DNA from: Elusimicrobiales bacterium
GTDB lineage: Bacteria > Elusimicrobiota > Elusimicrobia > Elusimicrobiales > UBA9959
Direction of reading: 5' to 3'
Assembly (NCBI GenBank): GCA_028713125.1
Contig: JAQTOU010000001.1
Coordinates: forward strand, 1-64,000
Length of the DNA stretch: 64,000 nt
The translations under genes were made by a program, and so were the position numbers. This document shows, piece by piece, positions 1-64,000 of this stretch (positions are counted from its first letter, which is position 1; each line of letters starts with the position of its first letter). The notes beneath the pieces were generated by a model that saw nothing but the letters and a program-made list of their open reading frames with translations, did not search any database and was not told where the DNA came from.

Positions 1-163
1 CGCAGGGGAGGGCTTTGATGTCCCTCATCCCGCCCATCACCTGGTCGATCGCCACTTCGTCTACCTTGACGTGGGCGTTCTCTTTTACGAATTTCTGGAG
101 GTCGGCCCGCCATGCGGGAACCAGCTTCGCCAGCGTTTTCTTAAGTTCGATATTCGCTTCCAT
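1..163 (-). CDS. gltA: Citrate synthase, N-terminal part (cut by window edge)
   Basis: Only the first 54 codons lie in the window. The start is the ATG at 163-161, preceded by AAGGAG. The peptide begins MEANIELKKTLAKLVPAW and continues with VDQVMGGM-like residues (IDQVMGGMRDIKALPC). This matches the N-terminus of the mitochondrial-type (si) citrate synthases, which carry an L-K-x-x-L-x-x-L-I-P start and a V-x-x-V-x-GGMRG block. The enzyme condenses acetyl-CoA and oxaloacetate in the cytoplasm. It sits 30 bases after malate dehydrogenase on the same strand, so the two are probably co-transcribed and act in consecutive TCA steps. The catalytic residues lie outside the window. Confidence 0.8.
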   Translation of the reverse strand, partial: MEANIELKKTLAKLVPAWRADLQKFVKENAHVKVDEVAIDQVMGGMRDIKALPC

Positions 164-193
164 TGTTTATGTTCTCCTTGGATAATTTAGATG

Positions 194-1126
194 CTATTTC
201 AGGACGCCGCATAATTCTTTCACGGACGCCGCGGACTTTAGCAGGGCCGCTTTTTCGTCTTCCGAGAGCTTGAGCTCGAGGATCTGCACGATCCCCTTGC
301 TGCCCAGCTTCACCGGCACGCCGACGAAGATCCCGCTGACGCCGTATTCGCCCTCGAGGTAAGCGGCGCAGGGCACCACTTTGTTCTTGTCGAGGAGTAT
401 CGCCGCAACCATTTCCACCGCGGCCGCGGCCGGGGCGTAATAGGCGCTGCCGGTCTTCAGCAGCTTCACGATCTCGGCCCCGCCGTTGCAGGTGCGCGTG
501 TTGATCGCGTCGATCTGTTCCTTCGTCATCAGCTCCGTTATCGGGATGCCGGCTACGGTGGAGAACCTGGGGAGCGGAACCATGGTGTCGCCGTGCCCGC
601 CGAGCACCATGGCGTGGACGTTCTCGGTGGAGACGTTCAGCGCCTGGGCGATGAAGGTCCGCATCCTGGAGGAGTCCAGGATGCCGGCCATGCCGATTAC
701 CCTGTTCTTGGGGAACTTGGAGGCCTGCAGGGCCACCTGGCACATCGCGTCCAGAGGGTTGCTCACAATTATGAGGATGGAGTCGGGAGAATACTTTATC
801 ACCTGCTCGGTCACGCTCTTTACGATGGCCGCGTTGGTGTTTAAAAGGTCGTCGCGGCTCATGCCGGGCTTGCGCGGTATTCCGGCGGTGATGACCACGA
901 TGTCGGAGCCGGCGGTGGATTCGTAGCTCGTCGCGCCGGTAACATTCGTGTCATAGCCGTAGATGGGGCCGGTCTGCATGATGTCCAGCGCCTTTCCGGC
1001 GGGCATGTTCTCGGTGGCCGGAATGTCCACGAGGACGATGTCGGCAAGGTCTTTCTCCGCCAGGGCGCGGACGACCGATTCTCCTACGTGCCCGGCGCCT
1101 ACTACTGTAACTTTTCTTCTATTCAT
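194..1126 (-). CDS. mdh: Malate dehydrogenase (LDH-like type)
   Basis: 310 residues, full length for the lactate/malate dehydrogenase family. It oxidises malate to oxaloacetate with NAD in the cytoplasm. The Rossmann glycine motif G10-x-G12-x-x-G15 is near the N-terminus, and Asp34 closes beta-2, which favours NAD over NADP. The substrate arginines fit Arg85 and Arg91 in the mobile loop ([11 protein letters not shown]) and Arg154. The catalytic pair is Asp151 and His178 (GGHGD). Loop arginine rather than glutamine at the discriminating position argues for malate. Start ATG at 1126 has a GGAGGA ribosome site 6 bases upstream. The gene lies between malic enzyme (upstream) and citrate synthase (downstream), all on the minus strand. 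Confidence 0.96.
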
Positions 1127-1163
1127 GATTCCTCCATACCCTCTTCATTGCTAAATTTAAACA

Positions 1164-1172
1164 ATATTACCA
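1164..1172 (-). promoter_or_regulatory. Possible extended -10 promoter of mdh
   Basis: On the minus strand the bases read TGGTAATAT, an extended -10 (TG-n-TAATAT) with no clear -35, about 40 bases upstream of the mdh start. The 160-base gap between malic enzyme and mdh is much more AT-rich here than the flanking genes. The call rests on motif fit alone. Confidence 0.35.
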
Positions 1173-1286
1173 TACTTCTTCGGCTCCGATATATGACTTA
1201 GGGCAGTAGCCGTCTTGCTTTTGGTCAATGGGCCGGCAGATTATGAAAGCGCGGCCCGGCCCCGTTACGGGAGCGGCTGACCGGCC

Positions 1287-3581
1287 TCAGACCGCGGCCG
1301 CCGCGGGGCTCTTCTTTGCGCTTGTCTTCGCTTTTTCCTGCGCGTCCACCACCGCTATAGCGGCCATGTTGACGATATCGTTCACTTCCGCGTCGCGCTG
1401 CAAAACATGCACGGCCTTGCTCATCCCCATCAGGATGGGCCCTATCGCGGTCGCTCCGCCCAGCCGGCTCAGCAGCTTATAGGCGATATTGCCCGCTTCC
1501 AGGTTGGGGAAGATCAGCACGTTAGCCCCGCCCTTCAGGGTGCTGAAAGGGTAGGTGGTCTCTATGATCTCCGGGACCACCGCGGTATCGGCCTGCATTT
1601 CGCCGTCGATCATGAGGCCCGGGGCTTTCTGCCTTACTATCTCCACCGCGCGGCTGACCTTCGCCGACAGCGGGTGCGCCGTGCCCCCGAAGTTGGAGAA
1701 GGAGAGCATGGCCACCCTCGGCTCTACGCCGAAGCGCTTCGCCGTCTCGGCCGCCAGCAGGGCTATCTCGGCCAGGTCCTCGCTGTTCGGGTCGATGTTC
1801 ACGGTGGTGTCGGCGAGGAAATAGATCTCCTTCTTCATGACGAGCATATAAAGCCCGGAGACTTTCTTTATCCCCTCCTGCATCTTTATGACGCGCAGGG
1901 CGGGCCTGATGGTCTGCGGGTAATGGTCGCTCAGACCGGAAACGAGGGCGTCGGCGTCTTCCATATGGACCATCATCGCGCCGAAGGCGTTCCTGTTGCC
2001 CATCATTATTTCTTCGGACCTGTGGAGCGTGGCGCCTTTCCTCTCGCGGATCTTGAAGTACTGAGAGACGTATTTAGCCCGGGCCGGGAAGGTGGCCGGG
2101 TCGATGATCTCTATGCCCTCGAGGGACATCCCGTGCTCGGCGATCAGCGCCTTTATCCGGGCCTCGTTGCCGAGGAGGATGGGCGCGGCTATCTTCTCGT
2201 CCACCAGCTCCTGCGCCGCGCGGAGGATCTTTTCCTCTTCCCCCTCGGGAAAGACGATCCGCTTCGGGTTGCGCTGCGCCTTGCCTATCACGCTGCGCAT
2301 CACTTCGCGCGCGCGGCCGAGGCGCTTCTCCAGCTGCAGGCGGTAAAGGGCGATGTCCACCGGCTTCTGGGCGACGCCGGTCTTCATGGCGGCTTCGGCC
2401 ACGGCCGAGGCTTCCCAGATGAGCACGCGGGAATCGAACGGCTTCGGGATGATATACTCCCTGCCGAACTGGAGCTTCTGGCCGCCGTAGGCCTTCCTGA
2501 CGGAATCCGGCACGTCCTCTTTTGCGAGCTTGGCCAGCGCGTAGGTGGCCGCGAGCTTCATCTCGTCGTTGATCTGGGTGGCCCTCACGTCCAGCGCGCC
2601 CCTGAAGATGAAAGGGAAGCCGAGGACATTGTTGATCTGGTTCGGGTAGTCCGAGCGGCCGGAGGCCATGAGCAGGTCGCTCCTGGTGGCCACCGCCAGC
2701 TTATATTCTATCTCCGGATTGGGGTTGGCCATCGCGAATACTATGGGATCTTTGGCCATGGTAAGCAGCATCGCCGGCGTCAGGACGTCGGCTACGGAAA
2801 GGCCGAGGAACACGTCGGCGCCCTTCATGGCCTCCTCGAGCGTGCGGAGCTTAGTGTCCACCGCGAACTTTTCCTTGTACTTGTTCATGCCCTCGGTGCG
2901 GCCTTTGTAGATCACGCCCTTGGTGTCGCACATTATTATGTTCTCTCTCTTCACTCCCAGCCTGACATAATGGTCGGCGCAGGAGAAACCGGCGGCGCCG
3001 GCCCCGTTCACCACGAGGCGGGCCTTGGCTATATCTTTGCCGACTATCTCCAGGGCGTTGATCAAACCCGCGCCGGAGATTATCGCGGTCCCGTGCTGGT
3101 CGTCATGGAAGACCGGGATCTTCATGGTCTTTTTAAGCGTTTCCTCTATATAGAAGCACTCGGGGGCCTTTATGTCCTCGAGGTTTATGCCGCCGAAGGT
3201 CGGCTCCAGGAGCTGGCAGGCGCGGATGATCTCGTCGGAATTATGGCTGTCCATCTCCAGGTCGAAGACGTCGATGTCCGCGAATCTTTTAAAGAGGATC
3301 CCTTTTCCTTCCATGACCGGCTTGCCGGCCGCGGCGCCGATGTCGCCGAGCCCGAGCACGGCGGTGCCGTTGGAGACTACGGCCACCAAATTGCCTTTGG
3401 ACGTGTACTTGTAAACGTCCTCCGGGTGAGCCTCTATCTCAAGGCAGGGGGTGGCCACGCCTGGGGTGTAGGCCAGGCTCAGGTCCCTTTGCGTAAAGCA
3501 GGGTTTTGTGGAGACGACTTCGATTTTTCCCGGGGTGGGAAAAGAGTGATAATCCAAAGCATCTTTTTTCGATATGCTCAT
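1287..3581 (-). CDS. maeB: NADP-type malic enzyme fused to phosphotransacetylase-like domain
   Basis: 764 residues, the usual length of the MaeB family. Residues about 1-410 are malic enzyme: the [15 protein letters not shown] block, the NAD(P)-binding [17 protein letters not shown] segment and the FAMANPNPE motif. Residues about 430-750 are a phosphate acetyl/butyryltransferase-like domain ([17 protein letters not shown] near its start, [19 protein letters not shown] near its end). The enzyme decarboxylates malate to pyruvate. In characterised fusions the C-terminal domain is regulatory and binds acetyl-CoA rather than catalysing transfer. No Shine-Dalgarno precedes the ATG at 3581, and TATAAA lies only 2 bases upstream, which is odd. 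Together with mdh and citrate synthase it forms a C4/pyruvate node. Confidence 0.95.
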
Positions 3582-3733
3582 AATTTATAGTGTTGCTTAT
3601 GCCCTGGTCAGGCCTCAGTGAACACGATCTCCTTATTAGTCTTGGTTTTGCCGCGTACAGGCTCCGCGTACATGGTTTATCGCTTGTTTAAGGGTAACAA
3701 ATTTAAAGCCGCTTTCACAGTTGCGCCGGGCGG

Positions 3734-4687
3734 TCAAAAATCCCTGCCGGTTATGGTTTTCAGGGCCGCTACGAAGAAAGTGCGCACGTGCGCGTCCTTG
3801 TCTTTGAGCGCGGCGGTCAGGGGCGCTACGGCCTTCTCGTCCTTCAGCTGTCCCAGCGCCACCGCCGCGGCTATCCTCACAAGGCTGTTCTTGTCTCCCA
3901 GCGCGGCGATCAGCGGCTCTACCGCGAGGGGATCCATGATAAGCCCGAGCGCTTCCGCGGCCGCGAACCGGACCGTCAGGTTCTCGTCGGCAAGCGCCGC
4001 TATCAAAGGCTCGACGGCCTCGTTATCGCCTATGATGCCGAGGGCTCCGGCGGCGAGATAGCGGATATGGCCGCTCTCCTCCTTCATGGCCCGCATCAGG
4101 GCCGGGATGGAAGGCGCGCCTATCCTTATCAGACCCGCTATCGCCGTCTTGCGGACCAGCGGACTGGGATCTTTGATCGCGGCGGCCAGGGGCTTGGCCG
4201 CGCGCGCGGCCTTCATATGGCTCAGGGCCGCGGCGGCTGAAACCCGGACGCTCTCGCTCGGGTCGCCAAGCGCGGCTACAATGGGCTTAAGCGTCCCGGT
4301 GGTCTTCATTTTCCCTAGGGCGATAACCGCGAGGTTCCGCACTTCCGCGCTGGTGTCCTTGATAGCCCAGGCCAGCGGGCGCAGGGCCAGCTTTCCTTCG
4401 ACGGAACCCAGCGCCAGGGCGGCGCATTTACGGACCTCTTCGTCCGGGTCCGAGAGGGCGTAGATCAGCGGGCCCGTAGCGGCCGGCCCTTTCAGCGCCC
4501 CCAGGGCCGTCACGGCGTAAGCCCGCACGCTGAGGTCGGCGTCCTGCAGGGCCGTCACCAGGTGGCCGAGTGCGAGGGGATTGCGCATTTCCCCCAGCGC
4601 CAGAGCCGCCTTCTTTCTGACGGCGGGGTCCGGGTCTTTGAGCAAGGAGATCCACCACGCGATCCCAGGCTTTTCGTTTGTTGGCAT
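3734..4687 (-). CDS. HEAT-repeat (PBS-lyase type) protein
   Basis: 317 residues made almost wholly of about ten 31-residue HEAT repeats, each with the pattern (L/I)xx-A-L-x-D-x-(D/S)-x-x-VR-x-x-A-x-x-ALG. Such alpha solenoids are protein-binding scaffolds. No catalytic motif or signal peptide is seen, so it is probably cytoplasmic. I chose the ATG at 4687 (peptide MPTNEKPG). A TTG further upstream would add a tail with no repeat character. It lies between maeB and etfA on the same strand but has its own promoter-like sequence and follows the etfA terminator, so it is probably transcribed alone. Function unknown. Confidence 0.8.
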   Translation of the reverse strand: MPTNEKPGIAWWISLLKDPDPAVRKKAALALGEMRNPLALGHLVTALQDADLSVRAYAVTALGALKGPAATGPLIYALSDPDEEVRKCAALALGSVEGKLALRPLAWAIKDTSAEVRNLAVIALGKMKTTGTLKPIVAALGDPSESVRVSAAAALSHMKAARAAKPLAAAIKDPSPLVRKTAIAGLIRIGAPSIPALMRAMKEESGHIRYLAAGALGIIGDNEAVEPLIAALADENLTVRFAAAEALGLIMDPLAVEPLIAALGDKNSLVRIAAAVALGQLKDEKAVAPLTAALKDKDAHVRTFFVAALKTITGRDF

Positions 4688-4708
4688 AGTCGATTTCCCG
4701 CAATCCGT

Positions 4709-4738
4709 ATAATACAATACTTGGCCGAGCCAAGCCAA
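4709..4738 (-). promoter_or_regulatory. Promoter-like sequence ahead of the HEAT-repeat gene
   Basis: Minus strand TTGGCT (4738-4733), an 18-base spacer and TATTAT (4714-4709). The predicted transcript start lies about 15 bases before the ATG at 4687. It overlaps an inverted repeat TTGGC-cga-GCCAA at the -35 end, which could be an operator. Confidence 0.5.
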
Positions 4739-4743
4739 AAGCG

Positions 4744-4768
4744 AAAGCCCGGGCGCTGCCCGGGCTTT
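4744..4768 (-). terminator. Rho-independent terminator after etfA
   Basis: A perfect 11-bp stem (AAAGCCCGGGC, loop of 3, GCCCGGGCTTT) starts 18 bases past the etfA stop codon. On the minus strand it is followed by CGCTTTTGG. It separates the Etf operon from the HEAT-repeat gene. Confidence 0.8.
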
Positions 4769-4786
4769 CCGCCTGTACGCCGCGGC

Positions 4787-5986
4787 TTATTTATTCAGGA
4801 CGCGCCGGAATTCCCTGGTGAGCGCCGGAACTATTTCGAAGACGTCGCCTACTATGCCGTAGGTGGCGACTTTGAAGATGGGCGCGTCGGGGTCCTTGTT
4901 GATGGCCACTATGACCTTGGAGGACTGCATTCCTATCAGGTGCTGGATCTGGCCCGAGATGCCGCAGGCGATATAGAGCTTGGGACAGACCGTCTTCCCG
5001 GTCTGTCCCACCTGGTGCGAATAAGGTATCCAGTCGGCGTCCACCGCGCTCCTGGAAGCGCCTACCGCGCCGCCCAGCGCTTTGGCCAGTTCGCCCACGA
5101 GCGCTACGCCCTCTTTCCCCCCCATCCCGCGGCCGGCGGAGACTATGATGTCGGCCTCGGACAGGTTTACGGTCTCGCCTATTTCCTCCACGATGTCCAG
5201 CAGCTTCGTGCGGGATTTGAAAACTTCCTCGGGGTAGCTCTTTTTTATAAGTTCGGCTTTGCGGGTCTTGTCTATGGCGGCCTCTTTCATTACCTTGTGG
5301 CGGACCGTGGCCATCTGGGGCCTGTGGTTGGGGGTGATGATGGTGGCCATGATATTGCCGCCGAAGGCCGGGCGGGTCTGAAGAAGCAGGCGATCTTTAG
5401 GGTCGACGTCGAGCTCCGTGCAGTCGGCGGTGAGCCCGGCGTTGATCTTTATAGCGACGCGCGAGACCAGGCTCCTGCCTATGGTGGTGGCGCCGCAGAG
5501 TATGGCTTCCGGCTTGTACTCCTCCGCGAGCCGCACGAACACCTCGGTGTACGGGTCGTCCTGGTATGACTTCAGGGCCGGATGGTCTACCAGGTAAACC
5601 TTATCCGCGCCGCGGTGGGAAAGCTCCTCCACCCCGGCGTCGACGCCGCTGCCGAGCAGGACGGCGCAGAGCTTCACTCCGAGCTTGTCGGCCAGCTTGC
5701 GGCCCTCTCCAAGGAGTTCGAAAGAAATAGACTGGATGACGCCTTTCTTCTGCTCGCAGAAAACCCAGACGTCCTTGTAGCCGGACAGGTCCTTCTTCGG
5801 GCCGCCGTCCTTCTTTATCTCTATGGCGGCGAATTTGCAGGTTTCGACGCAGGCGCCGCAGAGCGTGCACTTCGCCATGTCGATGACGGCCTTTTTATTC
5901 GCCATATGTATGGCGCCGAAGGGGCAGCTCTTAACGCAAAGCGTGCAGCCGGTACATTTGTCGAGGAGGATGGTGATGGAAGCCAT
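4787..5986 (-). CDS. etfA: Electron transfer flavoprotein alpha subunit with N-terminal 2[4Fe-4S] ferredoxin domain
   Basis: 399 residues. Residues 1-60 hold two CxxCxxCxxxC clusters (Cys11/14/17/21 and Cys40/43/46/50). The rest is standard EtfA, with the C-terminal FAD-binding part recognisable by [25 protein letters not shown] and [11 protein letters not shown]. The subunit pairs with EtfB and passes electrons between acyl-CoA dehydrogenase and other carriers. A ferredoxin-fused EtfA is known from electron-bifurcating or confurcating Etf complexes such as caffeyl-CoA reductase, so such a role is possible here (inference). Start ATG 5986 overlaps the etfB stop by one base (TAATG), showing tight coupling. 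A longer in-frame extension over etfB is rejected as shadow. Confidence 0.94.
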
Positions 5987-6768
5987 TAGATTACGATGTC
6001 CTTGAGAAGTTCCGCAAGTTCCGCGGCGATGTCCGCCGTGTCGCCCTGGAGCATTTCCCCGCCCTTCCTGGGCTCGGGCGTGAAGATCTTTACGACCCGC
6101 GTCGGGGAGCCGTCCAGTCCGAGCGCGGCCGGGTCGGCTTCGATGTCTTCGGCCGTCCACTTCAGGGGCTTGGCCGACTTCGCCCGCATAAGGCCTTTCA
6201 GCGACGGCATGCGCGGCGTGTTCAGCTCTTTGACCACGGTAAAGAGGCAGGGCAGCGGGGTTTCGATCACATCGTAGCCCTCCTCCGTCATGCGCTCCAC
6301 CCTGGCTTTATCGGAGGAGATCTCCTCTATCTTTTTTACGTAGGTGACCTGGGGGATGTCGAGGTGCGCCGAGATGCCGGGGCCTACCTGAGCGGTGTCC
6401 CCGTCGGAGGCCTGCTTGCCGCAGAGGATCACGTCGAAGTCGCCTATTTTCCTGATGGCGGCGGAGAGAGTGTAGCTGGTGGCCCAGGTGTCCGAGCCGG
6501 CGAACTTGCGGTCGCTTACCAGCACGGCCTCGTCGCAGCCCAGCGAGATGGCTTCCCTGAGCGCGTTCTCGGCCTGGGGCGGGCCCATGGTCAGGACGGT
6601 GACTTTTCCGCCGCAGCGCTCTTTGAGGCGTACGGCCTCTTCGATGGCGTAGGCGTCGAAGGGGTTTATCACGCTCTCGACGCCTTCGCGGATAAGGGTG
6701 TTGGTGACCGGGTCTATCCTGACGTCGGTGGTGTTTGGTACCTGTTTGATGCAGACGATTATGTTCAT
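5986..6768 (-). CDS. etfB: Electron transfer flavoprotein beta subunit
   Basis: 260 residues, normal length. It begins MNIIVCIKQVPNTTDVRID, the standard EtfB start, and has the NPFDAYAIEEAVRLKE block and the nucleotide-site segment CGKQASDGDTAQVGP. In housekeeping Etf this subunit holds AMP; in bifurcating Etf the same site holds a second FAD. The two cannot be told apart by eye. It starts 4 bases after the acyl-CoA dehydrogenase stop and overlaps etfA by one base, so the three genes form one operon read acyl-CoA dehydrogenase, etfB, etfA. Confidence 0.95.
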   Translation of the reverse strand: MNIIVCIKQVPNTTDVRIDPVTNTLIREGVESVINPFDAYAIEEAVRLKERCGGKVTVLTMGPPQAENALREAISLGCDEAVLVSDRKFAGSDTWATSYTLSAAIRKIGDFDVILCGKQASDGDTAQVGPGISAHLDIPQVTYVKKIEEISSDKARVERMTEEGYDVIETPLPCLFTVVKELNTPRMPSLKGLMRAKSAKPLKWTAEDIEADPAALGLDGSPTRVVKIFTPEPRKGGEMLQGDTADIAAELAELLKDIVI

Positions 6769-6772
6769 GCGC

Positions 6773-7927
6773 TTATTTCTTGATGCTCTCTTTTATCATG
6801 TTGGCCGCGATCACGTTGCGCTGGATCTGGCTGGTGCCTTCGTAGATCTGGGTTATCTTGGCGTCGCGCATGTACTTTTCCACGGGGTAGTCGCGCATAT
6901 AGCCGTAGCCGCCGAAGATCTGGACGGCGTCGGTGGTGACTTTCATCGCCACTTCGCTCGCGAAAAGCTTCGCCATGGCCGACTCTTTCGCGACGGACTT
7001 GGCGCCGGAGTCCACCATGCGGGCCGTCGCGTATACGAGGGCGCGGGCCGCTTCGACCTGCGTTCCCATGTCGGCCAGCATGTGCTGGATGGCCTGGAGG
7101 CTGGAGATGGGGGCGCCGAACTGCACGCGGGTGCGGGAGTACTCGACGGCATGGTCCAGCGCGCCCTGCGCTATGCCCACGGCCTGCGCCGCCACGCCGG
7201 GCCTCGAGCAATCGAAGGTCTTCATGGCTATTATGAAGCCCATGCCTTCGCGGGAGATAAGGTTGGCGGCCGGGATCTCGCAGTCGGTGAAGATGACTTC
7301 CCGGGTGGCCGAGGCGCGGATGCCCAGCTTCTTCTCTTTCTTGCCGAACTCCATGCCTTTGGTCCCTTTTTCCACTATGAAGGCGCTGGCGCCCCTGACG
7401 CCCTTGGATTTATCGGTGCTGGCTATCACGGTATAAATTTCGGCTTCGCCGGCGTTGGTGATCCACTGCTTGGTTCCGTTCAGGATATACTTGTCGCCCT
7501 CTTTGCGGGCGGTGGTCTTTATGGAGCCGGCGTCGGAGCCGGCCTCGGCCTCGGTTATGCAGAAGGCGGCGAGCTTTTTGCCGCTGGCTATGTCCGGCAG
7601 GTATTTCTTTTTCTGCTCGTCCGAGCCGTGGAGGAGGATGGGCAGCGTGCCGAGGCCGGTCCCGGCGTAGCCGAGCGCTATTCCGCCGCAGGCCCTGGAG
7701 AGCTCCTCGGTCACCAGGCACATGTCCAGGATGCCGCCGCCGAGGCCGCCGTACTGCTCGGGCAGGTAGACGCCGAAAAGGTCGCTGTCGGCGAGGATCT
7801 TCATGATAGGCCAGGCGAACTCCTCGGTTTCGTCGTAATGGGCGGAGACGGGCCGTATCTTTTCATCGGCGATCTTGCGGGCGAGGTCCCGTATCATAGC
7901 CTGCTGCTCGGTCAGTAAATAGTCCAT
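6773..7927 (-). CDS. Acyl-CoA dehydrogenase
   Basis: 384 residues, full length for the FAD-dependent short/medium-chain acyl-CoA dehydrogenases. Start ATG 7927 has AGGAG 6 bases upstream. A longer frame reaching 8263 is not used. Family marks seen are AFCITEAEAGSDAGSI, KQWITNAGEA, ASATREVIF, AVEYSRTRVQFG and QIFGGYGYMRDYPVEKYMRDAKI. The catalytic base fits Glu363 in the YEGTSQIQR motif, the position used by butyryl/short-chain enzymes. It oxidises an acyl-CoA, or in a bifurcating set reduces an enoyl-CoA, handing electrons to the Etf encoded just downstream. The exact chain length cannot be read from the sequence. Confidence 0.94.
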   Translation of the reverse strand: MDYLLTEQQAMIRDLARKIADEKIRPVSAHYDETEEFAWPIMKILADSDLFGVYLPEQYGGLGGGILDMCLVTEELSRACGGIALGYAGTGLGTLPILLHGSDEQKKKYLPDIASGKKLAAFCITEAEAGSDAGSIKTTARKEGDKYILNGTKQWITNAGEAEIYTVIASTDKSKGVRGASAFIVEKGTKGMEFGKKEKKLGIRASATREVIFTDCEIPAANLISREGMGFIIAMKTFDCSRPGVAAQAVGIAQGALDHAVEYSRTRVQFGAPISSLQAIQHMLADMGTQVEAARALVYATARMVDSGAKSVAKESAMAKLFASEVAMKVTTDAVQIFGGYGYMRDYPVEKYMRDAKITQIYEGTSQIQRNVIAANMIKESIKK

Positions 7928-8068
7928 GGTAAACTCCTGTATATCTCCTAAAATCCGCCGGCGCTGCTTTGAGGACAAGCCGGCGCCGTATATATATGGT
8001 ATCAAAAAGCAAAAAGCTTGCGCAATTTTATAATATATATATGTAAAGTTTTGGAAACATACCTTCGC

Positions 8069-8074
8069 TATAAT
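8069..8074 (+). promoter_or_regulatory. Likely -10 element of the motAB operon
   Basis: TATAAT lies 43 bases before the motA ATG in the AT-rich 190-base divergent gap between the acyl-CoA dehydrogenase and motA. TAAAGTTT at 8044-8051 equals the flagellar sigma-28 -35 consensus, but the spacing to the downstream element is 3-4 bases too long and the GCCGATAA box is poor. TTGGAA at 8051 is only 12 bases from the -10. Only the -10 is credible. Confidence 0.4.
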
Positions 8075-8117
8075 AAAAGAGCGGGATCCCGGCTTTCTTT
8101 TTTGGAGAACTATACTT

Positions 8118-8897
8118 ATGGATTTAATGACTATAATAGGTTTCGTGATGGGCGCGGCCGTCGTGACCTGGGGCGCCTTTTCCTCCGGCGTCGCCGGCAA
8201 TATCATTAACGCGCACGGCGTCGTGATAGTGCTGGGGGGCACGCTGGCTTCCACCTTCATCAATACCTCCTACAAGCGCTTCATGGCCGGGCTCAAGGCG
8301 CTCGCGGATATTTTCTCCGCGCCGAAGACACCTCCCATGGACGTTACGGTGCGGATGCTGGTCGGGATGGCCGAGACCGCGCAGAAGCAGGGCGGCATCA
8401 TGGCGCTTACGAACGCCGATCCGGCTTTCGCCGGCGGCTTCCTGAAGCGCGCGGTCAGCGTGGCCATGATCAGCGCCGAGTCCCGGGAGACCCGCGCCAT
8501 CCTGGAAGAGGAGATCCGCCTCCGGCGCCTGGACGTGTCCGAAGATTCAAACTTATACCGCACTATGGGAGTACTCTCCCCCATGTTCGGCCTTATCGGC
8601 ACGCTGTTCGGCATCATCCAGACCCTGAGCAATATCTCGGACCCCGCCGCGATCGGCCGCTCGATGGCCGTGGCCATCACTTCCGCCCTGTTCGGCATCG
8701 CGTTCTCGAATATGTTCTGTGTGCCGGTGGCCAACAAGATCCGCCTGCGCGCCATGGAGGAAACGCTCGTGCTCCAGCTTATCCTCGAAGGCGTGATAGA
8801 TATAATGTCCGGCAAGACCCCCCACCTGATAGAGATGCATTTGCGCGGCTACCAGTCGATGGAAGGCGTCAGGCACGGCGTTCCCGGCAAAGCTTAA
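8118..8897 (+). CDS. motA: MotA-type stator subunit (proton/ion channel)
   Basis: 259 residues, normal for MotA. Four membrane segments are visible, at about residues 1-22, 33-50, 150-170 and 181-203, with the large cytoplasmic loop between the second and third. The MotA_ExbB core is clear: TMGVLSPMFGLIGTLFGI carries the channel proline, and a second proline lies in CVPVANK. In flagella five MotA surround two MotB and push on FliG. The ribosome site TTGGAG precedes the ATG. MotB follows after 4 bases. Unlike ExbB or TolQ it has the long loop and MotA length, so MotA is preferred. The partner rotor is probably the FliF-FliG fusion at 15303-16742. Confidence 0.93.
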   Translation: MDLMTIIGFVMGAAVVTWGAFSSGVAGNIINAHGVVIVLGGTLASTFINTSYKRFMAGLKALADIFSAPKTPPMDVTVRMLVGMAETAQKQGGIMALTNADPAFAGGFLKRAVSVAMISAESRETRAILEEEIRLRRLDVSEDSNLYRTMGVLSPMFGLIGTLFGIIQTLSNISDPAAIGRSMAVAITSALFGIAFSNMFCVPVANKIRLRAMEETLVLQLILEGVIDIMSGKTPHLIEMHLRGYQSMEGVRHGVPGKA

Positions 8898-8901
8898 CCC
8901 T

Positions 8902-9528
8902 ATGCGCTACTACGAACGCGAAGACGAACTGGAGAACGAGCTCAACCGCGGCGCGCTGTGGGCCATCACCTATGGCGACATGATGAGCTACCTCATGATC
9001 TTCTTCATGATCCTGTTCGCCTTTTACAGCTCCAAGAAGATCGACACGCAGTTCAGCCAGAAAGCCATCGAGGAAACCTTCGGCAAGGACCAGTCCGTAG
9101 TAAGCACTCTTTTTTCGAAGAACGGGATCCAGCAGATAGCCCAGGTCGAGATCTCGGCCAACAAGATAAGCATAAACTTTTCGGACCCTATACTTTTCGA
9201 GCCGGGCAGCGACGTGCTTAAACCCTCTTCTTTCCCCCACCTCCACCGCCTTACCGCCGTCTTCAAGGACCTGCCCAACCCCATACAGATAGAGGGCCAC
9301 ACCGACAACCGCCCCCTGGGCCGCTCAATCCGCTTCAGGTCCAACTGGGAACTTTCTTCGGCCCGGGCTTTTTCCGTACTGCAGTTCTTCGTTAAAGAGG
9401 GGGTCGCCCCGGAGAAGCTTTCCGCCGTCGGCTACGGCGAGTTCGAGCCCGTAAGGTCCAACGATACCCCCGAGGGCCGCTCCGGCAACAGGCGCATAGA
9501 GATCAATATTATCAGGCATGAAATTTAA
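8902..9528 (+). CDS. motB: MotB-type stator subunit with OmpA peptidoglycan-binding domain
   Basis: 208 residues, shorter than the usual 250-310. A short cytoplasmic tail is followed by one membrane helix (about residues 18-42). The helix carries Asp26 in TYGDMMSYLMIFF, equivalent to the ion-carrying Asp32 of E. coli MotB. The C-terminal OmpA-like domain (about 95-205) has IQIEGHTDNRPL, NWELSSARA, VGYGEFEPV and NRRIEI, the residues that grip peptidoglycan. The linker between helix and OmpA domain is short, which may mean a compact plug region. It lies 4 bases after motA, with a sensor kinase gene 16 bases downstream on the same strand. Confidence 0.93.
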   Translation: MRYYEREDELENELNRGALWAITYGDMMSYLMIFFMILFAFYSSKKIDTQFSQKAIEETFGKDQSVVSTLFSKNGIQQIAQVEISANKISINFSDPILFEPGSDVLKPSSFPHLHRLTAVFKDLPNPIQIEGHTDNRPLGRSIRFRSNWELSSARAFSVLQFFVKEGVAPEKLSAVGYGEFEPVRSNDTPEGRSGNRRIEINIIRHEI

Positions 9529-9544
9529 GGCCTGACCCAATATC

Positions 9545-11683
9545 ATGAAGCTGACTACACGGTTCCTACTTATCCTCCTGGGCATAGCGGTGCTCCCGCT
9601 GCTGCTTTCCGTGGGTTGGAACGTCTACCAGTACAATTCCTCCGTGGCCAGCTACTTCGAGCTGCATAAGGGCCTCTCCGGGCTTTCGGCGGTGAACGTC
9701 GACGAGTGGTTCCTGACCACCAACCGCAGCCTGGCTTTCCTTTACGAGATCGAGAACCCGCTGCAGGCCAAAAAGCTGGACGAGGCCAAGGTGATCCAGC
9801 AGGCCGCCCGCATAAATTCCGACATCATGTCCCTGAGCCTGCTTTCCCAGGAAGGGAAGGAAGTCTTCTTCATCCAGAGCGACAAGGTCAGGGAAAAGAA
9901 GTCCCTTGCTTCCTTTGCCGTGGAGCTTTCCAGCCGGGCGCACGATTCCGGCATAGTTACCGCCGGGGACCCGGTCTGCGTGAAAGGCCAGGCTTTTTTC
10001 CCGCTGGCCTACCCGCTGGTGGACGGCCGCGTTGTTCTCTTCCATTTCGCTATGGACAAGCTGCTGGGCAAGATAAATTCCCAGCACGCCGGGCGCACCG
10101 GCCGGGTATTTATTTCCGACGGCCAGGGCCGCCCCCTCCCCTGCCAGGATATGAAGGGCCTGGACTACAAGCCGGCGGAGATGAAAAAAGCCTTCCATGC
10201 CGGCGGCCGGACCGGCACGCTGGCCAAATTCGAATTTTCCGGCGAGGAATATGCGGGCGCCTACGCGGCAATAGACAAGCTTGACTGGGCGGCGGTCTCG
10301 ATCCAGTCGGAGGATGAGCTCTACGGCAAGCAGCGCAAATCCATCCTGGTGTTCTCTCTGCTGGCCGTTGCCATTTTCGGCATAACCATGGTGGTGGTTT
10401 TCCTGATCTCCAACCGCATCATCGTCCCGATCAACAACATGGTCAACAGCGTCAAGGGCTTCCTGCGCACCCAGCACCTGGACCAGGTCATCGCCCAGCA
10501 GGGCTGGCCCGAGATCAGGGTGCTGGTGGGCGTCCTGAACCGCCTGATGCTCGAGCTGCAGGCCTACCGCGCCTTCCAGCTGAACCAGATCGTGGAAGAG
10601 AAGGGCAAGGCCCAGGCGCTCATCGATACCATTTCCGACGGCGTCGTCCTGGTGGACGACCGCGGCTCGCTCATCTATTCCAATAATACGGCCCTCAAGC
10701 TGCTTGGCATCCCGAAGATCTCTCCAGAGGTGGCGCTGCCGCGCTCCGTAAAGAACGAGGCTTTCTTCAAGGGCCTGACCGATATGATGGCGATAAAGGA
10801 GAAGTACCTGCGCGTGGAAATAGACGCCCCGGTCGAGACCGAAACTTCTACCGTGATGAAGAGCTTCCGCGTGATCTCCAACCAGTTCCTCCTCGCCACG
10901 CTCAAGCGCCCCGGGCGCGTCCTCATCATCCGCGACATCACCAGCGAGAAGGAGATCGAGAAGGCCAAGGAAGACTTCTTCCATATGATAACGCACGACA
11001 TGCGCGCGCCGCTTTCCACCCTGCAGGGCTATACCGAGCTCCTGATGAAGAAGATACCGTCTTCGCCATCCACGGACAAATATCTGACAAGCATGCTTTA
11101 CTCCTCGCGGCGCCTCCGCGGCATGATCGACGACATCCTCAATACCACCAAGCTTGAGCGCGGAAACATGACGCTCGGACTGGACCTTGTCGACGCGGGG
11201 GCGATAATAACCCGCGTGCGCGAGAACCACGAGCCGGTGGCCGGCCCGAAGAACATAAAGCTCTCTGTCGTGCTCCCGCCCTCGCCCATAATGGTCACCG
11301 CCGACCCGGGCCTGCTCGAGCGCGTCATCACCAATTTGATGGGCAACTCGCTCAAGTTCACCCCGGGCGGAGGCAGCATAATCCTTTCGACCTGGGAGAC
11401 CAAGGACGAGGTCTTCTTCGCGGTCGAGGACACCGGGCCCGGCATCCCGGAGAACAAGCGCAAAGAGATCTTCGAGAAATATTCGCAGATGGAAGAGCAC
11501 AAGAGCATGGGCTTCGGCCTGGGGCTCGCCATGTGCAAAATGACGGTGGAGCTGCATAAGGGAAATATCTGGGTGGAGTCCGAGGTGGGCAAAGGGAGCA
11601 AGTTCATCTTTACGGTCTCCAAGTCCATGGCCGTTCCGGCGCCGGCCGCGCCGCCGGCACCCCCTCCTCCCCCCGCGGCCTGA
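9545..11683 (+). CDS. Membrane sensor histidine kinase with HAMP and PAS domains
   Basis: 712 residues. A first membrane helix (about 5-28), an extracytoplasmic sensor of some 230 residues and a second helix (about 265-290) lead into HAMP, PAS (TISDGVVLVDDRGSLIYSN), HisKA and HATPase_c domains. The phospho-acceptor is His484 in HMITHDMRAPLSTL. The ATP lid is seen as NLMGNSLKFTPGGG, EDTGPGIPE and GFGLGLAMCK. The protein ends in an alanine/proline tail. It follows motB by 16 bases and precedes two single-domain receivers, so it probably signals to them and may control the motor. The sensed signal is unknown. Confidence 0.92.
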   Translation: MKLTTRFLLILLGIAVLPLLLSVGWNVYQYNSSVASYFELHKGLSGLSAVNVDEWFLTTNRSLAFLYEIENPLQAKKLDEAKVIQQAARINSDIMSLSLLSQEGKEVFFIQSDKVREKKSLASFAVELSSRAHDSGIVTAGDPVCVKGQAFFPLAYPLVDGRVVLFHFAMDKLLGKINSQHAGRTGRVFISDGQGRPLPCQDMKGLDYKPAEMKKAFHAGGRTGTLAKFEFSGEEYAGAYAAIDKLDWAAVSIQSEDELYGKQRKSILVFSLLAVAIFGITMVVVFLISNRIIVPINNMVNSVKGFLRTQHLDQVIAQQGWPEIRVLVGVLNRLMLELQAYRAFQLNQIVEEKGKAQALIDTISDGVVLVDDRGSLIYSNNTALKLLGIPKISPEVALPRSVKNEAFFKGLTDMMAIKEKYLRVEIDAPVETETSTVMKSFRVISNQFLLATLKRPGRVLIIRDITSEKEIEKAKEDFFHMITHDMRAPLSTLQGYTELLMKKIPSSPSTDKYLTSMLYSSRRLRGMIDDILNTTKLERGNMTLGLDLVDAGAIITRVRENHEPVAGPKNIKLSVVLPPSPIMVTADPGLLERVITNLMGNSLKFTPGGGSIILSTWETKDEVFFAVEDTGPGIPENKRKEIFEKYSQMEEHKSMGFGLGLAMCKMTVELHKGNIWVESEVGKGSKFIFTVSKSMAVPAPAAPPAPPPPPAA

Positions 11684-11709
11684 GGTGGCGCAGATCCGGA
11701 GATAAACCT

Positions 11710-12099
11710 ATGGGACCTAAAACTAACCTGATGCTGATCGTTGACGATAACGTGGAGTTCCGCACCATGGTTTCCGATTACTTTACCGACCTCGGCTTTA
11801 CCGTGGAGATAGCCGGCGACGGCCGCGAGGGGCTGCTGAAAGCCAAGGCCATCCGCCCCGACATCATCCTGTGCGACGTTATGATGCCCGACATCGGAGG
11901 GATCGAGGTCCTGCGCAACCTGCAGACGGACGACGATACCCGCGATATCCCGGTCCTCGTGATAACGGGCAGCTTCTTCGATAAGAACATGAGCGAGCTT
12001 TTCAGGCAGGAATCCAACTGCCGCGAATTCATGAGCAAGACGGTGGAGCTTTCCTACCTGCAGAAGAAGGTGGAGGCCCTGGTCCCTAAAAAACCATGA
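11710..12099 (+). CDS. Single-domain response regulator (CheY-like)
   Basis: 129 residues, one receiver domain and no output domain. The acidic pair is Asp12/Asp13 (LIVDDN), the phospho-acceptor Asp56 (LCDVMMPD), and the switch Thr lies in VITGS. The conserved lysine fits MSKTVE near residue 113, though the usual K-P is K-T. Its stop overlaps the start of the next receiver gene by 4 bases (ATGA). In a MotAB setting such a CheY-size protein could bind the rotor, as CheY binds FliM or FliG-associated parts, but no FliM is visible, so its target is unknown. Confidence 0.9.
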   Translation: MGPKTNLMLIVDDNVEFRTMVSDYFTDLGFTVEIAGDGREGLLKAKAIRPDIILCDVMMPDIGGIEVLRNLQTDDDTRDIPVLVITGSFFDKNMSELFRQESNCREFMSKTVELSYLQKKVEALVPKKP

Positions 12100-12473
12100 C
12101 GCCCCGCCCTAAAGTTCTTATCGTCGACGACGAACCCGATTACCTGTCCATCGCCGCGCGCATCGCTGCCAAGGCGGGCTGCGCCGTGGTCACGGCCCCC
12201 CTCGCCCTCAAAGGGGTGGAGCTCGCCGAGAAAGAGAGGCCCTCGATGATACTCCTCGACGTAGGGCTGCCGGACATAAGCGGGTTCGAAGCCGCGCGCC
12301 GTATCCGCAAAGTTCCCGCCCTCGCCCGCACGCCTATAATTTTTTTTACGGTCCGCTCCGAACTGGATATGGTTTCCGAGGGTTTGAAGCTCGGCGCGGC
12401 CGGCTATGTCATAAAGCCCTTCGACCCTGACGAGCTGCTGGCCCGCATAAAGGCGGCTGTTTTTCCCGCATGA
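12096..12473 (+). CDS. Single-domain response regulator
   Basis: 125 residues, complete receiver with Asp11/Asp12 (LIVDDEPD), phospho-acceptor Asp55 (LLDVGLPDISG), switch Thr in FFTVRSE and the KPFD lysine motif. No output domain. It overlaps its neighbours by 4 bases on both sides, so three receiver genes are translationally coupled. The pair of adjacent CheY-size receivers suggests a relay or two output states from the kinase encoded upstream. Confidence 0.9.
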   Translation: MTPRPKVLIVDDEPDYLSIAARIAAKAGCAVVTAPLALKGVELAEKERPSMILLDVGLPDISGFEAARRIRKVPALARTPIIFFTVRSELDMVSEGLKLGAAGYVIKPFDPDELLARIKAAVFPA

Positions 12474-13150
12474 AACCCGGCGCCGACTGCGTAACTTCCA
12501 ACCCGCACATGGCGGACTTTTTAAAGTCCGCGTTGCCGGGCTTCCGCCTAAAATTCTACCCCTCGGCCGCAGCGTTCCTGAAATCGCCTCCTGCCAAAGG
12601 CCTGGTTGTTATAGATTCCTCCCTCCCTGATATGAGCGGGCGCGACCTGGTTTCGGTATTGCGCGGCGATAAGAAAACTTCCGGCCTGCTTCTGGTCCTT
12701 ACCGGCGGCGGCCCTTATTCCCCCGCCGCCGCTGCGCTGTCGCTGGAGAACGGGGCCGACGAATATTTCTCTTTCCCACCCGACGCGCGCCTTTTCAGCG
12801 CCCGCCTGCTGAACCTGCTCGCGCGTACGGGTCGCTCCGGGGATGCCCCCGTGAAGCCGGCGGAGTATCGTTTTGGCGCGCTTATTATTTCTCCCGAAGC
12901 CAGGACGGCTTCGGTCGGCGCGGCCCGGGTAAAGCTTACCGCGCTGGAGTTCGATCTGCTGCTCTATTTTCTTAAGAACCAGGGCAGGGTGGTTGCCCGC
13001 ACCGTTCTGCTCGAGCAGGTTTGGAAGCAGGGCCTCGAGGCCGGCCCGCGCGCTGTGGACAAGCGGATAGAGGCCCTGCGCTCCCGCCTGGGCAAATTCG
13101 GTTCGAAGATCAGGACGGTCTTCGGTTTAGGCTATATTTTTAAGATGTGA
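12470..13150 (+). CDS. OmpR-family winged-helix regulator with degenerate receiver
   Basis: 226 residues. The C-terminal part (about 130-226) is a typical OmpR/PhoB DNA-binding domain: KLTALEFDLLLYFLKNQGRVVAR, VWKQG, RAVDKRIEALRSRLG and the closing GLGYIF. The N-terminal receiver keeps the acceptor Asp49 (VVIDSSLPDMSG). It lacks the paired acidic residues at its start (CVTSNPHMADF) and the K-P motif (SFPPDA), so normal Mg-dependent phosphorylation is doubtful. It is the last gene of the motAB/kinase/receiver run; its ATG overlaps the previous stop. Likely a transcription factor controlled by some other input than phosphorylation. Confidence 0.88.
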   Translation: MKPGADCVTSNPHMADFLKSALPGFRLKFYPSAAAFLKSPPAKGLVVIDSSLPDMSGRDLVSVLRGDKKTSGLLLVLTGGGPYSPAAAALSLENGADEYFSFPPDARLFSARLLNLLARTGRSGDAPVKPAEYRFGALIISPEARTASVGAARVKLTALEFDLLLYFLKNQGRVVARTVLLEQVWKQGLEAGPRAVDKRIEALRSRLGKFGSKIRTVFGLGYIFKM

Positions 13151-13332
13151 GCTATGGAGAGGGCCGTCACGCATAAACCGCATAGCGGTTTTGCGCGACC
13201 CCGGCTCGGCGTTTTCGCTTACGTAAGAAAACGCCTCCGCCCTTGCGGCCCGGGCGCGAAGCATATTATGCTTCGCTCTAAAGCCGGGCCTCACCATCCG
13301 CAAAGGGTGCGCGGGGCAAACCCCGGCCTCCC
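13151..13332. repeat. Palindrome-rich spacer between convergent operons
   Basis: 182 bases with several inverted repeats: a 7-bp stem AAACCGC-ata-GCGGTTT (13175-13191) that may end the plus-strand operon, GGCGTTTT/AAAACGCC with an inner CTTAC/GTAAG stem (13208-13234), a 10-bp stem around 13256-13276, and GGGG-caaa-CCCC near 13315. The end of this spacer (CAAAGGGTGCGCGGGGCAA) resembles the spacer at about 16935-16970 (CAAAGGGTTCGCGTGGCAA), pointing to a dispersed repeat. No gene is seen. Confidence 0.55.
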
Positions 13333-15306
13333 TTACCCTGCCAGAGGGATCAAGACTTCCACTATCGCGCCGCGCTCTTTTTTGTTGGAAACTTCCAGCT
13401 TCCCGCCGTGCTTTTCCGCTATGCGGTGGGCTACGGCCAGGCCGATGCCGGCCTTCCCTTTTTCAGTGGTGTTGAACGGGGCGAAAAGCTTCGACAGCGC
13501 CTCCTGGGAGAAACCGGGCCCGCTGTCCTCGAAGCGTACCGAGGCGTAGCGCCCGTCTTCGGTGCTTTTCAGCGTGACGCGCAGGCTGCCGCCCTGCTGC
13601 AGGCGCTCGTAGGCGTTCTTTATCAGATGGTAGAAAAGGATCTTCATGCTCTCTGGCGCGAGGGGCGCGCGCAGGCGCGGGTTAAGTATCGCGGCCGAGA
13701 TAGTGATCTTCCGCTGTTTGAACGCCCTTTCCCAGGCGCCGACCTCGGCCGACACGAAACCGGCCAGTTCGGTATCCAGAAGCTCGGGAGCTTCGGGGTC
13801 CAGGTATTCCTGCCAGCCCTTCAGCAAATTGACCGAGGCCAGGAGGTTCTTCATGGCCGGCTCCAGGCTTTTGCGCTCGGCGGCCGGTATGCGCAGGTTG
13901 AAAGTTTTCAGGTCCTTGGCTGCCCTCTCGAGCGAAGTTATCATCCGCGAGTTAAAGTCCGTCTGCTCCCTTTTAAGGAAGCCGCTGAACTTGATGTTCT
14001 TGCGGCGGAGGTCCTCGTTCTCTATTTCCAGCTCTTCGATCTTTTTCAGGTCCGTCCTGAGCTTGTCGATCTGCAGGTCGCGGTCCTCGACGGCCTTCAG
14101 CACGCGCGCGGCGTAATCCGCGGCCGTGCTTATCTTCGTTTTAAGGGCGTCTATTTCTCCCTCTAGAGATTTTATTTTTATGCCGGCGCGCCGGGAGTTT
14201 TCTTTTTCGGCGGCCAGGCCGTTCTTGGCGTCGCGCAGCAGGCCGTTGACCTTTTCCATGTCCGCCTCGCGCCCCTTAAGTTCCTCGACATAGGAGGCGT
14301 TCTGCTCCTGGGCCTGGGTGAGCGCGCTCTTCAGGGCTGCGGCGCGCTTCTGCAGCTCGAAGACCTGGTTTACGGCGCCGCTGAAATTGGAGCGCTGCTC
14401 CTGCGCCTGCAGGGCGTGCTCGTCAGAAGCCTGGCGGAGTTTTTCCGCCGTAAATTTAGAGGCGTCCAGTTCGGCGCGCAGCGCGGCGCAGTCGGAGAGC
14501 GCGGTTTTCAAAGCGTTCTCTTTTTCCGAGAGGGCAGCGGCAAGGGCCGAGGCGCGGCCTTCCAGGGCGGCTTTCTCTTCGGCGGTAAGTTTTTCTTTTG
14601 AGACCGCCTGCGCCAGCGCCGTTTCGATGGCGGCCAGTTCCCGGCTTTTGCCGGCTAGCTCCTCGCGGAGGCCAGACAGCTCTTCCTCGGAGGCGGCCAG
14701 GGAGCCCTTAAATAAGTTTTCACGCGCGGACGCGGCCGCCAGCTCAGCCGCGGCGACCTCTGCGGCGCGCTTTCCTTTCTCTACCCGCTCCAGCAGGGCC
14801 TCATAGGCGGACGGCTGCTTCCCGGAGATCTCGGAGTCCTCCCTGAGCGCGCGGGCGAGCTCCGGCAGGGACATCAGGCCGGCTATCTTTTCCTTGAACG
14901 ATTCTATGGCCGCGTCGCGCGCCGACAAAGCTTCCCTGAGTCCTTCGGCCTCCGCCCGCAGGGCTGCAAGTTCCGCGCCGGCCAGGGCGCTTTCGCTTTC
15001 CTTTCTGATGAGCGAGGCCTTGATTTCGGCGGCCTCGCGGGCCTGCCGCGCGGCGAGCGCCAGGGTTTCGGCGTCCTTGTTTATGGAAATTTTCAGGCTT
15101 TCGGTTTCGGCCTTAAGGCGGCGCTCCCGCTCCGCGCTTTCGGCCAGCATCTTCTCGAGATGCAGCGCCTTAGCCGAGGTGTCGAGGAGGCCTTTCCGGG
15201 CGTCGGCGCGCTCGGCCTCGGAGCGGGCGGAGGCGTCCTGGGCCTCGCCTACAGCGCGCCAGAGATAGTCGAGCTCGGTGTTGAAAGCGTCGGAGGGCAG
15301 GCTCAC
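13333..15306 (-). CDS. Long coiled-coil protein with C-terminal histidine-kinase-type ATPase domain
   Basis: 657 residues. About 20-440 is heptad-rich coiled coil (long runs of A, E, K, L, R with almost no proline). Residues about 509-657 form a GHKL ATPase domain: HLIKNAYERL with Asn564, EDSGPGFS (594-598) and GIGLAVAHR near 620. The helical stretch before the ATPase domain (RMITSLERAAKDLKTF) lies where the dimerisation/phospho-acceptor helix should be but has no histidine, so this may not be an autophosphorylating kinase. No signal peptide or membrane helix is present. The GTG start overlaps the FliF-FliG stop by 4 bases (GTGA), so the two are co-translated. A cytoplasmic partner or regulator of the rotor is a reasonable guess. 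Confidence 0.82.
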   Translation of the reverse strand: MSLPSDAFNTELDYLWRAVGEAQDASARSEAERADARKGLLDTSAKALHLEKMLAESAERERRLKAETESLKISINKDAETLALAARQAREAAEIKASLIRKESESALAGAELAALRAEAEGLREALSARDAAIESFKEKIAGLMSLPELARALREDSEISGKQPSAYEALLERVEKGKRAAEVAAAELAAASARENLFKGSLAASEEELSGLREELAGKSRELAAIETALAQAVSKEKLTAEEKAALEGRASALAAALSEKENALKTALSDCAALRAELDASKFTAEKLRQASDEHALQAQEQRSNFSGAVNQVFELQKRAAALKSALTQAQEQNASYVEELKGREADMEKVNGLLRDAKNGLAAEKENSRRAGIKIKSLEGEIDALKTKISTAADYAARVLKAVEDRDLQIDKLRTDLKKIEELEIENEDLRRKNIKFSGFLKREQTDFNSRMITSLERAAKDLKTFNLRIPAAERKSLEPAMKNLLASVNLLKGWQEYLDPEAPELLDTELAGFVSAEVGAWERAFKQRKITISAAILNPRLRAPLAPESMKILFYHLIKNAYERLQQGGSLRVTLKSTEDGRYASVRFEDSGPGFSQEALSKLFAPFNTTEKGKAGIGLAVAHRIAEKHGGKLEVSNKKERGAIVEVLIPLAG

Positions 15307-16742
15307 GCCGCCTCCTTTATCACTATCCGGCCCTTGGAGTTCAGCTCTATCGCGGCCGAGATGATCTTGGCGCGCGCGATCATTATCTTCTCTTCCTCGG
15401 GCTTGTTCAGCATCATGTCCTTGACTATGATGCGGATATCCTCGGGCAGGAGCCTCGTGACATTGCCGACGGCGGTTTCGCCCGCCGCGGAGAGCGCGGC
15501 GGCCCAGTCTACGTAGGGCAGGGACACCACGAGCGGGCGCAGGTTCTTTTCGTCCAGGCGGCAGAGATCGTCAAAAGTAACCATCTTGCGGCGCAGTTCC
15601 TCGGAGCCTTTGGGGTTCGTGCGCGTAAGATTGTCCATTATTTCGGTGCGCTCGGCCTCGTTGACCAGCGAGAGCAGGCGGCCCAGCTTTTCCGCGCCCT
15701 TCAGGCTTTTTTCGAGCTTCAGGCGCAGGTCGTTCTCTATCTCGTAGACTTTTTCAGGGTCGGCCTGCTTGAGGCCGAGCAGCTGGGCGGAGACCGCCTG
15801 TTTTTTAGCCGGGGCGAGCGCCAGCAGTATTTTGGAAGAGATGTGCGGCTTGCGGTCCGCCATATTGGCGATGATTATGGCCGCGTCTTCCTCCGGCATA
15901 TCCGAAAGAAGGTCCGCGGCCTCTTCGGGCGGGAGCTTTTCCATGAATTCAAAAGCCGACCCCGCCGTCAGCATTGCGCTGCCCGAGGCGGCGCGCGATT
16001 CCACGTCTATCACGTTGCCGAACTCATCCTCCTCGGTGCCTTCGCCTCCGGGGCCCATCGCCCCCCCTCCGGTGGTGGTGACGTTCGTGGAAGAGGGCGC
16101 GTTGATGCGGGCATAATCGACGAACCCGCTTAGAAGCTTGGAGGCCAGGATATACCCGAAGATAAGCAGCACGGCAAGGGCCAGGGCTCCGAAGGCCGAG
16201 GCGATAAGTACGGGGCGTATCTCCGGGGCTTCAAGGGTGCTTTTCCACCAGGGGAGCATTTCGGACCTTTCGGCGATGATGCTGTCTCCGCGGGCTTCGC
16301 TAAGGCGCAGGACCGCGGAGACCATCAGCTTTATGGCGTTGACGCGTGTTTCGGGCACGCTCCTGTCGAAGACGAGGGAGACGGAGAGCTTCTTTACACG
16401 GAATTCGCTGGTGCGCTGGCTTTCTTCGCGCTGCTGCTTGAGGTACTGGCCGGTCTTCTCCAGGATGTTGACGGAGGCGTAGCCGGGCAGGGTGAGGGTG
16501 TCTTCGGCGGGGGCGCCGGACTCGCTCTTGCCCTTGAGGACGATCTCCCCCTCTACGGAGACGAAGGAGCGGGCGCGGCCGCGGCCGACCAGCTGCTCGA
16601 GCAGGCGGGAGACGTCTTCCTGCATGCGGGTGGAGATCTCGGCGGCCTGCGCGCTGGGCGAGCCGACGGGAACGTCCTGCGCCTGCGCGCCAAGGGCGAG
16701 GCAGAGGATAGAAAGTGTGATGAGACGTGAAATTAGTTTCAT
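15303..16742 (-). CDS. FliF-FliG fusion: truncated MS-ring protein joined to rotor switch domains
   Basis: 479 residues. A signal peptide (1-21) is followed by a periplasmic segment (about 35-172) that matches the last ring-building part of FliF: SRLLEQLVGRGRARSFVSVEG, then VKKLSVSLVFDRSVPE and SEARGDSIIAERS. A membrane helix (about 177-201) fits FliF's second helix. A glycine-rich linker (215-262) leads to FliG: the middle domain (LPPEEAADLLSDMPEEDAA; residues 330-390) and C-terminal domain (VTFDDLCRLDEKNL to the end, KGRIVI). FliF's first helix and first two ring domains are absent, as is FliG's N-terminal FliF-binding domain, which a covalent fusion would make unnecessary. Not part of a flagellar operon; MotA/MotB lie 6 kb away. 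Confidence 0.85.
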   Translation of the reverse strand: MKLISRLITLSILCLALGAQAQDVPVGSPSAQAAEISTRMQEDVSRLLEQLVGRGRARSFVSVEGEIVLKGKSESGAPAEDTLTLPGYASVNILEKTGQYLKQQREESQRTSEFRVKKLSVSLVFDRSVPETRVNAIKLMVSAVLRLSEARGDSIIAERSEMLPWWKSTLEAPEIRPVLIASAFGALALAVLLIFGYILASKLLSGFVDYARINAPSSTNVTTTGGGAMGPGGEGTEEDEFGNVIDVESRAASGSAMLTAGSAFEFMEKLPPEEAADLLSDMPEEDAAIIIANMADRKPHISSKILLALAPAKKQAVSAQLLGLKQADPEKVYEIENDLRLKLEKSLKGAEKLGRLLSLVNEAERTEIMDNLTRTNPKGSEELRRKMVTFDDLCRLDEKNLRPLVVSLPYVDWAAALSAAGETAVGNVTRLLPEDIRIIVKDMMLNKPEEEKIMIARAKIISAAIELNSKGRIVIKEAA

Positions 16743-17007
16743 GGTTACACTATTATTCTATATAAAGCAGGTTACAGAGTTATTACAAGCTTTCGTTAGG
16801 ACTAGCGTCTTTGCCATCAACTCACGTCAGAGATGCGTAGTCGGGGGCCTGTCAGGGACATTGCCGCGCGAACCCTGGAAGATGGAAACCGTTGCGCGGT
16901 TTCCCCCCGCCTTGGGAATTATGGCGGGGCCCCCCTTCCCCAAAGGGTTCGCGTGGCAACGCCCCTGCCACCCCTCCGTGCAAAGACGCAGACACTGAAA
17001 TGCCTGT
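16743..17007. repeat. Spacer with strong inverted repeats between kinase and FliF-FliG genes
   Basis: 265 bases with no supported gene. It contains GGAAACCG-ttgcg-CGGTTTCC (about 16884-16904), CCCCGCC/GGCGGGG with an 11-base loop just after it, and a segment CAAAGGGTTCGCGTGGCAACGCCCC that resembles the spacer at 13290-13325. The hairpins could end the transcript of the upstream kinase gene or be copies of a REP-like repeat. The bases next to the FliF-FliG start are AT-rich (gttacactattattctatataaag) and may hold its promoter. Confidence 0.5.
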
Positions 17008-18339
17008 TTACGTCGCTGTCTCTTCAACTTTAATAGGGATCTCGACCCAGAAGAGGGCGCCGCCGCCGGGGACGGTGGAGCAGCCTATGGTGCCTTTGTG
17101 CAATTCTGTTATGGATTTTGCGAGGGCGAGGCCGAGGCCGGTGCCTCCGTGGCCGGGGGCGGCGGAGCCCTGGGCGAAGGGAGCGAATAGCTTTTCGGTT
17201 TCGCCGGGCTTCAGGCCGGGGCCGGTGTCCTCCACTTCTGCGCGGTATTTACCGCCTGAGACGGAGGCGCGCACGGAGACTTTGCCGCCGGGCGGAGTAA
17301 ATTTTATGGCGTTAGAGAGAAGGTTCGTGAGGGCATGTGTGATCAGTTCCCTGTCCAGCATCGCGCTGCCGGTTCCCTCCGCCTGTATGGAAAGCGAAAC
17401 CCCCCTCTCCTCCGCTTTCGGGCGCAGGAAACCGGCGGCGTCGCGCGTGAGGGCCAGCGGGTCTTCTCGCGCGGGGCGGAGCTCCATCTTCCCGCGCTCT
17501 ATTTTCGCCAGGTCCAGCATGGCGGTGACGAAATTGGCGAGGCGGCCCGCGTTCTCTTTTATCCGGCGGAAAACCTCGAGGTCTTCGGCCCTGAAATTCT
17601 CTTTTTCCTTAAGCAGCAGGGCCGCGTAGGTCTCTATCACTCCCAGCGGCGAGCGGAGTTCGTGCGTGACCGAGGCGGTGAAATTTTTCTTCATCGTCTC
17701 CAGTTCCAGCAGCTTGTCCGACATGGCGTTCAAAGCGCCTGCCAGCTCCGCGACTTCGTCCGAGCCGGAGGAGTCCGTCTTTACGCCGAATTTTCCCTCC
17801 CCTACCTCGGCCGCCTCGGCGGCCAGGCGGCGAAGGCGCCGCGTCAGGCGGCGCGCAAGCAGGAGCCCGATTAAAGCGGCCGCGGCCATGGAGGCCAGGA
17901 AGGCCGCCGCCAGGTCATGCCAGACGCCCGAGAGCGCAGCGCGCCGCTCCCTCTCCAGGGCTTCAGAGGAATAGTTTATCAGCGCCGAAAACTTCCTGCC
18001 GCGTATTTCCCGGGGCAGCCGGATGCCCGGCCCGGGCCTGTTGCGCCTGGCCGGAGTTTTTACAAGGCCCATCCCGCGCCCGATATCCAGCCGGCAGGAG
18101 TCTATTTCGGCCCTGGAGGAGCAGAGGCCGGAAAGATAATCCACGGCCATCAGGGGGTCGCCGGCCAGTTCCGCCTCGCCCAGCATGGCGGCTACGGATT
18201 GATCCAGCGCCGAGAGGCGGGCCTCCTGCGCCTGCCGCACGGTGCGGTTCTGGAAACTGAAGAAGATAGCGGAGAGCAGCAGGGCCGCCGCGAGGGCGGC
18301 GGCCATCAGCGCCGCGCTTAACTTATGGAAAAGCCTCAT
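17008..18339 (-). CDS. Membrane sensor histidine kinase
   Basis: 443 residues. A membrane helix at about 8-28, a short extracytoplasmic loop of some 115 residues, a second helix (about 144-162), a HAMP segment (to about 215), HisKA with His226 in SVTHELRSPLG, and HATPase_c with NLLSNAIKFTPPGG (Asn343), EDTGPGLKPG and GGTGLGLALAK. It lies 23 bases after the PorV-like barrel gene on the same strand and upstream of FliF-FliG. No receiver gene is adjacent on this strand; the receivers at 11.7-13.2 kb are possible partners. Confidence 0.92.
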   Translation of the reverse strand: MRLFHKLSAALMAAALAAALLLSAIFFSFQNRTVRQAQEARLSALDQSVAAMLGEAELAGDPLMAVDYLSGLCSSRAEIDSCRLDIGRGMGLVKTPARRNRPGPGIRLPREIRGRKFSALINYSSEALERERRAALSGVWHDLAAAFLASMAAAALIGLLLARRLTRRLRRLAAEAAEVGEGKFGVKTDSSGSDEVAELAGALNAMSDKLLELETMKKNFTASVTHELRSPLGVIETYAALLLKEKENFRAEDLEVFRRIKENAGRLANFVTAMLDLAKIERGKMELRPAREDPLALTRDAAGFLRPKAEERGVSLSIQAEGTGSAMLDRELITHALTNLLSNAIKFTPPGGKVSVRASVSGGKYRAEVEDTGPGLKPGETEKLFAPFAQGSAAPGHGGTGLGLALAKSITELHKGTIGCSTVPGGGALFWVEIPIKVEETAT

Positions 18340-18362
18340 TACTCTCCTCTTGGCGGTCTCCG

Positions 18363-20339
18363 TTAGCGCGAGAGCCTGATTATGCGCTCCAGGGCTTTTT
18401 TAGCCTGCGTGTTCTGGGGGTCCTTGGTAAGTATCTTGCGGAAGGCGTCGGCGGCCTTGCCGTATTCCCCCTTGGCGTAGAAGTCGGCGCCGGACTGGTA
18501 GATCTTCTCTATTTCCCGCGCGTCGGCGGCGGCCTTGGAGACGGGAGCTTCTTCCTCGACCGCGCCGCGGGCCTGGACCGAGCCGGGCTCCCAGGCGCCG
18601 GCCTTGCCGCCCAGCTTGGCGCGGGCTTCGTCCACCATCTTGCCCACCTTGGCTTTTTCAAGGGGGTCGGGCTCCAGCTTGAAAGCCAGCTCCCAGTCGC
18701 GGCCGGCACGGGCGTAGTTCCCGAGCATGTAGTTGCAGGAGCCGCTTTTCTTGAGGGCCATCAAATTGTTCGGCTCGAGCTCCAGCAGCTCTTCCAGCTT
18801 GCGCAGGGCCTCCGAGTGTTTCTTCTTAACGTAGAAATCATCCGATTCCGTCATCTTGTATTCGGCCCAGCCGCGGCTGAAATCCGCCGGGACCCTGTCG
18901 GCGGTGACGCGCGTGAGCTCCGCCGCGCGGTCCAGGAAGTTGGAGAGGGCGGAGTCCTGCTGGTTGAGGCTCTGGGCGTAGGCCAGCTGCTTCATGGCGC
19001 GCATATCGTTGCCGTTTATGAAATTCCTGACTCCGCCGGAGAGCAGCTCCTCCCAGTACTGTTTCCGCCGGTCCTCCACGGCCAGCGTAGGGAAGAAGGC
19101 GGCCACGGTAGAGAGGCGCCGCGTAAGCGTTACCACCGAGGAGTCCGGCAGCATCTCGTTGGCTTTTTCAAGCAGGAGCTTGTTGGCGGCGTAATAATTC
19201 TCTTTAGCCACCTGCTCTTTGACTTCCGCGAGGCGCGGGTCGTTCAGGCTGGCGGTGTCGCGCGGGCTCTTGTAATCCTGCGCCTCGCGCAGCCGCTTGT
19301 ACTGGTCGAGGAGCTCGGTCTCGGCCAGCTCGGTCTGCGTCGCCGTGCCGAAGTGGTAGGTAAGCGCCAGCTTGTGGTTGCCGGAGGTGTCCTTTACCGT
19401 GCCTATGGGCAGGCAAAAGCCATAGTCGAACTGTATCTTCTGGATCTTGTAGGAAAGGCCAAGAGTGGCCTGCTTGAATTCCCTGTCGCCGGCGCCAAGG
19501 GAGGCGCGCACCCCGATATCCCCCTTGTCCAGGCTAGGGAAGATCTTTTCGGCCGCGAAGACGACCTGCTTGTCCATCTTGCCGTCAGGCGCCTTCTGGA
19601 GGCGGGCGTCGGCCGCCAGGACCATCCAGAGGGCTTTGTAGGAAGCTCCCAGCCTGGTCTTCATCGGTATCTTGTCCTTGTCAGAACTGCTGAAGGCTAC
19701 ATCTGCCTGCATGGCGTTCAGGACAGCCGCGCCCAGGGTCCAGCGGCGCGTTATCCTGTAGAGCACCCCGACGTCGGCGTCGAGGGCCGATTTGGTATTC
19801 AGGCCGGCCAGCACGGGGTCGGTGGCGTTCCTCTGCATTATATCGTCTTCGACCGCGTTGAAGGTTTCCCCCAGGCGGGTAAAGCCGTGGTTGAGGTACT
19901 TGAGCGAGCCGCCGACGGAGAACTTCTCGTATTTAGTATTCTTCGGGAAGCGGTACCCCCATGAAACCTGGCCGGTCTGCTCATAATAGACCCCGGAAAG
20001 AGAAAACTGGTTCCAGGAAACGCCCAGCGTGCCGTTGCGCCCGCTGGTTATGGGAACGGCCAGGGCGACCGCGCTGAGCCCGAGGTTGGAGCCGTCGCTC
20101 AGCCCGGTGTAGAAGAGAGAGTGCGAGGCCAGAACTTTGGGGCGCTCAAGGCTGGACAGCCCGGCCGGGTTGTAATAGATAGAGGAAATATCGTCCGCGA
20201 CCCCGGTGAAGGCGTCGCCCATCCCGGGCGCCCGGGCCCCGAACCCCAGGTCCTCGAAAGCGGCGAAAGCGGCCAGCGGGGCGAAAGCGATGATCGCCGC
20301 CAGGGCCGCCGCCGCTTTTTTCTCTTTATAACAAGTCAT
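18363..20339 (-). CDS. PorV/UPF0164-like outer-membrane barrel with C-terminal TPR region
   Basis: 658 residues. A signal peptide (about 1-26, ending AAFA) is followed by FEDLGFGARAPGMGDAFTGVADD and ISSIYYNPAGLSSL, the hallmark of PorV/PorQ and UPF0164 outer-membrane barrels. Alternating hydrophobic strands continue to about residue 330. The C-terminal half is helical with TPR-like units (LELEPNNLMALKKSGSCNYM, LGNYARAGRDWELAFKLEP, then GEYGKAADAFRKILTKDP). PorV is the outer-membrane shuttle of the type IX secretion system in Bacteroidota. Two nearby proteins end in a shared sorting-like tail, so a type IX-like role is possible, but the TPR extension is unlike PorV. Confidence 0.78.
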   Translation of the reverse strand: MTCYKEKKAAAALAAIIAFAPLAAFAAFEDLGFGARAPGMGDAFTGVADDISSIYYNPAGLSSLERPKVLASHSLFYTGLSDGSNLGLSAVALAVPITSGRNGTLGVSWNQFSLSGVYYEQTGQVSWGYRFPKNTKYEKFSVGGSLKYLNHGFTRLGETFNAVEDDIMQRNATDPVLAGLNTKSALDADVGVLYRITRRWTLGAAVLNAMQADVAFSSSDKDKIPMKTRLGASYKALWMVLAADARLQKAPDGKMDKQVVFAAEKIFPSLDKGDIGVRASLGAGDREFKQATLGLSYKIQKIQFDYGFCLPIGTVKDTSGNHKLALTYHFGTATQTELAETELLDQYKRLREAQDYKSPRDTASLNDPRLAEVKEQVAKENYYAANKLLLEKANEMLPDSSVVTLTRRLSTVAAFFPTLAVEDRRKQYWEELLSGGVRNFINGNDMRAMKQLAYAQSLNQQDSALSNFLDRAAELTRVTADRVPADFSRGWAEYKMTESDDFYVKKKHSEALRKLEELLELEPNNLMALKKSGSCNYMLGNYARAGRDWELAFKLEPDPLEKAKVGKMVDEARAKLGGKAGAWEPGSVQARGAVEEEAPVSKAAADAREIEKIYQSGADFYAKGEYGKAADAFRKILTKDPQNTQAKKALERIIRLSR

Positions 20340-20377
20340 AAGAATCTTTGCCGTTCACAGTTCTCAGCCGCCGCCTC

Positions 20378-20782
20378 TTATCTTATTACTACTATGGTTC
20401 CCTTAAAGACCCTTGTTTCCATCCGGACCTGGTAGATATAGACCCCACCCGGTTTATGGCCGCCGGAGTTGGGATCCCATTCCAGGTCATAATATATGCC
20501 GGCGACAGCTACGGTGATGGAAGCGCCGGTCCCTTCGGAGCGCTGCTTCAGGCGCATCGTTCCGACTTCTCTGCCGGAGAGGTCGTACACCCTGCCCTCT
20601 ACGGCATAGTCGCGCGGGTTATAGCAGCGGAAGATGAAGGTGTCGTTCCTGTTATCGCCGTTGGGCGTGATAAATTTATTCACGGCTATGGAGGGGCCCA
20701 GCGCTGACGACGCGCAGAAAACAGCCGCGGGCGGGAGCGCCAGGGCGGCCAGGAGGAACAGGATGATGTTCTTTGCCTTCAT
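20378..20782 (-). CDS. Small secreted protein with FlgD/CHU_C-like C-terminal sorting domain
   Basis: 134 residues. A signal peptide (1-23, ending FCA) is followed by nothing but an Ig-like domain of the FlgD/gliding-associated C-terminal type: KFITPNGDNRNDTFIF, then VEGRVYDLSGREVG, and PGGVYIYQVRMETRVFKGTIVVIR at the end. The same domain and the same last residues (GT-I/V-VVIR) close the protein at 20902-22521, which is divergently transcribed. A protein that is only a sorting domain is unusual. No Shine-Dalgarno precedes the ATG; TAGAAT lies 10 bases upstream. It precedes the PorV-like gene by 39 bases. Confidence 0.72.
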   Translation of the reverse strand: MKAKNIILFLLAALALPPAAVFCASSALGPSIAVNKFITPNGDNRNDTFIFRCYNPRDYAVEGRVYDLSGREVGTMRLKQRSEGTGASITVAVAGIYYDLEWDPNSGGHKPGGVYIYQVRMETRVFKGTIVVIR

Positions 20783-20889
20783 AACTTATTCAATTCTACT
20801 TTTCAATTGTGACTGTTTTGTTTCATAGTTATGGATTTTACGGCGGAAGCCGGAAACCTCTTTGTAATATTTTGGTCGCACGGTACGTA

Positions 20890-20895
20890 TATAAT
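20890..20895 (+). promoter_or_regulatory. -10 element directly before a GTG start (leaderless candidate)
   Basis: TATAAT ends 6 bases before the GTG at 20902, so transcription should begin at or next to the start codon. No good -35 at 16-18 bases is seen (TTGGTC at 20872 is only 12 bases away). No Shine-Dalgarno sequence exists between the -10 and the start. Confidence 0.4.
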
Positions 20896-20901
20896 TTAAC
20901 T

Positions 20902-22521
20902 GTGAACGCGAACCGCACCTCTTGCGCCCTTCTTTTTCTGGGGGCCTTCTTCTGGGCCATAACCGGGCTTCATGCCGCGCGTATGGCCTCGGCCAGCTTT
21001 TTGGACGTGAACGGGGTCTATGCTTACGGCTCGGGGTATATGACCTCTCCGAATTATGAGCAGAGCGTGAACGTCCAGGAAGTCGCCGTCTCGACGCAGG
21101 AGGCGGCAAGCTTCTCCCAGCGCAGCGGCAAACTTTCTTTTTACCCCTTCCCGGCTTCGGTTTACGACCTCCAGCCGGTCATAGTTTCCAGCCATGGCAT
21201 CAGCATAACCTGGACCGCGCCCTCCGCCGATATCGGCCGCCAGGCCGAAGCCGTGGAAAACTACAGCCTGCGCTATACCAGCTCGGGCTTTATCAGCACG
21301 GACGAGGGATTCGAAAGCGCGCCGTCCTACGCCCAGACCTGGACGCCGCTCGCGCCGGGTTCGGCGGAAGGCCGGATAGTCGAGGGCTTCAACCCCGGCA
21401 CTACTTACTATTTCTCCCTCGAGACCATTAACAGCCACGGGCTCCGCTCCGAACTTTCCAACCCGGCCGCGGCCTTCGCGCTGGTTCCGCTTTCGCCGAT
21501 GAATTTCCAGCTGACCCGCGCGGGAAATTCCGTCACTATGACCTGGGTTTCCCCGGCCGGCTTCCAGAGCCGGATCCCGTTCAACAACCGCTTCAGCCCT
21601 TCCTACCCGTACGAGATAAAAAAATACGAGGTATACAGGGCCACCGCCCCGGCCGACGCCGAGTGGGCGTTCATAGGCGAAACCTCCTCGGACACCCTCA
21701 CCTGGACCGACATCCTGGGGGCGGACGAATCCTTTTATTACCACGCGCGCGCCGTCAACCAGGCCGGCGTTTCCATCCCGTCCTACGCGCGCGCCAGCGC
21801 CGGCGGCGGGCTGTATTTCCTGGCCCCGGACAACAAGAGCATACTGGAGATCCCGGCCGACGCAACCGGTGATTTCTTCTCGGCGTCCGCGGACCCGATG
21901 GACTCGTACAGCATAGAGATCTCCACCCACCCCGAGGACCTTGGCGGCAGGGTCGTGAAGTCGGTGGAGTTCTCCGCTTTCCGCGGCGGCCTGCAGCCGG
22001 CCACCGACTTCAAGCTCTCGAAGAACGGCGCGCTCAAGCTCTATTATGCCAAGTCGGGAGGCGTCATTTCCCCTTCCGCGTCAACCGATGAGAAGACCCT
22101 GAGCATGTATTTCAACAATGGCGCGCGCTGGATGCAGCTGTACGGCGATGTGAACTCTGCCGAGCACAGCGTCACCCTGGAGACCCGGCTTCTCGGCCGG
22201 TACCAGCTGCGCACCACCGAGCGCGGGGGCAGCTTCTCCGCCGATAAGGCCGGCCTTACCAACCGCCTTATCACGCCAAATGGCGACAATAAAAATGATA
22301 CCATGGTCTTTGTTTTCGACAACCCGCAGGACAAGAAAGTGACCGGGAAGATCTACGATATGCGCGGGGCGCTGGTGGGCTCGATGAAGGCCGGCCCGGT
22401 CGGCAACTCTCTGATCTGGGACGCCAAGGCCGGCGGGCTGGCGGTGCCGGGCGGAGTTTATATTTATCAGATAGAGGCGGAAGGTACGGTGTATAACGGG
22501 ACAGTGGTCGTAATACGGTAG
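20902..22521 (+). CDS. Secreted surface protein with fibronectin type III domains and C-terminal sorting domain
   Basis: 539 residues from the GTG at 20902, which gives a good signal peptide (ALLFLGAFFWAITGLHAA). An ATG at 20809 would place a 31-residue non-signal tail in front. Two FN3-like units are seen at about 85-195 (SHGISITWTAP, PGTTYYFSLETINSHGLRS) and 195-300 (GNSVTMTWVSP, YHARAVNQAG). A middle beta-rich region follows. The end (about 453-539) is the FlgD/CHU_C-type domain with LITPNGDNKNDTMVF, GGVYIYQIEAEG and the final GTVVVIR. Likely exported and held on the cell surface. The start choice is uncertain. Confidence 0.72.
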   Translation: MNANRTSCALLFLGAFFWAITGLHAARMASASFLDVNGVYAYGSGYMTSPNYEQSVNVQEVAVSTQEAASFSQRSGKLSFYPFPASVYDLQPVIVSSHGISITWTAPSADIGRQAEAVENYSLRYTSSGFISTDEGFESAPSYAQTWTPLAPGSAEGRIVEGFNPGTTYYFSLETINSHGLRSELSNPAAAFALVPLSPMNFQLTRAGNSVTMTWVSPAGFQSRIPFNNRFSPSYPYEIKKYEVYRATAPADAEWAFIGETSSDTLTWTDILGADESFYYHARAVNQAGVSIPSYARASAGGGLYFLAPDNKSILEIPADATGDFFSASADPMDSYSIEISTHPEDLGGRVVKSVEFSAFRGGLQPATDFKLSKNGALKLYYAKSGGVISPSASTDEKTLSMYFNNGARWMQLYGDVNSAEHSVTLETRLLGRYQLRTTERGGSFSADKAGLTNRLITPNGDNKNDTMVFVFDNPQDKKVTGKIYDMRGALVGSMKAGPVGNSLIWDAKAGGLAVPGGVYIYQIEAEGTVYNGTVVVIR

Positions 22522-22540
22522 CGACGAGGAGTTAAGACCT

Positions 22541-25500
22541 ATGAGAAACGCTTACGGCATTAATGAGATCGGGAAAAGGTCCTGGAAAGCTTCCTGTTTC
22601 AGGCTCTTCGCCCTGCTTTCCCTCCTCCTCCATCCTTCCTTCTTCTCTCTCGCGGCCCATGCCGCGATCACGCAGTCTATAAACTACCAGGGCTTCCTGC
22701 TCAGCAAGATCACGAATATGCCGGTGGAGACGCCGCAGGATATAAAATTCATAATTTACAACACCCCCGTTGGTCCTGCTACGGGCGGGATGGTGCCCTT
22801 TACCGAAAGCCGCTGCAATGTAAAGGTCAGCAAGGGGCGCTATGACGTCGAGATAGGCTCCGCCACGCCCGGAGGGATCCCTCCCGCTCTTTTTACCGAC
22901 TACAGCGCGCTGTGGCTGGAGATCCAGGTGGACAGCGACGGGGACTGCTCAGGAACCTATGAAGCCATGTCCCCCCGCGTCAGACTGCAGGCTTCGCCTT
23001 ACGCTTTTAATTCTATTTACGCTTCCACGGCTTCTATAGCCACTTCGACTTTCAGCGTGAACATTATCGGCGCTTTGCCCAATACGACCAACGGCGCGGT
23101 GACGATCTCCACCAACCTCTTCGTCATGGGCGGCATTTCGGTGGGAGATATCACGCCCGGCTCTAAGCTTTCGGTGAAAGGCATGGTGGAGAGCAGAGGC
23201 GACCTGCCTGGCTGCGCCGACCCGGCGAACTATACCTGCGGGTTCAAATTCCCGGACGGCTCTGTCCAGGTAAAAGCTGCGGCTCTTACCATGTGGGACG
23301 TGACCGGAGATAACCTGCACACGATAAACCCGGGGAACGCGGGGATAGGCGACACGGGCGTGGGCAATCCCCTGCTTATCCCGCAGGCGCGCCTGCATGT
23401 GTCCTCGGGTACCAGCGCCGCGACTACCATCGGCAACCTGCTGCTGGTTACGGCGGGCAGCGACGAGATCTTCCGCGTGGCCAGCAACGGCGGAACGGGC
23501 GAGGTGCACGGCGGCTCCTACTACGGCGACGGGACCACTCTTACCGGCATAGTGCGTAAAGCCGGCGACACGATGACCGGCCTTCTTACTGTGACCAGCG
23601 TAACGGCTACTTCCGCCCAGGGCGTGACTTCCCCCAAATTCAAGCTGCTCGATAACGTGGAAATATCCTCGGCCCCGGCTTCCGCCTACGGCGGTATCCG
23701 GGTGAGCACGCACATCTATATTGCGCCCTCTTCCATAATTTACGGAGACGGCAGCGGCCTTATCAATGTGACCAGCCTTCCGGACAGCACCAAGGTCTTG
23801 AAAGTCGGCGACGTCATGTCCGGGCCTCTCTCCGGGATCACCTCTTTAACAGCCTCCTCCGCCACCATAACCGGCAGCGCCTTTTCGGTGTCCGGCTCCA
23901 CCACTTTTTCCGTCCTGAACGGCAATACCGCGGTGGGGACCGGCACGCACCTGGCGCGCCTGACCGTGGGAGGAGGAATAATAGCTTCTTCAAGCGTTAC
24001 CGCTAACGGCGGCCTCTTTACTACAACAGTTACGGCTACCAGGGCGGATTTCACCGGGCAGGTGGCCGCCCTGGACATCCTTGCGTCCACCGCCACTTTC
24101 AGAGCCTGGGCCGGGCCCGACATGAACAACAGCTACAGCATAACCACGGCAAGCGGAATCAAGGTAACCGCGGGCGTCGTGTTCTCTTCCTACGGGTTCA
24201 TAGGCGACGGCTCCGGCCTTTGGAACGTAAGCGGCACGGACTCCAGCCGCCTCCTGAGAACGGGAGACACTATAACCGGCCACCTGCTTATAGCCAATTC
24301 CAGCTTCACCATACTGCCAAGCGATCAGAACCCGTACGCGGTCCGCGTTCTAAACCCGGCCTCCAACGATAATTACCTCCTGGCGGTGAGCACCGGCGGA
24401 AATATGGGCGTAATGCTCCCTAACACAAAACTTGCCGACGACCTTATAACAATTGTCCCCAGGTACCCGGCGGCGCCGCTTGAGGTGAACAGGGATATTC
24501 TAATTTCCAATTCCGACCTCGTAAATGCGCGCGCCCAGCTGCATCTTATGGCTACAGCCGGGGACAATTTCATTCATTGGAGCGACCCGAACTTCGGCAA
24601 CCTCGGCGCTCTGGGCTACCAGGGCGGCGTGCCGGATCTCGTATACAGGGCGATGGGCTCAGACCCTTTAAGCGGGGGCCAGGAGGTCTTCCGCATCGGG
24701 CTGGCGGCATTCAGCTCTGACCCCACTACCTGGAATTTCGGAATAGGTACGACCGGATCCGGACAGGCATTTGAGAAATTCCATGTGATGACCAATATGC
24801 TGGTCAGCACTAATACGGCTACTCAATTTTCTTCCGATCCCACTAAAGTGAATCCCATCCTTTATGTAAGCACTACTTCCGGAGGGGTTTCGATAAGAAC
24901 TCTTGCCCAGACGCATGCGCTTACTGTTAACGGCGGGATTAACGCTATTTCCTCCATAACAGCTGAGGGCGGATATTATGGGAACCAGAGCGGGGTGGTA
25001 ACCGTAACGGGAAATGAAATCCAGCTTGAAGGCAAAACCGCGATGGGGGCAGGAAGCATCGTGATGCCGGACTCGGAGGTATACGTGGCTGAGGATGCGG
25101 GCCTGGACTTTAGTTTTGCCGTGGGCAATAACGCTTTTAACAGCTATGATTTTGCCGTCTCAGCCGGGGGGCGGGTCGGGATAGGCCTCAATAAATTAGT
25201 GGCGGCAACGCCCTCTAATAGTTTGCAGGTGATGGACTCGATAAGAATTGGCGCCGACGGGTACGGGGACAGTGAAGCTTATCTCTATTTACGACCCAAC
25301 TTTGGCCCCAGCTATATAGTCTGGAGTGAAAATGTCGGAGCTAATTTCCTAAAAGGCGCATTGGGCTTCGCGTCCGGCTCCAATGATCTGGTTTACAAAG
25401 CCGGAGCCACCGATATGGGCAATGGTTATGAGGTTTTTAAGGTGGCCGGCCCCTCTAATCCCAGCGGTCCGGGGGACTTCGCATCCTGGAAATTCGGCAT

Positions 25501-26167
25501 CGGGACCAGCAACCCGGCTGAAAAGTTCCATGTGGCCACGAACATGCTTATAGGCGCGACTGGTCTGAACAGCCCTGCTTTATTTGTTTCCACCGGTACC
25601 GGTTTCGTGGGGATCAGCACCGGCGCCCCGCAGGCGGGCCTGCATGACGCTTCCAATTTCCTGGTCGGGGCTACCCGCGCTTCGGCCGCTCTTTATGTAA
25701 GCAGCATAACCGGAAATGTGGGGATAAGCACCGGCAGTCCGCAGGCGAAGCTGGATGTAAATGGCGTAGCCTTGTTCAGATCTTCTTTAACCATATCCGG
25801 GACCGGCCTGAGCGGAACGCAGAGCGCTTTCGAAGTGATAGGCTCCACGCTGGTGGTCAGGTACGACGGCAAAGTCGGCATAGGCGTTCCGGGAGGGCCG
25901 ACTGAAAGACTGGATGTCGCCGGTAAAGTTAAGGCTACGGGGTTCGTTGCTTCCCGGGAAATAAAGAACACGGTCTGCAACGCCGCCGCTACCTGCACCG
26001 CTACCTGCACCGCGGGAAAGGTCGTCCTGGGCGGGGGCTGTTCCTACGCGGTGGGAGTGGATTCTATGACCGCGACCTACCCGTCAGGAGACACGACTTG
26101 GCAGTGCGACTACAGCGGCACCACCGGGAATATAACGGCTTACGCCATATGTTCAACGCTTGAGTAA
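22541..26167 (+). CDS. Very large secreted surface protein of short repeated modules
   Basis: 1208 residues with GAGGAG ahead of the ATG. A signal peptide ends near residue 41 (AAHA). The N-terminal block (INYQGFLLSK, PQDIKFIIYN, MSPRVRLQASPYAFNS) is a conserved head seen before such modules. The body repeats two themes: GDGSGLxNV followed by (K/R)xGDTxTGxL, and VGI-(G/S)-TG-x-PQAKLDV. These patterns are also known from phage tail-fibre-like and surface proteins. Two stretches of about 80 residues (bases 24564-24810 and 25311-25555) are diverged copies. The last 70 residues are cysteine-rich (CNAAATCTATC, GGGCSYAVG, WQCDYSG). It lacks the GTVVVIR tail of its neighbour. Function unknown; adhesion is a guess. 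Confidence 0.78.
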   Translation: MRNAYGINEIGKRSWKASCFRLFALLSLLLHPSFFSLAAHAAITQSINYQGFLLSKITNMPVETPQDIKFIIYNTPVGPATGGMVPFTESRCNVKVSKGRYDVEIGSATPGGIPPALFTDYSALWLEIQVDSDGDCSGTYEAMSPRVRLQASPYAFNSIYASTASIATSTFSVNIIGALPNTTNGAVTISTNLFVMGGISVGDITPGSKLSVKGMVESRGDLPGCADPANYTCGFKFPDGSVQVKAAALTMWDVTGDNLHTINPGNAGIGDTGVGNPLLIPQARLHVSSGTSAATTIGNLLLVTAGSDEIFRVASNGGTGEVHGGSYYGDGTTLTGIVRKAGDTMTGLLTVTSVTATSAQGVTSPKFKLLDNVEISSAPASAYGGIRVSTHIYIAPSSIIYGDGSGLINVTSLPDSTKVLKVGDVMSGPLSGITSLTASSATITGSAFSVSGSTTFSVLNGNTAVGTGTHLARLTVGGGIIASSSVTANGGLFTTTVTATRADFTGQVAALDILASTATFRAWAGPDMNNSYSITTASGIKVTAGVVFSSYGFIGDGSGLWNVSGTDSSRLLRTGDTITGHLLIANSSFTILPSDQNPYAVRVLNPASNDNYLLAVSTGGNMGVMLPNTKLADDLITIVPRYPAAPLEVNRDILISNSDLVNARAQLHLMATAGDNFIHWSDPNFGNLGALGYQGGVPDLVYRAMGSDPLSGGQEVFRIGLAAFSSDPTTWNFGIGTTGSGQAFEKFHVMTNMLVSTNTATQFSSDPTKVNPILYVSTTSGGVSIRTLAQTHALTVNGGINAISSITAEGGYYGNQSGVVTVTGNEIQLEGKTAMGAGSIVMPDSEVYVAEDAGLDFSFAVGNNAFNSYDFAVSAGGRVGIGLNKLVAATPSNSLQVMDSIRIGADGYGDSEAYLYLRPNFGPSYIVWSENVGANFLKGALGFASGSNDLVYKAGATDMGNGYEVFKVAGPSNPSGPGDFASWKFGIGTSNPAEKFHVATNMLIGATGLNSPALFVSTGTGFVGISTGAPQAGLHDASNFLVGATRASAALYVSSITGNVGISTGSPQAKLDVNGVALFRSSLTISGTGLSGTQSAFEVIGSTLVVRYDGKVGIGVPGGPTERLDVAGKVKATGFVASREIKNTVCNAAATCTATCTAGKVVLGGGCSYAVGVDSMTATYPSGDTTWQCDYSGTTGNITAYAICSTLE

Positions 26168-26168
26168 T

Positions 26169-26177
26169 TGGTATAAT
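26169..26177 (+). promoter_or_regulatory. Extended -10 promoter of the riboflavin operon
   Basis: TGGTATAAT, an extended -10, sits 9 bases before the first base of the FMN riboswitch and just after the stop codon of the surface protein. A start near 26184 would give an RNA beginning with riboswitch stem P1. Confidence 0.6.
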
Positions 26178-26185
26178 AATTTCAA

Positions 26186-26306
26186 GTTCTTCAGGGCGGG
26201 GCGCGATTCCCCACCGGCGGTAACCCGAAAGGGAAGCCCGCAAGCCCGCAAGGGCAGACCCGGTTAAATTCCGGGGCCGACGGTAAAGTCCGGATGAAAG
26301 AAGAAC
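26186..26306 (+). ncRNA. FMN riboswitch (RFN element)
   Basis: The conserved RFN blocks are all present: AGGGCGGGGCGCGATTCCCC, ACCGGCGGTAA, GCCCGCAAG, and GGCCGACGGTAAAGTCCGGATG. The closing stem P1 is perfect: GTTCTTC at 26186-26192 with GAAGAAC at 26300-26306. It binds flavin mononucleotide and shuts the riboflavin genes off when FMN is plentiful. A terminator follows at 26377-26406, giving transcriptional control. Confidence 0.97.
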
Positions 26307-26376
26307 GCGGCGATCGTCAGCTTCGGCAGGACCGTAGACAGTTTACGGCTTGCCGTCGGCTTATCGCCTGTGCCAT

Positions 26377-26406
26377 GCCCTGAAGACGGACTTCAGGGCT
26401 TTTTTT
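26377..26406 (+). terminator. Riboswitch-controlled intrinsic terminator abutting ribBA
   Basis: GCCCTGAAG, loop ACGGA, CTTCAGGGC (9-bp perfect stem) followed by seven T (26400-26406). The ATG of ribBA begins at the very next base. Between aptamer and terminator lies a second hairpin around 26325-26366 (GGCA-ggaCCGTA / TTACGG-cTTGCC) that could form the alternative structure. Confidence 0.9.
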
Positions 26407-27612
26407 ATGAAAAAAAACATCAAATTCTCCCCGGTTGAAGAGATAGTCAAGGATATCAGGCTCGGCCGCATGGTGGTGCTTACCGACGACGAGGCCCGCG
26501 AGAACGAGGGCGACCTGGTAATGGCAGGCAGGTTCGCCACCCCGGCGAAGATCAATTTCATGGCCAAATACGGGCGCGGGCTTATCTGCGCCCCGCTGGA
26601 AGAAGACAGGGCCCGCGCGCTTAACCTCTTCCAGATGGAAAGGGACAATACCGATCCCTACAAGACCAACTGGCTTATCTCGGTGGACGCCTCGAAGGGC
26701 GTGACCACCGGGATCTCCGCCGCGGACAGGGCGCGCACTATCAAGATCCTTTCCGACCACGGTTCCGTCCCCGGAGACCTTACGCGTCCCGGCCATATTT
26801 TCCCCCTTAAAGCGCGCCCGGGCGGCGTGCTGGCCCGCGCCGGGCATACCGAGGCATGCGTCGACCTGGTGAAATTGGCGGGGCTTTCCGGCGCTGGGGT
26901 CATCTGCGAGATCATGAATCCCGACGGAACGATGGCCCGCCTGCCCGAACTGACGCGCTTCGCTGCGAAGCACGGCCTGAAGCTGGGCACTATAGCCGAT
27001 TTGATAGCTTACCGCCGCCGCAACGAAAGTCTTGTCGAAAAGCTGGCCGTTTCGACTCTCCCTACCGAGTTCGGGACCTTCGATATCGCCGTCTATAAAG
27101 AGCGCCTGACGGGGCTCGAGCACCTGGCGCTTACTTTGGGAAAGGCCGGGGACCCTGCCCTGGTCCGCGTCCATTCTGAATGCCTTACCGGCGACGTTTT
27201 CGGCTCCCGCCGCTGCGACTGCGGCCCCCAGCTGCACGCGGCAATGCGACTGATAGCGAAGGAGGGCTCCGGTGTCATCCTTTATATGCGCCAGGAGGGC
27301 CGCGGCATCGGCCTCGCCAATAAAATAAAAGCTTACAGCCTGCAGGATAAAGGCTATGACACGGTGACCGCCAACGAGGCGCTGGGCTTCGCGGCGGACC
27401 TGCGGGATTACGGGATCGGGGCGCAGATACTTTGCGACCTCGGCCTGCGCCGGCTTCGGCTAATTACAAATAATCCGCGCAAGCTGGCCGGGCTGGGCGG
27501 GTACTGCCTGGAAATAAAGGAGCGTGTTCCGCTTGTCATCAGCCCGAACAAGCATAATGCGCGCTATCTGAAAACGAAAGAAGTTAAGATGGGACATCTG
27601 ATCGGTAAATAG
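26407..27612 (+). CDS. ribBA: Bifunctional 3,4-dihydroxy-2-butanone-4-phosphate synthase / GTP cyclohydrolase II
   Basis: 401 residues. The N-terminal half (about 1-205) is Rib[16 protein letters not shown], the acidic metal loop, and [14 protein letters not shown]. The C-terminal half is Rib[20 protein letters not shown] with the zinc cysteines and [16 protein letters not shown]. It makes both riboflavin precursors, from ribulose-5-phosphate and from GTP. The ATG at 26407 follows the riboswitch terminator's T-run with no free Shine-Dalgarno between. An upstream in-frame ATG at 26350 lies inside the expression platform and is rejected. First gene of ribBA-ribH-ribD-ribE. Confidence 0.96.
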
Positions 27613-27621
27613 GAGGATAAA

Positions 27622-28080
27622 ATGAAAGTTATAGAAGGCAACCTGACGGCCGGAAAATTAAAATTCGCCATAGTGGTCTCGCGGTTCAACGACTTCATCA
27701 CCAGCCGCCTGCTTGACGGCGCCGTGGACTCGCTCAAGAGGCACGGGGCTTCCGACGGCGATATAACGGTAGTAAAGACCCCCGGCGCCTACGAGATCCC
27801 GCTGGTCTGCGAAAAGCTGGCGGCCGGAGGCTATAACGCCATAATCTGCCTCGGCGCGGTCATAAAGGGCGAGACCCCCCATTTCGACTTCGTGGCGCAG
27901 GAAACGGCCAAGGGCATCGCGGCGGTCTCGATGAAGCACAAAGTCCCGGTGTCTTTCGGAGTTATCACGGCCGAAACTCTTGAGCAGGCCATAGAGCGCG
28001 CCGGAGTAAAGCACGGCAACAAGGGCTCGGAGGCCGCGGTTTCCGCGATAGAGATGGCGAACTTGTTTAAAAATCTATAG
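27622..28080 (+). CDS. ribH: 6,7-dimethyl-8-ribityllumazine synthase
   Basis: 152 residues, normal for lumazine synthase, with AGGAGG ahead of the ATG. Marks are [20 protein letters not shown], the PGAYEIP phosphate-binding block, [16 protein letters not shown] with the catalytic histidine, and [18 protein letters not shown]. It joins the pyrimidine from the RibA/RibD branch with dihydroxybutanone phosphate from RibB. It assembles as pentamers or 60-mers in the cytoplasm. It starts 9 bases after ribBA. Confidence 0.97.
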
Positions 28081-28104
28081 ACATTTCCGCCGGGGATCGT
28101 GGCT

Positions 28105-29199
28105 ATGGCTGTATCGATGAATAATAAATTCATGCTGCGCGCTATCGAGCTCGCGCGGGCGGGCCGCTTCGGCGCGCATCCCAACCCTATGGTCGGAGCC
28201 GTTATCGTCAGGAACGGTAAGATAATAGGAGAGGGGGCGCACCTTCATTTCGGCGGCCCTCACGCCGAGATAAACGCTCTCAAGGCCTGCCGCGGCGGCG
28301 CGCGGGGAGCTGCTCTTTACGTTACGCTGGAGCCCTGCTCGACTTACGGAAAAACCCCCCCCTGCGCCGAAGCCGTCATAAAGGCCGGCATAGCGGCGGT
28401 CTTTATAGGCGCTCCCGATCCGAACCCCGCCAACGGCGGGAAGGCGGCGGCCTTGCTGCGGCGCGCGGGGCTGAAAGTGAAAACCGGCTTGCTGAAAAAA
28501 GAGTGCGAAGCGCTCAACCCGGCCTTCAATAAGTTCATGCGCACGGGGCTGCCCTATGTGACCCTGAAGATAGCGCAGAGTCTCGACGGCAGGATCGCGG
28601 ACGCGCAGGGCCGTTCCCGCTGGATCTCCTCGCCGCAGTCGCGGCTGGAGGGGCATAAGCTCAGGGCCGAGGCCGACGCGGTGCTCGCCGGGATCGGCAC
28701 CGTCCTTGCCGACGACCCGCTGCTGAACGTTCGCGGCCTTAAAGTTCGCCGCCAGCCGTGGATAGTCGCGCTTGATTCCTCTTTCAGGGTTCCGCGCCGC
28801 GCGAAGATATTCGATAATGAGCGGGTTATCGTGGCTACTACGCGCCGGGCCTCGGTAACTGCGATTAAGAAATTCTCCAAGGACGTTAAAATACTGGTCC
28901 TGCCTTCAGAGAAGGGCCGGGTTTCCCTGCCGGCGCTCCTGAAGGCCCTCGGCGGGCTCGGGATCAGCCATATCCTGGTCGAGGGCGGCGGCCGGGTCGT
29001 GGGTTCTTTTATAAGCGAGGGCCTGGCGGACAGGTTCGTCTGTTTCGTCTCCCCCCTGTTCATCGGGGGCACGGAGTCCAGGAATTCAATGGTCTGGCCC
29101 GACGCGTTGAACGCGGCGCGCAAGGAGCTGGGGATAAAGGCTAAGATCGTTTCTATCGGCCGCGCGGGCCCGGACTTGATGCTGGAGCTTGGATTTTAA
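28105..29199 (+). CDS. ribD: Riboflavin biosynthesis deaminase/reductase
   Basis: 364 residues from the ATG at 28105; a GTG at 28099 would add two residues. The deaminase domain (about 1-145) has the zinc site GGPHAEINAL plus LEPCSTYGKTPPCAEAV. The reductase domain follows (YVTLKIAQSLDGRIA, SRWISSPQSR, RAEADAVLAGIGTVLADDPLL, ILVEGGGRVVGSF). It deaminates and then reduces the pyrimidine intermediate, using NADPH. It lies 24 bases after ribH and 2 bases before ribE in the FMN-controlled operon. Confidence 0.96.
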   Translation: MAVSMNNKFMLRAIELARAGRFGAHPNPMVGAVIVRNGKIIGEGAHLHFGGPHAEINALKACRGGARGAALYVTLEPCSTYGKTPPCAEAVIKAGIAAVFIGAPDPNPANGGKAAALLRRAGLKVKTGLLKKECEALNPAFNKFMRTGLPYVTLKIAQSLDGRIADAQGRSRWISSPQSRLEGHKLRAEADAVLAGIGTVLADDPLLNVRGLKVRRQPWIVALDSSFRVPRRAKIFDNERVIVATTRRASVTAIKKFSKDVKILVLPSEKGRVSLPALLKALGGLGISHILVEGGGRVVGSFISEGLADRFVCFVSPLFIGGTESRNSMVWPDALNAARKELGIKAKIVSIGRAGPDLMLELGF

Positions 29200-29201
29200 T
29201 T

Positions 29202-29807
29202 ATGTTCACCGGAATAATCGAGGCGGTAGAAAAAATTAAGGCGGTTTCCGCCGGGAAGCTCCAGGTTACTGTTCCGGCGGACTGGAAGCTGGTATCCGGT
29301 GAGAGCGTGGCGGTCAACGGAGCCTGCCTCACGGTTACAGGGTTCAAGCCCGGCCTGGCCGTCTTCGCGGTCAGCCCGGAGACGGTTTCAAAGACCACAC
29401 TGCGCCTGTTGAAAGCCGGCTCCCGGGTAAACCTGGAGCGGGCGCTCGCCGTGGGCGCGAGGCTGGGCGGGCATTTTGTGACCGGGCATGTGGACGGTAC
29501 CGCGCGGCTTATTTCTTCGCGCAGCGACGGGAACAGCGTTGTGATAGAGGTTGAAAAGACGACAGGGGCGCTGCTGGCGGAGAAAGGCTCCGTCGCGCTG
29601 GACGGTATAAGCCTTACCGTTTACGGGATTTCGGGAACTTCTTTTAAAGCCGCCGTCATCCCCCATACCTGGGAGAACACCGCCCTGAAAAATTTAAAGC
29701 CCGGCGGCCTCATGAACATAGAGTACGATATCCTGGGCAAATACGCCGCTAAAAACTCCTCCCCGGGCATTACCAGGGACTTCCTTAAAGAGAACGGCTT
29801 TTTCTAG
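29202..29807 (+). CDS. ribE: Riboflavin synthase alpha chain
   Basis: 201 residues with two similar lumazine-binding barrels, the first starting MFTGIIEAVEKI and the second starting near GGHFVTGHVDGTARL. The ESVAVNGACLTVTG and KGSVALDGISLTVYG blocks repeat between the two halves, as expected. It dismutates two lumazines to riboflavin. Last gene of the operon; its stop overlaps by 4 bases the end of the convergent small heat-shock gene, with no terminator visible between them. Confidence 0.96.
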   Translation: MFTGIIEAVEKIKAVSAGKLQVTVPADWKLVSGESVAVNGACLTVTGFKPGLAVFAVSPETVSKTTLRLLKAGSRVNLERALAVGARLGGHFVTGHVDGTARLISSRSDGNSVVIEVEKTTGALLAEKGSVALDGISLTVYGISGTSFKAAVIPHTWENTALKNLKPGGLMNIEYDILGKYAAKNSSPGITRDFLKENGFF

Positions 29808-30502
29808 CTTTTTTTCCGCGCGAACCTGATAATCACCGTCTCACCTTTAATTTCCACCTTTCCCGTGCCTGGCACGGCGTCTTCCGGCAGCGGCAGGATC
29901 TTTATGTAGCTCTGTGACGACGCTCTTTTTATCAGGGTGTCGGCAGTTTTCCTCTCGGACGAGGCCTTTGCTTCGAAAGACAGCCTTATCCGCTCGTCAG
30001 TGACGCTTACGTCTGCGGTCCTTCCCTCCAGGCCGGGCAGCTGTACAGTGACCGTCACCTCTCCCGGCGTACGGTTGATCTCTGTCCGGAACTGCCCCAT
30101 CAGCATCCTCTGTTCGAACCATTTGCCCCAGTAGCCGTCAAAAAGCGCCTTTTCCTGGTCCCGGAACTCCCCGGACATCTGCTTGCGCACGCGCTCCATT
30201 TCGGCAAAAGGGCTGGGTCTGCCGGCAAAGAACCTGTCTCCGAAGAAAACGTCGAAGTCCCGGTCGCTCAGAGGGAAGCCCTGGTTTATCTGCTCCCGTA
30301 CGGTCCTGCGCCACTTTTCCAGCTCTTCCCATTGTGAGTCGGAGGCTTTCTCCGCATGAGCCATCTGGTGTATCTCTGGCTCCACGGGGGGCTGCTCCGT
30401 AATATCTTTCGCCACCGCTTTCCCCTCGTAGATATAGCACGCCTGCCCCATCGTCAAAACCGTGAGAACAGCGATCGCGAGCCAAAGGTATTTCTCTCTC
30501 AT
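29804..30502 (-). CDS. Membrane-anchored small heat-shock (HSP20/alpha-crystallin) protein
   Basis: 232 residues from the ATG at 30502, with GGAGG upstream. Residues about 4-24 form one hydrophobic helix (LWLAIAVLTVLTMGQACYI), so the protein is probably anchored with its body in the periplasm. A charged helical middle follows. The C-terminal 90 residues are an alpha-crystallin domain: VTVTVQLPGLEGRTADVSVTDERIRLSFEA, then YIKILPLPEDAVPGTGKVEIKGETVIIRF. Most HSP20 are cytoplasmic, so an anchored one is unusual. It lies 76 bases after a second HSP20 gene on the same strand, likely one heat-stress unit. The alpha-crystallin call is good; the location is inference. Confidence 0.8.
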   Translation of the reverse strand: MREKYLWLAIAVLTVLTMGQACYIYEGKAVAKDITEQPPVEPEIHQMAHAEKASDSQWEELEKWRRTVREQINQGFPLSDRDFDVFFGDRFFAGRPSPFAEMERVRKQMSGEFRDQEKALFDGYWGKWFEQRMLMGQFRTEINRTPGEVTVTVQLPGLEGRTADVSVTDERIRLSFEAKASSERKTADTLIKRASSQSYIKILPLPEDAVPGTGKVEIKGETVIIRFARKKS

Positions 30503-30578
30503 AGCGCCTCCAGGCGACATAATAAGCGTCCTCCGCCCCCGGCCCTGTCCCCCCGTCTCCGGGGGCGGAGAACGACTC

Positions 30579-31067
30579 TTACTCCACTGTCAGCCTGCTG
30601 GGCTTCAGCTTATGCATGGTCACTTTAAGGGTCCCGTTCTTGTAAACGGCCTTCGCGTCGCCGGTTTTTACCGGGGCGGGAAGGTTAAAGGACCTGTAGA
30701 AGTTGCTGTAGCTCTGCTCGTAGCTGCCTGTGCGCTTGTTCTCGTTTTTCTCATTGCGCTCTCCGGAGATCGTGAGAGAATCCTCCGTCAGGTCCAGATT
30801 TATATCCTTTTTGTCGATCCCGGACAGCGCCATGGCGACCTCTATGGTTTTGTCCGTCTCCCTGATGTCCACGGCCGGCGTATACATCAGGTTCCGCTCC
30901 GCCATGGGAAAGTTCAAGAGATCGTCGACTACGTTCCCGAGGGATTCGAACGGCCTGATCAGCTCGGCAGTGTGCGTCCTGGCCTGTGTGGTATGGGCCG
31001 GATGCTTCCTGGCCGGGACCAGATGCTTATTGTGCTTATTGTGATGAACCGCGTGTTTGGAATGCAT
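30579..31067 (-). CDS. Small heat-shock protein (HSP20) with histidine-rich N-terminus
   Basis: 162 residues, with a strong AAGGAGG site ahead of the ATG. Residues about 60-162 are an HSP20 domain: MYTPAVDIRETDKTIEVAMALSG, then DKKDINLDLTEDSLTISGE and YSNFYRSFNLPAPVK, closing with NGTLKVTMHKLKP. The first 35 residues hold nine histidines (HSKHAVHHNKHNKH and more), which is unusual and may bind metal. It is an ATP-independent holdase of unfolded proteins, probably cytoplasmic. No CIRCE operator is seen upstream. Confidence 0.92.
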   Translation of the reverse strand: MHSKHAVHHNKHNKHLVPARKHPAHTTQARTHTAELIRPFESLGNVVDDLLNFPMAERNLMYTPAVDIRETDKTIEVAMALSGIDKKDINLDLTEDSLTISGERNEKNENKRTGSYEQSYSNFYRSFNLPAPVKTGDAKAVYKNGTLKVTMHKLKPSRLTVE

Positions 31068-31344
31068 ATTTTACCGCCTCCTTGATTTTCTTAAGACCCG
31101 TCTCTATATTGCGACGATCCCCCGGCCTTGTGAAAAAAAACACAAACGCCGGAAGGTTACTGATTCAAAGTCTCAGTAGAAGTTGCTTTTACAGTTGCGG
31201 TACCTGAGCCCCTACCCGGGAGTTCACTCTCTGGAAGTAATGTATTTAATTATCCGTACGCAATCAATCAGCAAATCGGGCTAGCCCGAAAAGCGGAGTG
31301 CGCATCGGTATCGAGAAGAAAGGGCGGCTCCTGCCTGAAGCTGA

Positions 31345-32754
31345 TTAAAACCAGCGGGAGGCTTCGGCTGCCTGTTCGAGGAGAGGGCGGGAGAAAATGC
31401 CGGCGAGGATCACCCCGGCGGCCATAAGGAATATTACCGCTTCGATAAGGCCGGGGGCTTCGGCGGTATGGCCGTTAGCCGACGGTTTCATATACATGAC
31501 CACGGTCACCTTAAGGTAGTAGTAGATGGAGACGGCGCTCATTATTATGGCGATGATGACGAGGCTGGTATAGCCGGAATTTACCGCGCCGGCGAAAGCG
31601 TAGAACTTCGCGAAGAAGCCGGCCAGCGGCGGCACGCCCGCCAGCGAGAACATGAAAGCGGCCATCGCGCCGGCCACCCAAGGCCTGGTTTTCGCCAGGC
31701 CGGCCAGGTCCTCTATCTGCGGGCCCTTTTCCTCCTTCTCGAGCAGCAGAGCCACTGAGAAGGCGCCTATCGTAGCCATAGCGTAAACGGGCAGATAATA
31801 AAGCACGGCTTCGAAGCCCTGCCGGCCGCCGAAGAAAGCGACGGCGATGTACCCGGCGTGCGCAACGCTGGAATAAGCCAGCAGGCGCTTCAGGCCCTTC
31901 TGGGCCAGCGCCATGAGGTTGGCCGATACCGCGGTGACTACGGCCAGCCACCAGAAGATCTCCCGGATAGGGCCGCCGCTGAAAAGGCTGAAAAGCCGCC
32001 ACAGCACGATCACGCCGCCGGCCTTTACCGCCGCCGCCATGAAGGCCGAGATCGGCGTCGGGGCGCCCTCGTAGGCGTCCGGGACCCACATATGGAAAGG
32101 CACGAGCGCCGTCTTGAAGGCGAAGCCGGAGATGACCAGCAGGAAGCCGGCGAGAGCGAGCGGCTGGGCCGGACCCACTTTGAGCGCGGTAAAGGTAAGG
32201 GCCGGGTAAAGGGAGCTAAGTATGGCTATGCCCATGACCGTCATCCCCGAGCCGAAAGCGCCCAGCATGAAATATTTGTAGGCCGCTTCAAGGCCCGGCT
32301 TGGAGCGCCTTATACCGGCCAGCGCGTAGACAGGCAGGCTCAGCAGTTCCAGCGCGATAAAAGCGGTGAACAGGTCCCCCGCCGCCACCAGGACCATCAG
32401 GCCGATGCCGGCCATGAAAAGCAGGAAATAATATTCTCCCAGGTTCTCCTCCGGCGCGGGCGGACGGGCGATGGAAAGGGCTATGACCAGGGCGAGCACG
32501 CCGAGGGCAAAGGCCCAGAGGTAGGAAGAAAGCGGGGAGAGCAGGAGCGCTTCGCTGAAGAAAGCCAGCTCGGCCGGCGGGGCCTGCCTGAAGAAAGTGA
32601 TCGCGACAAGGACGGCGCCGAGCGCGATAAGGCCCTGGGTTCCGCGCAGCTGCCTGATGAAAAGCGGCAGAAGCAGGCAGACGAAAGCCGTGAGCACCAG
32701 GAGCAGCGGGCCTGAGAGGGCGGAGGCGGCGTAAGCGAGGGGGTCGGCGATCAT
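31345..32754 (-). CDS. nuoN: NADH-quinone oxidoreductase subunit N
   Basis: 469 residues, about 14 membrane helices, one of the antiporter-like proton-channel subunits of complex I. Family marks are LPVYALAGIRRSKPGLEAAYKY, FKTALVPFHMWVPDAYEGAPTP and KRLLAYSSVAHAGYI, with the channel lysines and a helix-break proline. The start is ATG 32754, overlapping the nuoM stop by 4 bases. A longer frame reaching 32925 is shadow. Last gene of nuoA-N. A short palindrome CGGGCTAGCCCG at 31277-31288 downstream may be a weak terminator. Confidence 0.95.
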   Translation of the reverse strand: MIADPLAYAASALSGPLLLVLTAFVCLLLPLFIRQLRGTQGLIALGAVLVAITFFRQAPPAELAFFSEALLLSPLSSYLWAFALGVLALVIALSIARPPAPEENLGEYYFLLFMAGIGLMVLVAAGDLFTAFIALELLSLPVYALAGIRRSKPGLEAAYKYFMLGAFGSGMTVMGIAILSSLYPALTFTALKVGPAQPLALAGFLLVISGFAFKTALVPFHMWVPDAYEGAPTPISAFMAAAVKAGGVIVLWRLFSLFSGGPIREIFWWLAVVTAVSANLMALAQKGLKRLLAYSSVAHAGYIAVAFFGGRQGFEAVLYYLPVYAMATIGAFSVALLLEKEEKGPQIEDLAGLAKTRPWVAGAMAAFMFSLAGVPPLAGFFAKFYAFAGAVNSGYTSLVIIAIIMSAVSIYYYLKVTVVMYMKPSANGHTAEAPGLIEAVIFLMAAGVILAGIFSRPLLEQAAEASRWF

Positions 32755-34295
32755 TGTGTTTTCTCCCCGCCCAGCGCTATCTTGACTACGGCGGGCGCAG
32801 GCGCCGTCTGCTGGCGTGAAAGCGAGATATAGCTGTTTACCGCCGGCATCGCCCTCCTGAGGAAAGGGTTGGGCCAGACGCCTATAAGGACTATGAAGAT
32901 CAGCAGCGGGGCCAGGTATAGCCATTCCCTGACGCTCAGGTCAGGCAGAACTTTGTTCTCGGTATGCCGCAGCGGCCCGAAAATAACCTGCTGGTACATT
33001 CCAAGCATATACACCGCCGAAAGTATCACGCCGGAAACGGCGGCCCCGGCCAGCCACGGGTAGACCCTGAAGGACCCGAAAAGGACCAGGACCTCGCCGA
33101 TGAAGCCGTTGAGCCCGGGCATGCCTATGGAGGACAAAGTGACGACCAGGAAGACGGCCGAGAAAGCCGGCATCACCTTCGCCAGCCCGCCGTAATCCTC
33201 GATCATGCGCGTATGGCGGCGCTCGTAAAGGACGCCCACGAGGAGGAACAGCGCGCCGGTGGAAAGGCCGTGGTTCACCATCTGCAGCACCGCCCCGGAC
33301 ACCGCGGACTGCTCGAAGGCCATTATGCCGAGCATAACCGTCCCGAGGTGCGCCACCGAGGAATAAGCGACCATCTTCTTCATGTCTTTCTGCGTCCAGG
33401 CCACGAGCGAGCCGTAAATTATCCCGAACACGCCCAGCCCGGCCAGCCAGGGCGCGAATTCCAGGGCGGCGACGGGGAAGAGCGGAACCGCGAGGCGCAT
33501 ATAGCCGTAGATGCCCATCTTGAGCAGAACGCCGGCCAGAAGCACGCTGCCCGCCGTCGGGGCCTCGACGTGCGCGTCGGGCAGCCAGGTATGGAAAGGG
33601 AAAAGCGGGACCTTGACCGCGAATGCCAGGGCGAAAGCCGCGAAGAGCCAGAACTGGGCCTGCTCCGTCAAAGCCCCCCCGTAAAGCGCCGGCAGGGAGA
33701 AGGTCCAGGCCCCGGTCGCCGCATGGTGCGCCGAGACCACCCAGAGTATCGCCACCAGCATCAGCACGGAGCCGGCCATGGTGTAGATGAAGAACTTGAG
33801 CGCGGCGTAAATGCGCCGGGGGCCGCCCCAGATCCCGATAAGGAAATACATCGGGATCAGCATCCCTTCCCAGAAGAGGTAGAAAGCGAACAGGTCCAGC
33901 GCCGCGAACACGCCGATCATCGAGGCTTCCAGGAACATCAGGCACGCGTAATAGCCGCGGCGGCTTTCCTTTATATAGTTGAACGAGGCCAGCACTGCGA
34001 TCGGCATAAGGAGGGTGGTGAGCATGATCATCAGCAGGCTGATCCCGTCGATGCCCAGTAAATAATTTATGCCGAAGGAAGGCAGCCACGCTTTGTCCAG
34101 CTGGAACTGCATAGCGGTTTGCGCCGGGTCGAAGCCGGAGTAAAGCTTAAGCGAGACGAAGAAGATGAGCAGCGTCGCAGCCAGGGCCAGGCCCTTCAGG
34201 GCGCCGTCCTTCTCCGGGGGGACGGCCAGCAGGGCAAGGCCGGAGGCGGCGGAGAGGAGGATAAGGAGAGAAAGAGGGTTGGTTAAAAATTCCAT
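32751..34295 (-). CDS. nuoM: NADH-quinone oxidoreductase subunit M
   Basis: 514 residues, polytopic antiporter-like subunit of complex I. Seen are LYLFWEGMLIPMYFLIGIWG-like residues, AVKVPLFPFHTWLPDAHVEAPT, DMKKMVAYSSVAHLGTVMLG and the MVNHGLSTGALFLLVG histidine segment. The glutamate of the FWEGM motif and the lysines in the third to eighth helices are the proton-path residues of the family. Its ATG follows the nuoL stop with no gap, and its stop overlaps nuoN. Confidence 0.96.
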   Translation of the reverse strand: MEFLTNPLSLLILLSAASGLALLAVPPEKDGALKGLALAATLLIFFVSLKLYSGFDPAQTAMQFQLDKAWLPSFGINYLLGIDGISLLMIMLTTLLMPIAVLASFNYIKESRRGYYACLMFLEASMIGVFAALDLFAFYLFWEGMLIPMYFLIGIWGGPRRIYAALKFFIYTMAGSVLMLVAILWVVSAHHAATGAWTFSLPALYGGALTEQAQFWLFAAFALAFAVKVPLFPFHTWLPDAHVEAPTAGSVLLAGVLLKMGIYGYMRLAVPLFPVAALEFAPWLAGLGVFGIIYGSLVAWTQKDMKKMVAYSSVAHLGTVMLGIMAFEQSAVSGAVLQMVNHGLSTGALFLLVGVLYERRHTRMIEDYGGLAKVMPAFSAVFLVVTLSSIGMPGLNGFIGEVLVLFGSFRVYPWLAGAAVSGVILSAVYMLGMYQQVIFGPLRHTENKVLPDLSVREWLYLAPLLIFIVLIGVWPNPFLRRAMPAVNSYISLSRQQTAPAPAVVKIALGGEKTQ

Positions 34296-36191
34296 TTAAA
34301 TTACCCAGTAAAGCATCAGCGCCACGCCTATGGCGAAGACCAGAGCGTAAATATCGAGGCGGCCGTTCTGCGCTTTCGCCAGGGCTTTGCCGGCGGAGTA
34401 GGAAGCGCTGGCGGAGCCGTTTACGATGACCCCGTCGATAAGCCCCGCGTCAACCAGCTGGAACAGCACCTTGTCGGAGATAAAGCGCAGCGGTTTTATT
34501 ATAAGGAAGCCGTATATCTCGTCCACATAGAATTTGTGGTAGACCAGGTCGTGCAGCTGGGGCACGGCGCGCTTGAGGGCGGCGGCCGTCTTGGGCAGGG
34601 TAAGCAGGAAGGCCGCGGCGATGCCGGACAGCCCGGCGGCTACCGAGATGAACATAAGGCGGGCGGCCTCGGGGTTAGCTTCGACGCCGTGCGCGGCGGC
34701 CGGCTCGAGGAAAGCGAGGAGCCTGTCTTTAAGCAGGAAGCCGCCGGCGAGCGCCAGCACGCCCAGCGCGGCCATAGGCAGCGTCATCAGGAGCGGAGAC
34801 TCGTGCGCGTGGCCGTGGCCGCGCTTCTCGCGGAGGAAGGTGAGGACGAACAGGCGCGTGGTGTAGAAAGCGGTCATCGCCGCCGTAAGCACGCCGGCGC
34901 CCCAGACGAAATGGCCGCCGTGTTCGAAAACTTTTTCAAGTATAAGGTCCTTGGAATAGAAGCCTGAAAGCCCCGGCACGCCGGCGATGGCCAGCCAGCC
35001 CGCCCCTATCAGCAGGAAGGTATAAGGCATTTCCTTCCTGAGCCCCCCCATCTTGAACATATCCTGTTCGCCGCTCATCCCGTGAATCACGGACCCGGCG
35101 CCGAGGAAAAGAAGGGCTTTGAAGAAAGCGTGGGTGGCCAGGTGGAAAACCGAGGCGGAGAAAGCACCGGCGCCGGCGGCCATGAACATATAGCCCAGCT
35201 GGCTTACCGTGGAATAGGCCAGAACTTTCTTGATGTCTTTCTGGAGCAGGGCTATGACGGCGGCGAAGAAAGCGGTGAAGCAGCCCGTAAGCATTACTAC
35301 TTCGAGTGCCCTGGGGGCCAGCTCGTAGAGGAAATGGAGGCGGGCCAGCATGTAGACTCCGGCGGTGACCATGGTGGCCGCGTGGATCAGGGCGGAGACG
35401 GGAGTCGGGCCGGCCATCGCGTCGGGCAGCCAGACATAGAGCGGGAACTGCGCGGATTTGCCGGTGGCGCCGAAGAAGAGGAGCAGGCAGATCAGCGTCG
35501 GGGCGCCGATGCCGAGGACGGTGATGGAGGTAAGCAGCGGCGCTTTAGCTTCGAGCGTAGCGAAATCCATGGAGAAGACGCCGTTAAAAGCCAGGAGCGC
35601 CGACAGGAGCATAAGGCCCAGCAGGAAGCCGGCGTCGCCGACGCGGTTGGTTATGAAGGCTTTTTTCCCGGCGGTAGCTTTCTCGGGGTCTTCGTACCAG
35701 AAGCCTATCAAAAGGTAGGAGCAGAGGCCTACGCCTTCCCAGCCCACGAACATCACCAGCGGGTTGTCCGCGAGCACCAGCGTCAGCATGAAGAAGACGA
35801 AGAGGTTCAGGTAGGCGAAGTAGCGGTTGTAGCCCGCGTCGCCGTGCATATAGCCGATGGAATAGACGTGGATGAGGAAGCTGACGCCAGTGATTATCAG
35901 GGCCATTACGGCCGAGAGCGGGTCGAAGCGGAAGGCCGCGTCGACGCTGAACGTACCCGTGGAGATCCAGCTGTAAAGCGTGTCGCGGAGCAGCCTGTTT
36001 TCTGCGGGCAGGTTCAGCAGGTCGGAGAAAGAGAGGGCGGCGAAAATGAAAGCGATGAAAATTGCAAGCGCGCCGATAATGCCGCCCGCTTTCTCTCCGA
36101 GGAATTTCTTCCCGAAAAGGCCATTGACCGCGAAGCCGGCCAGCGGGGCCAGGAGTATCCATTTTAACAGGGGGTAGTAGTTTCCTTCCAT
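34296..36191 (-). CDS. nuoL: NADH-quinone oxidoreductase subunit L
   Basis: 631 residues, the largest antiporter-like subunit, with about 16 membrane helices. Marks are FVGWEGVGLCSYLLIGFWYEDP, KSAQFPLYVWLPDAMAGPTPVSALIHAATMVTAGVY (read as separate short blocks), KVLAYSTVSQLGYM and HAFFKALLFLGAGSVIHG. The C-terminal lateral helix that runs along complex I is present (VYHKFYVDEIYGFLIIKP and the last hydrophobic segment). It starts 19 bases after nuoK. Confidence 0.96.
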   Translation of the reverse strand: MEGNYYPLLKWILLAPLAGFAVNGLFGKKFLGEKAGGIIGALAIFIAFIFAALSFSDLLNLPAENRLLRDTLYSWISTGTFSVDAAFRFDPLSAVMALIITGVSFLIHVYSIGYMHGDAGYNRYFAYLNLFVFFMLTLVLADNPLVMFVGWEGVGLCSYLLIGFWYEDPEKATAGKKAFITNRVGDAGFLLGLMLLSALLAFNGVFSMDFATLEAKAPLLTSITVLGIGAPTLICLLLFFGATGKSAQFPLYVWLPDAMAGPTPVSALIHAATMVTAGVYMLARLHFLYELAPRALEVVMLTGCFTAFFAAVIALLQKDIKKVLAYSTVSQLGYMFMAAGAGAFSASVFHLATHAFFKALLFLGAGSVIHGMSGEQDMFKMGGLRKEMPYTFLLIGAGWLAIAGVPGLSGFYSKDLILEKVFEHGGHFVWGAGVLTAAMTAFYTTRLFVLTFLREKRGHGHAHESPLLMTLPMAALGVLALAGGFLLKDRLLAFLEPAAAHGVEANPEAARLMFISVAAGLSGIAAAFLLTLPKTAAALKRAVPQLHDLVYHKFYVDEIYGFLIIKPLRFISDKVLFQLVDAGLIDGVIVNGSASASYSAGKALAKAQNGRLDIYALVFAIGVALMLYWVI

Positions 36192-36210
36192 GGTCTTTAA
36201 AATCCCGGCG

Positions 36211-36501
36211 CTAGCCCTTCAGTTCCTTAATATTTTCAGCTTCCAGCGTCCTGAAGACTGAAGCCAGCGTTATTATCAGGGCCAGGCCGATCCCTGCCTC
36301 GGCGGCGGCGATGGCGAACAGCATTACGGCATAAGCCTGCGAAACCGTTTCGGGGCCGAGGGCGACCAGGGCTATGTTGGCGGCGTTGAGCATCAGCTCC
36401 AGGAACATCAGCATCCGCACGAGGCTGCCGCAGGTAAGGAAGCCGGCCGCGGCGAGCGAGAACAGCAAGAAGGCGGCGGAGGCCAGGGCGTAGGCGCTCA
36501 T
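36211..36501 (-). CDS. nuoK: NADH-quinone oxidoreductase subunit K
   Basis: 96 residues, three membrane helices, normal for NuoK. The second helix has LMFLELMLNAANIALV with the conserved glutamate, and the third has LFAIAAAEAGIGLALII with the second glutamate. Both are proton-path residues. The start overlaps the nuoJ stop by 4 bases. Confidence 0.95.
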   Translation of the reverse strand: MSAYALASAAFLLFSLAAAGFLTCGSLVRMLMFLELMLNAANIALVALGPETVSQAYAVMLFAIAAAEAGIGLALIITLASVFRTLEAENIKELKG

Positions 36502-36998
36502 TGGGCGGTCCTCCTCTTCGCCGTCAGCGCGACCGCCGCCACTATGGCGGCCAGTATCACAAGGGACAGCAGCTCGAACTGGAAGGCGAAGCGGCCGAAG
36601 AGCGCGGAGGCCAGGTCGAGCGTGCCGGTTTCCGAAAATTCGGGGGAGACCGTAATGGCCTTAAGCGCGGTGGAGACTTTGAGCAGCTCCATAAGAATTA
36701 CGGAGGCGGCGGCCAGGCCGAGGACTTTCATAAAGCTGCCCCTGCCGGGCTTGTCGCGCCAGGCCGCGGGGGTCGCGGTAAGGGCCACTATGAAAAGGGT
36801 CATGATGGCGCCGGCGTAGAGTATTATCTGCAGGGCGGCCAGCAGCTGGGCGCTGAGCACGAGGTAGATCCCGGCGGTGGAGAGCAGCGCGGCCAGCATA
36901 AGCATGGCGGCTTTTACTGGGTCGCGCTGGAAGATCATAAGCAGCGTGGCCAGCGCGGCCAGGCCGGAGAAAAGATAGAAAGCCGCGTTCAGTATCAT
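36498..36998 (-). CDS. nuoJ: NADH-quinone oxidoreductase subunit J
   Basis: 166 residues, five membrane helices. The third helix holds LQIILYAGAIMTLFIVALT, the conserved NuoJ block. It overlaps the nuoI stop and the nuoK start by 4 bases each, so translation is coupled. Confidence 0.93.
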   Translation of the reverse strand: MILNAAFYLFSGLAALATLLMIFQRDPVKAAMLMLAALLSTAGIYLVLSAQLLAALQIILYAGAIMTLFIVALTATPAAWRDKPGRGSFMKVLGLAAASVILMELLKVSTALKAITVSPEFSETGTLDLASALFGRFAFQFELLSLVILAAIVAAVALTAKRRTAQ

Positions 36999-37555
36999 TC
37001 TTCCCCCCGGGATTTCAGATATTCATTGGCAAGGCGGTTCGCCGCGCCTTTGCGGGAAGGTTCGCCCGGCAGGTTCCGGAGCAGGCCGTCTTTAGTCATG
37101 AGGAGTTCGCCCCGGTTCAGCGCGCCGCCGGTGAGCTCTTCCGTATCCATGGCGATAGCGTCCTCGGGGCAGGCCTCGACGCACATTCCGCACATGACGC
37201 AGCGCGAGAGGTCGATGTCGAAAACGGCGGGATATTTCTCCACGGTATTCTCCGTGTATTCCGCGGCCTCGATGCGTATGCAGTACGCGGGGCAGGCGGT
37301 CTGGCACATGAAGCAGGCTACGCATTTGGGAGAGCCGTCGGAGCGGACCTTCAGGCGGTGGCGGGTGCGGAACCGGGCATTGCCTGGCAGGGGTATGGTT
37401 TTTTCAGGATACGGTACGGTCAGGATGTTACCGGGGTTGAAAAGGTTGGCGAAGAAATGGCGTATGGTGACGGAAAGGCCGCGGGCTATTTCCCAGAGAT
37501 AGATCTTCTCAAGGAGGTTAAGCGGCTTATTGTTGACTTTCTTTACGCTTATCAT
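36995..37555 (-). CDS. nuoI: NADH-quinone oxidoreductase subunit I (ferredoxin-type)
   Basis: 186 residues. Two 4Fe-4S motifs, CVACFMCQTACPAYCI and CVMCGMCVEACPEDAI, carry clusters N6a and N6b that pass electrons to NuoB. The N-terminal amphipathic segment (LSVTIRHFFANLFNP) lies on the membrane. The start is the ATG at 37555, overlapping the nuoH stop by 4 bases. A longer frame to 37633 lies inside nuoH and is rejected. Confidence 0.95.
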   Translation of the reverse strand: MISVKKVNNKPLNLLEKIYLWEIARGLSVTIRHFFANLFNPGNILTVPYPEKTIPLPGNARFRTRHRLKVRSDGSPKCVACFMCQTACPAYCIRIEAAEYTENTVEKYPAVFDIDLSRCVMCGMCVEACPEDAIAMDTEELTGGALNRGELLMTKDGLLRNLPGEPSRKGAANRLANEYLKSRGEE

Positions 37556-38670
37556 AGCTTTCCTAAAAAGGTCATTGCGGCGCCGGTCAATAAAATATTC
37601 AGCAGGGCCAGCGGCAGCAGGGCTTTCCAGCACAGGCTCATCATCTGGTCGAAGCGGAAGCGCGGCAGGGTCCAGCGCACTATCAGCGAGAACCAGCAGA
37701 AGAAAACGGTCTTGACGGTAAATGAGCCTACCTGCATCGCGGAGACCAGGTAGTGGTTGAGCGGCAGCTCGGCCCCGCCGGGGAACATGAAGCCGGTCTC
37801 ATAGAGGTAGGGGACCTGCCAGCCGCCGAAGAACAGGGTCGCGATCAGCATTGAGATCAGAACTATTTCGATGAATTCCGCGAACATGAAAGCCGCGAAG
37901 CGCATGGAGCTGTACTCCATGAAGTATCCGATAATTTCCGATTCCCCCTCCACCAGGTCGAAAGGGGTTCTCTTGTTCTCGGCGGTGGAGGCGATGAGGA
38001 AGAGTATGAAGGCGAAAGGCTGGCAGACCACGCCCCAGGCCGGGATGAAGCCGAACAGAAGCCTGCCCTGGGCCCGCACCATGTCCTGCAGGCTGGCGGA
38101 GCCGTAGATCATCATGAGCCCTACGAGGGTCAGCCCCAGCACCACTTCGTAGGACACCATTTGCGCCGCGCCGCGCAGGCCGCCGAGGAGAGCGAAATTA
38201 TTCTTCGAAGCCCAGCCGCCGAGGAAGACGCCGTAGATGGCCAGGCCTGACAGGGCCAGCACGAAGAAAAGCCCGAGCGGCAGGTCGGCTATCTGCAGCT
38301 CCAGCTGGTAGCCGTAAACCATCACGTAGTCGCCGAAAGGGATCACCGCGAAAAGGGCCAGCACGGGGACCAGCGCGAAGAAGGGCGCCAGGGTGAAAAG
38401 GAGCTTCTCGGCGCGGCCGGGCACGAAATCTTCCTTCAGTATCATCTTTATCGCGTCGGCGATGGGCTGGAAAAGGCCGTTGAAAGCGAAGCCGAAGACG
38501 GAGGCGCGGTTGGGACCGACGCGGTCCTGCATGAGCGCGCTTACTTTGCGCTCGGCCAGCGTCATCAGGGCGGTAAAGCCCATTACGGCGCCGAGGAAAG
38601 CGAGCGCTTTCACGGCGGCGGCGCCGGTGAAGAGCAGGATGTCCTTGTTAGCCTCGAAAAATTCCATCAT
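37552..38670 (-). CDS. nuoH: NADH-quinone oxidoreductase subunit H
   Basis: 372 residues, eight or so membrane helices, the quinone-site subunit of complex I. Marks are RKVSALMQDRVGPNRASVFG, ADAIKMILKED, TPFDLVEGESEIIGYFMEYSSMRF (in parts) and WTLPRFRFDQMMSLCWK. The glutamates of the EGESE loop belong to the E-channel. It overlaps nuoG upstream and nuoI downstream by 4 bases each. Confidence 0.96.
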   Translation of the reverse strand: MMEFFEANKDILLFTGAAAVKALAFLGAVMGFTALMTLAERKVSALMQDRVGPNRASVFGFAFNGLFQPIADAIKMILKEDFVPGRAEKLLFTLAPFFALVPVLALFAVIPFGDYVMVYGYQLELQIADLPLGLFFVLALSGLAIYGVFLGGWASKNNFALLGGLRGAAQMVSYEVVLGLTLVGLMMIYGSASLQDMVRAQGRLLFGFIPAWGVVCQPFAFILFLIASTAENKRTPFDLVEGESEIIGYFMEYSSMRFAAFMFAEFIEIVLISMLIATLFFGGWQVPYLYETGFMFPGGAELPLNHYLVSAMQVGSFTVKTVFFCWFSLIVRWTLPRFRFDQMMSLCWKALLPLALLNILLTGAAMTFLGKL

Positions 38671-40148
38671 TTAAGGTCTATGCCTTTTAAAGCGTCTTCG
38701 GCCGAATCCAGCCTCAGCGAGGAGCCGCTGTAGGCGGCCAGCTTGTTCACTACGGCCCAAAGCGGCTTTACGCCTTCCGGGGCTTCCGCGGGAGGCGTGG
38801 TGCGGCGGCGCAGCCCCTGGTAGTTCACGAAAGTCCCGGGGGTTTCGAAATAAGAGGCGTAAGGGAGAGTGGCGTAAGTTGCGGCCGGTATTTCTCCCTT
38901 GTTGGCGGCAAAAACTATAAGCCGGGTTCCGGCGGCTTTAAGGGCGTCTTTTATAAGTCCGGCCGCGCGGGCTTCCGCCAGCACTACCTTGATCTGCCCG
39001 GCCGCGATGCGGCTGGAGAGCTCCGCCTGGGATATCCCGCCGTGGGCGTCCTTAACGAGCCGCAAGCCGTTAGCGTTTGGGGAGGGGTCCTTGTTGATAA
39101 GTATTCCGTCCTTTATCCCCTGCTCGGAAGCGAAGTCAAAACAATAATTCTCCGTCTTCAGCGCGTCTTTGGCCAGGCGGGCGAGGGCGGCGTTATCCTC
39201 TATGGAAAGCCAGGGCGAGCCGAGGACGGCCACCGCTCCGGCCCCGCGGGCTTCGTCTATGCGCGCCGCGACTTCGCGCAGGGCGGGTTCAAAATCTATC
39301 AAACCGTTCTTTATCACGCCTTTCACAAGCCTGTCCCCGCCCTGTACCGCTTTGTAGGCCAGGCGGCCGTGGTCGCAGAGCCAGGTATTGGTTTCAGGGT
39401 TGGGGAGAGGTACCGTCCTGTAGATGGTGTTTTCGTTGTGATGCGCCTCTATAAGGCAGCCGGTGGCGCAGCCGAGGCAAATTGTAGGGGTTTTCTTCAG
39501 GAACCAGACGCGCTGCTTGAAGCGGAAGTCGCGCGAGGTCCATGCCCCCACCGGGCAGATATCGGCGATATTGAGCGAATAGCCGTTATCCAGGGCCTTT
39601 CCTTCCTTCATGTCGATATGGGAGTGGTCGCCTCTCCCCATCACTTCGAGCTCCGCGGTTTTTGTGACTTCGGCGCAGAAGCGGACGCAGCGGGTGCAGA
39701 GTATGCAGCGCTCATTGTCCAGCACCAGGTGGGGACCCAGGGCGCGGCGTTTCTGCCTGCGCACTTTGTCCTCGTTCTTGAAGCGGCTTTTGGCAAGACT
39801 GTAGTCCATGTAATAGTTCTGGAGCCCGCATTCCCCGGCCTGGTCGCAGATGGGGCAATCCAGCGGGTGGTTGATAAGAAGATATTCCAGCACGTCGCGG
39901 CGGGCGGCCTTTACTTTATCCGAGACCGTCCGCACCACCATTCCCTCCGCGGCCTCCGTGGAGCAGGCGGTGAGCAGCTTTGGGGCCTTCTCGACTTCCA
40001 CCAGGCACATGCGGCAGTTGCCCGAAACGGAAAGTTTCGGGTGGTAGCAATAGCGCGGTATATAGACGCCAAGCTTCTGGGCCGCCTCGAGGATGGACGT
40101 CCCTTTTTCTACTTCAACCGGTTTCCCGTCTATTGTAAGTGTAGGCAT
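38667..40148 (-). CDS. nuoG: NADH-quinone oxidoreductase subunit G, short form
   Basis: 493 residues, clearly shorter than the 680-900 of most NuoG. The N-terminal 2Fe-2S domain (CYHPKLSVSGNCRMCLVE, CSTEA), the histidine-ligated cluster (HPLDCPICDQAGECGLQ) and the 4Fe-4S pairs (CILCTRCVRFC, CLGCATGCLIE) are all there. The molybdopterin-like C-terminal part is cut down to about 270 residues (TWLCDHGRLAYKAV, GTFVNYQGLRRRT still recognisable). The subunit conducts electrons from NuoF toward NuoI. Its ATG is 2 bases after the nuoF stop. Confidence 0.93.
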   Translation of the reverse strand: MPTLTIDGKPVEVEKGTSILEAAQKLGVYIPRYCYHPKLSVSGNCRMCLVEVEKAPKLLTACSTEAAEGMVVRTVSDKVKAARRDVLEYLLINHPLDCPICDQAGECGLQNYYMDYSLAKSRFKNEDKVRRQKRRALGPHLVLDNERCILCTRCVRFCAEVTKTAELEVMGRGDHSHIDMKEGKALDNGYSLNIADICPVGAWTSRDFRFKQRVWFLKKTPTICLGCATGCLIEAHHNENTIYRTVPLPNPETNTWLCDHGRLAYKAVQGGDRLVKGVIKNGLIDFEPALREVAARIDEARGAGAVAVLGSPWLSIEDNAALARLAKDALKTENYCFDFASEQGIKDGILINKDPSPNANGLRLVKDAHGGISQAELSSRIAAGQIKVVLAEARAAGLIKDALKAAGTRLIVFAANKGEIPAATYATLPYASYFETPGTFVNYQGLRRRTTPPAEAPEGVKPLWAVVNKLAAYSGSSLRLDSAEDALKGIDLK

Positions 40149-40150
40149 CG

Positions 40151-41401
40151 TTACTTTTTAGCGCAGGTCTTCCCGTCCGCGTGCGCTTCGAATTCGGCGC
40201 GGAATTTCTTGATAAAGCTCATCACCGGCATGGCCATCGCGTCGGCCAGCGGGCAGATAGTGCGCCCCAGCATCCCGTCGGCCACGGAGTAAAGCGTGTC
40301 TATATCCTTCCTGTCGGCGCGGCCTTCCTCGAACCGGTTCATTATTCTTTCTATCCAGCCGCAGCCCTCACGGCAGGGGGTGCACTGGCCGCAGGATTCG
40401 TGGTGATAGAAATGGGCGAGCACTTGAAGGAGCTTGACCATGCACTGGCTCTCGTCGATAACTATGACCGCGCCGGAGCCCAGCATGGAGCCCGCCGCGG
40501 CCAGGGATTCATAATCCAGCTTCACCGCCATGGCTTCGTCGGCGGTGAGCACCGGGGTCGATGAGCCGCCCGGGATGACGGCCTTGAGTATTTTACCGGG
40601 CTTGAGCCCGCCGCAACTTTTTTCCAGCAGTTCGCGGAAGCTGACGCCGAGCGGGAGCTCGAAGACGCCGGGCTTATTGACCGGCCCGCTGACGCAAAAA
40701 AGTTTTGTGCCCGCGCTTTTTCCGTTCCCGATGGCGGCGTACCAGTCCCCGCCGTTGGCTATTATCGCCGGGACCGCGGCGAGCGTCTCCACATTGTTTA
40801 TCACGGTGGGGCTGCCGAACAGGCCCTTTATCGCCGGGAAGGGCGGCTTCAGGCGCGGCTGGCCCTTGAAGCCCTCCAGCGATTCAAGCAGGGCGGTCTC
40901 TTCGCCGCAGATGTAGGCGCCTGCGCCGCGGTGGGTGAAGATCTCGAAATTGAAGCCGGACCCCAGGATGTTCTTCCCGAGAAAGCCCTTCGCGCGCGCG
41001 GCGGAGATTGATCTTTGCAGCAGCTCTGTCTCCTCGGCGAATTCCCCCCGGATGTAGATATAGCCGTGGCCGGCCCCGATCGCGTAGCCGGCTATCGCCA
41101 TGCCCTCTATCAGGGCGTGGGGGTTTTTAAGGATCAGTTCCCTGTCCTTGAAGGTGCCGGGCTCGCCCTCGTCGGCGTTGCAGACCAGGTAGCGCGGGCC
41201 TTCCGCGTCCTTGGGGATGAAGGACCACTTGAGCCCGCAGGGGAAGCCGGCGCCGCCGCGCCCGCGCAGATTGGACTTTTTGACTTCTTCGATAACTTCC
41301 GCGGGCTTGAGGCCAAGCGCCTTCTTGAGCGGCTTATAGCCGCCGGCGGCGAAATAGGCTTCTATTTCCGCGACATTATCTTTCAGAAGTATGTTTTCCA
41401 T
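40151..41401 (-). CDS. nuoF: NADH-quinone oxidoreductase subunit F
   Basis: 416 residues, normal. The NADH/FMN site shows [17 protein letters not shown] and [14 protein letters not shown], with [22 protein letters not shown] further on. The 4Fe-4S cluster N3 is in [13 protein letters not shown]. It oxidises NADH and passes electrons to NuoE/NuoG. It starts 3 bases after nuoE. Confidence 0.96.
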
Positions 41402-41404
41402 ATA

Positions 41405-41896
41405 CTAGCGCTGCACGCGGCCGTGCTTCATGTCTTCCAGCAGTGCGTCGAGCTTCTCATCGTTAAGGTTCTCAAAATATTTCTCGTTGACCTGCATCAC
41501 GGGCGCCGAGCCGCAGGCGCCCAGGCATTCCACGGCGGAGAGGGTGAAGAGGCCGTCCTTGGTCGTTTCCCCCTCGGCTATCCCCAGCCTGGAGCGGAGG
41601 CGGGTCAGCAGGCCTTCCGCGCCGGCCATGTGGCAGGAAATATTGCGGCAGACCTGCAGGTGATATTTGCCGACGGGTTCCCTGTTGAACATTGTGTAAA
41701 AGGTGACTACCGCTTTGACGCGGGAATAAGGCAGCCCCAGGAGCAGGGCCAGGGCGTCCATGCCCTCCTCCGCTACGTAGCCAGCCTCTTTCTGCATCTC
41801 GTGAAGGAGCGGGATAAGCGCGGCGTCCCGGCGCGGATATTTCGCGCAGATCTTCTCCGCCCTGGCCTTGAAGTCTTCCGTAAATTTGAAAGGCAT
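41405..41896 (-). CDS. nuoE: NADH-quinone oxidoreductase subunit E
   Basis: 163 residues, thioredoxin-fold 2Fe-2S subunit. Four cysteines fit the cluster: CRNISC (two) and CLGACGSAP (two). The N-terminal helical block ALIPLLHEMQKEAGYV is typical. It holds cluster N1a next to the FMN of NuoF. Its ATG overlaps the nuoD stop by one base. Confidence 0.95.
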   Translation of the reverse strand: MPFKFTEDFKARAEKICAKYPRRDAALIPLLHEMQKEAGYVAEEGMDALALLLGLPYSRVKAVVTFYTMFNREPVGKYHLQVCRNISCHMAGAEGLLTRLRSRLGIAEGETTKDGLFTLSAVECLGACGSAPVMQVNEKYFENLNDEKLDALLEDMKHGRVQR

Positions 41897-43113
41897 TATC
41901 TTTCCAGCTCCCCGCCTATCATGTTTATCTGCCCGAAAGTGGAGACGATGTCGGCTATGTAGCCGCCCTTTATCATCTGCGAGAGCCCGCCGGTCAGGGC
42001 GAAGCAGGGGGGGCGCACGCGCAGCCGCCAGGGGCTGCCGGTGCCGTCGCTGACGATGTAGAAGCCAAGTTCACCGTTGCCGCCTTCCACGGCCTGGTAG
42101 ACCTCGCCTTTCGGCGGCTTAACGCCTTCGAAAGTCAGCTTGAAATGGGCCATGAGGGCCTCTATGTTCCCCGCGACCTCTTCCTTCGGCGGGAGTATAA
42201 CGTTGAAATCGGGATGGTTTATCGGTCCTCCGGGCAGCTGGGCCAGGGCCTGCTCGACGATGCGCATGCTCTGCTTCATCTCTTCCAGGCGCACGAGGTA
42301 GCGGTCGTAGTTGTCGCCGTTGGAGCCCACGGGGATGTCGAAATCGAAGCGGTCGTAGACCAGGTAGGGTGTGGCCTTGCGCACGTCCAGCGGGATGCCG
42401 GTGGAGCGGAGCGCCGGGCCGGTGAAGGAGAAAGCGATGGCGTCTTCCTTCGAGATATTCCCTACATTGTGAAGGCGGTCGTAGAAGATCCGGTTGCGGG
42501 TGAGCAGTTTGTCGGCGTCGGAAAGGTTCTTGCGCACCTTCTTGAAAACCTCGGCGGTCATCCGCGCGAAATCCGGCGGCAGGTCGCGGGTGAGGCCGCC
42601 GACGCGGGTATAGGCGGGAGTTACCCGGCCGCCGGCCACGGCGTCGGTAAGGCGGTAGATCTCCTCGCGGGCGTTGATGAGGTAGAAATATACGGTAAAG
42701 GCGGCCAGCTCCATGGCGTTGGCGCCTATGCAGGTAAGGTGATCGGTCAGGCGGGAGAGCTCGCTCATGATGACGCGGATGTACTGGCAGCGCGCGGGGG
42801 TTTCTATGCCCATCAGCTTCTCTACCGCCAGGGCGTAGCCAACATTGTTTATCAGGGGCGAGACATAGTTCAGGCGGTCGGTGTACGGGACGCACTGGTT
42901 ATAGGTGATGTTCTCGCAGGTCTTCTCGAAGCCGCGGTGCAGGTAGCCTATCTCCACGTCGGAATCGGCGACGCGCTCGCCCTGCACGGTCAGCAGGACG
43001 CGCACGATGCCGTGCATCGCCGGATGCGACGGGCCCATGTTCAGGACCATGCGCCCGTCCTCGAGCGTTTCCAGGTTCCAGTTCTTCTGCGTTTCGGCGT
43101 TCTTCTTTTCCAT
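41896..43113 (-). CDS. nuoD: NADH-quinone oxidoreductase subunit D
   Basis: 405 residues. The start is the ATG at 43113 (MEKKNAETQ); a longer frame to 43227 runs into nuoC. NuoD marks: NMGPSHPAMHGIVRV with the quinone-site histidine, GYLHRGFEKTCENITYNQ, PYTDRLNYVSP and the C-terminal RVRPPCFALTGGLSQMIKGG. With NuoB it forms the quinone-reduction site. The spacer to nuoC is 37 bases, the widest gap in the early operon. Confidence 0.96.
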   Translation of the reverse strand: MEKKNAETQKNWNLETLEDGRMVLNMGPSHPAMHGIVRVLLTVQGERVADSDVEIGYLHRGFEKTCENITYNQCVPYTDRLNYVSPLINNVGYALAVEKLMGIETPARCQYIRVIMSELSRLTDHLTCIGANAMELAAFTVYFYLINAREEIYRLTDAVAGGRVTPAYTRVGGLTRDLPPDFARMTAEVFKKVRKNLSDADKLLTRNRIFYDRLHNVGNISKEDAIAFSFTGPALRSTGIPLDVRKATPYLVYDRFDFDIPVGSNGDNYDRYLVRLEEMKQSMRIVEQALAQLPGGPINHPDFNVILPPKEEVAGNIEALMAHFKLTFEGVKPPKGEVYQAVEGGNGELGFYIVSDGTGSPWRLRVRPPCFALTGGLSQMIKGGYIADIVSTFGQINMIGGELER

Positions 43114-43150
43114 TCTTAAAATCTTTCCGGATCTCGACTCCCGGTCCCCC

Positions 43151-43624
43151 CTACTCCCTATGCGGGATCCTGGGCTGCCTTTTCTTAAGCGGGTAATCCT
43201 TGCGCAGCGGGTGGCCTTCGAAGCCATCGTACATCAGTATGCGCCGCAGGTCGGGATGCCCTTCGAATTTTATCCCGTACATATCGTAGGCTTCCCGCTC
43301 GAACCAGTTGGCGCCGGTCCACAGCGAGGTGAGGGAAGCTACCCGCGCGTCAGTTCCCGCGACGGGGCATTTGAGGCGCAGGCGGTAATTGTTCTTGGAG
43401 GAATAAAAATGGCAGACCAGCTCGAAGCGGGGCTCGCGCGGGAGGTAATCCGCGGCGGTCAGGTCCATCAGGAAGTCGAAGCCCAGCTCGTCTTTCAGGA
43501 AGGCCGCGGCTTTCAGCAGCGCCTCTTTTTTCAGGATTACGGTCTCGTCGCCGCGGAAAGCGTGGGTGTCCAGGACGTCGTCCGGGAACTTGGCTTTAAA
43601 GGTCTCCAGCAGGTAGTTCGTCAT
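43151..43624 (-). CDS. nuoC: NADH-quinone oxidoreductase subunit C
   Basis: 157 residues, a compact form of the 30 kDa subunit. The conserved block WTGANWFEREAYDMYGIKFEGHP is present in short parts (NWFEREAYDMYGI, HPDLRRILMYDGFEGHPLRKDYPL). It links the peripheral arm subunits NuoB and NuoD. The start overlaps nuoB by 4 bases. Confidence 0.95.
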   Translation of the reverse strand: MTNYLLETFKAKFPDDVLDTHAFRGDETVILKKEALLKAAAFLKDELGFDFLMDLTAADYLPREPRFELVCHFYSSKNNYRLRLKCPVAGTDARVASLTSLWTGANWFEREAYDMYGIKFEGHPDLRRILMYDGFEGHPLRKDYPLKKRQPRIPHRE

Positions 43625-44106
43625 TTATATTTGCGGTCCAGCACGGATTCTCTGGAGACTTTCTCCTGGAGCTTTATCAGGGCGTCCAGTATGGCCTCGG
43701 GCCGCGGCGGGCAGCCGGGGATGTAGATATCCACGGGGATGATCTTGTCGATGCCCTGGACGGTGGCGTAATTGTCGTAGAACCCGCCGGAGGTGGCGCA
43801 CACGCCGAAGGAGACCACCCACTTGGGTTCGCACATCTGGTCGTAGACGCGTTTTAAGACGGGGGCCAGCTTCTCGTTCACTGTTCCCACCACGAACAGC
43901 ACGTCGGCCTGGCGGGGCGAGAAGCGCGGGTATTCGGCGCCGAAGCGGGCGATGTCGTAGGCGGAGGCGAAAACCGACATATATTCCATGCCGCAGCAGG
44001 CGGTCACGAAAGGATACTGGAAGAAAGAATATTTCCTGCCCCAGTTGACGGCCTCGTCAAGGCGGGTAGTGAGGAAGGAGTGCCCGAAAACGGTTTCTAA
44101 TCCCAT
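43621..44106 (-). CDS. nuoB: NADH-quinone oxidoreductase subunit B
   Basis: 161 residues. Cluster N2 ligands are seen as ACCGMEYM (two adjacent cysteines), the cysteine of SFGVCATSGG and PGCPPRPEAIL. It receives the electrons from NuoI and passes them to quinone. The gene overlaps the end of nuoA by 10 bases. Confidence 0.96.
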   Translation of the reverse strand: MGLETVFGHSFLTTRLDEAVNWGRKYSFFQYPFVTACCGMEYMSVFASAYDIARFGAEYPRFSPRQADVLFVVGTVNEKLAPVLKRVYDQMCEPKWVVSFGVCATSGGFYDNYATVQGIDKIIPVDIYIPGCPPRPEAILDALIKLQEKVSRESVLDRKYK

Positions 44107-44450
44107 TCCAGGGCCCTCTTTTTAATTGAATAGACCAGGCCGGCGGCAAGAACAGCCAGGAACCCGGCCATGATATAGAATGCGCCGGGGCCGAGGTCCC
44201 TGAAGGAGACGGCCCAGGGGTAGAGGAAAGCTATCTCGATGTCGAACATCACGAAAAGCACGGCTACCAGGTAAAAGTTGACCCGCGCCGCGCCGCGCGG
44301 CTCCATGGCCGTCGGCATGCCGCACTCGAAAGGTTCCTGCTTTATCGGAGTTTTCTTTTTTGGCCCGAAGAGAACGGAAAGGATGAGCATCGCCGTTGCG
44401 ACGACAAGGCCGAAGCCGGCGGTAAGAAGAAAAGCAAGGTATTGTCGCAT
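44097..44450 (-). CDS. nuoA: NADH-quinone oxidoreductase subunit A
   Basis: 117 residues, three membrane helices, first gene of the nuoA-N operon. The block KQEPFECGMPTAMEPRG with the conserved cysteine loop, and YLVAVLFVMFDIEIAFLYPWAV, are diagnostic. No Shine-Dalgarno precedes the ATG; a promoter ends 7 bases upstream (44458-44486), so the message is probably leaderless. Confidence 0.95.
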   Translation of the reverse strand: MRQYLAFLLTAGFGLVVATAMLILSVLFGPKKKTPIKQEPFECGMPTAMEPRGAARVNFYLVAVLFVMFDIEIAFLYPWAVSFRDLGPGAFYIMAGFLAVLAAGLVYSIKKRALEWD

Positions 44451-44457
44451 CGGTTAC

Positions 44458-44486
44458 ATTCTACTACATAATTTAAATTTCAGTAA
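44458..44486 (-). promoter_or_regulatory. Promoter of the nuo operon, placed for a leaderless transcript
   Basis: On the minus strand TTACTG (44486-44481), a 17-base spacer and TAGAAT (44463-44458). The predicted first transcribed base is next to the A of the nuoA ATG at 44450. No ribosome-binding sequence is seen between. Confidence 0.6.
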
Positions 44487-44539
44487 CCCCTGTTTTACTA
44501 TATGTGTGTTGACTTATGCGGGAATCCGCGGGAAGCCGG

Positions 44540-45114
44540 CTATTTAGAACACGCCTTGTGCCTGAAGCAGGTTACCAGGTGGTCGTTCACCAGGCCGGTG
44601 GCCTGCATATGGGCGTAGATTATGGTCGTGCCTACGAATTTGAAGCCGCGCTGTTTGAGGTCGGCGCTGAGGGCGTCCGACTCCCTTGAGGAGGCCGGGA
44701 TCTGGTCGAGCCTGGTCCAGCGGTTTACTTTAGGCTCTCCCCCCACGAAAGACCAGATATACTTAGAGAAAGTCCCGAACTCTTTCCGCACCTCCAGGAA
44801 GCGTCGCGCGTTGTTCACCGCGGCGTTGACCTTAAGGCGGTTGCGGACTATCGAGGGGTCTTTAAGGAGCGCCTCGATCCTGGCCGGCGTGAACTTCGCC
44901 ACTTTTACGGGGTCAAAACCGGCGAAAGCCATCCTGTAGCCCTCGCGCTTGTTCAGGATGGTGGACCAGCTTAACCGGCCTGGGCGCTCTCCAGCGTGAG
45001 GAACTCGAACTGGACGCGGTCGTCGCGGACCGGGACGCCCCATTCGGCGTCATGATACGGGATGTAAAACGGGCTGGAGCCGTAGGCCCACGGGCATCTT
45101 TGTTTATCTTTCAT
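44540..45114 (-). pseudogene. tag: DNA-3-methyladenine glycosylase I, interrupted by a one-base frameshift
   Basis: The ATG at 45114 opens a frame reading MKDKQRCPWAYGSSPFY, then HDAEWGVPV and LTLESAQAG, the exact Tag N-terminus. It meets TAA at 44973-44971 after 47 codons. The next frame resumes at once with LSWSTILNKREGYRMAFAG and runs to 44540 through NAAVNNARRFLEV, FSKYIWSFV and IIYAHMQATGLVNDHLVTC. One lost T in GGTTAAGC (expected GGTTTAAGC) explains the break. Every family region is otherwise intact, so this is a recent mutation or a sequencing error. The enzyme removes 3-methyladenine from DNA. It follows the TrmJ-like gene by 14 bases. Confidence 0.88.
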
Positions 45115-45128
45115 AAATCAGGCGGAGG

Positions 45129-45845
45129 CTATTTTTCCTCGAGCAGCAGGATCAGCGCGGTCATCGCCGCCCTCGTTAGCCGGGCGTCCAGAAGTCCCTG
45201 CCTGATCGAGCGCGCCTGCGCTTCCTCCCCCCAATGCGGCCCGTGCGAGCGCCGGAGCCTGGCGCAGATACGCTCCACCATGCGCTCTATCTCCATGGGC
45301 TTCGGCTCGCGCGCTTCGCGCTGGGCGGAAGGTTTAAGAACGTGGGCGCGGGTCGCTAGTTCGTAAGCTACTACCGCCACCGACTGGCCAAGGTTCATCG
45401 AGGGCTGCTTCTCGCGCGTGGGAATATTTATGGTAGCGCTGCAGAAAGAAAGGTGCTCCTTGGTGAGGCCGGTTTTTTCCGGGCCGAAAATGATCGCGGT
45501 TTTCCCGGCGCAGCCGGAGATATAGGCCGGGGTTTCGGAAAGAAGTATCACGTCGCGCCCCGGGATGGCCCTGTGCAGCGAGGAGGTCCCGAGCAGCAGG
45601 GAGCAGTCCGCCGCGGCTTCGGGGATGCTGTCGAAGATCTTCGCGGAATTTATAACGTCCATGGCGTCGATAGCGGAGACGGAGGCTTCGCTGCGCCAGG
45701 CGTCCGCGGCCTCCTTCCAGTCGGATTCGAAGGGCGCCACCAGGGCAAGCTCTGCCAGGCCGAAATTCGCCATAGCGCGCGCCGCGGCCCCGATATTGTC
45801 CGGGTTCCGCGGCCTTACCAGGATTATTTTAAGCTGGCTCTGCAT
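45129..45845 (-). CDS. trmJ: TrmJ-like tRNA/rRNA 2'-O-methyltransferase (SPOUT family)
   Basis: 238 residues. The three SpoU motifs are present: VRPRNPDNIGAAARAM with the catalytic arginine/asparagine, IIFGPEKTGLT, and IPTREKQPSMNLGQSVAVVAYEL. The trefoil-knot fold binds S-adenosylmethionine. The length and the C-terminal helical tail fit the TrmJ group, which methylates the ribose of tRNA position 32, but the exact target is inferred. It sits 46 bases after the thioredoxin-like gene on the same strand. Confidence 0.88.
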   Translation of the reverse strand: MQSQLKIILVRPRNPDNIGAAARAMANFGLAELALVAPFESDWKEAADAWRSEASVSAIDAMDVINSAKIFDSIPEAAADCSLLLGTSSLHRAIPGRDVILLSETPAYISGCAGKTAIIFGPEKTGLTKEHLSFCSATINIPTREKQPSMNLGQSVAVVAYELATRAHVLKPSAQREAREPKPMEIERMVERICARLRRSHGPHWGEEAQARSIRQGLLDARLTRAAMTALILLLEEK

Positions 45846-45891
45846 ATGATGTGTTCGGCCTGCACACTTTTCGGGGGCGGGCAGTCTTCGC

Positions 45892-46224
45892 TTAAACGGT
45901 TTTGATCCCGCAGGACCCGGCGAAGGCGACGAGCTTCTCCTCGGTGAGTCCGCGGCCCAGGACGCCGTCCAGGCGCTTTACAAGCCTGCCGTCCTTGAAG
46001 AAAAGCACGGTGGGGACTACTTCCACGGCGAAATGCTCCTCGATAGCGGGGAGGTCGTCGACGCAAAGCTTTACGAAAACGGCCGGGCTCGCCTTCGCGT
46101 TTTTTTCAAGGGCGGGTATGAAGGAGGAGCAGAAGTGGCACCAGCCGGAATAAAAAAGGACCAGCCTTTCTCCGCCGGCCGCGAGCTCCGCGTCAAAATC
46201 TTTTTTTGTCCTGATATCTTTCAT
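45892..46224 (-). CDS. Thioredoxin-like protein
   Basis: 110 residues from the ATG at 46224, which has GGA at proper spacing. An in-frame ATG at 46254 would overlap rnc by 11 bases and has no ribosome site. The active site is WCHFC (Cys29/Cys32) in place of the common WCGPC, and the cis-proline lies in VVPTVLFF. There is no signal peptide, so it works in the cytoplasm as a disulfide reductase. The phenylalanine/histidine pair inside CxxC should shift its redox potential. The partner is unknown. Confidence 0.82.
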   Translation of the reverse strand: MKDIRTKKDFDAELAAGGERLVLFYSGWCHFCSSFIPALEKNAKASPAVFVKLCVDDLPAIEEHFAVEVVPTVLFFKDGRLVKRLDGVLGRGLTEEKLVAFAGSCGIKTV

Positions 46225-46243
46225 TTCCGTGTCCCCCGCTCCG

Positions 46244-46930
46244 TCAAATTTCATGCCTGGGCACGTCGTGCGTGGCCAGGTAATCCAGGGCGTTCTTCGC
46301 CGCCGCCTGCTGGGCTTCCTTCTTGTTCTTGCCCGAGCCCAGTCCCAGCGTCTTTTTCCCGAGGCAGGCCCGCACCGTGAAAAGCTTCTGGTGCTCAGGC
46401 CCGGTCTCGCTCATGAGCTCATAGTCCGGCGGGCGCTTGTGGGCTTTCTGTATTATTTCCTGCAGTATGCTTTTGTGATCGATGTCGAGAAGCTCTGGAA
46501 CCTGGCTTTCCAGCCAGGGGATGATAAGTTTCTCGGCGTGCGGCAGGCCACCGTCCAGGTAGACGGCCCCGAGCACGGCCTCCATGGCATTGGCCAGGAT
46601 GCTGTGGCGCTTGCTGCCGCCGCTGAGATGTTCTCCGGCCCCGAGGCTTATGTGGTGGCCCAGCTTGATAAGCTCCGCCCAGCGGGCCAAGTTGGCACGG
46701 GAGACGATGGCTGACTTGCTCTTGGAAAGGAACCCTTCGTTTTCAGAGGGGTTCTTAAGGAAAAGGTAATAGGATACTACCAGGCCAAGGACGCTGTCGC
46801 CCAGGAATTCCAGGCGCTCGTTGTGCCGGAGGGCGCCCCGCTCGGTCGCGTGCGACTTGTGGGTGAGGGCTTCGGCCAGCAGCTCCCTGTCCCTGAATTT
46901 ATATCCTATTACTTCCTCGAGAGAAGTCAT
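46244..46930 (-). CDS. rnc: Ribonuclease III
   Basis: 228 residues, normal. The signature NERLEFLGDSVLGL carries catalytic Glu41 and Asp45; the second acidic pair is in ANAMEAVLGAVYLDGG. A double-stranded RNA-binding domain occupies the C-terminal 70 residues (DYELMSETGPEHQKLFTVRAC, GSGKNKKEAQQAAAKNAL). It cuts double-stranded RNA in rRNA and mRNA processing. It follows acpP by 103 bases, and that spacer can fold into a long hairpin that may be its own substrate. Confidence 0.96.
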   Translation of the reverse strand: MTSLEEVIGYKFRDRELLAEALTHKSHATERGALRHNERLEFLGDSVLGLVVSYYLFLKNPSENEGFLSKSKSAIVSRANLARWAELIKLGHHISLGAGEHLSGGSKRHSILANAMEAVLGAVYLDGGLPHAEKLIIPWLESQVPELLDIDHKSILQEIIQKAHKRPPDYELMSETGPEHQKLFTVRACLGKKTLGLGSGKNKKEAQQAAAKNALDYLATHDVPRHEI

Positions 46931-46941
46931 TCCGGTTATCG

Positions 46942-47012
46942 GAAGGCTAAGGTATCAAGGATAAAGGCCGAAGAACAGAATGGGGATCGCCCCACTTTAT
47001 CCTTAAGCCTTC
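46942..47012 (-). ncRNA. Structured leader ahead of rnc (candidate RNase III site)
   Basis: An outer 7-bp stem (46942-46948 with 47006-47012), an inner perfect 10-bp stem (AAGGATAAAG 46957-46966 with CTTTATCCTT 46995-47004) and a 5-bp apical hairpin TGGGG-atcg-CCCCA (46981-46994) nest together. No T-run follows on the minus strand, so it is not a standard terminator. In E. coli a leader hairpin of the rnc transcript is cut by RNase III itself; the same could apply here. Confidence 0.5.
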
Positions 47013-47033
47013 ATCCGCCTAGCCTTTTTCCGC

Positions 47034-47288
47034 CTAGTCTTTCTTTCCGGATTTTTCGGTTATGTAGCGGACTGCTTCGCCGACGGTCTTTATCTTTTCC
47101 GCGTCCTCGTCGGGTATTTCGATGTCGAATTCTTCCTCGAGCGCCATTACGAGTTCCACGGTGTCCAGGGAGTCCGCTCCGAGGTCCTGCACGAACTGCG
47201 CCTGCGGGGTGACTTCCGCCGCGTCGACGGCCAGCTGCTCGATTATTATTTTTTTAACTCTCTCTTCAAGGTTTTCGGTAACTGCCAT
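47034..47288 (-). CDS. acpP: Acyl carrier protein
   Basis: 84 residues. The phosphopantetheine site is Ser40 in [18 protein letters not shown]. Acidic helices are typical. AGGAGG precedes the ATG. It carries growing acyl chains for FabG and the other synthase enzymes, and donates to PlsX. It follows fabG by 72 bases in the usual plsX-fabG-acpP order. Confidence 0.97.
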
Positions 47289-47360
47289 TTCGGTACCCTC
47301 CTGCTTAGTATTGTAAATCCGCTGAAAATTTATTGGCTCACGGCTCCGGGTTTCCCCGTA

Positions 47361-48107
47361 TTACATGTACAGTCCGCCGTTCACGGACAGCACCTGGCCG
47401 GTGATATAGGCCGAGTCGCCGCCGGCCAGGAAGAGCGCGGCCTTCGCGACGTCGCCGGGCTCGCCCATGCGGCCAAGCGGGATCATTTCGGAGATCTTCG
47501 CCCTGGCCTCTTCTTTCAGGTTCTCGGTCATCCGCGTGCGGATGAAGCCGGGGGCCACCGCGTTCACCAGTACCTGGCGGGGAGCGAACTCCCTGGCCAG
47601 CGACTTGGTGAGGCCTATCAGGCCGGCCTTGGAGGCGGAGTAGTTCGCCTGGCCAGCCTGGCCGCTCTGCCCTACTACGGAAGAAATATTTATTATGCGC
47701 CCGGCGCGAGCCTTCAACATGAGCCTGGAGGCCGCTTTGCACATCAGGAACGCGCCTTTCAGATTGACGTCGATGACGGCGTCGAAATCGGCCTCCTTCA
47801 TGCGCAGCACCAGGTTGTCCTTGGTGATCCCCGCGTTGTTGACGAGGATATCAAGCTTCCCGAAAGCTTTTACGGCTTCCTCGACGGCTTTATCGCAGTC
47901 CGCCTCTTTCGAAACGTCCAGCGCCAGGCCTAGGGTCTTCGCCCCGGTCTTCGAGGTTATCTCCGCGGCGGCAGCGGCGGAGTCCTGCAGCGAGAGGTCG
48001 GCGACGGCCACCGAGGCTCCCTCGGCCGCGAAAGCTGCGGCTATCTCTAAGCCTATGCCGCGGGCCGCGCCGGTTATAAGGGCCGTTTTTCCCTCAAGAA
48101 GCTTCAC
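47361..48107 (-). CDS. fabG: 3-oxoacyl-[acyl-carrier-protein] reductase
   Basis: 248 residues, short-chain dehydrogenase. The NADP loop is TGAARGIGLEIA. The catalytic set fits Asn115, Ser143, Tyr156 and Lys160 (NYSASKAGLIGLTKSLA). It reduces beta-ketoacyl-ACP with NADPH. The start overlaps the plsX stop by 4 bases. Confidence 0.97.
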   Translation of the reverse strand: MKLLEGKTALITGAARGIGLEIAAAFAAEGASVAVADLSLQDSAAAAAEITSKTGAKTLGLALDVSKEADCDKAVEEAVKAFGKLDILVNNAGITKDNLVLRMKEADFDAVIDVNLKGAFLMCKAASRLMLKARAGRIINISSVVGQSGQAGQANYSASKAGLIGLTKSLAREFAPRQVLVNAVAPGFIRTRMTENLKEEARAKISEMIPLGRMGEPGDVAKAALFLAGGDSAYITGQVLSVNGGLYM

Positions 48108-49129
48108 TCTTCCTCCTTGGCGGCCGTGATGCGGTCCTTGACCTGCTCCATCTGCTTCTTAATGTGCGTGATCATCCCAGAGGCGGCCAGGTCCCCGCTG
48201 ACGCGGACCGCGTTGAAAATGGCGTTGGGGGTCACGCGGCCGTGGCAGACCATGACCACCCCGTTAACGCCGAGGAGCGGCGCGCCGCCGTAAATGTCCA
48301 CGCTCATCTTGATCTTCATGTCGGTGAAAACTTTGCGCATCAGCATGGCGCCTATCTTATAGGTGAACTTGCTCATGATCTGCTCTTTGAGCATTTTAAA
48401 AACCACCTTGGCCGCGCCCTCGTAGAGCTTGAGCGCGACGTTCCCGTCGAAACCGTCGGCTACGACCACGTCGGTAAGGCCTTCCGGGATGTCGCGGCCC
48501 TCGACGGGGCCGTGAAAATTCAAGCCCATGTTCTTGATGAGCGGCAGGGTTTCCTGCACCAGGGCGTTGCCCTTGGATTCCTCCTCTCCGATGGAGAGCA
48601 GGCCTACGGACGGATTCTCGATCTTGAACAGGGACTTCATATAGATCGAGCCCATTACGGCGAACTGGGCGAGGTGCCAGGGCTTGCAGTCCATGTTGGC
48701 GCCGGCGTCCAGAAGTAAAGTCGTGCCCCTGAGCGTGGGCAGCGGGGCGGCTATGGCCGGGCGGATCACGCCTGGGATCCTCTTCAGCTTGAGAAGGGCG
48801 GCCACCATTATTGCGCCGGAATTCCCGGCCGAGATAAAGGCGTCGGCCTTGCCCTCGTGGACAAGCCCGGCCCCGATCATGAGGGAGGAGTTCGGCTTGG
48901 AGCGGCACTCGGCTACGGGGTCGCCGCCCATCTCCACCGTCTGCGGCGCGTGGACGATGGTTATCCTTTCAGGATCTTCCGCCCCCAGGCGGCGCAGCTC
49001 CTCCCGTATTTCGGGATCCCTGCCCACGAGTATCACCTCATGGGCCAGCTTTTTTGCGGCAAGCAAGGCCCCTTCAACGTTTGGCTTAAGGCCTAGATCC
49101 CCGCCGTGAGCGTCAAGCGCTATTCGCAT
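48104..49129 (-). CDS. plsX: Phosphate acyltransferase
   Basis: 341 residues. It starts MRIALDAHGGDLGLKPNVEGA, the PlsX signature, and has ISAGNSGAIMVAALLKL, LLDAGANMDCKPWHLAQFAVMG (in parts) and VVADGFDGNVALKLYEG. It converts acyl-ACP to acyl-phosphate for phospholipid synthesis. It lies 60 bases after rpmF and overlaps fabG by 4 bases. Confidence 0.97.
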   Translation of the reverse strand: MRIALDAHGGDLGLKPNVEGALLAAKKLAHEVILVGRDPEIREELRRLGAEDPERITIVHAPQTVEMGGDPVAECRSKPNSSLMIGAGLVHEGKADAFISAGNSGAIMVAALLKLKRIPGVIRPAIAAPLPTLRGTTLLLDAGANMDCKPWHLAQFAVMGSIYMKSLFKIENPSVGLLSIGEEESKGNALVQETLPLIKNMGLNFHGPVEGRDIPEGLTDVVVADGFDGNVALKLYEGAAKVVFKMLKEQIMSKFTYKIGAMLMRKVFTDMKIKMSVDIYGGAPLLGVNGVVMVCHGRVTPNAIFNAVRVSGDLAASGMITHIKKQMEQVKDRITAAKEEE

Positions 49130-49189
49130 AGTTGCTAGCCTATGGCCGGGCCGTACCGGGGGCTCCGCCCGCCGGACGGCCTTCGCAGG

Positions 49190-49402
49190 TTATTTCTGAT
49201 CCTTGCCCTCTTCGGTCTTGGCGGCTTTCTGGGCTACTTCCAGCTTTCCGTTGTAGAAGCCGCAGGAAGGGCAGACGCGGTGGGGCAGGCGGAGCGCTCC
49301 GCACTGGGCGCAAGCCGAGAGGGATTTTACCTCCAGCTTCCAGTTCTGCGAGCGGCGCTTGTCCCTGCGCATTGGGGTATGTTTTCTTTTAGGATTAGGC
49401 AT
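49190..49402 (-). CDS. rpmF: Ribosomal protein bL32
   Basis: 70 residues. MPNPKRKHTPMRRDKRRSQNW is the standard bL32 start. Four zinc cysteines are kept (Cys31, Cys34, Cys44, Cys47), so this is the zinc-binding form. A lysine-rich tail follows. It lies in the usual yceD-rpmF-plsX order. Confidence 0.97.
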   Translation of the reverse strand: MPNPKRKHTPMRRDKRRSQNWKLEVKSLSACAQCGALRLPHRVCPSCGFYNGKLEVAQKAAKTEEGKDQK

Positions 49403-49434
49403 AGTAGTACCTCGTTAATTAGACTTGGATATCT

Positions 49435-49926
49435 TCACTTTCCGGGCTTGTCCTGGTCCGGCAGCTTCAGCCCTTTAAGGCCGTCGAAGGCGTTCGCTTT
49501 CTCTGATCTGCAGGCGCAGACAAGCTTGTTGCGGTTAATCCCGCAGACAAGGCAGCGCCCTTTGCAGCTGTCGGAACACAAAACCTTTATAGGCGCGAGC
49601 ACACCGACTGTTTCCCTTATTACTTCGCGCGTATCTATATATTCTACCGTATCCGGGTATACCTCGTCAAAAGAGTCCTCGAAAGTCCGGACGATCGGCT
49701 CGGCGCAGCGGGCGCAGATCATCTCCAGTTCGGCGCTAGCCTTCCCCTCCAAAAATATTGAGTCCAGCCCGACGGTGAAATTAAGCTCGAGGCTGACTTT
49801 TTTAAGCGTTACGGGCGGGTCGAAGAGGGCCGCGTAGCCGGCCACGGGAGGCTCGAGCCTGAGATTAAGGCCTTCTTCTTCCTTGATATCAAGATAGTTG
49901 AAAATCAGCGGGTCTTTTTCCTGCAT
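49435..49926 (-). CDS. yceD: YceD/DUF177 family protein
   Basis: 163 residues. The family block is ELEMICARCAEPIVRTFEDSFDEVY (cysteine pair CARC), and the C-terminus adds more cysteines (CSDSCKGRCLVCGINRNKLVCAC), which suggests a metal site. YceD is linked to 23S rRNA maturation and nearly always precedes rpmF, as here. No Shine-Dalgarno lies before the ATG at 49926; a promoter ends 9 bases upstream. It is the first gene of the fatty-acid/rnc cluster. Confidence 0.88.
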   Translation of the reverse strand: MQEKDPLIFNYLDIKEEEGLNLRLEPPVAGYAALFDPPVTLKKVSLELNFTVGLDSIFLEGKASAELEMICARCAEPIVRTFEDSFDEVYPDTVEYIDTREVIRETVGVLAPIKVLCSDSCKGRCLVCGINRNKLVCACRSEKANAFDGLKGLKLPDQDKPGK

Positions 49927-49935
49927 AAGAATAAT

Positions 49936-49964
49936 AAGATATCAACTATCCGGATAATAGTCAA
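49936..49964 (-). promoter_or_regulatory. Promoter of the yceD-rpmF-plsX-fabG-acpP-rnc cluster
   Basis: Minus strand TTGACT (49964-49959), a 17-base spacer and TATCTT (49941-49936). The transcript should start 0-3 bases before the yceD ATG at 49926, a near-leaderless message. Confidence 0.65.
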
Positions 49965-50021
49965 TGCCGCAGCCGTCGCTTTGGCAAGACGGCCGCCGGT
50001 ATTTCAGGGCGGGCCGGCCGC

Positions 50022-50969
50022 TCAGGAGCAGTTGATCTTTTCGGCGACCGCGTACGGCGGCTTGCGGTTCGCGCTGTGGTAGGTCCGGATCAGCACTTCG
50101 GCGATCAGGCCCATAAAGGCGAATTGGACCGCGACGAGCGCGAAAAAGATAGCGACGAGGAAAAGCGGCTGGTCCTTGACGAAGATGCCGTTGAAGAACT
50201 TGTTGTAGAGAGTCCAGGCGGCCATCAGGCCGGACCCCGCCAGGAGCGCGAGGCTCAGGCCGCCGAACAGGTAGATCGGCTTGGTGATGAAATCCCCCAT
50301 GAACTTGACGGTGAAGAGGTCCAGCACGACCTTGAAGGTGCGCGCCAGGCCGTACTTCGACTTGCCCGAAGTGCGCGGCCGGTGGTTCACCGCGAGCTCG
50401 GTTATCGACGCCCCGGCGTAGCCGAGTATCGCCGGCAGGAAGCGGTGCATCTCGCCGTAGAGGTCGACCTCCTTAAGCAGCGAGGCCCTGTAGACCTTGA
50501 GGGTGCAGCCGAAGTCGTGAAGCCTGACGCCGGTGACCGCGGAAATAATGAAGTTGGCGGCCCGCGAAGGCAGTATGCGCGAGAAGAACGCGTCGCGCCT
50601 GCTGCTGCGCCAGCCGCTGACCACGTCTATTCCGGCGGCGGCGGCGGCGAATAGGCGCGGGATATCTTCCGGGTCGTTCTGCCCGTCCGCGTCCAGCGTG
50701 ACGATCCACTCGCCGCGCGCGGCGGCGATGCCGGCGGCCAGCGCGGCCGTCTGCCCGTAATTCTTGGAAAGGCGCAGGGCCCGCTGGCCTGGTTCGGCGG
50801 AGAATTTCGCCAGTTCAGCGAAGGAGCCGTCCGAGCTGCCATCGTCGACCCAGATCACTTCATAGGGAACTTTCATCCCGGCCAGCGCGGCGCTGAGCTC
50901 AGTTTTAAAAACAGGCAGGTTCTCTTTCTCGTTGAAGACGGGGATCACGGCGGAGATCAGGGGGGTCAT
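50022..50969 (-). CDS. Family 2 glycosyltransferase with two C-terminal membrane helices
   Basis: 315 residues. The GT-A fold is seen in ISAVIPVFNEKENLP, VIWVDDGSSDGS, LSKNYGQTAALAAGI and TLDADGQNDPEDIP (nucleotide and metal-binding aspartates). Two helices at about 230-255 and 270-295 anchor it in the membrane. This is the DPM1/ArnC/GtrB type, which moves a sugar from a nucleotide carrier to polyprenyl phosphate. The sugar is unknown. Its start overlaps the end of the preceding GT4 gene by 4 bases. Confidence 0.9.
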   Translation of the reverse strand: MTPLISAVIPVFNEKENLPVFKTELSAALAGMKVPYEVIWVDDGSSDGSFAELAKFSAEPGQRALRLSKNYGQTAALAAGIAAARGEWIVTLDADGQNDPEDIPRLFAAAAAGIDVVSGWRSSRRDAFFSRILPSRAANFIISAVTGVRLHDFGCTLKVYRASLLKEVDLYGEMHRFLPAILGYAGASITELAVNHRPRTSGKSKYGLARTFKVVLDLFTVKFMGDFITKPIYLFGGLSLALLAGSGLMAAWTLYNKFFNGIFVKDQPLFLVAIFFALVAVQFAFMGLIAEVLIRTYHSANRKPPYAVAEKINCS

Positions 50970-52111
50970 TTTTTCAATCCTTTCTTTTCCAGAAGTTCCT
51001 CATATAGCTCTTCCTGTTGCCGTACCATGAAATCTATATCGAATTCCCGCAGGTCGGTGGCCGCGGCCCCTGCCGCAAGCTTCCCGCGGAGCGCGGCGTC
51101 GCCGAGCAGGCTCTCCAGCGACGAGCAGAACCCGTCCAGGTCGCCGGCCCGCACGAGATAGCCGTTCTTCCCGCTGGCGAGGATGTCGGAGACCCCGTCG
51201 GCCGCGTAGCAGACGGAGGGCAGGCCCGTCCTGAGGGCCTCGACCAGGGCGCGCGGCAGGCCTTCCCACAGCGAGGTCAGCGCGAAGATGTCCGACGCGG
51301 CCAGCAGCTCCGCCGTATCCTCGCGCCAGCCGATGAACTTGCACGCTTTGCCGAGCCCCAGCTCACGGACCTTGTCCTGGTATCTCTGCAGGCCGCTCCC
51401 GCCGCCAGCGAATACGAAGCGCGCCGACGGGAATTTCGGCGACAGCCGCCGCGCGGCCTCGATGAAGTGATCAGGGTTCTTCTGCGGCTTGGTATTCCCG
51501 ACGCAAAGGACCACGGTGTCCGACCCGTCCAGCCCGAGCGTGGCGCGCTTGATCTCTTTGTCAACTCTCGCCGGATAGGCCGCAAGCGCGACGCCGCTGC
51601 GTATCAGGCGGTAGCGGGCGGGATCGCCTATGCCCGCGGCGCGGGCCGTCTCCATATTGGACCTGGAGACGAAGACAAGCGCGTCGGAGAACCGGGCGCA
51701 GATCTTTTCCAGGAAGACGTAGAGGCCGCGCACGAGCGGGTTCTGCAGCGGGTGGAAGCCGAACCCGTGGAAGGTGTGGACGATGCCCGGCACGCCGGCC
51801 GAGCGTGCGGCCAGGCGGCCGAGGATGCCGGCCTTGGACGAGTGAGTATGCACTATGTCCGGCTTTAGCTCCTTCAGAAGGCGGCGCAGTTCGAAAAAAG
51901 CGCGGGCATCCTCGAGCGGGGAGATCTCCCTGACGAGGTGTTCCGCGCGGACTATGTTCGCGTCGGAGACACGGTGGTCCAGGTCCCCCCGCCAGCCGCA
52001 GATGATCATGGCGTCGTAGCGGGACTTGTCCAGCGTGCGCGCGGTGTGAAGGGTATTCCCCTGCGCGCCGCCTAAATCCAGGCGTGTTATTATATGCGCT
52101 ACTTTGATCAT
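50966..52111 (-). CDS. Family 4 glycosyltransferase
   Basis: 381 residues from the ATG at 52111 (MIKVAHIITRLDLGGAQ). A longer frame to 52150 overlaps the upstream gene. GT-B fold with HTHSSKAGILGRLAA and VHTFHGFGFHPLQNP in the acceptor half. The donor half has VGNTKPQKNPDHFIEA, the FIGWREDTAELLAASDIF block and LTSLWEGLPRALVEAL with the E-x7-E glutamates. It adds a sugar to a surface glycan or lipid carrier. It lies between the TPR/SpoIID gene and the GT2 gene, likely one envelope operon. Confidence 0.92.
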   Translation of the reverse strand: MIKVAHIITRLDLGGAQGNTLHTARTLDKSRYDAMIICGWRGDLDHRVSDANIVRAEHLVREISPLEDARAFFELRRLLKELKPDIVHTHSSKAGILGRLAARSAGVPGIVHTFHGFGFHPLQNPLVRGLYVFLEKICARFSDALVFVSRSNMETARAAGIGDPARYRLIRSGVALAAYPARVDKEIKRATLGLDGSDTVVLCVGNTKPQKNPDHFIEAARRLSPKFPSARFVFAGGGSGLQRYQDKVRELGLGKACKFIGWREDTAELLAASDIFALTSLWEGLPRALVEALRTGLPSVCYAADGVSDILASGKNGYLVRAGDLDGFCSSLESLLGDAALRGKLAAGAAATDLREFDIDFMVRQQEELYEELLEKKGLKK

Positions 52112-52136
52112 CGCTTCAGGGCCATGCCGCGCCGCC

Positions 52137-54182
52137 TCAGGGTCGCCCACCGCGGCCGCTTACCTTATATAAGGGGAAATAGTGCTTAAGGATGTCGCGG
52201 TACTTTGCCCCCCTGGCTTTGGCCATCCCCCGCGCGCCCAATATGCACAGGCCGTTCCCTTCTCCGGTCCCGATCCCGCGCAGAACAAAAAGCTTCGGCT
52301 TCTTCCCGTCGAAAATGGGGCGTATGCTGAAAAGCGTGGAGCGCAGCGCGCCGGCGCCAAGGGCGGCGGCTATGGGGCCGGTCCCTTCGACCACGGCCGA
52401 GCCGGCCGTGCCCTCCACCCTTATGGACCTCAGGGCCCCGGAGGCGTCGCGGGCCAGGGGTATTATCGCGCGAATATAGCCTATTTTATTGGAGCGGTTC
52501 AGGCGGTTCTCTATCCAGCGCGGCTCCAGCAGGAGGGTCCAATATACGTCGGAGCTGATAGTCTTGTCTTCCGACAGGCAAAGAAGCCCCTCCGGGGGGC
52601 CGAGCAGGGTGTGCGTGTAAAAGTTAAAAGGCGTCATGCGCGGCAGCGGCCTGCCGCCGTCGCTGATCCCGGAGCTGGTGAAGCCGCCGCAGGCGCGGTG
52701 GAGGTCCGCCGGGGCGAGGCCCGTGCCCGCCTGGAGGGTTTCCCCTTTCGTTTCCGAAGCTGCCGCGGCCGAAGGCGAGCTTTCGGCCTGCAGTCCGGGG
52801 AAGGGCAGGCAGTGGGAGGAGTCGCAGAGGTTGTACTCCCTGCTCTCGTGGGAGATCAGCGCCGCCAGGCCGGAGAGGCGGGTCCTCACGGTCACCGCCA
52901 TAGCCTTGAGCTGCTCCGGCAGCCTGGAGCCGTCGGCCAGCTTGGCCGTTATCGGGCTGACCAGGTTCTCGATGGAGGTCTCGTTGATGAGCCAGAAACC
53001 TTTTTCTCTCACCAGGGCCAGGAGCTCGCCGGAGACTTCCTTGTCCCCGCGGTCCACGCCGTAGATGCCGGCGAGGTCGGGATTTTTTATAAGGATGACG
53101 CCGCCGGGGACTTTCGGGACTATCCGCAGGCTGTTGGTGGTCGTGTGCGCCTTCGCGCCCATGCTGTCCCTTATCTCGTAGATGCGGTTCATCTCGTCGT
53201 AGGAGACCGTCCACTGCATGTTGGCCCTGCCCGGGGAAATATTGCCGAGGCGCGTATCCACCAGGTCGAAGTCCGTGGCGGCTATGAAGCTGAAACTCTT
53301 GACCAGCGAGGGGACGCCGTCCTTCCCCGCGTAAAGCCCGACCTTGACTTTCGGCCCGGCAGGCGGGAGCGGGTCCTTATGGACCGGCCACGCCAGGCGC
53401 GCCCAGTAAAGCATATTGTCGATCTTTCCTTTCACGTATTTGCGGAGGTTCTTTTCCTTTTCTATGAAGAACGGCTCTTTCGGATCTAGATCTGCCAGGG
53501 TATAGTAGGTCTGCCAGGCCGGGACGTAGAAGTCGGAGTCCTCGTACAGGCGCGCCATGTCCAGCTCCGCCTGAATGTTCCGCTGGTCGTAGGTAAGCGC
53601 TTCCTTTATGAAGTTCACGGCGTGGGGGCGTTTTTTAAGGCGTACGAGGTTTGCCGTTATGAGCTGTGCCGTCGGAGAAAGGAGGTAGGGGTAGCGGGTA
53701 TAGAGTGAGCGCAGGTCCTCGATGGCGGCGTTCGGCCCGCCCAGTTCCGCTTCGGCGATGCCCATGGCGAAGCGCGCCTGGCTTGAGAGGTCCTGGTCGC
53801 CGGTGAGCGTGAGGGCTTTCTCGAACGACGCCCGCGCGTCCTGGTATTTCTCGAGGCTGAGCAGGTTCCAGCCTTTTTCAAAGTGTATGTAAAAATCTTC
53901 TGGGCTGAGTATCTCCCCCTTAAGGAGGTAGGCCAGGGCCTCCTCGTTCTTCCCGGCCTCGGCGAGAAGCACGGCGAGATCGCGAAGCGCGGCCGCGTTC
54001 AGCGCCTGGTCCGAAGAGCGGTAGATGACGTATTTAAGAGCCCCGGCCGCGTCCTCGGGCCTGCCGTCCATCCATTGGGCCGCGGCGTCCGCATAGATCC
54101 TGGCGAGGTCCTCCTCGGCCGGCAACAGGGCCGGGGCGAGCAGGAGCGAGAGGCAGAGCAGCGCGGTTTCCCTCTTGAGCAT
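52137..54182 (-). CDS. Exported TPR protein with SpoIID/LytB-like domain
   Basis: 681 residues from the ATG at 54182 (MLKRETALLC), which gives a clean signal peptide (about 1-22). The frame extends further upstream through the antisense of tRNA-Lys and is not used. Residues about 25-270 are TPR-like helical repeats (NEEALAYLLKGEILSPEDF, KYQDARASFEKALTLTGD). The rest is SpoIID-like: FWLINETSIENLVSPI, QLKAMAVTVRTR, YNLCDSSHCLPFPGL and near the end GEGNGLCILGARGMA. SpoIID cuts glycan strands of denuded peptidoglycan, so a cell-wall role is likely. No Shine-Dalgarno is seen. Confidence 0.82.
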   Translation of the reverse strand: MLKRETALLCLSLLLAPALLPAEEDLARIYADAAAQWMDGRPEDAAGALKYVIYRSSDQALNAAALRDLAVLLAEAGKNEEALAYLLKGEILSPEDFYIHFEKGWNLLSLEKYQDARASFEKALTLTGDQDLSSQARFAMGIAEAELGGPNAAIEDLRSLYTRYPYLLSPTAQLITANLVRLKKRPHAVNFIKEALTYDQRNIQAELDMARLYEDSDFYVPAWQTYYTLADLDPKEPFFIEKEKNLRKYVKGKIDNMLYWARLAWPVHKDPLPPAGPKVKVGLYAGKDGVPSLVKSFSFIAATDFDLVDTRLGNISPGRANMQWTVSYDEMNRIYEIRDSMGAKAHTTTNSLRIVPKVPGGVILIKNPDLAGIYGVDRGDKEVSGELLALVREKGFWLINETSIENLVSPITAKLADGSRLPEQLKAMAVTVRTRLSGLAALISHESREYNLCDSSHCLPFPGLQAESSPSAAAASETKGETLQAGTGLAPADLHRACGGFTSSGISDGGRPLPRMTPFNFYTHTLLGPPEGLLCLSEDKTISSDVYWTLLLEPRWIENRLNRSNKIGYIRAIIPLARDASGALRSIRVEGTAGSAVVEGTGPIAAALGAGALRSTLFSIRPIFDGKKPKLFVLRGIGTGEGNGLCILGARGMAKARGAKYRDILKHYFPLYKVSGRGGRP

Positions 54183-54245
54183 AGGAACAAATTTAGCAAT
54201 TATCACGGGCAAAGGGAAGTACGGCGTAAAAATGCGGAAAGTATT

Positions 54246-54273
54246 TTGAAAACAATTCATGTTTATGTATAAT
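54246..54273 (+). promoter_or_regulatory. Promoter of tRNA-Lys
   Basis: TTGAAA (54246-54251), 16-base spacer, TATAAT (54268-54273). The start should fall at about 54280, some 4 bases before the mature tRNA. It lies in the divergent gap between the TPR/SpoIID gene and the tRNA. Confidence 0.75.
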
Positions 54274-54283
54274 AAAAAGCGAC

Positions 54284-54355
54284 GGGCCATTAGCTCAACG
54301 GTAGAGCAGACGCCTCTTAAGCGTAAGGTTACAGGTTCGAATCCCGTATGGCCCA
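54284..54355 (+). tRNA. tRNA-Lys (anticodon CTT)
   Basis: Acceptor stem GGGCCAT/ATGGCCC is perfect, D-stem GCTC/GAGC, anticodon loop CTCTTAA (anticodon CTT), T-loop TTCGAAT, discriminator A at 54355. There are mismatches in the anticodon stem (first pair) and T-stem (middle pair). CCA is not encoded and must be added. Confidence 0.93.
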
Positions 54356-54370
54356 TTCGATTTAACGCCG

Positions 54371-54458
54371 GAGTAATGAGTAATGCAGGAGAGTAAAAGG
54401 GCGCAGGTGAAGCCTCCCCGGTTTATTCAACGCTCTTACTCATTACTCTTTTTCTTTT
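54371..54458 (+). terminator. Long inverted repeat with T-run between the two tRNAs
   Basis: GAGTAATGAGTAA (54371-54383) and TTACTCATTACTC (54436-54448) are perfect 13-base inverted copies around a 52-base loop, followed by TTTTTCTTTT. It would end the tRNA-Lys transcript. The long loop is odd for a simple terminator, so a small RNA or mobile remnant is an alternative. Confidence 0.6.
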
Positions 54459-54487
54459 AGGGGACCCGGCGGCGCACGATCTTTAAA

Positions 54488-54571
54488 GTCGGGATGGCGG
54501 AATTGGCAGACGCGCATGGCTTAGGACCATGTGGGGTAATTCCCGTCGGGGTTCAAGTCCCCGTCCCGACA
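54488..54571 (+). tRNA. tRNA-Leu (anticodon TAG)
   Basis: 84 bases. Acceptor stem GTCGGGA/TCCCGAC, anticodon stem CATGG/CCATG with loop CTTAGGA (anticodon TAG), a long class II variable arm (tggggtaattcccgtc), T-arm GGGGTTCAAGTCCCC and discriminator A. CCA is not encoded. The trigger-factor gene begins 36 bases downstream. Confidence 0.96.
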
Positions 54572-54607
54572 CTTACAAGAAATTTCAACTACACCATCGG
54601 AGGAAAC

Positions 54608-55873
54608 ATGAACATTACTTTAGGTTTCGGCGATAAGATCAAGAAGATCAAGCAGGAAGGCTGCGTGCATGTGTTCGGGGTGAACCTGGACTCCAAGGCG
54701 CTGGCCGAGGCTTCTCAGGAGGCCCTGGTCCGCCTCCAGAGCGTAGTCAGCCTGCCCGGCTTCCGCGTGGGCAAAGTTCCCCTGACCATGATAAAAGACC
54801 AGTTCCCGTCCATGGTCAAGGACGAGGTCCTCGATATCGCGGCCAAATCCTCGCTGCCCGAGATCTTCAAGGGCGCCCAGCTCAACCCCGTCGTGGCCCC
54901 GATGCTGAAGAACGTCAGCTATGAGCCCGCGAAGTCCCTCTATTTCGAGCTGCAGTTCGAGTGCTCCCCCTCCATCGAGCCGAAGGGCTACGAGAAGATA
55001 GCCGCCACCCGCAAGGTGCACAAGATCACCGACGCCGAAGTAGAGAAATATATAAACCAGGTACGCGAATATAACGCCTACCTTAAGCCCGGCGCGGAGG
55101 GCGAGGCCGCCACGAAGAACCATTTTGTGATAGTGGACTACGACACCTTTGAGAACGGCGTGATCGTGGCCGACGGCGCCGTGAAGGGCGAGATCGTCGA
55201 CCTTTCCAGCCCCCAGACCATCGCCGGCCTGGCCGAGGCCGTGATAGGAGCGAAGAAGGGCGAGAGCCGCGAGTTCGACGCGCCCTTCGGCGACAAGAAG
55301 ATGCATTTCAAGGTTACGGTCACGGAGCTGAAGCAGAAAGTAGTGCCCGAGCTGGACGAGAACTTCCTTAAGGAAGCCGGCGTGAAGACCGTGGAGGAGC
55401 TGAAGGCTAACGTGCGGAAGCTCCTGGAGCAGGGCTCCGCCGAAAAAACCGAGAAGGACATGCTGGGCCAGCTCGAGGAAGCCCTTATAAAGAACAACCC
55501 GCTTGCGCTTCCCCCCACCCTGGTCAAGGAAGAGACGCAGGAACTGCTTGAGCTCTTCAAGAAGCGCGCGCCCGCCGAGCAGCATATGCCGGACGAATCC
55601 CTCCTCGAGCGGCTCAGGCCGGTCGCGGAGCGCAACCTCTCCCTTACCTATATACTGCACCATATCGCCAAGAAAGAGAAGATAGAGGCCACCGACGCCG
55701 AGCTGGACGCCGAACTGGAGAAGGTGATGGCGCGTCTTAACACCGAAGAAGAGAAGAAGAAAGGCCGCGAACTTTTCGAGAAGCGTAAGGAATATATAAG
55801 GGCCTCCATGGTGGAGAACAAGACCATGACCATGGTTAAGGACAAGGCCGTAATAAAGGAAGAGCAGGCCTAG
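54608..55873 (+). CDS. tig: Trigger factor (ribosome-associated chaperone)
   Basis: 421 residues from the ATG at 54608, preceded by GGAGG. A longer frame running through tRNA-Leu is rejected. The N-terminal domain has the ribosome-docking motif LPGFRVGKVPLTMIKDQF. A FKBP-like PPIase domain lies at about 160-245 (VIVDYDTFENGVIVADG, LAEAVIGAKKGES), though it looks trimmed. The C-terminal helical chaperone domain fills the rest. It meets nascent chains at the exit tunnel. clpP follows after 36 bases, the common tig-clp order. Confidence 0.95.
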   Translation: MNITLGFGDKIKKIKQEGCVHVFGVNLDSKALAEASQEALVRLQSVVSLPGFRVGKVPLTMIKDQFPSMVKDEVLDIAAKSSLPEIFKGAQLNPVVAPMLKNVSYEPAKSLYFELQFECSPSIEPKGYEKIAATRKVHKITDAEVEKYINQVREYNAYLKPGAEGEAATKNHFVIVDYDTFENGVIVADGAVKGEIVDLSSPQTIAGLAEAVIGAKKGESREFDAPFGDKKMHFKVTVTELKQKVVPELDENFLKEAGVKTVEELKANVRKLLEQGSAEKTEKDMLGQLEEALIKNNPLALPPTLVKEETQELLELFKKRAPAEQHMPDESLLERLRPVAERNLSLTYILHHIAKKEKIEATDAELDAELEKVMARLNTEEEKKKGRELFEKRKEYIRASMVENKTMTMVKDKAVIKEEQA

Positions 55874-55909
55874 AGCGGTCCGGAAGTTTATAAAGCTACA
55901 GGAGGAACA

Positions 55910-56518
55910 ATGTTAATACCGACAATCCTTGAAAAATGGAACCAGGGCTCGATGGTGTCATACGACATCTTTTCGCGCCTGCTTAAAGACCGGATCATCT
56001 TTTTCGGCGACCCGGAAGGCGCCGTGTCCACCGCTTCCGCCAATACCGTTATCGCCCAGCTCCTTTACCTCGACGCCGAGGACCCCGAAAAAGAGATCAA
56101 CCTCTACATCAATTCCCCCGGCGGCATGGTCACGGCCGGCCTGGCGGTTTACGACACGATGCAGTTCATCAAGGCCCCCATCTCCACCATCTGCATGGGC
56201 ATGGCGATGAGCTTCGGCGCGGTGCTGCTGGCCGCCGGCTCGAAGGGCAAGCGCTACGCGTTGCCTAACTCCCGCATCATGATCCACCAGCCCCTGATCT
56301 GGGGCGGCGGCATCTCCGGGCAGGCCACGGATATCGAGATCGAGAGCAAGGAAATGCAGGAGAGCAAGACCCGGCTCATCAACATCATGGCCAAGCACAC
56401 CGGGCAGGACGCGAAAAAGGTCCGCGCGGACATGGAAAGGAATTTCTACCTCTCCTCGGCCGAGGCGAAAGATTACGGGATCATCGATTCCGTGCTCGAG
56501 CACCGCAAGCAGATGTAA
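55910..56518 (+). CDS. clpP: ATP-dependent Clp protease proteolytic subunit
   Basis: 202 residues with AGGAGG upstream. The catalytic triad fits Ser101 ([14 protein letters not shown]), His126 (RIMIHQP) and Asp174 ([15 protein letters not shown]). The residue after the serine is Phe, where most ClpP have Met. [20 protein letters not shown] is standard. It forms the barrel protease that works with ClpX or ClpA. No clpX follows; a terminator and lon come next. Confidence 0.95.
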
Positions 56519-56521
56519 AAC

Positions 56522-56573
56522 CGGGCGCCGGCGCCCCCTCCCGATAGGGCGGGGGGCCGCGCCCGAAGTTTTT
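56522..56573 (+). terminator. Strong terminator between clpP and lon
   Basis: Outer stem CGGGCGC (56522-56528) with GCGCCCG (56559-56565), inner stem of C-runs and G-runs around a GATA loop (56543-56546), then AAGTTTTT. It starts 3 bases after the clpP stop codon, so lon is probably transcribed from its own promoter. Confidence 0.75.
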
Positions 56574-56618
56574 ACGGGGGACGGGCTTATTCCAAAGTAT
56601 TGATCCAGGAAATATATC

Positions 56619-59003
<2,385 letters not shown>

Positions 59004-59045
59004 CGCGTTTTTCAGCGGCAGGATCTTCCCGGAGGTGTTTAGACT

Positions 59046-60854
59046 ATGAAGACTTTGCTCTACAGGCGGAATTATCGCGCTGCCGCGCTCTCAGTCGTCT
59101 GCCTTCTGGCTCCCGCCCTGTCTCCCCTGCCCCTATCCGCTTACGAGGATAAGCTTTCCACCGCTGACATAGAGGGCACCCTCGAAGGGACCAAGCTCAA
59201 CGAGGTTTTTTCCCAGTACCTGGCCACCATACAGATGTACGACCCGGAGCGGGCTACGCGGCTGGGCCTGCATGACGCCGACGCCTCCCTCACCGCCCGA
59301 TCGCAGGAGAGGGTAAACCGGCAGCTCGAGGCCTTCAAGCGGCTCCGGGCCAAGCTCGCGGAGATACAGAAAGACTCAATGTCCTCGGTGCTCAGGGTGG
59401 ACTACGAACTCCTGGACCATATGCTAGAAGTGGACGTTTACGAGATGGAGAATCTCTCCCTGCTCGCCCGGCGCCCCCAGCAGTATCTCGACCCTCTTTT
59501 CCTGGTCTACCAGATGATGAGCAAGGACTACGAGGACTATAATACCCGCGCCTCCAACGCCATCTCCCGACTGCAGCAGTTCCCCTCCATCCTCGCCCAG
59601 GCCGAGCGCAATATTTCCCGCCCGCCGGAGATCTGGGCCCGCCAGGCCATGCGGCAGACGAACGACGCGCTGAATTACGTCTCCGACTTCGTCCCGGTTT
59701 TCCGCGGCTACACCCGCTATGACCCGACGCTGAAGGGCCAGGTGGACGAAACCATGGAAAAGGTAAAGGCGGCCCTCACGCGCTACGCCGAGTTCCTGCA
59801 GAAGGACGTGCTGCCTAACGCCGACGGGGATTTCCGCTCCGGCAGCGACGCTTACGGCTTCTACCTCGAGCGCCAGCATTCGCTGGACATGACCCCCGGC
59901 TCGGCCCTGAGCTATTCAAAGAAGGCTTTCAAGAGCGCCATCAAGGACCTCCAGAAGGAAGCGCTCAACATCGACGCGCTGGTCACGAAGGAAAAAGGCT
60001 GGAAGGGCGTGCTCGACAAGCTGCCCAAGGAGCATCCCGCTGCCGGCGAAGTCCTCAAGGTGTTCCAGGACGAGATGGACCGCTCCTACCAGCATTTCGA
60101 CGAGCATAAGGTCGTGGAGTTCCCGCGCCAGCGCCTGCTTATAAAGCGCATGCCGGGCTTCATGGCCTCGGTGCTTCCCTACGTGTACTACGCGCCTTCT
60201 TTCTCGCTCGACGACACCCGCGTCTCCGAGCTTTTCGTCCTGCTGCCCCCGGACAGCGCCTCGGAAGCTTCGCGCGAGAAGACGCTGGCCTCCGGCTTCA
60301 ATTACTCCCAGATGGAACTGCTCACTTCCTATTCCATAATGCCCGGGCTGCATCTCCGCAGCTTCGAGGCCTCCTCCAACCGCTCGCGCATACGCCGCAT
60401 TTCCCGGCAGCCCGTGGTGACCAACGGCTGGGGCTGCTACGCCGAGCTGCTGGCCGAGGAGATGGGCTATTATTCCTCCTACTGGTCGCGCTTCCTGCGC
60501 TGCTACGTCAGGGCGCTCCGCGCGGCCAGGGCTTACGCCGACGCGGCCCTGCATACAAAAAAATGGGAGCCGGAACAGGCTTCGCAGTTCTTCCAGGACA
60601 ATCTTTACATGACCAAGGCCCAGGCTGACGCCGAAGTCCTCAAGATCTCCCTGGCCCCCACGGACGGCTTCAGCTATATCCTGGGGATGGACCGCATACT
60701 AGAGATGCGGCGCTACTACCAGCGCACCGAGGCCAAGTACTTCGACCTGCGCAGGTTCCACACTCTTTTCCTCAAGATGGGCGAGATCCCGATAGACCGC
60801 ATACAGGAGGAGATGCTGCGGGTTAAGCGGGAGGAGAATAAAATCGTAAGATGA
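59046..60854 (+). CDS. Exported DUF885-family protein with a degraded metal-binding motif
   Basis: 602 residues with GGAGGTG before the ATG and a signal peptide (about 1-32, ending PLSA). The layout fits DUF885, zinc peptidase-like helical proteins. Their motif H-E-x-x-P-G-H is here Y429-S-x-x-P-G-L435, and the following E-G-W-A-x-Y-x-E is N460-GWGCYAE. Both metal histidines and two of the glutamates are therefore changed while the surrounding residues remain. An inactive paralogue acting as a binding protein is likely. Its stop overlaps the ABC ATPase start by 4 bases, linking it to that transporter. Confidence 0.78.
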   Translation: MKTLLYRRNYRAAALSVVCLLAPALSPLPLSAYEDKLSTADIEGTLEGTKLNEVFSQYLATIQMYDPERATRLGLHDADASLTARSQERVNRQLEAFKRLRAKLAEIQKDSMSSVLRVDYELLDHMLEVDVYEMENLSLLARRPQQYLDPLFLVYQMMSKDYEDYNTRASNAISRLQQFPSILAQAERNISRPPEIWARQAMRQTNDALNYVSDFVPVFRGYTRYDPTLKGQVDETMEKVKAALTRYAEFLQKDVLPNADGDFRSGSDAYGFYLERQHSLDMTPGSALSYSKKAFKSAIKDLQKEALNIDALVTKEKGWKGVLDKLPKEHPAAGEVLKVFQDEMDRSYQHFDEHKVVEFPRQRLLIKRMPGFMASVLPYVYYAPSFSLDDTRVSELFVLLPPDSASEASREKTLASGFNYSQMELLTSYSIMPGLHLRSFEASSNRSRIRRISRQPVVTNGWGCYAELLAEEMGYYSSYWSRFLRCYVRALRAARAYADAALHTKKWEPEQASQFFQDNLYMTKAQADAEVLKISLAPTDGFSYILGMDRILEMRRYYQRTEAKYFDLRRFHTLFLKMGEIPIDRIQEEMLRVKREENKIVR

Positions 60855-61588
60855 CCGCCTGCGCAGTTTCATTTTCCGGCGTCGAGAAGACCTACAAGCG
60901 CCCCCGCCTGTTGGGCGCCGAGTACCATACCGCCGTAAAAGACCTGTCCTTCGAGATCCCGGCCGGAGAAATTACCGGCCTGCTGGGCCTCAACGGGGCC
61001 GGGAAAACCACCATAATGAAGCTGATAACCGGGCTGCTGTTCCCTACGGCCGGCCAGGTCAGGGTTTTCGGGCAGCCCCCTTCCGACGTCGCGGCCAAGG
61101 CCAGGGTCGGTTTCCTGCCCGAGCTCCCGTATTTCCCGCCGCAGGTGAAGCCGGCCGACGCCCTCGAGTATTACGGCCGGCTTTCCGGCCTTTCCGGGGC
61201 GGAGCTCTCCCGCGCCGTGGAGTCTTCCATGAAGAAGACCGGCCTGGAGCCCCATGCCGGAAAGCGAATATCGGAATTTTCCAAGGGCATGCTCCAGCGG
61301 CTCGGCCTGGGCCAGGCGCTTCTGCACAAGCCCGACCTCCTCGTTCTCGATGAGCCGGTGAGCGGCCTTGACCCTCTCGCGATACACGATATCCGCGCTC
61401 TCCTTGCCGGGCTTAACGCCGAGGGCTGCGCGATCTTTCTTTCCTCCCACAGCATTTCCGAGGTCGAGAAGCTCGCTTCCAGGGTCCTGCTCATGGTGAG
61501 CGGGAAGCTGGCCGCCGCCGTAACAAGGGCGCAGTGGGAGTCGGCGCCTGGCGGCCTGGAAAAAATTTTCGTCGAGGCTGTTAAATGA
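60851..61588 (+). CDS. ABC transporter ATP-binding protein
   Basis: 245 residues. Walker A is GLNGAGKTTIMKL, the signature is EFSKGMLQRLGLGQ (LSGGQ changed to FSKGM, common in ABC-2 exporters), Walker B is LLVLDEPVSGLDP, and the switch histidine is in SSHSISE. It powers the permease encoded next, with which it overlaps by 4 bases. ABC-2 systems of this kind move lipids, polysaccharides or drugs, or act in envelope work; the cargo is unknown. Confidence 0.93.
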   Translation: MTACAVSFSGVEKTYKRPRLLGAEYHTAVKDLSFEIPAGEITGLLGLNGAGKTTIMKLITGLLFPTAGQVRVFGQPPSDVAAKARVGFLPELPYFPPQVKPADALEYYGRLSGLSGAELSRAVESSMKKTGLEPHAGKRISEFSKGMLQRLGLGQALLHKPDLLVLDEPVSGLDPLAIHDIRALLAGLNAEGCAIFLSSHSISEVEKLASRVLLMVSGKLAAAVTRAQWESAPGGLEKIFVEAVK

Positions 61589-62346
61589 GGAACCTCCTCA
61601 TCATACGGGCCGTGGCCTTCAACTCCTTCGTCGAAAGCGTGCGCAACCGCTTTTTTACGCTTTTCGCGGTCTTCGCTTTCACCGCCGTTTACGCCTCCGT
61701 CCTGGCCGGGGTGATGGCCGTGGACCAGGAGGCCCGGGTGCTGGCGGATTTCGGCCTTGCGCTGATCGAGCTTACCGCCCTGGCCTATTCTCTTTTCGCC
61801 GCCTCCTCGACTCTGCTCAGGGAAGCCGAGACTAAAACCATTTACCTTGTATTCTCCCGCCCCGTTCCGCGCTGGGCCTACCTCGCCGGCAAGCTGTGCG
61901 GCGCTCTGTTAACGGCTGGGCTGATGCTTGTCGTAATGGCTGCAATGCACCTTTCCCTGCTGGCTTTCAGGGGGTTCGGCCTTCCGGCTTTCTACGCCTG
62001 GGCGCTGGCCGGAACCTTTCTGAAGCTGGCTGTCATCATCTCTTTCGCTTTTTTCGTTTCCCTGTTTTCCACCTCCGCGGTTTCCACCCTGGTCATTGCC
62101 TCGATAATGTGGACGCTGGGGCATTTCGCCTCCGAGGCCCGGTTCCTGGCGGAGCGGGCGCCCGGCATTCAGGGGGCGGTCCTGACGGCTTTCCTGTGGC
62201 TTATCCCCAACCTGCAGCTTTTTAACGCGCGTGACGCCGCGGGCGCCGCCTCCCCCCTCGGGCTGGCCGTGCTTTTCCCCGCCGCCGCCTGGGTGGCGGC
62301 TTCATGCCTTGGAGCCCTCTGGCTGCTTTCAAGGAAGGAATTCTGA
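61585..62346 (+). CDS. ABC-2 type permease
   Basis: 253 residues, six membrane helices. The N-terminus (AVAFNSFVESVRNRFFTLFAV) and SSTLLREAETKTIYLVFSRP are typical of ABC-2 permeases. The start overlaps the ATPase gene and the stop overlaps the next ATG (TGATG), so three genes are translationally coupled. Confidence 0.9.
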   Translation: MRNLLIIRAVAFNSFVESVRNRFFTLFAVFAFTAVYASVLAGVMAVDQEARVLADFGLALIELTALAYSLFAASSTLLREAETKTIYLVFSRPVPRWAYLAGKLCGALLTAGLMLVVMAAMHLSLLAFRGFGLPAFYAWALAGTFLKLAVIISFAFFVSLFSTSAVSTLVIASIMWTLGHFASEARFLAERAPGIQGAVLTAFLWLIPNLQLFNARDAAGAASPLGLAVLFPAAAWVAASCLGALWLLSRKEF

Positions 62347-63152
62347 TGCAGTCGATCTCAGCCCTGAAAGCTGGCGCGCGCGGGCGCGGCCTCCTTATCC
62401 TGGCCGCGGCGGCCCTTGCCTGGGCCGCCGGAGGATTCTCATCGCGCCGCTATGTGAGCCCCTTTCCTCCGCCCTCGGAAATGAGGGTTCCCGCCGTCGG
62501 CGCGACCGGAGATATGATGGCCCTCGCCCTGGGCGCCCGCCGCCTTTTTGCGGACCTCTGGTTCATACGCCTGATGCAGTACTACGGCACCAGGGAATTT
62601 TCCGGGGAAGAGGAGTCCGAAAGCGCCGGGCACAACCACGAAGCCGAAGAACATTACGGCGAGGGTAAATACCCGCTGTTCCTTCCAATGGCCCGCCATG
62701 TACTTGAAGTGGACCCCGCCTTTACCGCCGCCGGCCTTTACGGGGCCGCTTCCCTGGCTTTCAATATGAAGCGCGGCGATGAGGCCACGGAACTACTTAA
62801 CTACGCCCTTAAATATAACCCGCGGGGGCGGAGCGGAGCGACGCAATTCAGCGAAGACAGGTGGAAATACCTTACGATGCTCGCGGCCGTAGGCTACAGC
62901 AAATCAGGAAACCCGGTCGCGGTAGCGGAGGCCATAGCCCCGATCCTGAAGGATCCCGACTGCCCCGTGATGCTTAAGCAGCTGGCCGCCTTCCTTAATA
63001 AGAAGGCCGGTAATTACGCGGCGGCCGCCGTTATTTACGCCGATATAGCGGCCACGTCCCGCGACGAGGCTTATGTTAAGAACGCCCGCCGCGAGCTGGA
63101 GAAACTGGCCGGCATTAAAAGGCAGGGGCCGGCGCGGGGGGCGTCCAGGTGA
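62346..63152 (+). CDS. Membrane-anchored TPR-like protein
   Basis: 268 residues from the ATG at 62346; an earlier in-frame ATG at 62304 lies inside the permease gene. One N-terminal helix (about 10-27, LLILAAAALAWAAGG) is followed by a soluble helical part. A block LARRLFADLWFIRLMQYYG-like (ALGARRLFADLWFIRLMQ) is notable, and TPR-like units follow (AAGLYGAASLAFNMKRGDEA, AAVIYADIAATSRDEAYVK). No known function; a partner of the ABC transporter is likely from the coupling. Confidence 0.75.
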   Translation: MQSISALKAGARGRGLLILAAAALAWAAGGFSSRRYVSPFPPPSEMRVPAVGATGDMMALALGARRLFADLWFIRLMQYYGTREFSGEEESESAGHNHEAEEHYGEGKYPLFLPMARHVLEVDPAFTAAGLYGAASLAFNMKRGDEATELLNYALKYNPRGRSGATQFSEDRWKYLTMLAAVGYSKSGNPVAVAEAIAPILKDPDCPVMLKQLAAFLNKKAGNYAAAAVIYADIAATSRDEAYVKNARRELEKLAGIKRQGPARGASR

Positions 63153-64000
63153 AAATACTTAATATCTGCGACTCGCCCGACTGGGACATCGTGGCCTACC
63201 AGTCTCTGCACATGGCCGCCCGCTTCTCGAAGCTCGGGCATACCGCGGCGGTCCTCTGCCCTAAGAATTCCCCCCTTTACGCCGAGTGCGCCAAGCTCAA
63301 GGTGGAGGCCCGGCCTTTTACCATGGGCGCCAAGTTCGGCTTCTTCGAGACCGAAGGCTGGGACGTGGCGCATTTCTACAATATGCCCGGCGTCAGCCCC
63401 ATGTCCCTGAAAAAGGCCAGGGCCTCCTCGCGCGTTTTCTTTACGCAGATAAAGCTGGGCAGCCCGAAGAGCTTTGAAAAGCTGGCGCAGCTGCAGCCTT
63501 ACGTCGACCTTTATTTCGGCGCCTGCAACTCGGTGCAGGAGGAATTCTCTATCGCCGGCATAGAGCCGCAGCGCACTTTCATGGTGCCTCCCTGCCTGAA
63601 TATCGGCCGCTGGGAAAGCGCCATGCTGATAAAGCCGGCCATGTTCCAGAAGCGCCCTTACAAGGTCGGGACCATAAGCATGGACAAGACTTTGAAGGAG
63701 CAGGAGCTGTTCCTGATGATGGCCAAGGAAGTCCTCGACGTCATGCCGGAAACCAATTTTATGATAGTGGGCGTCAACGACGGGAGGATACGGGACCTGG
63801 CCCGGGGCCTGGGGATAAGCCACAAAGTGGACATACTCTGGGACCGCAACGATATTCCCGAGGTGATGGCGATGATGCATATCTACGCCAAGACCTCGGG
63901 CCGTCCCGGGCTTTCGATGTCATTGATAGAGGCGCAGGCTTCCGGCGTGCCCTGCGTAGTTCCCCGGATCAAAGGGTTGAGCGATTTTACCGTGAACGAG
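63149..64000 (+). CDS. Family 4-type glycosyltransferase (cut by window end)
   Basis: 284 codons without a stop, starting at the GTG at 63149 that overlaps the previous stop (GTGA). The protein begins VKILNICDSPDWDIVAYQS, then HMAARFSKLGHTAAVLCP. The GT-B donor half shows NFMIVGVNDGRIRDLA, KVDILWDRNDIPEVMAMM and LSMSLIEAQASGVPCVVP with the family E-A-Q-A-S-G pattern. The end is missing. It continues the ABC transporter unit, suggesting that the transporter handles a glycosylated product (inference). Confidence 0.82.
   Translation, partial: MKILNICDSPDWDIVAYQSLHMAARFSKLGHTAAVLCPKNSPLYAECAKLKVEARPFTMGAKFGFFETEGWDVAHFYNMPGVSPMSLKKARASSRVFFTQIKLGSPKSFEKLAQLQPYVDLYFGACNSVQEEFSIAGIEPQRTFMVPPCLNIGRWESAMLIKPAMFQKRPYKVGTISMDKTLKEQELFLMMAKEVLDVMPETNFMIVGVNDGRIRDLARGLGISHKVDILWDRNDIPEVMAMMHIYAKTSGRPGLSMSLIEAQASGVPCVVPRIKGLSDFTVNE

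Follow-up and report, generated by a model that had tools for sequence, protein, structure and literature searches.

We analyzed a stretch of 64,000 nucleotides from an Elusimicrobiales bacterium (the window). A gene on its minus strand (15303–16742) encodes a protein of 479 amino acids that joins the RBM3 domain of FliF, a membrane helix, and the middle (M) and C-terminal domains of FliG. The gene overlaps by 4 bases with that for a long protein with a C-terminal HATPase domain (13333–15306, minus strand). On its other side, also on the minus strand, are a HAMP histidine kinase (17008–18339), an outer-membrane barrel of the PorP/SprF-PorV type with a C-terminal TPR domain, which is a probable carrier (18363–20339), and a short secreted protein with CHU_C, a type IX sorting domain (20378–20782). 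Two plus-strand genes follow, for a secreted fn3 protein with a CHU_C domain (20809–22521) and for a large exported-looking protein without any Pfam match (22541–26167).

The genes for a putative stator are on the plus strand: a MotA-like subunit (8118–8897) and a MotB-like subunit with the plug/TM region and an OmpA peptidoglycan-binding domain (8902–9528). Pfam bears out the first-pass annotation on this pair. Next come a histidine kinase (9545–11683; Cache, PAS, HisKA, and HATPase domains) and three plus-strand genes whose products we read from sequence: two receiver-domain-like proteins (11710–12099 and 12096–12473) and a response-regulator-like protein with a winged-helix-like C-terminus (12470–13150). 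Both kinases, these three proteins, and the large exported-looking protein are conserved neighbors.

To describe this conservation, we use 34 loci of the window's type from one scan of named genomes (with titles Elusimicrobiota, Elusimicrobia, or Elusimicrobiales, or just "bacterium"). The PorP/TPR barrel gene is present at 29 of the 34, MotA at 24, and MotB at 25, so the same fusion does lie beside motAB in relatives. Many of the loci that lack MotA/MotB or the barrel are short contigs. Two loci (L120 and L121) have neither MotA nor MotB in the available flank, and at another locus of the window's type (L075), MotA and MotB are absent from their usual place while the rest is kept. Across all of the full-length fusions that we examined, nearly all adjoin MotA/MotB and a PorV or PorP/SprF-like barrel with TPR. 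The first-pass annotation took the fusion to be a reduced rotor driven by the MotAB at 8118–9528. Its pairing with MotAB is supported by synteny in most of the orthologous loci with enough flank; rotation remains an inference.

FliF and FliG domains in one protein

The architecture of the fusion is confirmed: a signal peptide, the RBM3/collar of FliF, a membrane helix, a glycine-rich linker, and the middle and C-terminal domains of FliG. Pfam finds FliG_C at residues 371–475 (E = 2.8e-12), FliG_M from residue 267 (E = 1e-5), and YscJ_FliF_C at 95–155 (E = 1.7e-4; at 22.5 bits, this is just below the 23.8-bit cut-off). When a profile of 14 orthologues was compared to PDB sequences, residues 263–478 matched a structure of the FliG middle and C-terminal domains (1lkv, E = 6.7e-28), and the FliF half had no match. 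We also ran hhalign with the FliF half against two FliF sequences. In the global alignment, it aligned to residues 230–478 of E. coli FliF with a probability of 88.7; the local alignment comprised 31 columns only.

The AlphaFold2 model, which was built from 27 sequences, has a mean pLDDT of 71.6 and a pTM of 0.35. Its domain order is reliable, but the packing of the domains is not. Modelled residues 27–162 match the RBM3/collar of FliF (8z5v_A: Z = 13.4, rmsd 2.0 over 93 residues; 7bk0_B: Z = 13.5, rmsd 3.1 over 102 residues), residues 262–344 match the FliG middle domain (4fq0_C: Z = 12.3, rmsd 1.7 over 80 residues), and residues 387–473 match the FliG C domain (1qc7_B: Z = 11.6, rmsd 1.7 over 87 residues). 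Besides the N-terminus, the fusion has one other hydrophobic stretch, at about 174–209. Residues 1 to about 21 look like a signal peptide ending in AQA (as judged by eye, without a predictor).

Thus, Pfam, the PDB profile search, and the AlphaFold2 model agree on the predicted FliF and FliG domains. This confirms the domain order that the first-pass annotation had read in the protein, including the absence of FliF's RBM1 and RBM2 and of FliG's N-terminal domain. Each half matches the family it was assigned to, with the FliF half just under the Pfam cut-off but with a fold match at Z of 13, and all three expected folds were recovered by structure prediction.

In the window's stator, the ion-path residues are kept: the MotB residue that aligns to Asp32 of E. 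coli is Asp, and the MotA residues that align to Pro173 and Pro222 are Pro. In most sets, the primary MotB retains this aspartate as well. The residues for torque contact are another matter. At the positions of E. coli FliG K264, R281, D289, and R297, the fusion has other residues (D288 is kept), and R90 and E98 of E. coli MotA align to Q and T. This alignment is uncertain because the helices are divergent. With the charged FliG/MotA contacts of E. coli mostly changed in the window's family, the two proteins cannot meet as they do in E. coli, and torque, if any, needs other contacts. At three other loci (L006:6673-7326, L038:14552-15178, and L040:11660-12328), a MotB-like protein is paired with a second MotB, and the residue aligned to Asp32 is Gly or Ala. 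Judging from these sequences, a mixed MotB dimer is possible.

Flagellar families, paralogues, and spread across the phylum

The window's genome (3.48 Mb in 39 contigs) does not seem to encode a flagellum. Profile searches of the whole genome found no match for the export gate FlhA, for FliM/FliN of the switch ring (at E ≤ 0.001), for YscJ_FliF (RBM1/RBM2 of FliF), or for the rod/hook family Flg_bb_rod. Each of these searches was positive in four flagellated control genomes; flagellin was outside the families searched. The first-pass annotation had stated that the window has no other flagellar genes. For the four families, this now extends to the whole genome, although the window's ORFs were not checked singly. 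An earlier survey of the phylum also noted that flagellar genes were absent (PMC7031533).

Among 295 sampled Elusimicrobiota genomes, 121 match the fusion's profile, and the listed genomes without a match include many of 1.2–1.7 Mb. FlhA is found in 3 of the 295, and FliM/N is above the cut-off in the same 3. Two of these three genomes also match the fusion's profile; one of these two matches may be an ordinary FliG. One FlhA-bearing genome (G246, at L079:4867-6770) has a FliF of 383 amino acids in which only YscJ_FliF matched and a FliG of 248 amino acids in which the N and M domains matched but the C domain did not; an assembly error is not excluded for either.

The window's genome encodes three further FliG-like proteins, on contigs C35, C15, and C26, which makes four paralogues. 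The N-terminal regions of the C35 and C15 paralogues align with the FliF part of the fusion (YscJ_FliF_C has a match at 1.8e-4 in the C15 paralogue and none listed in the C35 paralogue). In the C26 paralogue, only a membrane helix precedes FliG. In a tree of 37 proteins, whose root is arbitrary, the window's type forms one group, as does the C35 type; the C15-type proteins require two changes. At another locus, two tandem proteins of 89 amino acids (L054:8042-8591) are encoded just upstream of a fusion and match only stretch 280–362 of the profile, around the FliG middle domain.

The gene order in operons of the C35 type is a large secreted protein, PorV-TPR, the fusion, a coiled-coil protein, FlbD, MotA, and MotB. 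(FlbD, at L005:14044-14400 in the C35 operon, belongs to a family of small proteins whose name refers to flagellar and swarming motility.) In operons of the C15 type, a large protein is followed by PorV-TPR, the fusion, MotA, and MotB, and frequently by another MotB-like gene. MotA is directly 3' of the fusion gene in several paralogue types. Just upstream of the C35 and C15 operons are the ends of two giant open frames, of 14,446 and 6,824 codons, and the parts of these frames that we scanned with Pfam contain bacterial Ig-like domains. The longer frame is a single ORF (C35:225866-269206, across L132-L133-L005) with no repeated 12-residue words. The four paralogues and their spread across the phylum go beyond the first-pass annotation, as do the fusion's place among type IX-like secretion genes and the partial precedent in Chlamydiaceae described below.

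Type IX-like secretion genes near the proposed rotor

Giant proteins with C-termini for type IX secretion are often near the fusion loci. In the window's genome, there are 20 matches to Por_Secre_tail, 15 of which are marked as above the cut-off. For five of the 20, a rotor gene is no more than 10 kb away (binomial p of about 1e-4, from a simple count that ignores clustering). The window's barrel gene (18363–20339) matches PorP_SprF at 42 bits, above the cut-off, and at the genome's other paralogue loci, PorV_fam is above its cut-off. The model of the window's barrel protein (mean pLDDT of 75.5) has a barrel and then a helical repeat domain. Among many other porin-like barrels, Foldseek matched this model to one chain (8gl6_F) from a complex for type 9 secretion. 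A search for GldM gave no match, and the control genomes all stayed below the cut-off as well.

The genome also encodes an SprA-like protein of 1801 codons (C15:291594-296834). The SprA_N Pfam has no match in this genome, not even in the SprA-like copy itself, which we recognized by its 49% identity to a relative's protein that does pass the SprA_N cut-off. SprA-like proteins are found in 256 of the 295 genomes from the phylum, and many of these genomes lack the fusion, so that export system can do without the rotor. We also considered that the rotor might be the general motor for type IX secretion, and we disfavor this for the same reason.

A proposed rotary motor and its relation to known systems

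In flagella, RBM3 of FliF forms the S-ring, and the middle and C-terminal domains of FliG carry the torque. The S-ring-forming domain, the membrane helix, the torque domains of FliG, the adjacent MotAB with intact ion-path residues, and the absence of the flagellar families tested all led us to read the fusion as a rotor, and this part of our proposal is well supported. What the motor does is inferred from the gene neighborhood. On balance, and without any experiment, we lean towards a flagellum-independent rotary motor that is coupled to a type IX-like carrier of surface proteins, with gliding as its most likely output. The RBM3 domains would form a ring in the periplasm, with the FliG part facing the cytoplasm, and MotAB would turn this ring using a gradient of protons or sodium ions (no rotation has been measured). 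The periplasmic ring would act via the TPR domain of the neighboring PorP/PorV-like barrel, for which the only basis is gene order and probable topology. This carrier barrel would then move a surface protein that is exported by the type IX-like system. If the surface proteins are adhesins, then their movement would be a form of gliding, analogous to that of Bacteroidota. Control of the motor would fall to the histidine kinases and response regulators encoded next to it. Points against this proposal are the altered FliG/MotA contacts, the few loci without MotA and MotB nearby or at their usual place, and the absence of FliM/N, which leaves no known switch.

Chemotaxis genes bear on the output. 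The fusion is found in 27 of 32 genomes with CheW and in 94 of 263 others (Fisher p = 1.4e-7, without correction for kinship or genome size). Also, at one locus (L057:496-6846), CheB and CheW (both from Pfam), along with what look like CheR and chemoreceptor genes, adjoin a fusion and MotA. The enrichment and this locus favor movement, yet CheW is absent from 94 of the 121 genomes with the fusion. This absence would fit with a motor that powers the export of particular type IX substrates, with one motor for each substrate and its carrier, rather than cell movement. Such a role also fits with our finding that each operon examined tends to carry a separate PorV/PorP-like gene together with a large secreted protein of its own, and in Bacteroidota, one energy chain is common to export and gliding. 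The many SprA-bearing genomes without the fusion imply that general export runs without it, but this does not exclude a dedicated use. We consider a dedicated export motor to be unlikely but still a serious candidate.

Alternatively, the fusion might be a static membrane ring or scaffold, with MotAB acting on something else, as other MotAB-type motors do. The altered contact residues are compatible with this, as is a FliF-FliG fusion from Chlamydiaceae, in a bacterium that is not thought to be flagellated. However, the FliG C domain is kept throughout the phylum, MotA directly follows the fusion gene in several paralogue types, and the MotB aspartate is retained in most sets. A static role thus seems improbable to us. 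Finally, we reject a functionless remnant of a lost flagellum: FliF and FliG are only partly left, and FlhA and FliM/N do occur in three of the sampled genomes, but the fusions are full-length, with conserved domains and synteny across distant families and with several paralogues per genome, the window's type and the C35 type are recovered as separate clades, and our search of this genome for four flagellar families found no normal flagellar set of which the fusion could be a decayed copy.

Returning to the proposed surface-protein motor, the recurrence of the fusion across the phylum, beside genes for a motor and for giant cell-surface proteins, suggests that a flagellar-type motor now serves another purpose, which may be gliding. 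More tentatively, Elusimicrobiota might have a class of rotary machine that has not been described before. In this reading, MotAB would turn a flagellar rotor reduced to the point of having no filament, rod, switch ring, or export gate, and each cell would have several such rotors, each coupled to its type IX-like carriers and dedicated to driving a different giant surface protein. We can see this as possible, and we would not yet rely on it. If it is correct, then the torque module of the flagellum works without a flagellum and has been joined to an unrelated outer-membrane apparatus. This would bear on the evolution of rotary machines, provide a natural minimal rotor to study, and give a testable hypothesis for motility in Elusimicrobiota.

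How do these systems compare to known ones? They share with the flagellar motor the RBM3/collar of FliF, the middle and C domains of FliG, and the MotA and MotB families. They differ in that FliF and FliG are covalently fused, RBM1 and RBM2 are missing, there is no FliG N domain at its place, and the FliM/N, FlhA, and rod/hook families were not found in this genome. A natural FliF-FliG fusion is already known, from Chlamydiaceae, with homology to the M region of FliG only (Bergeron 2016, PMC4768692). Going by that description (we did not compare the chlamydial sequence), the fusion described here differs in having the C domain of FliG and an adjacent MotAB. In the open-licence papers searched, we found no description of a FliF-FliG fusion from Elusimicrobiota, or of a form with the FliG C domain and MotAB, although a prior report elsewhere is not excluded. 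Engineered FliF-FliG fusions have the covalent link as well: those of Salmonella still assemble and rotate (as cited in PMC4768692), and one from Vibrio forms MS-rings (PMC11481574). Those fusions join full-length proteins, in flagellated bacteria.

The other point of comparison is the type IX secretion and gliding machinery of Bacteroidota (SprA, SprF, SprB, and GldKLMN). There, type B substrates remain bound to their own PorP-like carriers, and SprB/SprF power gliding. Both systems have PorV/PorP-like barrels, C-terminal domains for type IX secretion, an SprA-like protein, and an ion-driven motor, which in Elusimicrobiota is inferred. In Elusimicrobiota, however, the motor families are FliF-FliG and MotAB, and the carrier has a TPR domain.
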